Shown here: positions 1 through 43,970 of the stretch, in pieces | Numbering within the stretch: position 1 is the stretch's first letter | How the letters are laid out: every line of letters starts with the position of its first letter | Assembly (NCBI RefSeq): GCF_019295435.1 | Contig: NZ_WEKL01000022.1 | Span: 10,179-54,148 of the forward strand | Direction: 5' to 3' | Origin: Aquimarina litoralis | GTDB lineage: Bacteria; Bacteroidota; Bacteroidia; Flavobacteriales; Flavobacteriaceae | DNA length: 43,970 nt | Notes under the pieces: generated by a model | The model's input: only the letters and a program-made list of their open reading frames with translations | What the model was told of the DNA's origin: nothing | Databases searched by the model: none | Program-made: the position numbers and the translations under genes

Positions 1-2
1 AT

Positions 3-698
3 GTTGATGCCTATTATAAGGAATTGGATGGACTCACCACCTTTACTAATGGATTTAGTAATCCGCTGGAAAATCTTGAGGAAGGAAGTAGTACTATCGT
101 AGGGTTGGATGTTTTACTAAAATACAGATGGAATAATTATAAAATATGGGCTGGATATACCTATAATGATATCACTTTTGAGTTTCCGAATCTGGCAGAC
201 ACTCCAGATAAATTTCCGGGAAATAATGACATTGCACATCAATTCAGAATATCAAGTTCCTATCAGTTAGATAAGTGGCAGTTCTCGCTAGGATGGCAAT
301 TTAGAACAGGAAAACCGATTACTCCTGTCAACAGTTACGAAATTATGATCGATGCTGATGGAGAAAATGCAGGTGTTGTGAACTTTGGAGCGGTAAATAG
401 TGACAGACTTCCTGATTTCCATAGATTAGATGCTTCTATTTTGTATGATTTCAACATAAAATCAGGGAACAAAAAATTAAAATCACAAGTTGGTTTATCA
501 TTCCTAAATATTTACAACAGAGTAAGACCATTAGATTTGGTGTATAAAGCAGAACGAAAACCGCTAGATGATGGTGGCATCGCAATACCAGGAACAGATG
601 GTTCTTCTCCTGAAGAACTGGAAGTAATCTTAGAACAGGTGATTCAACGATTTTCTTTAGGTTTTACACCAAATGCAGTATTTAGAATCAGATTTTAA
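3..698 (+). CDS. TonB-dependent receptor, C-terminal part (5' end outside window)
   Basis: The reading frame is open from base 3, so this is the 3' end of a larger gene, and the TTG near base 24 is not a real start. The protein shows alternating amphipathic strands typical of the outer-membrane barrel of TonB-dependent receptors: an aromatic-rich WAGYTYNDITFEF strand, WQFSLGWQFRTGKPITP, then LPDFHRLDASILYDF, and a final strand ending in phenylalanine (VFRIRF), the usual C-terminal signature for insertion by the BAM machinery. The family imports large ligands such as siderophores or oligosaccharides with TonB energy. The plug domain and N-terminus are missing, so the substrate cannot be named. 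No SusD partner follows; the next gene is a regulator on the opposite strand. Confidence 0.85.
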   Translation, partial: VDAYYKELDGLTTFTNGFSNPLENLEEGSSTIVGLDVLLKYRWNNYKIWAGYTYNDITFEFPNLADTPDKFPGNNDIAHQFRISSSYQLDKWQFSLGWQFRTGKPITPVNSYEIMIDADGENAGVVNFGAVNSDRLPDFHRLDASILYDFNIKSGNKKLKSQVGLSFLNIYNRVRPLDLVYKAERKPLDDGGIAIPGTDGSSPEELEVILEQVIQRFSLGFTPNAVFRIRF

Positions 699-856
699 AG
701 TATACTTTATTACCCATTGTACATTTTGAAAGAAATAGTAAAGAACAGTGTCAATTCGAATGATTTTTCGTAATGAAATGAAGAAAAATTATACTTCGAC
801 TCCCGATAGCTATCGTGACAGCAGAACGATCGAGAATAGATCTTGAGCAAAAAGAG

Positions 857-888
857 TCCCTCTTCGAAGAGGGATTTAGGGAGATGTT
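857..888 (+). repeat. REP-like palindromic element, copy 1
   Basis: An 18-bp perfect palindrome (tccctcttc/gaagaggga, 857-874) is followed by a tail tttagggagatgtt. A diverged copy with the same palindrome-plus-tail layout lies in reverse orientation at 2764-2795. It sits between a + strand and a - strand gene, so it could also act as a bidirectional terminator. Such short C/G-rich palindromes in otherwise AT-rich intergenic DNA resemble REP elements. Genome-wide copy number cannot be judged from here. Confidence 0.5.
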
Positions 889-919
889 CTTCAAACTAAA
901 TGCACAAACAGCTAGTTTA

Positions 920-2548
920 TTATTTTTCCAAATAATCTAAAATAGGCGCTCCTTTGGGAGCGTTTATTTTTTTTCGAATGCGATAGCGATTCATCATCAC
1001 ACTATCTTCGGATATTGCTAACATATTGGCAATTTGACGTGTATCTAACCCTAATTTTTCCATAGCGACCAATCGTTCTTCTGAAGGTGTTAATTCATAG
1101 CCCTTTTCTCTGATATCATCAAAAAAAGAAGGATATACAGTGATGAACTTCTCTTTAAAATGATACCAATCATCTTTGGTCAAGATCTTAGCTGCTGCTA
1201 TCTCTCGTAATTTTTTTAAGGAATCTTTTTCTCCAATCTCGGATTTTAATGCATCCAATTGTTTATTGAGTTCTTCCTGTTCTTTACTTTTTATAAGTAA
1301 CTTTTGCGTAAACTCTTCTAGTTCTTTTTTATTTTTTTCCAAAGCTTTAGCTACTGTCAATGCCCTGTTCTTATAAATCCTTCTAATCAAATAGGCAATA
1401 CATATAGAAGCAACTAGACTTACGAGTAATAATATGAGATATAGTTTTTTCTTAGCACGTTCAGTATCAGTGATCAATTTTAGTTCACTTTTCTCCTTTA
1501 CGAACTGCAGGCTATCTGCCAATTTCTCCTGATCAAACTGGTAATTCAATTCTAGTGCCTGTATTTTTTTAGCATTTTCAATATTAAATACGGAGTCTGA
1601 ATATTTCTTATGCATCCTATAATCTTCCAGCGCCTCTTTATAATTTTCTAGTTTGCGCTTGATAAAACTTCTTCTCAAATAAGATCTAGAAATTCTTGTT
1701 TTTGTCTTTTGTTGTTTTGCTATCTCTAATGCATTATTTGCAAAAACTAACGCCTTAGTATATTGTTTGAGCTGCATATAACTACCAGCCAAATTATAAT
1801 ATACCCGTTGCAAGGAAAGCTGTTTATTATTTTTGATATCAAAATCTAAATTCTCTTTATAGATATCAATGGCTTTTTGATACGCTTTCTTAGTATGATA
1901 CCATGCCGCTAGATTGGAGTTTACCCGATACAAATTTTCTTCATCGTTTAATTCAATGAACGTCGCTTTTGCTTTTTGATAACAGGCAAAAGCCGAATCC
2001 ATTTGTTTGGATTGGCGATATGCTACTCCCATCATATTGTATCCAATAGCGACTCCAGTCTCCTCTTGTAAACTATCTTTTAGCTGAATGGTTCTTTTAA
2101 AGTATTCAATAGATTTATCATACTCCTTTTGATCTCTGAAAACCATTGCCAAATTATGGTAGATATCCGCAACATTCGAAGCATCTTCTAATTGTTTGTA
2201 TAAATCGATAGCCTTTAAATAATAATCAACTGCCTTTGGGTAGTCTCCTTTTCGTTTACTTACAATTCCTAATGCTTCATAAACAGTTGCTAATCTTTTA
2301 TCTTTTCCTGTTGGAGTTATTTCTTCTATTAGTTTTTGCGCATTCAACAAATGATTCTCAGCCTTTCTAAAATCTCTGGTAATTTGATAATCCCCTAATA
2401 TAATTAATGCATCAATTTTTTCTGAATCTGATGAAGCTTGTTGCACCGCCTTCTCCAACTTTACCATCAAAGTATCTCCATCTTGTGCATACAGATGGAG
2501 GTCCATGGACAGTAATATGAAGAAACATATAAAAGAGAGGGTTTTCAT
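920..2548 (-). CDS. TPR-repeat membrane protein with C-terminal LuxR-like HTH
   Basis: A 542-residue protein beginning with a signal peptide (MKTLSFICFFILLSMDLHLYA). Residues about 45-330 hold a run of TPR motifs (for example AVDYYLKAIDLYKQL and SIEYFKRTIQLKD). A single transmembrane helix follows at about 369-391 (LYLILLLVSLVASICIAYL), then a charged coiled coil to about 450 and a C-terminal HTH (LTPSEERLVAMEKLGLDTRQ, ending in RYRIRKK). This architecture puts the TPRs in the periplasm and the HTH in the cytoplasm, as in the Bacteroidota family of membrane-tethered TPR regulators. It is transcribed divergently from the giant secreted protein at 3128, a plausible target (inference). The same RYRIRKK ending occurs in the regulator at 13739. 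Confidence 0.8.
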   Translation of the reverse strand: MKTLSFICFFILLSMDLHLYAQDGDTLMVKLEKAVQQASSDSEKIDALIILGDYQITRDFRKAENHLLNAQKLIEEITPTGKDKRLATVYEALGIVSKRKGDYPKAVDYYLKAIDLYKQLEDASNVADIYHNLAMVFRDQKEYDKSIEYFKRTIQLKDSLQEETGVAIGYNMMGVAYRQSKQMDSAFACYQKAKATFIELNDEENLYRVNSNLAAWYHTKKAYQKAIDIYKENLDFDIKNNKQLSLQRVYYNLAGSYMQLKQYTKALVFANNALEIAKQQKTKTRISRSYLRRSFIKRKLENYKEALEDYRMHKKYSDSVFNIENAKKIQALELNYQFDQEKLADSLQFVKEKSELKLITDTERAKKKLYLILLLVSLVASICIAYLIRRIYKNRALTVAKALEKNKKELEEFTQKLLIKSKEQEELNKQLDALKSEIGEKDSLKKLREIAAAKILTKDDWYHFKEKFITVYPSFFDDIREKGYELTPSEERLVAMEKLGLDTRQIANMLAISEDSVMMNRYRIRKKINAPKGAPILDYLEK

Positions 2549-2584
2549 TTTAAGAGTGGCTTACACTTTGATGCTGTAAATATA

Positions 2585-2613
2585 CTAAACTAGGAATAGG
2601 AATTCTGATCAAA
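2585..2613 (-). promoter_or_regulatory. Candidate promoter of the TPR regulator
   Basis: Read on the minus strand, TTTG (2613-2610) is followed after 17 bases by TAGTTTAG (2592-2585). This matches the Bacteroidota pattern TTTG, about 17-21 nt, TAnnTTTG, except for one base in the last box. It lies about 40 bp before the ATG at 2548. No experimental support is available. Confidence 0.35.
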
Positions 2614-2763
2614 GAGGAATCACTACTATTACAAAACCTCGAAACCTTATTCAGCAATTATTATGTATAGATTTAGCAAATTGTTTCGTTTCAAGCTATA
2701 TACACCTTCCTTTTAAGATAATACTAATTGTCAACAAGTCACAATGATGTACAAATGTTTTTT

Positions 2764-2795
2764 AACATCCTCCCCAATCCTCCTTCAAAGGAGGA
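2764..2795 (-). repeat. REP-like palindromic element, copy 2
   Basis: The hairpin tcctcctt/aaggagga (2778-2795) is preceded on the + strand by aacatcctccccaa. Read in reverse this gives palindrome plus attggggaggatgtt, the same layout as copy 1 at 857-888 (tail tttagggagatgtt). Two diverged copies in opposite orientation flank the TPR regulator gene. Confidence 0.5.
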
Positions 2796-2937
2796 AGCAG
2801 TATCTTCAAATGTGATTAATTTCAGTTTAAAAATAAATAAATTTTATGGGCTTTTAGAAGGAGGTAATTACAGTACAAATACTCTTTGTAGGGGTTTTTG
2901 TAGGGGTACATATTTAGCAAAAAACTGGGTAACAGCA

Positions 2938-2945
2938 TATTTTTG
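2938..2945 (+). promoter_or_regulatory. Candidate -7 box for the giant protein gene
   Basis: TATTTTTG fits the Bacteroidota TAnnTTTG consensus. No good TTTG -33 box is found at the expected spacing. It would give a leader of about 175 nt before the ATG at 3128. The 12-bp tandem repeat with tttgtagggg just upstream could be an operator (inference). Confidence 0.3.
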
Positions 2946-3127
2946 CAGCCGTTATTCACAGTAATTGATCATCTCACAAATCACGTTCATTTTTGTTTTT
3001 TTGAACACTCTTTTTTACAGCTTATCACTTTTTATCGAAAAATATCAATAAAAAATAGGGTATTCAGATTTGAAGCTGTATACCAATAGAACACTGTAAA
3101 ATTATTTAAAAAAAGCCCCCTTATTGT

Positions 3128-6100
3128 ATGAAGCATTTTTTACCCTTTCTATTTATCTTTTTTACTGGTTATATAAGTGCTCAACGTGCTTATCTATTAA
3201 AAGATATCAATACCGAATCCAGTTTTGGAGCAGACGTTGAAAATTTAATCGAATTTAATGGTAAACTCATTTTTAGTGCTGAAAATGAAGAATATGGTGA
3301 TGAATTATGGGAAACCGATGGCACACCTGAAGGTACAAAATTATTAGTAGATATAGATGCAGGAAGTTCTGGCTCTACCCCACGATACTTAACCATATTG
3401 GATAACAAATTGTATTTCAGAGCCGATGATAATGCTACCGGTCAAGAATTATGGGTGACGGATGGAACACCAGAGGGTACGCAACGTATTACGGATATCA
3501 ATCCAGGTCCTAATGACTCTCAAATTAATGATATCACTGTGTTTAATGGAAAACTTTATTTTGAAGCGGATGATGGTATTCATGGAAGAGAATTGTGGGT
3601 TAGCGATGGAACTACAGCGGGTACTCAAATGGTAAAGGACATTAATGTAGGAGATATGTATACCAGTTCTTCTCCGGGTAACTTTACCGAATATAACGGA
3701 AAACTCTATTTTGCTGCTAGTCAAGGAACATTAGGTACAGAATTATGGGTAACTGATGGAACAGAAGCAGGAACCCAATTGGTAAAAGACATCGATCCAA
3801 CTATGTATTACTCTGGAGGTCCAAGAGATTTAGTGGTTTATAATGGAAAATTATATTTTGCTGCTTCTGGAGGTAATTATAATACAGAGTTATGGGAAAG
3901 CGACGGTACTGAAGCTGGAACCCAATTAGCAGTAGAAATTAACCCTACTGGAAATTCAGATTTATCCGATATAACTGTTTTTAATAATAAATTATATTTT
4001 CAAGCCAATAATGGACTGGTTGGTCGTGAGCTTTTCGAATCAGATGGCACACCTGCGGGAACAATATTAGTAAAGGATTTTAACCCAACAGGAAATTCTT
4101 TTTTTGATGAGTTTACCCTTTACCAAGGTAACCTATATTTTTCAGCTTATACCAATGCAGAGGGAAGTGAGTTATGGGTCACTGATGGTACGGAAGCAGG
4201 CACACAATTAGTTAAGGATATCTTTACAGGAATTTATGGTTCTAGTATTCGACATATGACAGTCTTTGATAATAAGTTATTCTTCGGAGCTTCTGATGAA
4301 AATAACGAAAATCAATTATGGACAAGCGATGGTACGGAAGCGGGAACGCAACAATTTTTTAACATTTCACAAGGCAGTTCAGCTTCTAACGCAAAAGATT
4401 TTATTGATTATAATAACGAAGTGTATTTTCGTGCCAGAGATAATATCTATGGAAATGAGTTATGGAAAAGCGACGGTACCGAAGCTGGAACAATAAGAGT
4501 AAAAGATATTTGGCCTGGAAGTAGTGGCGGAGCAGACACAATGCTAGGAGTACTTAATGGAAAGCTATATTTTGAAGCGAATAATGGGGTTGCAGGAAGG
4601 GAACTTTGGGAAACTGATGGTACCGAAGCAGGCACAAAACTGGTAAAAGATATTAATCCAGGAAGCTCAGGTTCTTCTCCTGATGATGGAGCGGTGTTAA
4701 ATAATAAATTGTATTTCGAAGCCAATGATGGTATCCATGGAAGTGAACTTTGGGTTACAGATGGAACTGATGCAGGAACCCAATTGGTAAAAGATATTAA
4801 TCCAGGAGCTACTGGTGGAGGGATACAAGATATGATAGCTTTTAATAATAAAATATATTTTAGTGCTAATGATGGTATTCATGGGTATGAATTATGGGTA
4901 ACGGATGGTACTGAAGCAGGTACAGGACTAGTAAAGGATATAGCCGCAGCAGGTATTCATTCAAGTCCAAGGTATTTTGCAGTACATGATAACAAAGTAT
5001 ATTTTCAGGCCAATGATGCGATTCATGGAGGTGAATTATGGGTATCAGATGGTACAGAAGCAGGTACTCAAATGGTAAAAGATATTAACCCATCAACTTC
5101 TTGGTCTTCTCCGCAATGGTTGGTAAGTTATAATGGTAAATTATATTTTAAAGCTAATGATGGTATTCATGGAGATGAGTTATGGGAAAGTGATGGTACC
5201 GAAGCAGGTACAAAGCTTGCGGTAGATATTCGGGAAGGAAACGGTGGCAGCAGCGTCCGTGAATTAGTTGTACTACAAGGTAAAATATATTTCCGCGCAA
5301 ATGATGATATTTGGGGATCTGAATTATGGGTTACCGATGGTACCGCAGAAGGTACTCGATTAGCAGCAGATATGCGACCTGGTCCTAGCGGTTCTTCTCT
5401 GGATGATATGGTGGTTTCTAATGGTAGATTATTTTTTAATGCCGATGATGGTATCTATGGAGAAGAAGCATGGGCATATGAACCTTTCGACTGTAATGTA
5501 ATTACATCCAACATTATTTATGTAACACCAACTGGAGAAGCAACAAATTATGGAAATTCTTGGGCAGAAGCAACTTCTTTTCAACACGCGCTACAACTAG
5601 CTACAGAATGTTCTAGCATAGAGGAAATTTGGGTACAACAAGGAAGCTACAAAGCTGGAAATAATCGATATGATACTTTTTATATCCCTGATAATCTTAA
5701 AATTTATGGAGGTTTTAATGGTACAGAAACAAACCTCTCAGAAAGAGATTGGGTAAGTAACCCAACAATTTTTAGTGGAGATATAGGAATACCTAATAGT
5801 TCATTAGGGAATTCTAACACCTTATTGCACTTGCTAAATACTGATAATGTACTCATTGATGGTTTTATCATTGAAGACGGATATGCAGAATATGATTCCA
5901 ATAGTAATTTTTTACAAGATACCAATGGAGGAGGAATCTTTCTAAAAAATGCGAATAACAACAGTTTTGTTAATTGTATCATTAGAAACAACTTAGCACA
6001 AAATGGAGGAGCTATTTATCAAATTTCAGGTACCAATAACCAATTTGTAAATTGTTTATTTTATGGAAACGAAGGCCTAACAACTAATGTTGTTTATGCT

Positions 6101-9100
6101 GCAGAAGGAACAATGAGTTTTGTGAACTGTTCTATAGCGAACAATAGTCCAGCAGATGCTTCTCATGGAATCTTTGGAAACGACTCAGGAAATATAACTT
6201 TAGAAAATACTGTAGTAGCAGGAAATCATACGCTAAATCATAATACAACAAATACCGGAACGTTAACCGCAACTTACAGTTACTTAAAAGGAGAAAATCC
6301 TTCAGGAACAGGAAATATTGATGGAACTACGATTACGGATGTATTATTTAAAGATGTTGCGAATGAAGATTTTACCTTACAAGGGAGTTCTCCATTAGTA
6401 GATGCTGGAAACAATACCGCAACTTTTCAAACCAAAGATCTTAGAGGTGCTGATCGGATTATTGATGGAGATTTAGACACTACCAATACTATAGATATTG
6501 GAGCTTATGAATTTGGGAAGTCAGAACAAATTATCACTTTTGGAGCATTGGCTGATGTAACCTATGGTGATGCGGATTTTAATTTGTCTGCTACTACAGA
6601 TTCAGGATTAGCAATATCCTATACCAGTTCTGATACTTCGGTAGCTACTATTTCAGGAAATACAGTAACGATTGTTGGTGCAGGTACTACAACTATTACT
6701 GCATCTCAAGCAGGAGATCCAGATTTTAAACCGGCTATTGATGTTTCCCAAACATTAACCGTGCTTCCAAGATCCATAACAGTAACTGCGGATGCTGGTC
6801 AAAATAAAGTATTCAATACTGCTGACCCAACATTTACCTATGTGATTACAACAGGAAGTTTAGTTTCAGGAGATGTTCTAAATGGAACTTTAGTAAGAAC
6901 GACAGGTGAAGATGTAGGACTATACCCTATCAATCAAGGGACTTTAGATAATACCAACTATGATATTACTTTCGTTGGTGATGATTTCGAAATTACTAAA
7001 GCTGATCAGATAATTACATTTGCTAGTTTAGCTGATGTAACCTATGGTGATGCGGATTTCAATCTAACTGCATCTTCTGATGCAGGATTAGCAATTTCGT
7101 ATACAAGTTCAGACACTTCTGTAGCAACTGTTTCTGGAAATACAGTAACTATTGTTGGAGTTGGAACTACAACCATCACAGCAAGTCAAGCTGGAAATAA
7201 CAACTACAATGCTGCGGTTGACGCATCACAAACGCTAACGGTAAATCCAAGAGCAATTACAGTAACTGCTGATGCTGGTCAATCTAAAATATTTGGAGCT
7301 ACAGAACCAGTATTGACCTATACAATTACCACTGGAAGTTTGGTTTCTGGAGATGTTCTAAATGGAGTTTTAGCAAGAACAACTGGTGAGGATGTAGGAT
7401 TATATCCTATCAATCAAGGAACTTTAGATAATACCAACTACAACATCACTTTTGTAGGTGATGATTTCGAAATTACGAAAGCTGATCAGATAATTACATT
7501 TGCTAGTTTAGCAGATGTAACTTATGGTGATGCGGATTTCAATCTAACTGCATCCTCTGATGCTGGATTAGCAATTTCGTATACAAGTTCTAATACTTCT
7601 GTAGCAACCGTTTCAGGAAATACAGTAACCATTGTTGGAGTTGGAAACACAACCATCATAGCAAGTCAAGCTGGAAATGACAATTACAATGCTGCCATTG
7701 ATGTATCGCAAACACTAACGGTAAATCCAAGAGCAATTACAGTCACTGCTGATTCAGGGCAATCTAAAGTATTTGGAAGTGCTGAACCGGTATTGACTTA
7801 TGCAATTACTTCTGGAAGTTTAGTTTCTGGAGATGTTTTAAATGGTGCTTTAGCAAGAACAGCTGGTGAGGATGTAGGATTATACCCTATCAATCAAGGG
7901 ACTTTAGATAATACAAACTACAACATCACTTTTGTAGGTGATGATTTTGAAATTACGAAAGCTGATCAGGTAATTACTTTTAATAGTTTAGCTGATGTAA
8001 CTTACGGTGATGCGGATTTCAATCTAACTGCATCTTCTGATGCTGGATTAGCAATTTCCTATACAAGTTCTAATACTTCGGTAGCCACTGTTTCAGGAAA
8101 TACAATAACTATTGTTGGAGTTGGAAGTACAACCATCACAGCTAGTCAAGCTGGAAATAACAACTACAATGCTGCAGTTGATGTATCACAAACACTAACG
8201 GTAAATCCACGAGCAATTACAGTAACTGCTGATCCTGGTCAATCTAAAATATTTGGAGCTACAGAACCAGTATTGACCTATACAATTACCTCTGGAAGTT
8301 TGGTTTCTGGAGATATCCTAAATGGAACTTTAGCAAGAACAGCTGGAGAAGATGTAGGATTATACCCTATCAATCAAGGGACTTTAGATAATGCCAACTA
8401 TGATATTACTTTCGTTGGTGATGATTTCGAAATTACAAAAGCAGATCAGGTAATTACATTTGCTAGTTTAGCAGATGTGACTTATGGCGATGTTGATTTC
8501 AATCTAAATGCATCATCTGATGCTGGATTAGCAATTTCCTATACAAGTTCTAATACTTCTGTAGCCACTGTTTCTGGAAATACGGTAACCATTGTTGGAG
8601 TTGGAAGTACAACCATCACAGCAAGTCAAGCTGGAAATAACAACTACAATGCTGCCATTGATGTATCACAAACGCTAACGGTAAATCCAAGAGCAATTAC
8701 GGTTACTGCTGATTCAGGTCAATCTAAAGTATTTGGAAGTGCTGAACCGGTATTGACCTATACAATTACCTCTAGTAGTTTGATTTCAGGAGATATTCTA
8801 AACGGAACTTTGGCAAGAACAGCTGGAGAAGATGTAGGATTCTATCCTATCAATCTAGGAACTTTAGGTAATTCAAACTACGATATAACTTTCATAAGTA
8901 ATGATTTTGAAATTACTGGAGTAAATCAGGTAATTACTTTTAATAATCTAGCAGATGCAACTTATGGTGATGCAGATTTTAATCTAACTGCATCTTCTGA
9001 TGCTGGATTAGCAATTTCCTATACAAGTTCTAATACTTCTGTAGCAACCGTTTCAGGAAATACGGTAACCATTGTTGGAGTTGGAAGTACAACCATTACA

Positions 9101-9901
9101 GCAAGTCAAGCTGGAAATAACAATTACAATGCTGCCGTTGATGTATCGCAAATGCTAACGGTAAATCCAAGAGCAATTACGGTTACTGCTGATGCTAATC
9201 AAAGTAAAACATTTGGAGCTACAGAACCAGTATTAACATATACAATTACTTCTAGTAGTTTGATTTCTGGAGATATCCTAAATGGGACTTTAGCAAGAAC
9301 AGCTGGGGAAGATGTGGGAAGCTACCCTATTAATCAGGGAACATTGAACCATCCTAATTACCAGATTAACTTCATAACGAATAGTTTTGAAATAAATAAG
9401 GCCGATCAATTCATCACTTTTGATGAACTATCAAACGTAAAACTTGGAAATCCAGCATTTGAATTAAACGCAATTGCTTCCTCTGGATTAGCAATCACTT
9501 ATAGTTCTTCGGATCCAAGTATCGTATCTATTTCAGGTAATATGGCGACGATTCATAAAAAAGGATCTGTAATTATTTCTGCATATCAAGATGGAAATGA
9601 AAATTATCATGCTGCTACTTTTATCGACAGGTCTTTAACTGTTCTTTCGGGACAGATTCAGGATGAACTCATAAAGCTCTATCCAAATCCTGTAATTGAT
9701 CATATTCGAATTTCTGAAACACCTTCTAATAACCGTTTATCTATTTATGATGTCAATGGACAATTAGTGAAGCGTATATTTGATTATACAAAAGATGAAA
9801 TAATTGATGTTACAGGATTGCAATCTGGTATTTATATGGTGGAAATTCTATATTTCGATTATCGAGGAAAAACGATCGTGAGAAAATTTCTCAAAGAATA
9901 A
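3128..9901 (+). CDS. Giant secreted multi-repeat protein with T9SS type A sorting domain
   Basis: 2257 residues, probable cell-surface or secreted adhesin-like protein. Order of parts: signal peptide ending in YISAQ (residues 1-19); 15 tandem ELWxxDGTxxGT units of about 48 residues plus one degenerate unit (to about residue 785), a pattern expected to form a beta-propeller-like fold; a right-handed parallel beta-helix (about 795-1130) with the Asn-rich turns GGGIFLKN and FVNCIIRNN and a closing SPLVDAGNN...IDIGAYEFG segment; then six and a half BIG/MBG-type units of 160 residues each; and finally a T9SS type A sorting domain (LYPNPVIDHIRIS, ending IVRKFLKE). The ATG is preceded by gcccccttattgt. 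It stands alone between the divergent TPR regulator and a terminator at 9935. No catalytic motif is visible, so the ligand is unknown. Confidence 0.9.
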   Translation: MKHFLPFLFIFFTGYISAQRAYLLKDINTESSFGADVENLIEFNGKLIFSAENEEYGDELWETDGTPEGTKLLVDIDAGSSGSTPRYLTILDNKLYFRADDNATGQELWVTDGTPEGTQRITDINPGPNDSQINDITVFNGKLYFEADDGIHGRELWVSDGTTAGTQMVKDINVGDMYTSSSPGNFTEYNGKLYFAASQGTLGTELWVTDGTEAGTQLVKDIDPTMYYSGGPRDLVVYNGKLYFAASGGNYNTELWESDGTEAGTQLAVEINPTGNSDLSDITVFNNKLYFQANNGLVGRELFESDGTPAGTILVKDFNPTGNSFFDEFTLYQGNLYFSAYTNAEGSELWVTDGTEAGTQLVKDIFTGIYGSSIRHMTVFDNKLFFGASDENNENQLWTSDGTEAGTQQFFNISQGSSASNAKDFIDYNNEVYFRARDNIYGNELWKSDGTEAGTIRVKDIWPGSSGGADTMLGVLNGKLYFEANNGVAGRELWETDGTEAGTKLVKDINPGSSGSSPDDGAVLNNKLYFEANDGIHGSELWVTDGTDAGTQLVKDINPGATGGGIQDMIAFNNKIYFSANDGIHGYELWVTDGTEAGTGLVKDIAAAGIHSSPRYFAVHDNKVYFQANDAIHGGELWVSDGTEAGTQMVKDINPSTSWSSPQWLVSYNGKLYFKANDGIHGDELWESDGTEAGTKLAVDIREGNGGSSVRELVVLQGKIYFRANDDIWGSELWVTDGTAEGTRLAADMRPGPSGSSLDDMVVSNGRLFFNADDGIYGEEAWAYEPFDCNVITSNIIYVTPTGEATNYGNSWAEATSFQHALQLATECSSIEEIWVQQGSYKAGNNRYDTFYIPDNLKIYGGFNGTETNLSERDWVSNPTIFSGDIGIPNSSLGNSNTLLHLLNTDNVLIDGFIIEDGYAEYDSNSNFLQDTNGGGIFLKNANNNSFVNCIIRNNLAQNGGAIYQISGTNNQFVNCLFYGNEGLTTNVVYAAEGTMSFVNCSIANNSPADASHGIFGNDSGNITLENTVVAGNHTLNHNTTNTGTLTATYSYLKGENPSGTGNIDGTTITDVLFKDVANEDFTLQGSSPLVDAGNNTATFQTKDLRGADRIIDGDLDTTNTIDIGAYEFGKSEQIITFGALADVTYGDADFNLSATTDSGLAISYTSSDTSVATISGNTVTIVGAGTTTITASQAGDPDFKPAIDVSQTLTVLPRSITVTADAGQNKVFNTADPTFTYVITTGSLVSGDVLNGTLVRTTGEDVGLYPINQGTLDNTNYDITFVGDDFEITKADQIITFASLADVTYGDADFNLTASSDAGLAISYTSSDTSVATVSGNTVTIVGVGTTTITASQAGNNNYNAAVDASQTLTVNPRAITVTADAGQSKIFGATEPVLTYTITTGSLVSGDVLNGVLARTTGEDVGLYPINQGTLDNTNYNITFVGDDFEITKADQIITFASLADVTYGDADFNLTASSDAGLAISYTSSNTSVATVSGNTVTIVGVGNTTIIASQAGNDNYNAAIDVSQTLTVNPRAITVTADSGQSKVFGSAEPVLTYAITSGSLVSGDVLNGALARTAGEDVGLYPINQGTLDNTNYNITFVGDDFEITKADQVITFNSLADVTYGDADFNLTASSDAGLAISYTSSNTSVATVSGNTITIVGVGSTTITASQAGNNNYNAAVDVSQTLTVNPRAITVTADPGQSKIFGATEPVLTYTITSGSLVSGDILNGTLARTAGEDVGLYPINQGTLDNANYDITFVGDDFEITKADQVITFASLADVTYGDVDFNLNASSDAGLAISYTSSNTSVATVSGNTVTIVGVGSTTITASQAGNNNYNAAIDVSQTLTVNPRAITVTADSGQSKVFGSAEPVLTYTITSSSLISGDILNGTLARTAGEDVGFYPINLGTLGNSNYDITFISNDFEITGVNQVITFNNLADATYGDADFNLTASSDAGLAISYTSSNTSVATVSGNTVTIVGVGSTTITASQAGNNNYNAAVDVSQMLTVNPRAITVTADANQSKTFGATEPVLTYTITSSSLISGDILNGTLARTAGEDVGSYPINQGTLNHPNYQINFITNSFEINKADQFITFDELSNVKLGNPAFELNAIASSGLAITYSSSDPSIVSISGNMATIHKKGSVIISAYQDGNENYHAATFIDRSLTVLSGQIQDELIKLYPNPVIDHIRISETPSNNRLSIYDVNGQLVKRIFDYTKDEIIDVTGLQSGIYMVEILYFDYRGKTIVRKFLKE
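3285..5490 (+). repeat. ELWxxDGT tandem repeats (15 full + 1 degenerate)
   Basis: Each unit is about 48 codons and reads roughly G-xELWVTDGTEAGTxLVKDI, then NGKLYFxAxDG. The last unit is reduced to YGEEAWAYEPF and joins the beta-helix. Unit lengths vary by a few residues, unlike the rigid 480-bp repeats further down, suggesting older duplication. Confidence 0.9.
6530..9652 (+). repeat. 480-bp in-frame tandem repeat (6 full copies + half copy)
   Basis: Units start at 6530, 7010, 7490, 7970, 8450 and 8930 with exact 480-bp spacing and no indels; a diverged half unit runs from 9410. Each encodes a bacterial Ig-like part (LADVTYGDADFNL, then SVATVSGNTVTIVG) and an MBG-like part (PRAITVTADAGQSK, ending DDFEITKADQ). 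Copies 2-5 are the most alike and the first and last have diverged most, as expected when a tandem array grows from its centre. Confidence 0.92.
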
Positions 9902-9934
9902 TTAAAACAGCATAGTCTTTAAATAAACTTTTAA

Positions 9935-9972
9935 AAGCGGGATTTCTTTTCTTAGGATTTCCCGCTTATTTG
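9935..9972 (+). terminator. Hairpin terminator after the giant gene
   Basis: Inverted repeat aagcggga (9935-9942) and tcccgctt (9960-9967) followed by an AT-rich stretch, 33 bp after the stop codon. It may also serve the convergent oxyR gene. Confidence 0.65.
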
Positions 9973-10100
9973 TATTTGGAAATTAAAGTATTTTTTATCG
10001 GCTTATTAAACATCAATATTTCTAAAAACTCGAATTACATACATAACTCCTATCAATTAAATTTAATAGCAGAGTCAGAATTTTCACAAAATTCATTACC

Positions 10101-11036
10101 TCAAATAGGAGAAATGATTTTAGCATTATTTTTAGATGGTATTATGCTGGCAACCGAGTCTTGTATTTGTTTTACCAAAGCCTCACATAGTACCTTTTTT
10201 GCAAAAAAATGATGCGTCACTAACCCAACGGATCTGGCTGGAACAGGATCTTTAAATTCATTTATACAAGTTGCGGCTTCATGTTTTAACATGCTCTTTG
10301 CTAAAAAAGGTACTATTGTGATTCCTTTTCTAGATTCTGTTATCCGAATAAGACTTTCCATTGAGCCACTTTCCATTCTAAAATTACTAGTCGTTTTTAT
10401 ACATTGCTCAGATAACTCACATATATCATATACCTGAGTTCTTAGACAATGTCCATCTTCTAATAAAAAGATCTTAGAGAAATTTAAATCCTCTGGAGCA
10501 ACTTTATTATCTACTCGTTCATCTGTACAATCATAAATTAAAAATGGCTCTTCAAATAATGGATACTCCAATAGTTCTTTATGATTTAGAGGTAATGCAA
10601 GAATACCTATATCCAAATTTCTTTTTAAAATTTGATCCTGTATATCACTTGTGTTTAATTCTTTAACACTGATGCTTACATTTGGAAAACGATCTGCAAA
10701 ATCTGTTATAAAAAGAGGCAACAAATATGGAGCAAGTGTCGGAATTACACCTATTTTCAAAGAACCTACCATATCCCCTTTTATTTCCTGCACTACATTG
10801 GTAAGCAAGTCTATCTCGTTTACAATAATTTCTAACCTTTGGATTATTTTTTCACCTTCTTTAGTGATCGTAACCGGTTTTGTTTTTCGATCAAAAATTT
10901 TAACCCCGATTTCCTTTTCAAATTTATTAATCATGGTACTCAAAGTGGATTGAGTAACGAAGCACTTTTCGGCAGCTAATGCAAAGTTTTTAGAATGCAC
11001 CACCGCTAATACATATTGATATTGTTGAATATTCAT
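10101..11036 (-). CDS. oxyR: OxyR-type LysR-family peroxide regulator
   Basis: 311 residues from the ATG at 11036; a TTG two codons earlier also opens the frame, but MNIQQYQYVLAV is the normal OxyR start. An N-terminal winged HTH (AAEKCFVTQSTLSTMINKFE, about residues 20-40) is followed by a LysR substrate-type domain. The key evidence is LLEDGHCLRTQVYDIC: cysteines at 197 and 206, nine residues apart, match the peroxide-sensing pair C199/C208 of E. coli OxyR. In the family, oxidation to a disulfide switches the protein to an activator. It is divergent from katG with 107 bp between the two start codons, and a palindrome in that gap is a likely binding site, so autoregulation and katG control are probable. 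Confidence 0.92.
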   Translation of the reverse strand: MNIQQYQYVLAVVHSKNFALAAEKCFVTQSTLSTMINKFEKEIGVKIFDRKTKPVTITKEGEKIIQRLEIIVNEIDLLTNVVQEIKGDMVGSLKIGVIPTLAPYLLPLFITDFADRFPNVSISVKELNTSDIQDQILKRNLDIGILALPLNHKELLEYPLFEEPFLIYDCTDERVDNKVAPEDLNFSKIFLLEDGHCLRTQVYDICELSEQCIKTTSNFRMESGSMESLIRITESRKGITIVPFLAKSMLKHEAATCINEFKDPVPARSVGLVTHHFFAKKVLCEALVKQIQDSVASIIPSKNNAKIISPI

Positions 11037-11042
11037 ACTCAA

Positions 11043-11057
11043 AGATAATGATTATCT
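11043..11057. promoter_or_regulatory. Probable OxyR operator
   Basis: Perfect inverted repeat agataat-g-attatct with the ATA...TAT spacing of LysR-type sites, six bases upstream of the oxyR ATG and about 90 bp upstream of katG. Its position over the oxyR translation start region suggests autoregulation. A 7-of-8 match to TAnnTTTG (gaattttg, ending at 11119) is a possible katG -7 box. Confidence 0.45.
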
Positions 11058-11143
11058 ACAACATCAATAATCACATTCATAATTTAGTTTTTATCAATAA
11101 TAAATATTTATGAATTTTGTGTTTTAACTTAAACTATTACACA

Positions 11144-13444
11144 ATGAAAAAGACATTTTCTAGAATTTTAATGACTTTTGGGGCTTTAGCAATCGGTGTT
11201 ATCATTTTCCTATTCTCCTCATTTAACACTAGTAATGCAGAAGTAGCAAATAAAGCAGAAAGCGGAGGTTGCCCTTTTGGTTTTGATAAACTATCAAAGT
11301 CCACAGGGTCTGTAACCACTGGTAACCCCAAATCTAATAGAGATTGGTGGCCAAATTCTCTAGATCTAACAGTATTGCGTAAAAATGCGGTACTATCAAA
11401 TCCTCTTGGAGATGATTTTAATTACAAAAAGGAGTTCGAAAACTTAGATTATTTTGCACTTAAGAAAGATCTAAAAGACTTAATGACTGACTCTCAAGAA
11501 TGGTGGCCGGCAGATTTCGGACATTATGGAGGATTGTTTGTACGAATGGCTTGGCATAGCGCTGGAACGTACAGATCAGGTGATGGTAGAGGTGGAACTC
11601 GAGAAGGTAAGCAACGATTTGCACCTCAGAACAGTTGGCCGGACAATGCAAATCTTGACAAAGCTAGAAGGTTACTATGGCCTATTAAACAAAAATATGG
11701 TCAAGCAATTTCCTGGGCAGATTTGTTCATTTTAGCGGGAAATGTAGCATATGAATCAATGGGATTTGAAACCTTTGGTTTTGCTGGTGGTCGTGTAGAT
11801 ACTTGGGAACCTCAAACAGATGTATACTGGGGATCAGAAAAAGAATGGTTAGACGATGAAAGATTTTCTGAAGATAGAGAATTAGAGAAACCTTTAGCCG
11901 CTGTACAAATGGGACTCATTTATGTAAACCCTGAAGGTCCTAATGGAAATCCAGATCCAGCTGCTGCAGCAAAAGATATTCGAATTTCTTTTGGACGTAT
12001 GGGGATGAACGATGAAGAAACGGTAGCGCTGATTGCTGGAGGACATACCATAGGCAAAACACATGGTAAAGCTACAGGTGACCATATTGGTCCTGCACCA
12101 GAAGCGTCTGGAATAGCAGATATGGGATTAGGTTGGAAAAGCAATTATAAATCTGGAAAAGGTCCTGACGCTACAACTTCGAACTTAGAGGTAATTTGGA
12201 CAGAAACTCCAGACAAATGGAGTCATGGTTTCTTCGAAGGACTATTTGAAAACGAATGGGAATTAGTTCAAAGCCCTGCAGGAGGACATCAATTTCAAGC
12301 GGTAAATCCTAAAAAAATGTACCCAGATGCTTTTGATCCTAATAAAAAACATAAGCCAACGATGTTAGTAACGGATGTTGCTTTATTACATGATCCTTCT
12401 TACAAAAAGATATCTGAAAGGTTTTACAAAAACCCGAAGGAATTTGAAAAAGCATTCGCTAAAGCTTGGTTTAAACTTACTCATAGAGATATGGGACCTA
12501 GCACTACTTATTTAGGACCAGAAGTACCTAAAGAAAATTTTATTTGGCAAGATCCAATTCCAAAAGTTGATCATACCTTGGTAAACGCAAAAGACATCGA
12601 ATCTCTGAAGAAAAAGATTGCAGGATCAGGTTTAAGCAATAGTGAACTCGTAAGTACAGCCTGGAATTCAGCTGCTACTTATAGAAACTCTGACAGAAGA
12701 GGAGGTGCCAATGGAGCTAGAATCAGATTAGAACCAATGATAAATTGGGAATCTAATAATCCTAAACAATTAAAACGCGTGTTAGCTTATTATGAAAAAG
12801 TAAAAGCAGATTTTGATAAAAACGATAAAAAGATCTCTATTGCTGATCTAATCGTTTTAGGAGGATGTGTTGGTGTCGAACAAGCTGCAAAGAAAGCTGG
12901 CCAAACAGTTAACGTACCTTTTACTCCAGGCAGAATGGATGCTACACAAGAACAAACGAGTATAGAAGCAATGAACCTATTAAAACCTATGGCAGATGGG
13001 TTTAGTAACTACCAACAAACTGAATACACCCTTACAACAGAGCAACTATTAGTAGATAAGGCTCAATTATTGACACTTTCAGTGCCCGAAATGACTGTAT
13101 TAGTTGGTGGAATGCGTGCCATTGGCGCCAATTATGATGCATCTGAAACCGGTATTTTGACAAACAATGTAGGCGCTCTTACAAATGAATATTTTCAGAA
13201 TCTACTAAGCATGGATTATGAGTGGAAAGCAACAGATGAGAAGCAATATTTATTTGACGGTTATAAAAGAGGGACAAAAGATAAAGTATGGACAGCTACT
13301 AGAGCAGATCTAATTTTTGGTTCCAATTCTGAACTAAGAGCATTATCTGAAGTATATGCAAGTGAAGATGCTAAAAAACGTTTCATTCAAGATTTTGTAA
13401 CAGCTTGGAATAAAGTAATGATGTTAGATAGATTTGATATATAA
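11144..13444 (+). CDS. katG: Catalase-peroxidase KatG, exported form
   Basis: 766 residues from the ATG at 11144; a TTG at 11119 gives a poor upstream extension. The haem enzyme breaks down hydrogen peroxide and also works as a peroxidase. Distal site: R134, W137 and H138 in [12 protein letters not shown]. Proximal haem ligand: H301 in [12 protein letters not shown]. The Met-Tyr-Trp cofactor of the family is complete: W137, Y260 in [10 protein letters not shown] and M286 in GRMGMND. A second, degenerate peroxidase domain fills the C-terminal half, as usual for KatG. Unlike cytoplasmic KatG it starts with a hydrophobic signal ([20 protein letters not shown], ending near SNA), so a periplasmic or membrane-anchored location is likely. 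It is divergent from oxyR, its probable activator, and followed by a strong terminator. Confidence 0.96.
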
Positions 13445-13532
13445 CACATATTAAATATCCGTGTCTTTAACATCAATAAATCCCTTTAAGTTCTTTAAAA
13501 TGAGTTTAAAGTGAAAAAGTAATCTTAGTAAA

Positions 13533-13566
13533 AAAAGCCTTACTATAAAAAGTAAGGCTTTTGTGA
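13533..13566 (+). terminator. Rho-independent terminator of katG
   Basis: Perfect 12-bp stem aaaagccttact (13533-13544) and agtaaggctttt (13551-13562) with a six-base loop and a T run built into the descending arm, 88 bp after the katG stop. Confidence 0.85.
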
Positions 13567-13664
13567 TTATAGAGAGATTACATAGCTAGCACAATTAATC
13601 CTTCCCTATATACTAAAAGAGAACATGATATAATTTTAAAATAAAATAATATCTTTCTCGCGAA

Positions 13665-13678
13665 TAATTTGCAAATTA
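13665..13678. promoter_or_regulatory. 14-bp palindrome upstream of the 7TM regulator
   Basis: taatttgcaaatta is a perfect palindrome 61 bp before the ATG at 13739 and about 30 bp before the candidate -7 box at 13707. A dimeric regulator could bind here, possibly the downstream HTH protein itself (inference). Confidence 0.3.
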
Positions 13679-13706
13679 GATATCAATCTATGCTTACTTT
13701 TTTAAG

Positions 13707-13714
13707 TATTTTTG
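13707..13714 (+). promoter_or_regulatory. Candidate -7 box of the 7TM regulator gene
   Basis: TATTTTTG matches TAnnTTTG, 24 bp before the ATG. No matching -33 box at the usual spacing. Confidence 0.35.
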
Positions 13715-13738
13715 CAATAAACAAGAATTTTCTAATCT

Positions 13739-15445
13739 ATGAGATTGAAAGAGCGTAGTCTTCTTTTTTCTAAGATCCTTTTAATAGGTATTGCATTTTT
13801 TTTTATCAGAGGTTGTTTGTCAAAAAGACACGATGTTATTACATCTGATAATGAATATATAACTCTTTCACCTTGGAACGCTCAAAAAACTGAAAAGCTT
13901 ATTCTAAACATAAAGCCATTATTCTATTGGAAGCAATGGCCTGTAAATACGCAAGGTATTTTTAATGATAACCTTCTTAAAAAGCCTGACACATTAAATT
14001 CGACTGCTATCATTTGGACAAAAATAGGACATCCTCCAAAAGGTTTTGGGACCTATAGATTTTTTATTAAACAAAAAGACCTAAATAAAGAAGCCGTTCT
14101 TAATTTGTCCAGAGTTTTAGGAGCATGTGAAGTATGGATCAATGGGGAAAAACAAGTTGCACATGGAAAAATATCTAAAAATCTTATAGATTCTGAAGAT
14201 GATATACCCCCACTTGTTGTAGAACTTCCGAACGAAGAGCTTTTAGATGTAATGCTTTTAGTATCCAGTGCTAATTCGAGATTAGGAGGAGGTTTCCCAC
14301 TTCAAAATTCAATTGATGAAAAAGAAAGGTTTTTCTTGATTAAAAAAAGAAAGTTCGCTTATGAAGGTTTGATGACCATTTTGATTTTAATTTTCGGAGG
14401 TTATCAAATATTTATTTATAGGAATGTTCATCGCGAAAAGTATTTCTTATATTTTGGTCTTTTCTGTTTATCCGGTGGCGCAAGGCAATTATTTGTTGGA
14501 GAGGCATTTGTTAATGAGATTTTTCCCAATATCTCTTTTGAAGTGGTTCAACGATTACGGTATATATGTTTTTATAGTGGACTTGGTTTTTTGTTTTTAT
14601 ATCATCATTATTTATTTCCTAGGTATTTTTCTCGAAAAATAGTGATACTATTTACTGTTGTTCCTGCTTTGGGTGTAGTGTATATACTAAGTACCTCTGT
14701 TTTTTATGGAACTTATAGCGCACCAATTTTTCAGATTTTTGGTCTTTTAAATGTGATCGCCGGATTTTGGTTGATTATAAAAGCTATAAAAGATAACAGA
14801 CCTTTTGCAAAATTGATATTACTCAATTTAGTTATTCTTTCTACTACTTTTACTAATGATATTTTAAATGCAATGATGCTTAGACAAACAGGTTTTGTTG
14901 TCATTATGGGATTACTTACGTATGTAATATTGCAATTGTATTTAAATCATAAAATTACTAAAAAGCGAGAGGCGATGCTTTTAGATATGACTTTAGAAGT
15001 AGAGAAAATGAATGAAAAAATACAGAACAATGAGGCTAGGATTTCTAAATTACTTCATGAATCGTATTATCATTTAAAGTCAAAAAAAGAATTAGCGGAT
15101 AACTTAAAAAAAATTAAAAGAGATGATGATGACACTGTATCTATAAATAGTATCGTCAGCAACCTAAGATCGGAATTGGTAGAAGATAATCAGCTTAATA
15201 CCATTAAGAATGATATTGAAATTCTGAATTATGATTATCTCCAACGATTAAAGGCAAAAGCTCCCAACCTAACAGATACAGATTTAGAAATTTGTATTTA
15301 TTTCTACATCGGATTAAATAGAAAAGAAATTTGCCGTTTGCGTGGTACCTCCATAGAAGCTATTAGAAAATCTCGTTACCGTATTCGAAAAAAACTTGAA
15401 TTAGCTGTAGACGATGATTTAGAAGATTACTTAAAAAATATCTGA
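13739..15445 (+). CDS. 7TM membrane sensor with cytoplasmic HTH
   Basis: 568 residues. An N-terminal signal or anchor helix (about 10-26, LLFSKILLIGIAFFFIRGC, with a cysteine that could be a lipobox) is followed by an extracytoplasmic beta-rich domain (about 40-195; motifs GFGTYRFFIK and GACEVWINGEKQV resemble a jelly-roll sensor domain). A block of about seven membrane helices (about 205-405, starting FAYEGLMTILILIFGGYQIF) resembles the 7TM region of the 7TMR-DISM family. A coiled coil (about 410-480) leads to a C-terminal HTH (LTDTDLEICIYFYIGLNRKE, then SRYRIRKKL). It probably passes an envelope signal straight to DNA. It lies 285 bp before the LRR/protease cluster in the same direction, so that cluster is a good candidate target (inference). 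Confidence 0.75.
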   Translation: MRLKERSLLFSKILLIGIAFFFIRGCLSKRHDVITSDNEYITLSPWNAQKTEKLILNIKPLFYWKQWPVNTQGIFNDNLLKKPDTLNSTAIIWTKIGHPPKGFGTYRFFIKQKDLNKEAVLNLSRVLGACEVWINGEKQVAHGKISKNLIDSEDDIPPLVVELPNEELLDVMLLVSSANSRLGGGFPLQNSIDEKERFFLIKKRKFAYEGLMTILILIFGGYQIFIYRNVHREKYFLYFGLFCLSGGARQLFVGEAFVNEIFPNISFEVVQRLRYICFYSGLGFLFLYHHYLFPRYFSRKIVILFTVVPALGVVYILSTSVFYGTYSAPIFQIFGLLNVIAGFWLIIKAIKDNRPFAKLILLNLVILSTTFTNDILNAMMLRQTGFVVIMGLLTYVILQLYLNHKITKKREAMLLDMTLEVEKMNEKIQNNEARISKLLHESYYHLKSKKELADNLKKIKRDDDDTVSINSIVSNLRSELVEDNQLNTIKNDIEILNYDYLQRLKAKAPNLTDTDLEICIYFYIGLNRKEICRLRGTSIEAIRKSRYRIRKKLELAVDDDLEDYLKNI

Positions 15446-15595
15446 TACTTCAGTATATATTATTCCTAATTATATCGTGTAATAAGATTTCATATATGTA
15501 TGTTTTCGGGATAAACTTTGTTTTCGGTTTTAAAATCAAATTTTACCTACCACACTGATATTCATTTTATTACATTTATTTTTCATACTTGTCCC

Positions 15596-15619
15596 CCTAA
15601 GTGTCCGCTTCGTTTTCTT
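15596..15619 (+). promoter_or_regulatory. Shared upstream motif, copy A
   Basis: A 24-bp stretch containing tgtccgc and gtttt, matching 19 of 24 positions with the one at 29488-29511 upstream of the 296-aa gene. It lies about 20 bp before the candidate promoter box of the 1736-aa gene. Could be an operator shared by the two transcription units (inference). Confidence 0.3.
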
Positions 15620-15640
15620 CTCTAGATTATTCTATTAAAA

Positions 15641-15648
15641 TAGTTTTG
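15641..15648 (+). promoter_or_regulatory. Candidate -7 box of the LRR/protease cluster
   Basis: TAGTTTTG fits TAnnTTTG, 83 bp before the ATG at 15731. It would place the hairpin at 15669-15687 in the untranslated leader. Confidence 0.35.
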
Positions 15649-15668
15649 TAGTGTTAAAAATTGTTAAC

Positions 15669-15687
15669 AAAGATTTTCAAAATCTTT
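15669..15687 (+). other. Leader hairpin upstream of the 1736-aa gene
   Basis: Perfect inverted repeat aaagatttt-c-aaaatcttt, with further pairing outside it (aaca / tgtt) after a two-base bulge. It could be an mRNA stem, an attenuator-like stop or an operator; the sequence alone does not decide. Confidence 0.4.
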
Positions 15688-15730
15688 CTGTTAATAATGA
15701 ATAAGATTTTTCTACCCTAAATCTAAGTTT

Positions 15731-18700
15731 ATGAAAAAGCATGTCTGCTTACTACTACTATTTATAATAAGTAGTGTTATTGGTTATGGTCAAGGATGTA
15801 GTGCCTTAATAGAACCTGTTTCTTTAGAACAACGCATTATGGAAGCATCCGTAATTGTTGAAGGAAAGGTGATCTCTAGTAATAGTTATTGGGATTCTGA
15901 TCGGCAAAATATTTATACAGTTCACCAAATTGAATCCTACAAAAACTTTAAAGGAACGAGTACATCAATCGTAAAGGTGGTTACCTCAGGCGGACAAATT
16001 GGAGAAAACATTCAAATTACATCGAGTGCAGCCAACTTATCAAAAGGCATTACAGGTATTTTCTTCCTTAAGGATTTTAGGAAGGATCTTAAGGTTTCTG
16101 ATAATTTGTTAGAAATGGTGGGTGCTGTCCAAGGTTTGGTAAAGTACAATAAGGTTTCTAATGAGGCTTCAGACGTATTTTTCAAATATACCTCCATTGA
16201 AGATGACTTGTACTATAGAGTGCAAAAAACAACAAAACGTAGGTATACACAACTAAAAGAACGTCCACTAAGACAACAAAAACGTGCAGCTTTAGCTACT
16301 CCAATAATTTATAGTTTTTCACCTTTGTCAGCAACAGCTGGTACAGGAACTGTTTTGACAATTACTGGAACCAATTTTGGAAGTTCTACCGGATCCGTTG
16401 GTTTTTCAAATGCCAATGATGGAGGTACAACTTACACCTATGCGTTGGATTCTCAAATTCTAAGCTGGTCCAATACAGAGATTCAGGTTGAGATTCCTTA
16501 TTTGGCAGGTACAGGAAGTATAACCGTCATCGATACTGATAATGATAGTGAGGTTACCACAGTTCCTCTCACCATTGCGTATAGTCATTTAAACGCTACA
16601 TCTGGCACGGTAGATTATCCTTCAACGCTTCAAGACGATAATGGCAGTGGAGGTTTTACTTTTGAGTATCATACCGATTTTGATACCAGCGATGCCAAAA
16701 CCTATTTTGAGGATGCGTTTGAATTGTGGAATTGTGAATCTGGTATCAACTTTAGTTTTGGAAGTACCACCAGTACCGACGAATCAATAGCTGACGGAAT
16801 TAATGTTGTCCGTTTTGATAACGGTAGTGAACTTTCTACAGGAGTATTAGGACAAGTAACCACCAGATATTTAGGTTCTTGTGGTACGACAAACAGAGCG
16901 ATAGCTAACGAGATAGATATTACCTGGAACGATAGTACCAACTGGTATTATGGTAGTGGTGATCCATCGGCTTCGCAATACGATTTCAAGACGGTTGCAT
17001 TACATGAATTAGGTCACGCGCATCAACTAGGACACGTAATTGATACGGATCTTATTATGCACTATAATTTAGGAGCTGGAGAGAACAGATATAGCATAGG
17101 TACGGATGATGTAGATGCTGCAGTGTACACTATGAGTATTTTTGAACAGTCACCTGGTTGTAGTGTCACAGCGATGAGTTCTAGCGTATTTTGTTGCGAT
17201 GACATTGCTATTAGTTCGCATCCACAAGATGCTACCGTTGGCGAAAATGGTTCTATACAATTTTCGGTAACGGCATCAGGTAATGATACTACATCTTGGT
17301 TTAGTAGTGCAGATGGTAACTCTTGGACGATGCTTTCTGATGATAGTGTGTATTCTGGAACATCTACAGCAACCTTAACATTAACCAATGTTCCTTCAAG
17401 TTATAATGGACTTTTTTATAGAGCGTATCTTGAAAATGCTTGTAGCGAGTTTCTAAATACAGATCAAGCAACATTAACGGTTTACGAATATACGGCGATA
17501 CCTGATACGAACTTTGAGTCTGCCTTAGAAGCGTTGGGGTATGACGATGTCTCAGGAGATGGACAAGTACCCACCTATTTAATAGAAACTGTAACCTCAT
17601 TAGATGTTCAATACTCAAGTATTTCTGATCTTACAGGTATAGAAGATTTTACAGCACTAGAATATTTACAGGTAAGGAATAACAGCTTAACAACGCTGGA
17701 TGTAAGTGCAAATACAGCTTTAGTCTCAATTGCTTGCAGAGATAATGGTATCGCAACCCTTGATGTAAGCAATAGTCCAAATTTAATCAGTATTTATGGT
17801 GCATATAATAACCTCACTGAAATAGATCTGAGCAACAACCCTTTACTGGAGGCTTTAGCCGTACGAAATAATAGCCTAACAACACTTGATTTAACTAAAA
17901 ATACAGCTTTGAACGAAATCAATGTTCGTAATAACTCTTTGACTAGTTTAGATCTACGCAATGGGGCAAATACAAATTTAACTTCACATAATTTCAATGG
18001 AAACTCAAATCTAAGCTGTATTCTAGTCGATGATGCCGATTATAGTACAACAAATTGGACAAATGTAGAGGCCACCACTAGCTTTTCTGACAATGAATAT
18101 TGTAGATATACAGCAGTTCCTGATTCAAATTTCGAAGCAGTTTTAGAAACTCTTGGTTATGACGACATCTCTAATGATGGGCAGGTTCCAACAGCTTTAA
18201 TTGAAAATGTAACGAGTTTGGCAATACCTGAAAACAATATCGAGGATACTACAGGTATAGAAGATTTTGTATCCTTAACAACATTAGAGTTTTATCAAAG
18301 TGGAGTAATATCTCTTGATTTGTCCAATAACACATTATTGGAAACAATTAGTATAACGGATAATCCTCTAACGAGTATAAACATTTCAGGACTCATAAAT
18401 TTGCGAGAACTTGTTCTTGTACAAACAGATATCACAAGCATTGATGTTTCTAGCAACACTTCGCTTGTTGTATTAGATATATCTGATAATCCTTTATTAA
18501 GTTCAGTTGATGTTAGAAACGGGAACAATTCAAATTTCACATCTTTTGACGCTACTAATACTACGAGTCTTACTTGTATTAGAGTAGATGATGCAGATTA
18601 TAGTAATACCAATTGGTCTGGAAATATTGATAGCGATGCAAGTTTTACCGAAACAGAATATTGTATATATACAGCCATTCCTGATGCAAATTTTGAAGCA

Positions 18701-20941
18701 GCATTAAATGCACAAAATTATGATGATATTTCTGGTGATGGTCAAGTGCCTACGGAATTAATTGAAACGATTACCTCCTTAACAGTTGACAATGAAAGTA
18801 TCACAGACCTTACTGGAATTGAAGATTTTGTAGCATTGACTACTTTGAATATAACAGAGAATATTTTTACAACGCTTGATTTGTCGAATAATACAAATTT
18901 AACTTCTCTTGAGGCTAATTCTTGCGGATTGACTAGCCTTGATATTTCACAGAATAATAAGTTAGAGGAGCTCACAGCATATTCGAATGAGCTGACCACA
19001 TTGGATACTAGTAATAATGCGGCATTAAAATCTTTAACGATGTATTCAAATAATATTACAACTTTGGACTTATCTTCTAATACTGCTTTAGAGTTGGTAG
19101 AAGTTTATGATAATGATTTGACTCAGCTGAACGTTCAAAATGGCAATAATAGTCAAATCCTTACATTCGACGCTACAGGCAATAGTAATTTATCCTGTAT
19201 TCTGGTAGATGATATTACATATAGTACATCCAATTGGACAGATATTGATGGACATACCTCCTTTAGTGATACACAATGCGAGGCTTACACAACTATTCCA
19301 GATAGTAATTTCGAAACTGCCCTAAATAGCTTAGGATACGACGATATACCAGGAGACAACCTTATACCTACAGATTCAATAGCTTCCGTGACAAGGTTAG
19401 AGGTGGGTAATTTGGATATTGCCGATCTTACTGGTATAGATGATTTTACAAGTCTCACATATTTAGATGTTCGTAATAATGATTTAACAGAGCTCAGTTT
19501 ACCTAATAATTCTGCTATCGATACCTTATATGTGCAAGGAAATAAGTTAACCTCATTAGATATTACAAATAATCCAGAGATTATCAAATTAGATTTTAAT
19601 GGAAACAGTCTGACTAGTATTGATCTCTCTCAAAATGTAAACTTAGAGGATGTTGATGGTTATAAAAATAGTCTAACAGAACTGGATATTACGAATAACA
19701 CGGCTTTAAGGGAAATCTATGTATTCGATAACAATTTAACTAGTATAAATACTTCTAATAATATTGCTTTAGAAACACTATATATATATCAGAATGAAAT
19801 TAGCAATTTGGATGTATCGAATAATACGAATCTACTGGCCTTGTCTTGCCGCAGCAATAATTTAACATCGCTGGATTTAAGTAACAATAGTCAATTAGTA
19901 TATCTAGCAGCATTGTCAAATGCTATCGAAACAATTGATATTTCTAATTCGATATCGCTTGAAACACTTTTTATATATGACAATAATTTAACTGCGTTAG
20001 ATGTAAGTAATAATGTACAGTTAAAATACTTATTGTGTCAAAATAATGATATTACTACAAGTCTAGACTTAAGTACTCATACGTTACTGGAACAGCTGAA
20101 CATTAGTAACAACGGCATAACAGGTTTGAACTTACAAAATGGTAATAATACAAATATTTCCACATTAGAAATTTCTGGCAATCCAGATTTGTACTGTGTA
20201 CAAGTTGATGATGTAGATTATGCAAATACCAATTTTACTGGTAAAGATGCCCAAACTACGTTTAGTACTCTTTGTGATGGCGTGTCTGTATCGTTGACAG
20301 TTGTTTTAGAAGGAGCTTTTGATCTTGGTGGCAGCGGTAGTGATATTCTTATGCATGACGATCTAAGAGATAATGGTGTATTGCCTACGACTTCTCCATA
20401 TGAAGATGCCATTACCGTTAGCGCTTCGGTTTTTGATGTAACTGGTAGTACTGCAGTAGTAGATTGGGTACAAGTGCAATTAAGAAATTCTGAGGATATT
20501 AGTGAAATTTTAGCTTCGAAATCTGCTTTATTATTACGAAATGGAACAATCGTAGATTATGATGGTGCTTCTGAGGTCGGAATTGACGCAACAGAAGGCG
20601 ATTATTATGTGGCTGTAGCACATAGAAATCACTTAACTATTGGATCTAGTACCGTTCATTCCTTGTCTACTAATACCACACTTACATTGGATATGACTAC
20701 GGACACCAATGTGCTAAATGCTGCTAACGCCCTAAATGATATGGGTGATGGCTATTATGCGATGCCGTCAGGAGATTATGATGGTAACGGTCAGCTACAA
20801 AACTCGGATGTTAGTGCTATTATTAACCTTCTAGGAGGTTCTGGCTATAGCGAAGCCGATCTGGATATGAATGGACAAGTACAAAATACAGATATCAACA
20901 ATTTATTAAACCCCAATATCGGAAAAGGAGAGCAATTTTAA
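15731..20941 (+). CDS. Secreted metzincin-like protease with LRR modules and dockerin-like C-terminus
   Basis: 1736 residues. Signal peptide ending near GYGQ (about 21); an NTR-like N-terminal region (EASVIVEGKVISSNSYW, YKNFKG); an IPT/TIG domain (about 191-283, VLTITGTNFGSSTGSVGF); a zinc protease domain (about 290-475) with HELGHAHQLGH, giving zinc ligands H425, H429 and H435 and catalytic E426, followed by a Met-turn LIMHYN (M443). The usual Gly at motif position 8 is Gln. Next come an Ig-like domain (about 490-580), four LRR modules each opening with IPDxNFExAL and closing with a CILVDDxxYSxxNW segment, and a C-terminal region (about 1517-1736) ending in two dockerin-type calcium loops, DYDGNGQLQNSD (from 1682) and DLDMNGQVQNTD (from 1710). 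There is no canonical T9SS PNP sorting motif. The 2809-aa gene follows after 38 bp, so they are probably co-transcribed. Confidence 0.88.
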   Translation: MKKHVCLLLLFIISSVIGYGQGCSALIEPVSLEQRIMEASVIVEGKVISSNSYWDSDRQNIYTVHQIESYKNFKGTSTSIVKVVTSGGQIGENIQITSSAANLSKGITGIFFLKDFRKDLKVSDNLLEMVGAVQGLVKYNKVSNEASDVFFKYTSIEDDLYYRVQKTTKRRYTQLKERPLRQQKRAALATPIIYSFSPLSATAGTGTVLTITGTNFGSSTGSVGFSNANDGGTTYTYALDSQILSWSNTEIQVEIPYLAGTGSITVIDTDNDSEVTTVPLTIAYSHLNATSGTVDYPSTLQDDNGSGGFTFEYHTDFDTSDAKTYFEDAFELWNCESGINFSFGSTTSTDESIADGINVVRFDNGSELSTGVLGQVTTRYLGSCGTTNRAIANEIDITWNDSTNWYYGSGDPSASQYDFKTVALHELGHAHQLGHVIDTDLIMHYNLGAGENRYSIGTDDVDAAVYTMSIFEQSPGCSVTAMSSSVFCCDDIAISSHPQDATVGENGSIQFSVTASGNDTTSWFSSADGNSWTMLSDDSVYSGTSTATLTLTNVPSSYNGLFYRAYLENACSEFLNTDQATLTVYEYTAIPDTNFESALEALGYDDVSGDGQVPTYLIETVTSLDVQYSSISDLTGIEDFTALEYLQVRNNSLTTLDVSANTALVSIACRDNGIATLDVSNSPNLISIYGAYNNLTEIDLSNNPLLEALAVRNNSLTTLDLTKNTALNEINVRNNSLTSLDLRNGANTNLTSHNFNGNSNLSCILVDDADYSTTNWTNVEATTSFSDNEYCRYTAVPDSNFEAVLETLGYDDISNDGQVPTALIENVTSLAIPENNIEDTTGIEDFVSLTTLEFYQSGVISLDLSNNTLLETISITDNPLTSINISGLINLRELVLVQTDITSIDVSSNTSLVVLDISDNPLLSSVDVRNGNNSNFTSFDATNTTSLTCIRVDDADYSNTNWSGNIDSDASFTETEYCIYTAIPDANFEAALNAQNYDDISGDGQVPTELIETITSLTVDNESITDLTGIEDFVALTTLNITENIFTTLDLSNNTNLTSLEANSCGLTSLDISQNNKLEELTAYSNELTTLDTSNNAALKSLTMYSNNITTLDLSSNTALELVEVYDNDLTQLNVQNGNNSQILTFDATGNSNLSCILVDDITYSTSNWTDIDGHTSFSDTQCEAYTTIPDSNFETALNSLGYDDIPGDNLIPTDSIASVTRLEVGNLDIADLTGIDDFTSLTYLDVRNNDLTELSLPNNSAIDTLYVQGNKLTSLDITNNPEIIKLDFNGNSLTSIDLSQNVNLEDVDGYKNSLTELDITNNTALREIYVFDNNLTSINTSNNIALETLYIYQNEISNLDVSNNTNLLALSCRSNNLTSLDLSNNSQLVYLAALSNAIETIDISNSISLETLFIYDNNLTALDVSNNVQLKYLLCQNNDITTSLDLSTHTLLEQLNISNNGITGLNLQNGNNTNISTLEISGNPDLYCVQVDDVDYANTNFTGKDAQTTFSTLCDGVSVSLTVVLEGAFDLGGSGSDILMHDDLRDNGVLPTTSPYEDAITVSASVFDVTGSTAVVDWVQVQLRNSEDISEILASKSALLLRNGTIVDYDGASEVGIDATEGDYYVAVAHRNHLTIGSSTVHSLSTNTTLTLDMTTDTNVLNAANALNDMGDGYYAMPSGDYDGNGQLQNSDVSAIINLLGGSGYSEADLDMNGQVQNTDINNLLNPNIGKGEQF
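17490..20276 (+). repeat. Four LRR modules in the 1736-aa protein
   Basis: Each module opens with an IPDxNFExALexLGYDD cap, contains several 21-residue leucine-rich repeats of the LTSLDLSNNTxL type, and closes with a cysteine-containing CILVDDxxYSxxNWT segment and a second cysteine. The same module occurs nine times in the next gene. Confidence 0.85.
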
Positions 20942-20979
20942 TACTAACCCTTCCCTATTAAACTTTTAAACCCCTTACT

Positions 20980-23900
20980 ATGAAAAGAAATTATCTTTTA
21001 TTACAATTCGTATGCTTCATTGGTATCATGACTGGTCATGCACAAAATACCAGTATCCCAGATGCTAATTTCGAGGCGTACCTAGAAACTATTATTACAG
21101 ATGATGTTTCAGGAGATGGGCAAGTACCTACCTCAGAAATTGAAAACCTCACTTCTCTAGATGTAAGAAGCTTGAATATTAGTGACTTAACGGGTATTGA
21201 AGATTTTGTAGCCTTAGAAACATTATACTTTAGTGATAACAACATAAGTACCGTTGATTTTTCTAACCTAACAGCGCTAAAAACATTGTGGGGTTTAGCA
21301 AATAATCTGACCTCACTAGATCTTACCAATAATACGGCATTAACAGATATACGAATTGAGGAAAATAGTATTACTTCCTTAGATGTAAGTAATCAAGCAG
21401 CTTTGGTCATTTTACAGGTAAACGATAATGAACTAACTACGGTAGATATAAGCAACTCAACTTCATTAGTGCGATTCCGTGCGTATGGCAACCATTTAAC
21501 GAGTGTAGATTTAAGCAATCATGGTTCGGTTACCCAAATCCAGGTACAGAATAATGAATTAACGTATTTAAATATGCAAAACGGAAACAATACGAATGTA
21601 TCCAAGTTTGTGGCTACTGGTAATGATGAATTGAATTGTATTCTGGTAGATGACGAAGATTATAGTACCTCAAACTGGACAGATATAAGCACTCAAACCT
21701 ATTTTAGTGATACGGATTGTACTCAATATACATTGATCCCAGATCCTAATTTTGAACTTGCTTTAGACGGATTAGGCTATGATAATGAACCTAGTGATGG
21801 ACGAGTACCAACAGCTAATATTGAAGGAATTACTTCTTTAAATGTTAGTGGTGATGGAATTGAAGATTTAACAGGTATTGCTGATTTCGCTGCTTTACAA
21901 ACATTGAATGTTGCTACAAACGAATTGACGTCTTTAGATCTTTCGAGTAACACGAATCTAAGCACATTAACTGTTAGTAATAATGTAGATTTAGCAAGTA
22001 TAGATGTATCAGGATGTACCCTGTTAGAGAGTATTACTGGGGCGAGCAATGCATTTGCTACCATAGACGTATCAGCTAATACAGCATTAACATCATTATC
22101 CATCACTGATAATGCATCTTTTTCTAGTATTGATTTGAGTACAAATACAGCTTTAACCTCCATTGTATTAAGCAACTTAGAGACTTTAGAAAGTGTAGAT
22201 CTAAGTAATAATACAAGTTTAGCAACGGTTCAAGTAGATTACAATACTGCCTTATCTTTTTTAAATGTAAAAAATGGAGCCAATACAACTATCACTAGTT
22301 TTATAGCAAATAATAATGCTAGTTTAACATGTATTTTAGTAGATGATGTAAGCTATAGTCAAACGAATTGGACAACAGTTGATGACATTTCGTATTATAA
22401 TGATACTGACTATTGTGAGTATACAGCGATTCCAGATGCAAGTTTTGAAAATGCGTTAGGTGCATACGATGATATTGCTAACGACGGACAAGTACCTACA
22501 GCACTGATTGAAACTATCACCGGTTTAAGCTTGGGTTCAAATACCATTTCAGACCTAACAGGTATCGAAAATTTTATTGCTTTAAAAACACTACATATCG
22601 CAAGTAATGATATTACTTCACTAGATCTATCCAATAATAGTAATTTAACCAGTGTAGAAATTAGCCTGAATGAGAGCTTAGAAAGTATAGATCTTTCAGG
22701 ATTATCAGCATTAGAAACTTTTGTAGCGACATCTAATGCATTGTCAATGATTGATTTGTCAGCAAATACGGGATTAACTTCATTAACGTTGAGTGATGAA
22801 GATAATTTAGATGAAATAGATTTGACTACCAATGTAAACTTAACAAGTGTACAAATAGACTATAACACAAATTTATCGAGCATAAATATCAAAAATGGTG
22901 TAAATACAAGTATTACCAATTTTGTAGCCAATAATAATGATAATTTGACTTGTATTTTAGTGGATGATGTAGATTATAGTACTACCAATTGGACAAGTAT
23001 TGATAATACAACTTTTTATAGTAGTACCTATTGCGAATATACAGCGATACCCGATGCGAATTTTGAAACTGCACTAAGTAGTTATGATGATATTTCTAGT
23101 GATGGACAAGTACCAACAGAATTAATTAAAGATATTACGACTTTAAATGTAAGAAATAAGTCTATCGCCGATTTAACAGGTATTGAAGATTTTACGGCTT
23201 TAGAAGAGCTCAATGTAAACGATAATGATTTAACAACATTGGATGTTTCTAATAACGTAAATCTAAAGAAACTACAAGTAAGAGATAATGTAAATTTAAG
23301 TAGTATAAATGTTTCAGGATGTACTTTGTTAGAAGAATTCGTTGCTAGAGATAATGCATTTGCGACGCTTGATCTAACATCAAGTCCAGAATTGCATACA
23401 TTATTTATCCTATTTAATGATGCTTTTACTAGTATTGATTTAAGTAATAGCACAGCATTATCTTCAGTTACTTTAAGTGCCCTTGGAAATTTAGAGAGCT
23501 TAGACTTTCAAAATTGTCCTAATCTAACTTCAGTGCAAGCTGATAATAATTTGAGTCTATCTTACATAAATGTTCAAAACGGAGCGAACACAAGTATTAC
23601 ACGTTTTTCTATAGGAAGTAATGATAGTCTTACTTGCGTGTTAGTAGATGATGCAGCATATAGTACAACAAACTGGTCATCGATTCCTGATGGAGCCAAT
23701 TTTACAGATACCTATTGTTTATATACCTCAATTCCAGATGCGAATTTTGAAACAGCTTTGGAAACTTTAGGATATGATGATATTTCTGGAGATGGTCAAG
23801 TACCAACAGGATTGATTGAAACGATTACCGATTTAGATATCAGTAGTAACGGTATTACCAATTTAACAGGAATAGAGGATTTTATAGCTTTAATAAATTT

Positions 23901-26900
23901 GGATGCTAGATCCAACGATTTAACATCCATAGATTTGAGTAATCAAACCTTATTGGAAACGTTAGATGTAGCTTCTAATGATTTAACTTCGATAACTTTA
24001 CCAACAAATGGCAGTATTACTTCTATTGAATGTAATGATAATAGAAGTTTAGCCAGCTTAGATTTCAATGGAAACACAAAAATTGAAACGATTCGAGCTA
24101 ATTATACCGCATTTGAAAGTATTGATGTTTCTGCATTAACAGAACTGGATAGATTGATTTTAGAGAACAGTGCAATTACCAGTTTAGATCTTTCAGCAAA
24201 TACAAAACTCACCTATTTAAATGTTTCATATAGTGCATTAGAAAACTTAGATTTAAGTAATAACCCAGCTTTAGAGTATTTGTATGCGACTCATAATGAT
24301 ATCATTTCTTTAGATGTTACGAATAGTAGTTCGCTATTATATTTATTTGCTAATAACAATGCAATAACTAATATTGATCTAAGCAACAATCCTTCGTTAA
24401 TATTCTTATGGTTAAACGACAATCAATTAACAGAATTGTCTATTGAAAATAATACGCAAGTACAAGAGTTTTCTATTGCTAACAATTCCATTTCAGCTAT
24501 AGATGCAAGCAACAACACGAAGTTAGAATGGTTTATAGCAAACGACAATGATTTAACCCAAGTTGATTTAAGTAATAATTCTAAAATAACACTCATCAAT
24601 GTTTCCAACAATAGCCTAACTACATTGGATGTGCAAAATGGAAACAATGAAAATATAACCTCTTTTGCTGCAGATGGAAACGCAAGCTTAACCTGTGTCT
24701 TGGTAGACGATGCTATCTATAGTACTACCAATTGGACTACGATTGATGATCAAACTAGTTTTACGGATGAATATTGCGAATACACTCAAATTCCAGATGT
24801 AAATTTTGAAGCAGTATTATACGAATTAGGATACGATGATATTTCGGGAGATGGACAAATACTTACAGAAAATATTATTGGAATAACGGAGTTAGATGTG
24901 AGTTCTAAAGAAATAAGTGACTTAACCGGAATTGAGAATTTTAGAGCGTTGGAAGAACTAGAAGCGAATTCAAATACAATTGCTGAAATAGACTTAAGTA
25001 AAAACACTGCTTTAAAAGATCTAGATCTAAGAGCTAATAGTTTAACAAACTTAGATCTCTCTACAAATACTAATTTGGAAGAACTTGCTGTTGATGATCT
25101 TAATTTTACATCAGATCTTGATCTTTCTAACAATACGAATCTAACTCGAATATCTGCCGAAGACACCAATTTAACAAGCTTAGATCTTTCTAATAATACA
25201 GCCTTAGTAACCATTGAATTAGATGGAAGCCCAATTTCAACATTGAATATAACTGGCTTAACACAATTAACAACATTGAGTATTGCTAATACAGGAATGG
25301 AAAGCATTGATCTTTCAAGTAATACAGCCTTAGAATATTTCTATTTTGATGGTTGCGAGTTTGATACACTTGACTTTTCAAACTTAGCTAGTTTAAGTAT
25401 TGTCTCAGGAGATAGTGATAATTTGGTTTCAGTAACTTTACAAGGGAACGAAGCATTACAAAATTTCCAAGTGAATAGTGATGCGTTAGTATCTCCAGAT
25501 TTTAGCGAAGCAGTAAACTTAAATTATGTCAGCATTATAGGAGCAGAATTGGGTGACTTAGATTTGAGTAATAACACCGTACTTACCAGAGTGCAATTGC
25601 TCAATACCAATGTAACCAGTCTTGATATGCGAAATATTGATCTTTCACAAATTACACAGTTTAATTTGAGTGGTAATGATGAATTGAGTTGTATTTCTGT
25701 AAGCGATGTGGAATATGCAGAAGCTAATTTTAGTAGTGATTATACCTATGATGATGATTGTTTTTATACCTCAATACCAGATGCGAATTTTGAAGCAGCA
25801 CTTTCATCATATGATGATATTGAAGGAGATGGAAAAATACCTACAGCTACTATTGCAACAATTACAGAGTTATCAATAAACGTAAAATCGATTTCAGACT
25901 TAACAGGTATTGAGGATTTTACTGCCTTAATATCACTACGAGCAAGTACTAATAGCATAACAGAAGTTGATCTTTCAAATAACATTTATTTGGAGACTTT
26001 GGCTATGTATGACAATCAACTTACAGAATTAGACCTAACTAATAATCCTGAAATAGATTACATAGATATAGAAGGAAATCAATTAACAACTTTAGATCTT
26101 TCTGCTAATACCAAACTTACTGATTTAAGAGCATATGATAATCAATTTACGAGTTTAGACCTATCAAATAACATCTTATTAGAAAAGGCGTATCTTCATA
26201 ATAATGGAATGGAAAGTTTGAATCTTTCAGGACTAACAGTATTGGAAGAGTTGTACTTAAGGGATAATAATTTGACTAGTATCGATATAAGTGATAGTGC
26301 TAATTCTTTAAAGAATATCGGTTTAAATGATAATCCTCTATTAACTTCTCTTGATGTTAGTAATATGACAAGCCTAGAATATGTAGAATGTGAAAACTGT
26401 ACGGCGTTAACTTCAATTTTATTAGAAAATAACACCAATTTATATGGCTTGACTGTAGATGGTGCTTTAATTACGGAGTTAGATGTAAGTTCGGCGACTA
26501 GTTTGCGATATTTAACTGTTACAGGAACCACACTTACCTATTTAGATTTATCAAATAATCCCTCATTATTAGAAGTATTTGCCACAGATGGACAGCTAAC
26601 CAGTATCAATATGAAAAATGGAGGAAATACGAATATTAATGAATTTGAAATTACAGGAAACCCCGATTTAACTTGTGTGCGAGTGGATGATGTTGCGTAT
26701 AGCACAACGAATTGGACGTTAATAGATGATCAAACCAGTTTCACGGATGGTTACTGTAGATATACGGCAATTCCTGATGCTAATTTTGAAGCTGCTTTGA
26801 GTAGTTATGATGATATTTCTGGAGACGGACAAGTGCCAACTTCCAATATTGAATCGATTACCAATCTATCTATTGGAGCCGCATCTATCTCAGATGCAAG

Positions 26901-29409
26901 TGGGATTGAGGATTTTAGAGCATTAACCAATCTAAGTTTATATGATAATAGTTTGACGGAAATTGATCTTTCAAACAACATACATCTTGGAATTATCAAT
27001 CTAAGTGACAATCAATTAACGGCTGTAGATTTTAGTAATAATACTGACATATATTATATGGATATTCGAGGAAATCAGTTAACAGCTCTAGATATTTCTA
27101 AGAATACTAAAATAACCTATTTAGATGCAGATGACAACCAAATTACGAGCTTAGATGTATCAAATAATACAGCAATAGAAGAGATTTACCTAAGCAATAA
27201 TGCAATGGAAAGCATCAATCTTTCAGGAGCTATATATTTAGAAGTTGCTAATTTAGAAGGAAATAATTTTACGGATATAGATCTAAGTGATAGTAGTGAA
27301 AACTTGGATGAATTAATGCTAGACAATAATGCTCTATTAACGGCTATCGATCTAAGTAATATGGAAAATTTAGACGATGTGAGTTGTGATAATTGTAGTC
27401 TATTGGCATCAGTTACGATTGAAGGTAATAGTAACCTAGATGTATTGAGTTTAGATGGTACTTCGATTACTGAAATTGATCTAAGTGGAGCACCTAGCTT
27501 ACGATTTTTGAATGTTGTAGGAACAGCACTTACCTATTTAGATCTATCAAACAATGCTTCTTTGGTGGACATATTTGCAACAGATGGTCAATTAACAGGG
27601 ATTGATCTAAAAAATGGAAATAACACCAATATTGATGAACTTGAGATTACAGGAAACCTAGATTTATACTGTGTTCGTGTAGATGATGCGGAGTATAGTA
27701 CAACGAATTGGACCTTAAAAGACGATCAAACTAGTTTCAGTGACACCTATTGTAGATATACTACCATTTCAGATGCCAATTTTGAAGCAGCATTGAGCAG
27801 TTATGATGATGTTGCAAATGATGGGCAAATACCCACAAAAAACATAGAAGAAATAACAAACTTAAATATCTCTAATCAAGGTATTATAGATTTAACAGGG
27901 ATTGAGGATTTTGCCAGTTTAACACACTTTTACGTAAGTGATAACAGTCTAACCAGTTTGGATCTTTCAAACAATACTAGCTTAGAAATCGTATATGCAT
28001 CAAATAATAGTATTACAGAAGCTACTTTGACCAATTGTGATCAATTGGAACAGTTACACATTGATGATAATCAGCTTACTTCTTTAAATATTAATACAAA
28101 TACAAGTTTAGAAATCTTATCTGCAGAGCGGAATAGTATTACTGATCTGGATTTTTCTAATAACACGCTATTACGAGAAATTGTACTGTATAATAACAGT
28201 TTAACAAGTATTGATATCTCTATGCTTACTGCTTTAACTGCCGCTTTTTTAGATGGAAATGATATCGCTAGTCTAGATCTTAGTAATAATACATTGTTAG
28301 AATGGTTAGAGGTTAATGACAACTCGCAATTAACAGCCATAGATCTGAGTAATTTAGAAGACTTCTTAGAGTTGTATTGTAATAATTGTACCTCTTTAGC
28401 ATCGGTAACTATTGCAAATAATCCACTTTTAGGATTGGTAAGTATAGATAATACAGCAGTATCCTCTTTAGATTTTGAGGATTCCTCAGGATTGTATACG
28501 GTAAGCATTCGAGAAACCAATATTACAAGTTTAGATTTGTCCAATCAAGTGACATTGAATGATTTTTATGCAACCGATGGACAACTTCAAGAATTGAATC
28601 TTCAGAGCGGAGGAAATACTAATATTAATAATTTTGATATTACAGGAAACCCAGATTTAACTTGTGTTTTAGTAGATGATGCCGCCTACAGTACCACAAA
28701 TTGGACATCAGTAGATGATCAAACAAGTTTCAATGAAACGAGCTGTGAAGCTGATGAGGTATTGGTTTCAGTAAAAGTAATTTTAGAAGGTGCTTATGAC
28801 AACGCTGGCGAAGGTATTGTAATGCACGATGATTTACGAGATAATGATGTATTACCAACTACATCGCCATACAATGCAAGTGAAACCTGCGAGTCTACTG
28901 TTTTTGATACTCATGGAGATTCGGCAGTAGTTGATTGGGTAGCCATACAACTGCGAAATTCTGAAGATATTACGGAAGTTTTAGTTACAAAATCAGCGCT
29001 ATTATTAAGAGATGGCAATATTGTGGATACGGATGGAACTTCAGCTGTTTCTTTAGATGCTTCAGCTGGCAATTATTATATAGCTGTAGCACATAGAAAT
29101 CACTTAACCATTAGTTCCAATACCGTTCATTCTTTATCGAGTACTGCGCTTACATTAGATATGACTACAGATACGAATGTCTACAACGCTAGCAATGCAC
29201 TTATAGATATGGGAGACGGTTTTTTTGCCATGCCTTCAGGAGATTATGATGGCAATGGTCAGATCCAGAACTCAGATGTTAGTGAGATGATCAATCTTTT
29301 GGGAAGTTCTGGATATAGTGATGCCGATCTGGATATGAACGGACAAGTTCAGAATACGGACATTAATAATGTATTAAACCCTAATCTTGGAAAAGGAGAA
29401 CAATTTTAA
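20980..29409 (+). CDS. Giant LRR surface protein (nine modules) with dockerin-like C-terminus
   Basis: 2809 residues. Signal peptide (MKRNYLLLQFVCFIGIMTGHA), then nine consecutive LRR modules (about residues 22-2590). Each is made of an IPDxNFExAL cap with an acidic DDISGDGQVPT loop, 21-residue repeats resembling those of internalin-like proteins, and a two-cysteine closing segment. Some caps have a shortened form (ALSSYDD in place of ALETLGYDD). The last about 220 residues are homologous to the end of the preceding protein: MHDDLRDN, VVDWVxxQLRNSEDI, YxVAVAHRNHLTI, then paired calcium loops DYDGNGQIQNSD (from 2755) and DLDMNGQVQNTD (from 2783), finishing in NPNLGKGEQF. No catalytic motif is seen; a binding or adhesion role is likely. 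It is second in the cluster, 38 bp after the protease gene, and aaaccccttact precedes the ATG. Confidence 0.88.
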   Translation: MKRNYLLLQFVCFIGIMTGHAQNTSIPDANFEAYLETIITDDVSGDGQVPTSEIENLTSLDVRSLNISDLTGIEDFVALETLYFSDNNISTVDFSNLTALKTLWGLANNLTSLDLTNNTALTDIRIEENSITSLDVSNQAALVILQVNDNELTTVDISNSTSLVRFRAYGNHLTSVDLSNHGSVTQIQVQNNELTYLNMQNGNNTNVSKFVATGNDELNCILVDDEDYSTSNWTDISTQTYFSDTDCTQYTLIPDPNFELALDGLGYDNEPSDGRVPTANIEGITSLNVSGDGIEDLTGIADFAALQTLNVATNELTSLDLSSNTNLSTLTVSNNVDLASIDVSGCTLLESITGASNAFATIDVSANTALTSLSITDNASFSSIDLSTNTALTSIVLSNLETLESVDLSNNTSLATVQVDYNTALSFLNVKNGANTTITSFIANNNASLTCILVDDVSYSQTNWTTVDDISYYNDTDYCEYTAIPDASFENALGAYDDIANDGQVPTALIETITGLSLGSNTISDLTGIENFIALKTLHIASNDITSLDLSNNSNLTSVEISLNESLESIDLSGLSALETFVATSNALSMIDLSANTGLTSLTLSDEDNLDEIDLTTNVNLTSVQIDYNTNLSSINIKNGVNTSITNFVANNNDNLTCILVDDVDYSTTNWTSIDNTTFYSSTYCEYTAIPDANFETALSSYDDISSDGQVPTELIKDITTLNVRNKSIADLTGIEDFTALEELNVNDNDLTTLDVSNNVNLKKLQVRDNVNLSSINVSGCTLLEEFVARDNAFATLDLTSSPELHTLFILFNDAFTSIDLSNSTALSSVTLSALGNLESLDFQNCPNLTSVQADNNLSLSYINVQNGANTSITRFSIGSNDSLTCVLVDDAAYSTTNWSSIPDGANFTDTYCLYTSIPDANFETALETLGYDDISGDGQVPTGLIETITDLDISSNGITNLTGIEDFIALINLDARSNDLTSIDLSNQTLLETLDVASNDLTSITLPTNGSITSIECNDNRSLASLDFNGNTKIETIRANYTAFESIDVSALTELDRLILENSAITSLDLSANTKLTYLNVSYSALENLDLSNNPALEYLYATHNDIISLDVTNSSSLLYLFANNNAITNIDLSNNPSLIFLWLNDNQLTELSIENNTQVQEFSIANNSISAIDASNNTKLEWFIANDNDLTQVDLSNNSKITLINVSNNSLTTLDVQNGNNENITSFAADGNASLTCVLVDDAIYSTTNWTTIDDQTSFTDEYCEYTQIPDVNFEAVLYELGYDDISGDGQILTENIIGITELDVSSKEISDLTGIENFRALEELEANSNTIAEIDLSKNTALKDLDLRANSLTNLDLSTNTNLEELAVDDLNFTSDLDLSNNTNLTRISAEDTNLTSLDLSNNTALVTIELDGSPISTLNITGLTQLTTLSIANTGMESIDLSSNTALEYFYFDGCEFDTLDFSNLASLSIVSGDSDNLVSVTLQGNEALQNFQVNSDALVSPDFSEAVNLNYVSIIGAELGDLDLSNNTVLTRVQLLNTNVTSLDMRNIDLSQITQFNLSGNDELSCISVSDVEYAEANFSSDYTYDDDCFYTSIPDANFEAALSSYDDIEGDGKIPTATIATITELSINVKSISDLTGIEDFTALISLRASTNSITEVDLSNNIYLETLAMYDNQLTELDLTNNPEIDYIDIEGNQLTTLDLSANTKLTDLRAYDNQFTSLDLSNNILLEKAYLHNNGMESLNLSGLTVLEELYLRDNNLTSIDISDSANSLKNIGLNDNPLLTSLDVSNMTSLEYVECENCTALTSILLENNTNLYGLTVDGALITELDVSSATSLRYLTVTGTTLTYLDLSNNPSLLEVFATDGQLTSINMKNGGNTNINEFEITGNPDLTCVRVDDVAYSTTNWTLIDDQTSFTDGYCRYTAIPDANFEAALSSYDDISGDGQVPTSNIESITNLSIGAASISDASGIEDFRALTNLSLYDNSLTEIDLSNNIHLGIINLSDNQLTAVDFSNNTDIYYMDIRGNQLTALDISKNTKITYLDADDNQITSLDVSNNTAIEEIYLSNNAMESINLSGAIYLEVANLEGNNFTDIDLSDSSENLDELMLDNNALLTAIDLSNMENLDDVSCDNCSLLASVTIEGNSNLDVLSLDGTSITEIDLSGAPSLRFLNVVGTALTYLDLSNNASLVDIFATDGQLTGIDLKNGNNTNIDELEITGNLDLYCVRVDDAEYSTTNWTLKDDQTSFSDTYCRYTTISDANFEAALSSYDDVANDGQIPTKNIEEITNLNISNQGIIDLTGIEDFASLTHFYVSDNSLTSLDLSNNTSLEIVYASNNSITEATLTNCDQLEQLHIDDNQLTSLNINTNTSLEILSAERNSITDLDFSNNTLLREIVLYNNSLTSIDISMLTALTAAFLDGNDIASLDLSNNTLLEWLEVNDNSQLTAIDLSNLEDFLELYCNNCTSLASVTIANNPLLGLVSIDNTAVSSLDFEDSSGLYTVSIRETNITSLDLSNQVTLNDFYATDGQLQELNLQSGGNTNINNFDITGNPDLTCVLVDDAAYSTTNWTSVDDQTSFNETSCEADEVLVSVKVILEGAYDNAGEGIVMHDDLRDNDVLPTTSPYNASETCESTVFDTHGDSAVVDWVAIQLRNSEDITEVLVTKSALLLRDGNIVDTDGTSAVSLDASAGNYYIAVAHRNHLTISSNTVHSLSSTALTLDMTTDTNVYNASNALIDMGDGFFAMPSGDYDGNGQIQNSDVSEMINLLGSSGYSDADLDMNGQVQNTDINNVLNPNLGKGEQF
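21045..28750 (+). repeat. Nine LRR modules in the 2809-aa protein
   Basis: Module starts are near 21045, 21721, 22420, 23035, 23720, 24778, 25765, 26758 and 27755. The first four are about 620-700 bp and the last five about 990-1060 bp, because they carry more 21-residue repeats. Modules 7, 8 and 9 are especially close in length and wording (TDGQLTSINMKNG and related), suggesting recent duplication of a 1-kb unit. Confidence 0.85.
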
Positions 29410-29487
29410 AATACAAACAAAGCATTGTACTTATAATAAATATCTTAACAAAAACACCTGTAAAACAACAATATACAATTATGTACG

Positions 29488-29511
29488 CCTAGTTGTCCGC
29501 CTTGTTTTATT
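29488..29511 (+). promoter_or_regulatory. Shared upstream motif, copy B
   Basis: Counterpart of 15596-15619 (19 of 24 identical, both with tgtccgc). It lies about 95 bp before the ATG of the 296-aa gene, in a 196-bp gap that otherwise shows no gene. ttggtttg (29510-29517) is a 7-of-8 match to TAnnTTTG. This suggests a second promoter within the cluster (inference). Confidence 0.3.
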
Positions 29512-29605
29512 GGTTTGTCAACCCATGATCCGTACTATTGCAGTAAAGAAATACCTAATGATAACACTTGTAAATATTTTATAAAACCCCTTAATATCTA
29601 AACAT

Positions 29606-30496
29606 ATGAAATTACCTTACAATTTAAGAAATAAACAACTACAATTTTTGGTTCTACTAGTACTTACTAGTATGACAATTCAAGCACAGGACATTCATTT
29701 TACCTTTGCCAATGCTCAAAAAAGTATCGAAAATGGAAATTACTATTATGAAGCTGATATTATGATCGAAGCTTCAGAAGGCTTCAAATTAGGATCTGGC
29801 CAAATCTACCTAACCTACAATCCAGAAGCTTTTGGAGCTAATATTTCAAAAAATAGTGGGATTCAATATGCGTATGAACCTGGTTATATCTTAGGCGAAA
29901 ATTATACATTACCAGCCTATAAAAGCTTTATCCAAAATGACAATACTAATAATAGAGTTTCTTTTGCCTTCCAACAAGGAGTGAGTGCAGAGTCTATCAA
30001 CAAAGAAAATGTAACTACAGCTTCTAAGCCTTTATTTCATATCAAATTACAATATGTAGACGCAACTAAAGATCCTATGATTGCTTTTGAAGAAGGAGTG
30101 ATGTATCAAGATCAGTTTTTTACTGCATGCGGAAGCATGCTCAAAACTGGTGTTAAAGCTGGATTCCCTGATTGTGCTAATTTACCTGGTAAACAATTAA
30201 TGAATGACACTTACGATTCCAGTGGTGCTTCTTTACAAACTTTAAATATCGAAGAGCAAGAGATCGCAGCAGTTAGTTTATATCCTAATCCGGCAAAACA
30301 ACATTTTTTAATACAGGGTTTAGGGAATACCACAACAGATATCCGTATTACAGATACCAATGGCAAATTAGTACAAATGCTATCTAGTCATTCACTGGAG
30401 AACACCATTAATATTTCACAACTACAAACTGGTGTGTACTTTGTACAAGTAGATAGTCAAAACTCTCAAAAAAGTTACAAGCTGATTAAGGAATAA
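29606..30496 (+). CDS. Secreted protein with cohesin-like domain and T9SS sorting domain
   Basis: 296 residues. Signal peptide ending in TIQAQ (about 28); a beta-rich domain of about 150 residues (FKLGSGQIYLTYNPEAFGAN, NDNTNNRVSFAFQQG, PLFHIKLQYVD, QFFTACG); then a T9SS type A sorting domain (LYPNPAKQHFLIQ, ending QKSYKLIKE). The wording of the domain (a YNPxAFG strand and a late LFxIKxxY strand) recalls cohesin and related carbohydrate-binding folds, but this is pattern inference only. The same domain opens the next protein, including a GFPDC...PG motif. The sorting domain predicts export by T9SS and attachment to the cell surface. It is third in the cluster behind two proteins with dockerin-like ends. 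Confidence 0.85.
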   Translation: MKLPYNLRNKQLQFLVLLVLTSMTIQAQDIHFTFANAQKSIENGNYYYEADIMIEASEGFKLGSGQIYLTYNPEAFGANISKNSGIQYAYEPGYILGENYTLPAYKSFIQNDNTNNRVSFAFQQGVSAESINKENVTTASKPLFHIKLQYVDATKDPMIAFEEGVMYQDQFFTACGSMLKTGVKAGFPDCANLPGKQLMNDTYDSSGASLQTLNIEEQEIAAVSLYPNPAKQHFLIQGLGNTTTDIRITDTNGKLVQMLSSHSLENTINISQLQTGVYFVQVDSQNSQKSYKLIKE

Positions 30497-30529
30497 CCAA
30501 AAGATATCGCAGGCAACATAGTATCCTTT

Positions 30530-30579
30530 TATTAGCTGCAGTACTCCGCTTTTACCCATACCCCATAGCGCAGCTAATA
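30530..30579 (+). other. Hairpin between the two cohesin-like genes
   Basis: 10-bp perfect inverted repeat tattagctgc (30530-30539) and gcagctaata (30570-30579) with a 30-base loop and no T run after it. It may be a processing or partial termination structure in the 148-bp gap. Confidence 0.35.
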
Positions 30580-30644
30580 GGGAGCTATTTGCCAAAATGT
30601 AAGGTCATAACAACTACTTATAATAAAATTAAACCTAAAAAGAC

Positions 30645-33641
30645 ATGAAAAAAAATACCCTTTTAACCCTACTGATGCTACTTACTACAATAGTCGGCGC
30701 ACAGGACATTACATTCACCTTTGAGAATGCTAGAAACACCAATGATGGAACGGATGACTTTTATGAAGCTGATATTTACATAGCATCTACATCTGATTTC
30801 AAACTCGGTTCTGGACAAATCTATTTTAACTACAATACGGCTGCTTTTGGTGAAAATATTGATGCCAATAATAATTTCGAATATTTACAACCTGATGGTT
30901 CTATTTTGGCAGAAGTGTATGTATTGCCTGCATATAGTTCTTTTATTGCTAACGACAATACTAGTTCCAGAGTTTCTACCTCCTTCCAGCAAGGTTTAAG
31001 TAGTGGCGCAATTACTGATAATAATGTAACCAGTACTCCTAAACATTTATTTAGTATTAAAATAAAATATGCGGATATCAATGAGGAACCTATGATCACC
31101 TTTGAAACTGGAGCTGTATTTTTAGATCAGTTCTTTACTGCTTGTGGTCCTACAACATTTGGTTTTCCAGATTGTACAGACAACCCTGGAGTTCAAATTA
31201 CCAATGATACCTTCGATTCTTCTGGAGCTACTATAGTTGTGGACACTACGGCACCTATAATTAGTTTAACAGGAGATGCAACGGTGACTGTTGAAGCTGG
31301 AACTACCTATTCTGATGCAGGAGCAACAGCAACGGATGATATCGACGGAGATATCACAGCTGATATTGTTACGGCAAACCCAGTAGACACCTCTATTCCA
31401 GGAGTATACACCGTTACCTATAATGTAAGTGATGCTTCTGGGAATGCTGCCACAGAAGTTACCAGAGAAGTAACGGTAGCAGATACTACGGTTCCTGTCA
31501 TTAGTTTAACTGGAGATGCAGCAGTAACCGTAGAAGCAGGAACTACTTATTCAGACGCAGGGGCAACAGCAAGCGATTCTTTAGATGGAGATATTACAGC
31601 AGACATTGCAACGGTAAACCCCGTAGACACTTCTATTCCAGGAGTATATACTGTTACTTATAACGTAAGTGATGCTGCTGGAAATGATGCTATAGAAGTA
31701 ACACGAGAAGTGACTGTAGCAGATACAACCATTCCTGTGATTAGTTTAGCAGGAGACACAACGGTGACTGTAGAAGTAGGAACTACCTATTCCGATGCCG
31801 GAGCCACAGCAAGTGATTCTTTTGATGGAGATATTACAACAGACATTGTTACAGTAAATCCAGTGAATACTACAGTTCCAGGAGTATACACGGTGACCTA
31901 TAATGTAAGTGATGCAGCAGGAAATGCTGCTATTGAAGTAACAAGAGAAGTAACGGTAGCAGATACAACTATTCCTGTAATTAGTTTAACTGGAGATGCG
32001 ACTGTAACTGTAGAAGCAGGAACTACATATTCAGATGCAGGAGCAACAGCGAGTGACTCTCTAGATGGAGATATTACAGCAGCTATTGTTACTGTAAATC
32101 CAGTAGACACATCCGTACCAGGAGCGTATACGGTGACCTATAATGTAAGTGATGCAGCAGGGAATGCTGCTGTAGAAGTTACAAGAGAAGTAACTGTTTC
32201 AGATACAACCATACCTGTGATTAGTTTAACAGGAAATGCGACTGTGACTGTAGAAGCGGGAACTACCTATTCCGATTCAGGAGCAACAGCGAGTGACTCT
32301 CTAGATGGAGATATTACAGCAGACATCGTTACTGTAAATCCGGTAGATACAGCTGTTCCTGGAGTGTATACTGTTACTTATAATGTAAGTGATGCAGCAG
32401 GGAATGATGCTATAGAAGTAACAAGGGAAGTGACGGTAGCAGATACAACTATCCCGGTGATTAGTTTAACAGGAGATGCAACTACGACTGTAGAAGCAGG
32501 AACTACGTATTCAGATGCAGGAGCAACAGCATCTGACTCTTTAGACGGAGATATCACAACAGCTATCGTTACTGTAAACCCAGTAGATACTTCCGTACCA
32601 GGAGTGTACACTGTTACCTATAATGTAAGCGATGCTGCTGGAAATGCTGCGCTGGAGGTAACTAGAGAAGTAACGGTGTCAGATACAACTATTCCTGTAA
32701 TTACATTATCTGGTTCTGCAACAGTAGCCGTAGAAATAGGAACTACCTATACGGATGCCGGAGCTACAGCATCTGATTCATTAGATGGAGATATCACAGC
32801 AGACATTGTTACTGTAAATCCAGTGAATACTGCTGTACTAGGAGTATATACAGTAACTTATAATGTTAGCGATGCAGCAGGAAATGCAGCTGTAGAAGTA
32901 ACTAGAGAAGTAACCATAGTAAATACAGCTGTACCAGTAATAACATTATCAGGTGATGCAACAGTAACTGTAGAAGCAGGAACTACCTATACGGATGCAG
33001 GAGCTACAGCAAGCGACTCTGTAGATGGGGATATCACAGCAGATATTGTTACTGTAAATCCAGTAGATACGGCTGTACCTGGAGTGTACACCATTACCTA
33101 TAACGTAACGAATTCTTCAGGAAATACAGCTATAGAAGTTACCAGAGAAGTTACCGTAGAAGATACTACTGTTCCAGTGATTACCTTATTAGGAGATAAT
33201 CCATTAGAAATAGCGCAAGGAGAAGTTTATACAGATGCTGGAGCAACAGCAAGTGATTCATTAGATGGAGATATTACTGCAAATATTGTAGTTGTAAATC
33301 CAGTAGACACTTCGGTAGATGGAACGTACACTATTACCTATAATGTAATGGATGCAGCAGGTAATGCAGCAGCAGAAATAATCAGAACAGTAACCGTTTC
33401 TTCTGTTTTAGGGATAGAGGATAATGAGATTGATGGATTAGAAATATATCCGAACCCAACAACTGATAGATTATTTATTTCTTTAGATGTTAAAAAAGTG
33501 ATTATCTATAGCGTCACAGGACAAAAGATACTAGAAACTGCTAATAATAGTATTGAAATGAGTGAATTTGGAGCTGGAGTATATTTTCTGCACATTTTTA
33601 CTGAGAAAGGAAATGCTATCAAACGAGTGCTTAAAAAGTAA
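30645..33641 (+). CDS. Secreted protein: cohesin-like domain, nine DUF5011 repeats, T9SS sorting domain
   Basis: 998 residues. Signal peptide ending in IVGAQ (about 19); an N-terminal domain (about 20-195) clearly homologous to that of the preceding 296-aa protein (FKLGSGQIYFNYNTAAFG, DNTSSRVSTSFQQG, DQFFTACG, GFPDC); nine 80-residue Ig-like repeats of the DUF5011/HYR type (about 200-920; PVISLTGDATVTVEAG, GVYTVTYNVSDAAGN); and a T9SS type A sorting domain (LEIYPNPTTDRLFIS, ending NAIKRVLKK). The repeat stalk probably holds the N-terminal domain away from the outer membrane. It is the last large gene of the cluster. It could be an anchor for the dockerin-tailed LRR proteins (inference) or an independent adhesin. 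Confidence 0.88.
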   Translation: MKKNTLLTLLMLLTTIVGAQDITFTFENARNTNDGTDDFYEADIYIASTSDFKLGSGQIYFNYNTAAFGENIDANNNFEYLQPDGSILAEVYVLPAYSSFIANDNTSSRVSTSFQQGLSSGAITDNNVTSTPKHLFSIKIKYADINEEPMITFETGAVFLDQFFTACGPTTFGFPDCTDNPGVQITNDTFDSSGATIVVDTTAPIISLTGDATVTVEAGTTYSDAGATATDDIDGDITADIVTANPVDTSIPGVYTVTYNVSDASGNAATEVTREVTVADTTVPVISLTGDAAVTVEAGTTYSDAGATASDSLDGDITADIATVNPVDTSIPGVYTVTYNVSDAAGNDAIEVTREVTVADTTIPVISLAGDTTVTVEVGTTYSDAGATASDSFDGDITTDIVTVNPVNTTVPGVYTVTYNVSDAAGNAAIEVTREVTVADTTIPVISLTGDATVTVEAGTTYSDAGATASDSLDGDITAAIVTVNPVDTSVPGAYTVTYNVSDAAGNAAVEVTREVTVSDTTIPVISLTGNATVTVEAGTTYSDSGATASDSLDGDITADIVTVNPVDTAVPGVYTVTYNVSDAAGNDAIEVTREVTVADTTIPVISLTGDATTTVEAGTTYSDAGATASDSLDGDITTAIVTVNPVDTSVPGVYTVTYNVSDAAGNAALEVTREVTVSDTTIPVITLSGSATVAVEIGTTYTDAGATASDSLDGDITADIVTVNPVNTAVLGVYTVTYNVSDAAGNAAVEVTREVTIVNTAVPVITLSGDATVTVEAGTTYTDAGATASDSVDGDITADIVTVNPVDTAVPGVYTITYNVTNSSGNTAIEVTREVTVEDTTVPVITLLGDNPLEIAQGEVYTDAGATASDSLDGDITANIVVVNPVDTSVDGTYTITYNVMDAAGNAAAEIIRTVTVSSVLGIEDNEIDGLEIYPNPTTDRLFISLDVKKVIIYSVTGQKILETANNSIEMSEFGAGVYFLHIFTEKGNAIKRVLKK
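31242..33401 (+). repeat. 240-bp in-frame tandem repeat, nine copies
   Basis: Units start at 31242 and then every 240 bp to 33162, with no insertions or deletions. Copies 2-7 are most alike at the DNA level; copy 9 (GDNPLEIAQGE) has diverged most. Each encodes one Ig-like DUF5011-type unit. Confidence 0.92.
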
Positions 33642-33680
33642 ACAAGTTGATGATTGTTTTATGTAGTAAAAATTAACAAG

Positions 33681-33908
33681 ATGGCAAAGAGTCAAGAATT
33701 TTTAAAAAAGTTTTTACGTTTTATCAGTTCGGTTTCAATGGACAATACTGTAGACTCTTTGCTATCTATGGAAAATAAATTAAAACAATTAAAAGAAAAA
33801 TTAGCATCGCTCGAAGAGATAGAAACTAATCTACAAAATGATTTAAATGATTTAAACAATTTAAAAAAAACAACCTATGATAAAAAAGAAGACAATCTTG
33901 AAATATAG
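33681..33908 (+). CDS. Small coiled-coil protein, hypothetical
   Basis: 75 residues from the ATG at 33681; a TTG at 33654 would add nine unlikely residues. The sequence is highly charged with heptad-like leucines (SMENKLKQLKEKLASLEEIE, then LQNDLNDLNNL), predicting a cytoplasmic coiled coil with no signal peptide. It lies 39 bp after the 998-aa gene in the same direction and upstream of the strong terminator at 34062, so it may be the last gene of that transcript. I do not recognise the family; a chance open frame is possible. Confidence 0.45.
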   Translation: MAKSQEFLKKFLRFISSVSMDNTVDSLLSMENKLKQLKEKLASLEEIETNLQNDLNDLNNLKKTTYDKKEDNLEI

Positions 33909-34061
33909 GTTACAGGTAACCCTCACAATTTTTTATACAATACTGTTGTATATCATTCTACGATTATCTTTTGCTTGATTTGATAATCTAATAAATTGCT
34001 AGTTCTTATATAGAGAATTAAGGGGCTTTATATAAATTCAAATTGGCAATTCATGACGATG

Positions 34062-34093
34062 ACTGCTCAAAATTAATTTTGAGCAGTTTTTTG
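34062..34093 (+). terminator. Strong rho-independent terminator ending the surface-protein cluster
   Basis: 12-bp perfect stem actgctcaaaat (34062-34073) and attttgagcagt (34076-34087), followed by a run of T. It is the first clear terminator after the cluster that starts at 15731. Confidence 0.85.
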
Positions 34094-34133
34094 TATAAGA
34101 ATGTTTTTAGCAAAACTATGGTTAATTAAAAAC

Positions 34134-34169
34134 AAATCCCTTGTAAATACTAATTTTCAAAAGGGATTT
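34134..34169. repeat. Hairpin repeat, copy A
   Basis: aaatccctt (34134-34142) pairs with aagggattt (34161-34169) and is followed by gcaat. A second copy with the same layout is at 34751-34784; together they bracket the tRNA fragment. Confidence 0.6.
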
Positions 34170-34191
34170 GCAATGTTTTGTAATCGTGGAG

Positions 34192-34293
34192 GGATTAACT
34201 TTGTTCATCCCTTCAAGCTCACTCCTGCATATAAGAAACCTCGAGCTAGCGCTCTAGTTCTTTATTTTATTCCAAAGCTTCAAACTACGTTTG
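34192..34293 (+). repeat. 102-bp direct repeat, copy 1
   Basis: Near-identical to 34307-34408, offset exactly 115 bp. The last 52 bp (from cgagctagcgctctag through the caaactacgtttg end) are identical. The unit contains a small gagc/gctc palindrome. Confidence 0.9.
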
Positions 34294-34306
34294 CAATTCA
34301 CATTTT

Positions 34307-34408
34307 GGATTAACTGTGTTGATCCCTTGAAGCTCACTCCTCCAAATAAGAAACCACGAGCTAGCGCTCTAGTTCTTTATTTTATTCCAAAGCTTCAAAC
34401 TACGTTTG
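34307..34408 (+). repeat. 102-bp direct repeat, copy 2
   Basis: Second copy of 34192-34293, differing at a handful of positions in the first half only. Neither copy encodes a recognisable protein. Confidence 0.9.
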
Positions 34409-34423
34409 GCTTTTCCATAAATA

Positions 34424-34455
34424 AAGAACCACGCCAAATGCCGTGGTTTCTTGTT
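34424..34455 (+). terminator. Hairpin, possible terminator
   Basis: gaaccacg (34426-34433) pairs with cgtggtttc (34442-34450) with one bulged T, then ttgttt. It directly follows the second 102-bp repeat, which also contains an unpaired aaaccacg. Confidence 0.35.
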
Positions 34456-34477
34456 TGATGTGACCCAGAATGAACAT

Positions 34478-34546
34478 ATGTCGAACCCTTTTGAAAAAGA
34501 ATTGTTGAAAATCAAAGAATTAGCAGAGCACTTTAAAGTTGCTTAG
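34478..34546 (+). pseudogene. 22-codon ORF, possible relic
   Basis: Encodes MSNPFEKELLKIKEL and seven more residues before a stop. The start resembles N-termini of small HTH/excisionase-type proteins in Bacteroidota, but the match is too short to prove. Given the tRNA fragment nearby it may be a leftover of a mobile element. Confidence 0.2.
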
Positions 34547-34602
34547 TATAAATTAGCCAGAATGATGTGACTTCACTTCTACTCTATTCTTGAACCTAAG
34601 GG

Positions 34603-34644
34603 TTCATAAAATCAAGGTCGTAGGTTCAAATCCTGCTCCCACTA
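34603..34644 (+). other. tRNA 3' half (CAU anticodon), att-site-like fragment
   Basis: From 34603 the sequence follows tRNA positions 32-73 exactly: a 7-base anticodon loop ttcataa (anticodon CAT, T33 present), 3' anticodon stem aatca, variable loop aggtc, T stem gtagg, T loop ttcaaat, T stem cctgc, seven acceptor bases tcccact and discriminator a. The bases before 34603 do not pair with this half and no D arm is found, so no complete tRNA exists here. Anticodon-loop-to-3'-end fragments are the typical duplicate left by tyrosine integrases that target tRNA genes. The intact tRNA-Met or tRNA-Ile2 would lie outside the window. Confidence 0.7.
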
Positions 34645-34714
34645 ATAAACTTAAGTAAATCTTTTCTTAGTACACCTAGCTGGGGTGTTTAAACCTCTAG
34701 ATACAAAAATCAAA

Positions 34715-34736
34715 AACTCGCATGTTATCACGAGTT
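34715..34736. other. Small hairpin
   Basis: aactcg (34715-34720) and cgagtt (34731-34736) with a 10-base loop, 71 bp after the tRNA fragment. Possible old tRNA-operon terminator. Confidence 0.35.
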
Positions 34737-34750
34737 ATATCCAAAAAACG

Positions 34751-34784
34751 AATCCCTTGCAAATATCAGTGTTTACAAGGGATT
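34751..34784. repeat. Hairpin repeat, copy B
   Basis: aatcccttg (34751-34759) pairs with caagggatt (34776-34784), followed by tgcaat. It is a copy of 34134-34169, on the other side of the tRNA fragment. Confidence 0.6.
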
Positions 34785-34801
34785 TGCAATAGTTAGTAAA
34801 C

Positions 34802-34891
34802 ATGGAGAGAAATAATTCAAACTTTTTGAAAGAAGATGCTAGCTTAATTATCAGATTATCAATGGATTTAAAAAACAAGTATTTGACATAG
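34802..34891 (+). pseudogene. 29-codon ORF, possible relic of a ribbon-helix-helix protein
   Basis: The ORF contains DASLIIRLSMDLKNKYLT just before the stop. The IRLSxDLKxK wording is typical of the start of ribbon-helix-helix DNA-binding proteins found on mobile elements, but the rest is missing. Weak evidence; it could be chance. Confidence 0.2.
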
Positions 34892-35200
34892 TAATAAATT
34901 AATTTGCAAATATATTATAGTTTAAGAAAGATCATAAACTACCTTACAATTACTTAAAAAGAGAAAAACCACACTTTCGGGGTAAAAAAGACCAGCTTCA
35001 AGTGTAAATGAGTTTTACTTTTTCAAATTACAATTTTGCTTAATTTTTTAATAGAATTTTAGATAATTAATCTATCCGAAGTTCTATTTTTTTTCAACCA
35101 TTACCATTTTTTGGTTGTTCATTTCTATGTTTTAGCAGAGTTTATCAATTCACCATACAGAAATAAATAAAATCGCTTCATAAATTTAAGTTGTTTTATT

Positions 35201-35208
35201 TATTTTTG
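35201..35208 (+). promoter_or_regulatory. Candidate -7 box
   Basis: TATTTTTG fits TAnnTTTG, 24 bp before the ATG at 35233. No -33 match at the usual spacing. Confidence 0.35.
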
Positions 35209-35232
35209 AAAAATAATATGCACTAACCTTCA

Positions 35233-35817
35233 ATGAAATATTTAATTAAATTATTTCTATTTTTTTCTTCTAATCTGATTATCACATTTTGTTATGGTCA
35301 AACAGTTAATGAAAAAAGTGAAATAAAAAATTATTTATTAACTAAAGACGGGAAATTCATTGAACTCCATCCGGGTAAAACAGTGACTAGTTTTAGTAAA
35401 TATGTTCATGTAATAGGACCTAATAAAAATGGTAAACAAGGGGAGTATATGAAAATTAAAAAATCCAATGTAAAAAAGATAGTTATACGAAATGAACTTC
35501 ATCTTCCATTGGATCCGAATGCAAAACGCCCATATATTTTCCGAATAGTAGCTAAAAATGATGAGTATACTTTAGGGGTGACATATAGAATGAAAAAGTC
35601 AGGTGATAGCACCTTTTATAGGGATTATTTTGGCATCTTTGATAATAGTGGAAATGAAATTGTTTTTATTAAACTAAATCGAAATAAAAAGAAGAGTGTC
35701 GAAATTATTAAAAAATATTTTGGCGATTGCTTGAATGAATTTCTGCCCCAAACAAAAAGAGAAATGAAAAATAGTGGTGATTTATTGTTTACTGCAAATC
35801 AGATCATTTGTAATTGA
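35233..35817 (+). CDS. Hypothetical secreted protein (194 aa)
   Basis: Signal peptide (MKYLIKLFLFFSSNLIITFCYGQ) and a basic, lysine-rich mature part with beta-type stretches (GKFIELHPGKTVTSFSKYVH, DYFGIFDNSGNEIVFIKL). I do not recognise a family. It probably works in the periplasm or at the outer membrane. It stands alone: a gene-poor repeat patch lies upstream and a convergent broken gene downstream. Confidence 0.7.
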   Translation: MKYLIKLFLFFSSNLIITFCYGQTVNEKSEIKNYLLTKDGKFIELHPGKTVTSFSKYVHVIGPNKNGKQGEYMKIKKSNVKKIVIRNELHLPLDPNAKRPYIFRIVAKNDEYTLGVTYRMKKSGDSTFYRDYFGIFDNSGNEIVFIKLNRNKKKSVEIIKKYFGDCLNEFLPQTKREMKNSGDLLFTANQIICN

Positions 35818-35853
35818 ATTAAACATTTTCATTCCATTCGAATTATTTATAAT

Positions 35854-35878
35854 CCTTGTTATCCAAAGAAAAGCAAGG
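35854..35878. terminator. Possible bidirectional terminator
   Basis: ccttg (35854-35858) and caagg (35874-35878), with partly pairing AT-rich flanks (ataat / aattat), between convergent genes. The stem is short. Confidence 0.3.
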
Positions 35879-35898
35879 GAATTATTATACAATGTTGA

Positions 35899-36304
35899 CT
35901 AGTTTTTCTTCTTATATTTTAGCAAATCATCTTTTAGTTTCAACTTAGCGGTTTTCATGTCCATTCCATCAACTAATTGTTCTCCTCTAGGATTTAGAAT
36001 ATAATAATACGGTTGAATAGATGAATTAAATTGTTCTTTTTGAAATTTCTGCCATTTTTCATCTTTTTGCATTGGATCAACAAACATTCTAACATTTATA
36101 TAATTATATCTAAGAGTATGAAAAATCCTTTTATTTTGAATTAAAAAGTTTGACTTAATTTTTCCTATATTGATCCTATTAAAGTTTGAATACTATAGAA
36201 TATAGGTTTTTCTACCTTCTGTACTTTTATGACTTGTGATTTTCATTTTTTTTATTGCAATTAAAAGATAAAATAGATAATAGTGCTAAAACATACTTTT
36301 TCAT
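35899..36304 (-). pseudogene. Broken thioredoxin-like lipoprotein gene (internal deletion)
   Basis: The 5' part (ATG at 36304 to a stop at 36227) encodes a lipoprotein signal, MKKYVLALLSILSFNC. The 3' part (about 36141-35899) encodes the end of a thioredoxin-fold domain: INVRMFVDPMQKDEKW, then SIQPYYYILNPRG, where the proline after IQ is the cis-Pro position of the fold. The middle with the expected CxxC is missing and the frame is interrupted by stops. The two ends are best read as one gene that lost its core. The ATG at 36304 is two bases after the stop of the 216-aa gene upstream, so it was once the next gene of that operon. Confidence 0.6.
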
Positions 36305-36305
36305 A

Positions 36306-36956
36306 TTAATATTGTTTTTTCCATTTGTTAATTACTAATAGAGCAGAATCTAAACTTATTGCACGATATGAAGCATTCAATTTTGGAAACTTTTTTCGTG
36401 AAATTTCATTAAAAGCTGTTTGACATAGATATACACTATTTTTTTCAAGGTGTTTTGACATGTTATCTAATTTTAGTTCATTTTTCTTTTTCTTAGTTCT
36501 ATGTATTGAATCTAGGATAAAAGATTCACTAGTTTTATTACTATAATTATATATTAACCCAATTCTTGTTTCTACATTTTCATTTATTTTTCTTGAGTAT
36601 ATAATTGTTTCTGAAATTTTGTTTTCAGTAAAGGGATTGAGTAATAAGTTTTTTTCTATTGATAAGTAGTCACTCATTACCAAATTGAATTTATTACGCC
36701 TCCAAAATTTAGTGTATTTTGTCGTATCCTCTGGTTTAATGCAAGTCAATGTGTCATTAGGTTGAATATCAGTCCAAATGCTGTCCTCTTTCGTTCTTAT
36801 CCAATAAGTAACATTTCCTGTAATCCATCTGTCATTGATAGATCCAATCTCTTCAATAATTAGACTGTGGTTCTGTGTACGTTTCGTTATTTTAGATTGC
36901 TCATTTTTACAAGAAAATATGACCAATAAAAGAATAAAAAGTAAATCTTTCTTCAT
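36306..36956 (-). CDS. Hypothetical lipoprotein (216 aa)
   Basis: Signal peptide with a lipobox (LLVIFSC, lipidated Cys at about 16), then a polar, basic protein with ITGNVTYWIRTKEDSIW and a C-terminal ISLDSALLVINKWKKQY. Not recognised. A degenerate second copy of its last about 33 residues lies upstream at 37500-37604, so the gene belongs to a small local duplication. Probably exported to the periplasm or outer membrane as a lipoprotein. Confidence 0.65.
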   Translation of the reverse strand: MKKDLLFILLLVIFSCKNEQSKITKRTQNHSLIIEEIGSINDRWITGNVTYWIRTKEDSIWTDIQPNDTLTCIKPEDTTKYTKFWRRNKFNLVMSDYLSIEKNLLLNPFTENKISETIIYSRKINENVETRIGLIYNYSNKTSESFILDSIHRTKKKKNELKLDNMSKHLEKNSVYLCQTAFNEISRKKFPKLNASYRAISLDSALLVINKWKKQY

Positions 36957-37047
36957 TTTTAAACTTTAATTCTCATGACAGACCTCCTCTCAGATATAGG
37001 CAATGGTTAAAAGCAGAAAATCCGAGCTATGGTATTTATAATTTTAA

Positions 37048-37494
37048 TTATAGAACTATGTTTTTATCAAAACACGTGTTAAGTAATTTAAGTTCTTTAT
37101 CTAGGTATTCTTGTTTTCTTTTTCTTGAAATTCTACTTAAGTTTCTTGTAGGACTACATTGACTATAATTTAAGACTCTATTATCGTTTCTTAATCTATA
37201 ATTTCCATAAAATATCCATTTTCCTTTTACATTTGGTAAACCAGAACAAGATGTAAGATAATAACCCTCCAAAGTTGCTCCTATATTTACACTCCCCTTA
37301 AACACATCAATAACTTCAAATTCATAGCAATCATTTGAAGACGCCATCAGTTTACCTATGAAAATAATATCACTGCTTTCAATAATTTGAGAAGTTTGTT
37401 GCTCATTCCATTCATTCCAAAATTTTGTACACATACAAGCAAAAGAATCAGGGATAAATATTATTAAAAATATTATTAGAAAGTTTTTATTCAT
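37048..37494 (-). CDS. Secreted NTR/TIMP-like protein (148 aa)
   Basis: Signal peptide ending in FA, immediately followed by CMC, then SSDIIFIGKLMAS, YEFEVIDVFKGS, TSCSGLPNVKGKWIFYG and NYSQCSPTRNLS. A mature N-terminus beginning with Cys, an FxGK strand, a VFKG turn and late Cys residues are typical of the NTR (netrin/TIMP-like) fold seen in many secreted Bacteroidota proteins. The N-terminal part of the 1736-aa protease at 15731 has similar wording (EASVIVEGKVISS, YKNFKG). Ligand unknown. Same strand as the 216-aa gene, 91 bp apart. Confidence 0.6.
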   Translation of the reverse strand: MNKNFLIIFLIIFIPDSFACMCTKFWNEWNEQQTSQIIESSDIIFIGKLMASSNDCYEFEVIDVFKGSVNIGATLEGYYLTSCSGLPNVKGKWIFYGNYRLRNDNRVLNYSQCSPTRNLSRISRKRKQEYLDKELKLLNTCFDKNIVL

Positions 37495-37499
37495 AATGT

Positions 37500-37604
37500 T
37501 TATATGTTTTTCCCATTTTCAATTAGTAATAGAGCCGAATCTAAACTTATTTTACAATATAAATCATATTCTTTTGTAACTTCCTTATATCTAACATTAT
37601 AAGA
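37500..37604 (-). pseudogene. Duplicated C-terminal fragment of the 216-aa lipoprotein
   Basis: Reads YKEVTKEYDLYCKISLDSAL then LLIENGKNI and a stop, matching ISLDSALLVINKWKK at the end of the gene at 36306. No start or N-terminal part is present. It sits just upstream of the 148-aa gene. Confidence 0.6.
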
Positions 37605-37688
37605 CGATTATCAATTACTCATTTTCTTAAATATTTTACCTACTAAAAGCACAAAAATTGTTTGAATTATTAATGTGTTGTAGTTTAT

Positions 37689-38753
37689 TTACTTTTTGTA
37701 AATAATACGCTTAATTTTCCAAACTAAATCCCACATTCCCTGATCACCAATGTTATTTGATAATATTATTATAGTAATATCATTATTAAAAATTTTTAAA
37801 ACCATAGCTTCTGCTCCCCAAATATTTCCTTGTCTAGAAGCTGCTTTATGCTTTTCTTTATCGGATATGTTATATTCATAAACCCATAATCCACTGGCAT
37901 AATTATCACGATCTTTAACATTGTTTTGTGGTGTTAAAAGTGTTCTTAAAGTATTTTTACTTATTAACTTCCCTTTATGAAGTGAATTCGAAAAAGTAAG
38001 CAAATCCTTTACATCTGAATACATTGCTCCTGCAGCATAATAATTCTCAACAAAATACGGAATATCTCGTTCTAGTTTTTTGGTTTCTTCGTTATACCAA
38101 TAACATTGAGCTAAATTATCTACGATTGAATAATTAAACATACCAGTGTTTGTAAGATGTAAAGGTTTGATAATTTTTTGGCTAAGGATTTCATAAAAAG
38201 TTTTTTTGTAAATGCTTTCAAGAATCTTTCCAAGTATAACAAAATCAGCATTATTATAATTAAATTTTTCACCTGGAACATGTTGTAATGGTCCAGAACA
38301 ATAATTATCCACGATTTGGTCAGTCGTTAGTCTTTTTTCATATACCTCATCACCCTTATTTTCATAATCCTGCAAACCAGAAGTTGATGTGAGCAATTGG
38401 TATATTGTTACTTTATCTTTAGCTTCTCCATTATATTCTGGGAGATGCTTTCCAATTTTATCTTCTAATTTTACTTTTCCCTCTTCGACAAGTTGGTATA
38501 TTAAAACCGAGGTAAATAGTTTTGTCACGGAAGCTATCCTAAATCTGGTATTCAGTTTATTAGGCACTTTAAATTCTTCATTTGCATATCCATATGACTT
38601 AGAAAATATAATACTGTCTTTTTGTTGTATCAGTATATTACCATTAAATGAGTGATTTAAGATATAATCTTGAAGTGGCTTTTCGAAATCATTAGATTGG
38701 CAAAATATCGATGATGATACAATTAGAGCAATTAATAGACTGATATTTTTCAT
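37689..38753 (-). CDS. Serine hydrolase, beta-lactamase/PBP4 (class C) family
   Basis: 354 residues with a signal peptide (LLIALIVSSSIFCQ). The nucleophile motif SxxK is SVTK at 75-78 (RIASVTKLFTSVLIYQLVEE) and the YxN motif is YNN at 166-168. The third motif, expected as HxG or KTG near the end, is not clear (RQGNIWG occupies the place), so activity against beta-lactams is doubtful. Family members are periplasmic esterases, peptidases or DD-peptidase-like enzymes. Length is normal for a single domain. It is monocistronic, with 347 bp of empty sequence upstream. Confidence 0.8.
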   Translation of the reverse strand: MKNISLLIALIVSSSIFCQSNDFEKPLQDYILNHSFNGNILIQQKDSIIFSKSYGYANEEFKVPNKLNTRFRIASVTKLFTSVLIYQLVEEGKVKLEDKIGKHLPEYNGEAKDKVTIYQLLTSTSGLQDYENKGDEVYEKRLTTDQIVDNYCSGPLQHVPGEKFNYNNADFVILGKILESIYKKTFYEILSQKIIKPLHLTNTGMFNYSIVDNLAQCYWYNEETKKLERDIPYFVENYYAAGAMYSDVKDLLTFSNSLHKGKLISKNTLRTLLTPQNNVKDRDNYASGLWVYEYNISDKEKHKAASRQGNIWGAEAMVLKIFNNDITIIILSNNIGDQGMWDLVWKIKRIIYKK

Positions 38754-39100
38754 GATTTAGTTTATAAGGATTAGTATTTTATAAGGATGATGAAAAAAAT
38801 AGATTGTTACAGTCTAATAAAGTTTTTTTTGAATTTTAAAAGCTAATTACAAGGAATCTGGATACATTTGATTCCCAATTAAGTACTAAGAACATTTTTA
38901 AGTATGCAACAGATTAGAAATTCAAAAAACTTTCAAAGTACACAATACCTATATAATTTTTATGCCCCCTCAAACTATAAGTTTCCCCCCTAAAGTGCTC
39001 TTTACAAAAAGAAATAGTAAAATAATATTTTCCATCCAATTCTGGACGTTACCATAACAATTAAAACACTTGAACTAAAAAATATTATTAAGGACTTGTT
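38754..39100. other. Intergenic region, no gene seen
   Basis: 347 bp of AT-rich DNA upstream of the serine hydrolase. A short C-rich stretch (38985-38998, cccccctaaagtg) resembles cccctaagtg near 15593, but this is too short to interpret. Confidence 0.5.
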
Positions 39101-40228
39101 TCAATTTTCGTCTAGTCTTTTTAGTCTGTTAATGGCTTCTTCATTATCAGGCCATAATTTGATTGCAGTTTTAAAAGCGTCAATTGCTTTGTTTTTTTTA
39201 TCAACTTTTAGATAGGCATTCCCCAATTTGGTATAAGTCCCAGTAAGTGAAAGTTCTTTAATACTTAATTCATAAAGTCCAATACCTGTATCATAATCCT
39301 CATTTTCAATAAATTCATCCGCCAATGCATTAATCTTTTCCGGTGAAAAATTATATATAAAATAGTTATCCTTATTTTTTTTCAAAATATTGAACTTTTG
39401 GATACCCGCATCTAACCCTTCTTGAAGAATTACTTTTTTTATAACATTTCCAACAGAAATGAGAGGAACGTTTAATGGTTGTTCTTTGGTAAGAATTTTT
39501 TTAAGATACTTCGTAGAAGTACCATATATAGCATTTGCTCCAGTAGATTTAGCTGTTGCAGAACCTCCTACAATTCCTATTAATAACCCATTTTGATCCA
39601 CAATTGGAGAACCGCTAGCACCAGCTATATTAGCTTCCGCTTTTGATGAAAACACAATTCTACTACCTTCGATTTCTAATATTTCACCTTCTTTTATTAC
39701 ACATTTTTTATCTTTATATGGGCATCCAAAATAATAAACACTTTCGCCAATGTTAACCTCATTATATCTGGGTTTTAAAGGTTTTATCTTAGGAGAAATA
39801 TATCCTGTTTCAAAAACAATCCAATCACGTTCAGTAATTGTTGATTTAGGTCCATTAAGTATTTCAGAAGAGTCTGTATTTATGAGTTTCGTAATAACAA
39901 CAGAGTCTTTAGGGTTGCCTTTGGGATGCATTATCCATTTTTTCAAGTTTCCTTGTAAATCTACAGAATTCATCGATTTAGTCTTAGCAATCCAAAGTAT
40001 ATGCTTAGCAGTTACAGCCAAGGTATCAGATCCTGTGTCGACTAGAAATCCTGTTCCAGCATATTCAAAAGAAGAATGGATATAGCTTTCCCCATTTTTA
40101 TATTCTACATTATTTATCATTGCAATTGCTGGCCATTGTTCTTTTGGTTGATCAATCCAAGATTCTTGAGGATTTACTGCGCAACTTGTAAAAATAATGG
40201 TTAACAGGAAAATTTTAAGTTTATTCAT
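39101..40228 (-). CDS. Trypsin-like serine protease lipoprotein with TPR tail
   Basis: 375 residues. Lipoprotein signal (FLLTIIFTSC). The chymotrypsin-type catalytic triad is visible: H76 in VTAKHIL, D135 in RDWIVFE and S205 in GASGSPIVDQNG. The C-terminal about 90 residues form TPR helices (ALADEFIENEDYDTGIGLYE, then AYLKVDKKNKAIDAFKTAIK). No PDZ domain is present, unlike DegP/HtrA. It probably acts in the periplasm or on the inner face of the outer membrane on a partner recruited by the TPRs. 140 bp separates it from the next serine hydrolase gene upstream. Confidence 0.8.
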   Translation of the reverse strand: MNKLKIFLLTIIFTSCAVNPQESWIDQPKEQWPAIAMINNVEYKNGESYIHSSFEYAGTGFLVDTGSDTLAVTAKHILWIAKTKSMNSVDLQGNLKKWIMHPKGNPKDSVVITKLINTDSSEILNGPKSTITERDWIVFETGYISPKIKPLKPRYNEVNIGESVYYFGCPYKDKKCVIKEGEILEIEGSRIVFSSKAEANIAGASGSPIVDQNGLLIGIVGGSATAKSTGANAIYGTSTKYLKKILTKEQPLNVPLISVGNVIKKVILQEGLDAGIQKFNILKKNKDNYFIYNFSPEKINALADEFIENEDYDTGIGLYELSIKELSLTGTYTKLGNAYLKVDKKNKAIDAFKTAIKLWPDNEEAINRLKRLDEN

Positions 40229-40338
40229 GTTTTAAGAAATTGAATATTTTATCATTTTATTAGTTACTATTAAAAGAATATCAAATATTAAAGAAATACA
40301 CTTAGTTATTAATTTTGAGGTTTAGTTTTATGAATTCT

Positions 40339-40367
40339 ATTTGTCTTGTATTTTTGTATAGACAAAT
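40339..40367 (-). terminator. Hairpin after the 572-aa hydrolase gene
   Basis: atttgtct (40339-40346) and agacaaat (40360-40367) with a 13-base loop, one base after the stop codon on the minus strand. No T run follows, so it may be an mRNA-stabilising stem rather than a true terminator. Confidence 0.4.
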
Positions 40368-40368
40368 T

Positions 40369-42087
40369 TTATTGGTAGGTAAAAGGTTGATATACCTTGT
40401 TAAATACTAAATTTTCAACTCTATCTGTAGTAGCAATAAAGCCCTTAATCTTATTATCCTTTTCCTCAAATAAAAGTGTTCCAAAAAACCAAGTATCACC
40501 TGAAAATTTATGATGATCTAAGGGAGACAATGTTGTTTTTTCTTGCCGTTGATGTTTAGCAATCAAATTTCCATTTTCAAGAATTAATTCATAAGTAGTA
40601 CGCAGTTCAGGACTATAATAAAAACCTGTATATTCTTGAAGTTTTGAATTGTCCACATGATATTTTATTCTTTTGCCTCTGGAATTTTGACCATTATGAT
40701 TAAAAATCAACGTATCAAAATCACCATTTTTATTTTTCACAAAGGTAATTGTGGCACTTATTCTTCTAATTTGAAACTGTTTTTCATTAATGGTTTCTAA
40801 AGGAAGTGTACCCTGTCCAGTTGCTGTTATGTACAGTTGTTCTTCCTTTTCATTGAATTCCATTATGAAACCTGGTTGCAGCTCAAATTTACCCACATAT
40901 CTTTTTAATGTTTCTTTAGCAACAGCTCTTGATGGTTTCTGTATAGTATCAATAGACTTTCTACCTCCAAATGTTTGCTTATTATCTAGGTAAATATCCG
41001 CAATGGTATAAGCCTTTTCATCTGCATTCAATGATCCATCATTTGTGAGAACAATAATGGATAATTTTTCGTCAGGAAATCTTAAAATTTGGCTTCTATA
41101 GCCAGCATCGGCTCCACCATGACTAATGACTTTTCTGCCTTTATATCTCGATACTCTCTGCCCAAAAGCGTAGCTCAAAGTATCACCATTTTTCAAAATC
41201 ACGGTATTAGCTAATTTATCAAAGAGCTTTTTACTCCCAATTTTTAGTCTTTCGAAATTAATGACCCACTTGCTCAAGTCTTCAATACTTGTGCGTATGC
41301 CAGTATTTCCAACGATATCTTTTGAGTTTCTTATACCTTTCTTATAGCTCTTGCCATCAAAGAAATATGGACTTGCGAGGTTAGGAATGATTTTCTCATT
41401 ATTCTCAAACAAAACAGTGTTTTTCATTTCTAATGGAAGAAAAATGATTTCATTTAGATATTGATGAAAAGGTTTCCCAGATGCACGTTCGATTAATTCT
41501 GCCAATAGCATATAACCAGAATTATTATAAGAGAAATCTGTCTCAGGAGTGAAGTTCAACTCTTTTTGCTGACTAAGTAGTGTTAAAACGTTTTTTCTAG
41601 AAATCACATCTTCAATGTTCCAACCAGCCATACCTAATAAATAAGTGATACCTCTTATACCATGGGTATGCTGTGCTAATGTCTTCACTTTAATAGTTTT
41701 TCCAAAATCTGGTAATTCTGGAATATACTTTCTAATATCATCATCTAAAGCAACTTTTCCTTCCTCCACCAAATTTAAGAGGGCATATGCCGTGAATTGT
41801 TTTGAATTCGAAGCAATATTGAAAAGGGTTGATGGGGTATTTCTTATACCAAATTCAAGGTTTGCAAAACCGTATACTCCCTTAAATACAATGGTATTGT
41901 TCTTTATAATAGCTACAGTAGCTCCTGGAGTATCATCTATATCCCAAGATTTAAAAAGATGATTTATTTCCTGCTCCATTAACTTATCAATCTTATCAAT
42001 ACCCTTATTATGTTGAGCATTAATCATTACGTTTTGTAATACAAAAAGTGTTACAAAAAGGAGTTGTCTAAATTGTTTGTTTATCAT
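40369..42087 (-). CDS. Serine hydrolase, beta-lactamase/PBP4 family with C-terminal extension
   Basis: 572 residues from the ATG at 42087, where MINKQFRQLLFVTLFVLQNV forms a normal signal peptide; a TTG eight codons earlier is unlikely. The catalytic motifs are complete: SNSK at about 93-96, YNN in FSYNNSGYMLLAELIE, and HGG in VISHGGADAG. After about residue 390 a beta-rich region of about 180 residues follows (YVGKFELQPGFIMEF, then YTGFYYSPELRTTYEL), as in the lipocalin-like tail found in many secreted members of this family. Periplasmic peptidase or esterase; substrate unknown. Distinct from the smaller hydrolase at 37689. Confidence 0.85.
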   Translation of the reverse strand: MINKQFRQLLFVTLFVLQNVMINAQHNKGIDKIDKLMEQEINHLFKSWDIDDTPGATVAIIKNNTIVFKGVYGFANLEFGIRNTPSTLFNIASNSKQFTAYALLNLVEEGKVALDDDIRKYIPELPDFGKTIKVKTLAQHTHGIRGITYLLGMAGWNIEDVISRKNVLTLLSQQKELNFTPETDFSYNNSGYMLLAELIERASGKPFHQYLNEIIFLPLEMKNTVLFENNEKIIPNLASPYFFDGKSYKKGIRNSKDIVGNTGIRTSIEDLSKWVINFERLKIGSKKLFDKLANTVILKNGDTLSYAFGQRVSRYKGRKVISHGGADAGYRSQILRFPDEKLSIIVLTNDGSLNADEKAYTIADIYLDNKQTFGGRKSIDTIQKPSRAVAKETLKRYVGKFELQPGFIMEFNEKEEQLYITATGQGTLPLETINEKQFQIRRISATITFVKNKNGDFDTLIFNHNGQNSRGKRIKYHVDNSKLQEYTGFYYSPELRTTYELILENGNLIAKHQRQEKTTLSPLDHHKFSGDTWFFGTLLFEEKDNKIKGFIATTDRVENLVFNKVYQPFTYQ

Positions 42088-42341
42088 TTTATTACTTTTA
42101 AATTCTTTCAATTATTTTGGTACAGGTATCTAATAACTTTAGGTCTAATTCTTAATAAATTCAATGCTCTTTTTCGCTATTTGTGAATATCAAAACACTA
42201 TTGCCGAATCTTGATATCAAAATAATTCCCCTAAGTTTTCCCTTATACTAGGATTGTATTTCTTGATTATCAATTAAGCTCTGTGGAATAATTCGAGTTT
42301 TTAGGTATATCGAATAGAATACACAAAATATATTTACCACT

Positions 42342-42680
42342 TTAATAGTCGTCTATCTTGTTTTTTTCAATTCTGTAGTTCAATATAAGTGCTAATCCAC
42401 CAAATATAAATGTGAATGCAAAATAGAATACATTAGCATCCTCTACTGTAAATAAATAATTGACAAAATTCCCAATTAAAATACCAATACCAATTCCAGC
42501 ACTGACCATTCCAATTTTTAAAGTTATTGCTAAGATCTTGGTTTTATTATACAGTGAACTTGCGGACACACCATTTTCAATCATAGCCATACGTTCTCGA
42601 TGTCTCGTCTTCAGATAGAGATAAATAAGTCCAGAAATCGAAACTATAAATGTTATTGGTACTATAATATCTCCATTCAT
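42342..42680 (-). CDS. Small membrane protein, DUF6249-like
   Basis: 112 residues with an N-terminal transmembrane helix (IIVPITFIVSISGLIYLYL), a basic ERMAMIENG motif, and two further helices (ILAITLKIGMVSAGIGIGIL and VFYFAFTFIFGGLALIL). The RERMAMIE motif after the first helix is typical of a small membrane family often found beside ECF sigma genes in Bacteroidota. Divergent from the sigma factor at 42811 with a 130-bp gap, so possibly under the same control. Confidence 0.65.
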   Translation of the reverse strand: MNGDIIVPITFIVSISGLIYLYLKTRHRERMAMIENGVSASSLYNKTKILAITLKIGMVSAGIGIGILIGNFVNYLFTVEDANVFYFAFTFIFGGLALILNYRIEKNKIDDY

Positions 42681-42772
42681 TACAAATAATTTTTATTGTT
42701 ATTAATGTGATGCAAGAATGACGATTCAGGTTACATAAACTTGTAAACTTTTTAATTAATATGATCCGAAAC

Positions 42773-42802
42773 TGTAACGTGATCTTAAAAACTTGCATCT
42801 TA
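42773..42802 (+). promoter_or_regulatory. Candidate ECF-type autoregulated promoter
   Basis: TGTAAC (42773-42778), 16 bases, then GCATCTTA (42795-42802), right before the sigma ATG at 42811. The two-box form with an AAC-type -35 element suggests recognition by an ECF sigma factor. The transcript would have almost no leader. Confidence 0.35.
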
Positions 42803-42810
42803 AATATAAG

Positions 42811-43383
42811 ATGGGTTTTAAAAACGACTTAATATATATTGATAAAGTAAAAAAAGGAGACCTGACCGCCTTTTCTTATCTGGTAGAAAAACATAAAGAC
42901 ATGGTATATGCATTAGCTTTAAAAATTATAGGTAACACTATCGATGCTGAAGATGTCGCCCAAGAAAGTTTTATAAAAGCTTATCAGAATATAGGAGAGT
43001 TCAAGTTTGAGTCCAAATTTTCAACTTGGTTATACACTATAACATATCGGTCGGCACTATATCATAAACGAAAAAACAAGATTGATACTAGGTCTATAGA
43101 AACAAATGACGAAAAGAATTTTCAGACGAATTCCAGTTCGCAAATTGAAGATCTTAAAATAGGAGAGCAGCAGAAATTTATTAAAATTGCTATCGACTCT
43201 TTACCAGCTGTAGAAGGACTTTTGGTAACCTTGTTTTATATTGACGAAAACACCGTGGAGGAAATTAGCTCCATCACAGGCTTATCTGTCACCAATGTGA
43301 AAGTGAAGCTATTTAGGGCTCGAAAAAAAATACGAAAAAAGCTTAATATCTTGCTAAATGGGGATACAAGTTCAATTTTATAG
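42811..43383 (+). CDS. ECF-type RNA polymerase sigma factor
   Basis: 190 residues from the ATG at 42811; a TTG at 42793 is less likely. Sigma region 2 is clear (TAFSYLVEKHKDMVYALALK, then DAEDVAQESFIKAYQNI and FSTWLYTITYR), followed by a short linker and region 4 (TVEEISSITGLSVTNVKVKL, then FRARKKIRKKL). There is no region 1 or 3, so it is an extracytoplasmic-function sigma factor. The next ORF starts one base after its stop and encodes a membrane protein, the usual place for an anti-sigma partner. Confidence 0.92.
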   Translation: MGFKNDLIYIDKVKKGDLTAFSYLVEKHKDMVYALALKIIGNTIDAEDVAQESFIKAYQNIGEFKFESKFSTWLYTITYRSALYHKRKNKIDTRSIETNDEKNFQTNSSSQIEDLKIGEQQKFIKIAIDSLPAVEGLLVTLFYIDENTVEEISSITGLSVTNVKVKLFRARKKIRKKLNILLNGDTSSIL

Positions 43384-43384
43384 G

Positions 43385-43861
43385 ATGAAAAGAAAGGACG
43401 AACTTCTTATCAAGTTTATCAAATCTGTACAATTAGATACTCCAAGTCCAGATTTTACAGAAAATGTGATCACCTTCTTAAGTGAGGAATCTACATTGGA
43501 TGAAAAGATAGAAATAATATCAGAAAAAAATCTGGGAAGAAACCTATTGCCGTTGGCACCAAGTGATTTTTCGATTAAAACAATGAGAGAAATACAGGAT
43601 AGAGCTAAAAAACCAGCTTTACAGCCAATAGTATCTTTAAAAACTATGGCAATAAGCATATTAATTATAGGTTATCTTTTTTTAGTAATTGATGCGCTTT
43701 TTTTTAACGTACTTTATTTATCCGATGAATCCTTTTTCAATGTAGAATGGTTTCAAGCATTATATAATATACCAAAAGTGTTTTGGATTAGTATGATGGT
43801 CTTGACTATTTTGATCCTACTAGATTCCATTATTAAAAAGAACATGTCATTAAGTGAATAG
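43385..43861 (+). CDS. Membrane protein, putative anti-sigma partner
   Basis: 158 residues from the ATG at 43385, one base after the sigma stop; an upstream ATG at 43358 would overlap the sigma gene by 26 bp. A cytoplasmic N-terminal half (KDELLIKFIKSVQLDTPSPD) is followed by two transmembrane helices (MAISILIIGYLFLVIDALFF and FWISMMVLTILILLDSII). It has no zinc-binding HxxxCxxC motif of the ZAS type, so if it is an anti-sigma factor it is of another class. The call rests on position and topology. Confidence 0.6.
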   Translation: MKRKDELLIKFIKSVQLDTPSPDFTENVITFLSEESTLDEKIEIISEKNLGRNLLPLAPSDFSIKTMREIQDRAKKPALQPIVSLKTMAISILIIGYLFLVIDALFFNVLYLSDESFFNVEWFQALYNIPKVFWISMMVLTILILLDSIIKKNMSLSE

Positions 43862-43970
43862 TATATAAATTCAATGTTTTTTCAAATAGCTCTGATTTTC
43901 TACTTTTATCCAATACTTAAATCAGGTAGGAAGTCATATAAATATTTCATCGAATCTTTTTATGCTCAGA

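Follow-up and report, generated by a model that had tools for sequence, protein, structure and literature searches.

The initiator tRNA fragment in the Aquimarina litoralis window (the whole 43,970-nucleotide stretch of DNA analysed, C46:10179-54148 of a 6.3-Mb genome in 115 contigs) is best read from sequence comparison as an old remnant lying between two recombination sites, within a pile of attachment-site remains, a reading to which we give a probability of about 0.7. Its left edge would be the anticodon loop, which comparison with relatives points to as the exchange point of the integrases of this genus; the enzymes beside some intact initiator tRNA genes appear to be of the tyrosine type. 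Its right edge would be the tRNA 3' end, probably a second exchange site of the kind where large serine recombinases sit, as suggested by partner swaps of the flanks and by relatives in which a recombinase abuts an initiator tRNA half cut at the anticodon. The mobile elements would since have been lost, leaving a pile of ~0.7 kb in which we recognize putative tRNA-Arg 3' ends, the severed tail of a recombinase and two structured units of a type bounded by tRNA ends (Table 1); the site in the window is probably inert. On its own the fragment is an ordinary scar; the window copy has decayed among other such leftovers, and an island border is not demonstrated by it. Of greater interest is the family of tRNA-abutting serine recombinases found in relatives, together with small tandem units.

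Table 1. Features around the initiator tRNA fragment (window positions)
Feature	Position	Strand	Comparison
Terminator-like hairpin behind the Arg(TCG) relic	34128-34175	-	
tRNA-Arg(TCG) 3'-end relic, likely	34176-34196	-	18/21 vs gene at C81; E 0.24 alone
Structured unit, copy 1 (partial)	34192-34293	-	94% identical to copy 2
Structured unit, copy 2, ending in hairpin and GTGACC core	34307-34466	-	
tRNA-Arg 3'-end core GTGACC, joined to tail	34460-34465	-	
Composite of Arg core, recombinase tail and initiator tRNA 3' half (185 bp)	34460-34644	+	88% to A. latercula G065:C6:342518-342702
Severed 22-codon C-terminal tail MSNPFEKELLKIKELAEHFKVA* of large serine recombinase	34478-34546	+	
Initiator tRNA-Met(CAU) 3' half	34600-34644	+	36/45 vs own gene C93:3474-3546
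Parts of this half: anticodon loop TTCATAA; T arm; acceptor 3' strand; discriminator A	34603-34609 (loop); 34644 (discriminator)	+	
Overlap of two unlinked homologies	34636-34644	.	left flank to G065:C6; right flank to G019:C17 and G065:C8
Flank common to G065:C8 (to 34700) and G019:C17 (to 34669)	34645-34700	+	weaker likeness at C46:54.3 kb
Second hairpin with decayed Arg-type 3' end	34744-34810	-	79% identical to 34128-34194

The initiator tRNA fragment and its counterparts in Aquimarina

Positions 34600-34644 of the window read GGGTTCATAAAATCAAGGTCGTAGGTTCAAATCCTGCTCCCACTA, of which 36/45 bases are identical to the 3' half of the single initiator tRNA-Met gene found in the genome. The highest match of this 3' half in 200 first-order Markov windows was 27/45 (mean maximum, 23.5/45), and the runner-up place in the window itself reached 23/45. 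In a blastn comparison of 46 own tRNA sequences with the 90-kb contig, the pair of fragment and initiator gene had an E value of 5.7e-8 per query. The 28 bases preceding 34600 agree with the tRNA 5' half at 4/28 positions, which is chance level. An earlier note, made from the letters of the window, was therefore correct that a CAU-type tRNA 3' half is present and that its 5' half is absent. It placed the half at 34603-34644, which is right to within three stem bases (GGG), since the loop and the discriminator lie where it put them. The fragment is of the initiator type, not elongator tRNA-Met or tRNA-Ile2. The base-by-base agreement with tRNA architecture that the note described holds for the loop, for the T arm, whose pairing is retained, and for the discriminator, but not throughout: 9/45 bases are mismatched (80% identity to the intact gene), and decay in the anticodon stem has turned its 3' strand from CCCG into AATC. 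Because of these mismatches and the decayed strand, the fragment is not an exact attR copy. ARAGORN called no tRNA in the window, and a search of positions 30000-43970 against Rfam at E ≤1 listed two families and no tRNA match, as is expected for half a gene.

The intact tRNA gene that such a fragment calls for is thus present, on contig C93 rather than C46, and the boundary of the fragment lies at the same crossover subsite, the anticodon loop, as in 24/26 halves from relatives; what is missing is near-identity, so a search for an intact tRNA carrying the same 42 bases returns a cognate gene but an inexact copy. A 22-base probe allowed up to two mismatches found no second near-exact copy of the fragment in this genome; besides the fragment it matched one position in a tRNA array and two tRNA-Pro genes. 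Divergent tRNA genes form dense arrays in the genome at L060 (C105:1-6000) and L061 (C65:1-3000), and Rfam matches 14 tRNAs within the first 4 kb of C105; arrays of this kind are seen on large phages.

Comparison across the genus supports the view that the initiator tRNA gene is a heavy integration target, with 3'-half copies that start at the anticodon loop. The 3'-half pattern, with at most 2 mismatches, was present in 64/66 Aquimarina genomes, and 38 of the 66 had 2-5 matches (intact genes counted in). Among 40 of the listed loci that were read, 13 were intact by the cut-off, 26 were halves and one fell between (L255; 25/31 on the 5' part, called tRNA-Met by ARAGORN). CTCATAA is the exact start of 24/26 halves, the exceptions being CTCGTAA in one and CTATCCT in L238, and no more than 10/31 bases match in the 5' parts of the 26. 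The halves of relatives agree with the A. litoralis gene at 38-42 of 42 bases in 25/26 cases and at 31/42 in L238. Copies in a row with an intact gene, 5 to 82 kb apart, were observed in six genomes (G011, G017, G032, G016, G020 and G062). In 3/14 intact-gene loci, that of A. litoralis included, a frame of 450-464 aa lies 121-169 bp downstream of the gene; two of these three proteins have weak tyrosine-integrase domain matches and the third is 48-61% identical to them, whereas the remaining 11/14 loci have no such integrase directly downstream. Taken together, the genus-wide CTCATAA starts and the downstream tyrosine-type frames indicate that the mechanism proposed in the earlier note, integrase crossover in the anticodon loop, is right for the genus; in the window copy the 9/45 mismatches prevent exact placement of the exchange points.

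The same boundary would also fit a simpler history, in which the fragment is the attR of one integrase and marks the end of a genomic island at 34.6 kb. This is unlikely, since the fragment is not an exact copy, the partner of its right flank switches at the tRNA 3' end too, no integrase was found among 20 window ORFs scanned with Pfam, and synteny is lost well before this point. At the blastn cut-off used, the two closest katG neighbourhoods (G012 and G056) are syntenic with the window over LysR-katG alone, which places the synteny break at window position 13.45 kb and not at 34.6 kb. The island border that had been suggested at 34.6 kb is therefore not supported: the copy is decayed, synteny is already broken upstream, and a search for an integrase beside either copy was negative both in the 20 window ORFs and in the 6 ORFs scanned near the intact gene (of 8 ORFs of at least 150 aa in 12 kb).

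Several other features of these two neighbourhoods were observed. The window contains a run of large surface-type proteins at 3128-33641, with MBG/Ig-like repeats, leucine-rich repeats, a matrixin domain and Por secretion tails. Accessory genes at 35233-42111 include two beta-lactamase-fold proteins (PF00144) and a trypsin-TPR protein, and 3/6 scanned ORFs of this part had no Pfam match. A sigma-factor gene at 42.8 kb was found in 6/66 genomes, including this one (E ≤1e-40). ORFs by the intact initiator gene are aconitase-type, TIR and others. Downstream of that gene, at L139:4242-5153 and 6003-7748 (contig C93), are a TIR-domain gene (PF13676) and one with an FGE-sulfatase domain and a weak TIR-like match; both are possibly defence genes.

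The two edges of the fragment and the surrounding remains

The DNA on either side of the fragment has different partners in relatives. Homology of the left flank to A. latercula stops at 34644, the tRNA end, and homology of the right flank starts at 34636, covering 34 nt in G019:C17 (91%) and 65 nt in G065:C8 (86%); in both of these places other DNA replaces the tRNA body. As two homologies meet within the fragment, the flanks switch partner both at the anticodon and at the tRNA 3' end, and 34636-34644 looks like a second recombination junction. A. latercula also has the 185-bp composite, which makes the left junction old; it may have come in with a larger piece. A likely reason for the switch at the 3' end is offered by G067:C6 and G065:C1, where a serine recombinase gene continues directly into an initiator tRNA 3' half that has itself been cut at the anticodon; in G001 a gene of this kind adjoins the intact initiator gene. 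By comparison, the window looks like a decayed relative of the arrangement in G067:C6 and G065:C1. The alternative that the right flank is a recombinase C-terminus was rejected, because stops interrupt the frame in L017 and L089. In L017 (G019:C17), the conserved flank after the initiator core has an inserted transposase gene that is IS256-like on visual inspection.

Several tRNA scraps, some on the other strand, lie within ~0.7 kb of the window (Table 1), and similar ones are found on C46 beyond it, at 54.3 and 70.3 kb. Positions 34401-34465 are 83% identical to the stretch downstream of an intact tRNA-Arg(ACG) gene (E 3.6e-13). The likely Arg(TCG) relic is supported by C46:70.5 kb, where the same hairpin accompanies a relic matching 21/22 bases (E 0.001). 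The window also has a 33-codon ORF (33877-33978) for a small hydrophobic peptide with the C-terminus RLSFA*, which is followed by a conserved stretch with a hairpin (~33979-34095); copies occur at C40:57.0 kb and C2:95.9 kb.

In A. latercula the counterpart of the severed tail is the 22-codon end of a serine recombinase gene that is intact and encodes 543 aa. Its frame is open to the same stop in all 12 chosen copies (partial or decayed L117, L135 and L143 were left out), and changes among them fall mostly on third codon positions (426, versus 225 and 145 at the other two), with 44% of single-difference codon pairs synonymous versus 19% expected. Conservation of the ATG is not evidence here, as the rows were picked by a prefix starting from it. 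In G079 the far-end core of the tail occurs with no serine recombinase beside it, so that A. latercula and A. longa are the basis for linking the tail to the recombinase.

Arg core, tail and CAU-type 3' half occur together, with different downstream DNA, in 7 loci (the window, G065, G018, G015, G078, G076 and G002). This could mean that the half tRNA is a functional part of an Arg-targeting serine element, such as a decoy or a spare attachment site, lying 185 bp inward from the element's end. We regard such a role as improbable, because the halves are degenerate and their acceptor ends differ, and because the tail has no half within ~200 bases at G009, G019, G088, G059 and second places in G018 and G065. 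Less credible still is that a complete second initiator tRNA gene lost its 5' half here by ordinary deletion or point decay with no integrase involved: the decayed anticodon stem strand and the 9/45 mismatches would fit, but the 5' side is at chance level next to an 80% identical 3' half, the cut coincides with that of 24/26 other copies in the genus, and the 5' neighbour is homologous to DNA beside the recombinase in A. latercula.

Structured units behind tRNA-Arg genes

Counterparts of the structured units in the window were collected in an alignment (A1) of 23 chosen places; window copy 1, a self-complementary L140 hit, two further L136 copies, one from L110, one partial L137 copy, L121, L123 and hits shorter than 90 bases were left out. 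The unit ends at an intact tRNA-Arg gene in 16/23 places, all of them called by ARAGORN. On its far side, an exact GTGACC is present in 12/23 places and a one-mismatch version in 4 more, a loose test with an estimated chance success of nearly one place in five; window copy 2 has no GTGACC on that side. G088 (L288, G088:C2:990900-995400) has four exact 15-base tRNA-Arg(ACG) 3'-end cores in a row, 146, 146 and 170 bp apart; the tandem units stand behind tRNA-Arg(ACG), and each starts with the 3' end of that tRNA. Its 146-bp units differ in sequence from the unit of the window, and the 170-bp one is of the window's kind. Core pairs 145-169 bp apart were also detected in G058, G027, G015, G063, G028 and G016.

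RNAalifold predicted 21 pairs in the unit alignment, 9 of them with two-sided changes. A hand-drawn structure of 27 pairs is 94.5% paired, compared with at most 52.9% for slid versions, and has 42 two-sided cells versus 12.3 in shuffles (0/500) and 8 pairs with such changes versus 4.9 (5/500). An alternative, mutually exclusive pairing of the 3' end reaches 96.6% (slid versions, at most 58.4%), with 8 pairs versus 5.8 (22/500), and further pair types were not above shuffles (392 and 384 of 500). These values point to a candidate fold, to be read with the relatedness of the sequences left in by the controls and with structures drawn on the same alignment.

The tyrT repeats of E. coli, with rtT RNA, are short units that follow a tRNA gene in tandem, with a copy of the tRNA 3' end bounding each of them. 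The units reported here resemble them in layout alone, and no sequence relation is claimed; they differ in standing at tRNA-Arg, in belonging to Bacteroidota and in having their paired changes counted. The rtT family was not among the two Rfam families listed for window positions 30000-43970 at E ≤1. Tandem units bounded by tRNA ends would represent compact structured DNA with paired changes across species.

Serine recombinases abutting tRNA genes

Relatives of the recombinase to which the tail belongs were found in 28/66 Aquimarina genomes, and none was detected in the A. litoralis genome with the query recombinase at E ≤0.001. In 21 of the best 30 loci, an intact tRNA gene lies directly antisense at the recombinase 3' end, the kinds being Arg(ACG), Arg(TCG), Arg(TCT), Leu(TAA), Leu(CAA), initiator Met and Asn. 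One more locus of these 30, L168 (G010:C101), has a tmRNA gene in this position, so a tRNA or tmRNA gene is abutted in 22 of the best 30 loci of the longer list. The others comprise tRNA-derived pieces with no intact gene (L157, L175 and L176), a decayed locus (L180), one at a contig end (L166) and three with no tRNA at the gene end (L178, L182 and L183). The recombinase reading frames run on into the tRNA and end in C-termini such as VTSAGFKPATS. In a separate scan of genome contigs, 12 recombinase loci were found, 4 in Aquimarina and 8 outside; ARAGORN tRNA genes were present in 9/12, including 7/8 outside Aquimarina, where they lie within ~60 bp of the match end. The L125 gene has the Resolvase and Recombinase domains and the zinc ribbon of a large serine recombinase (PF00239, 7.1e-26; PF07508, 1.2e-10; PF13408, 4.4e-05, just below its cut-off). 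The gene at the initiator tRNA in L245 has PF00239, a sub-cut-off PF13408 match and no PF07508.

At tRNA-Arg(ACG), three joints of one exchange were observed: the joint recombinase-core-tail was found in A. latercula, and the joints recombinase-core-tRNA and terminator-core-tail in A. longa (G019), on two different contigs; in other genomes, tRNA-Arg(ACG) genes with no adjacent recombinase were seen. The terminator by tRNA-Arg(ACG) had been taken for an untouched host one, an interpretation that was withdrawn because the same hairpin stands at an island end; an undisturbed site is indistinguishable from one with an old insertion. A displaced tRNA 3'-end core of at least 12 bases was found in 0/11 cases within the 9-39 kb read upstream of 11 serine recombinases, hence no complete element with both ends on one contig is shown. 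Judged from these gene arrangements, the family appears to integrate DNA into tRNA genes.

According to a standard survey of 2014, serine integrases were not known to target tRNA genes (PMC4383910); the loci described here place them against tRNA genes of several kinds and a tmRNA gene. We found no report of serine integrases at tRNA genes in the open-access literature covered, in which the clear statement dates from 2014. For prophages of M. abscessus, 16 sites were counted that overlap a tRNA or tmRNA gene, and these belong to tyrosine systems (PMC10654092). The tRNA islands of tyrosine integrases catalogued with Islander are similar to what is seen here in having a displaced 3' fragment of the tRNA gene, crossover subsites at the anticodon loop and at the T stem/acceptor, and tandem islands at one tRNA gene (PMC4383910). 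The window fragment differs in being decayed, in having no integrase and in lying on a contig other than that of the intact tRNA, and its second edge points to a site of a serine recombinase. Streptococcal ICEs that use one serine integrase and target rumA have a direct repeat within the integrase gene at one end (PMC4701971). They share with the Aquimarina loci a repeat in the serine integrase gene and a reciprocal exchange of 3' parts, but their target is a protein gene, whereas the Aquimarina recombinase frame ends in the antisense strand of a tRNA.

A broader proposal is possible, which we put forward tentatively and rate somewhat below even odds. Bacteroidota may have a large serine recombinase family dedicated to tRNA and tmRNA genes, in which the 3' end of the recombinase gene is the antisense of the tRNA 3' part. 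Integration would trade a conserved native C-terminal tail for a tRNA-encoded one, thereby changing the enzyme, and the same recombinases would mobilise the structured units of ~146-170 bp that are bounded by tRNA 3' ends and stand in tandem behind tRNA-Arg; the window would be a fossil of such a site. If the recombinases act there, a wider set of enzymes would insert at the most conserved sites of bacterial genomes, and the exchange of the enzyme's C-terminus would offer a testable way of controlling direction.

The tRNA-Arg(ACG) core was found in 56/66 genomes, twice or more in 23. Six genomes have core pairs 35-53 kb apart in which the displaced copy reaches the anticodon (degenerate in G061), and 4/6 have a tyrosine integrase 185-206 bp inside, with PF00589 and PF13102 matches above cut-off. 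From their layout, these pairs look like ordinary islands. With serine and tyrosine types both present at tRNA-Arg(ACG), the same tRNA appears to serve both enzyme classes. A tyrosine integrase gene (PF00589, PF17293, PF13102) was also observed in the A. litoralis genome itself, just downstream of the intact tRNA-Arg(TCG) gene (L138:6365-7561), and may represent a live or recent element.
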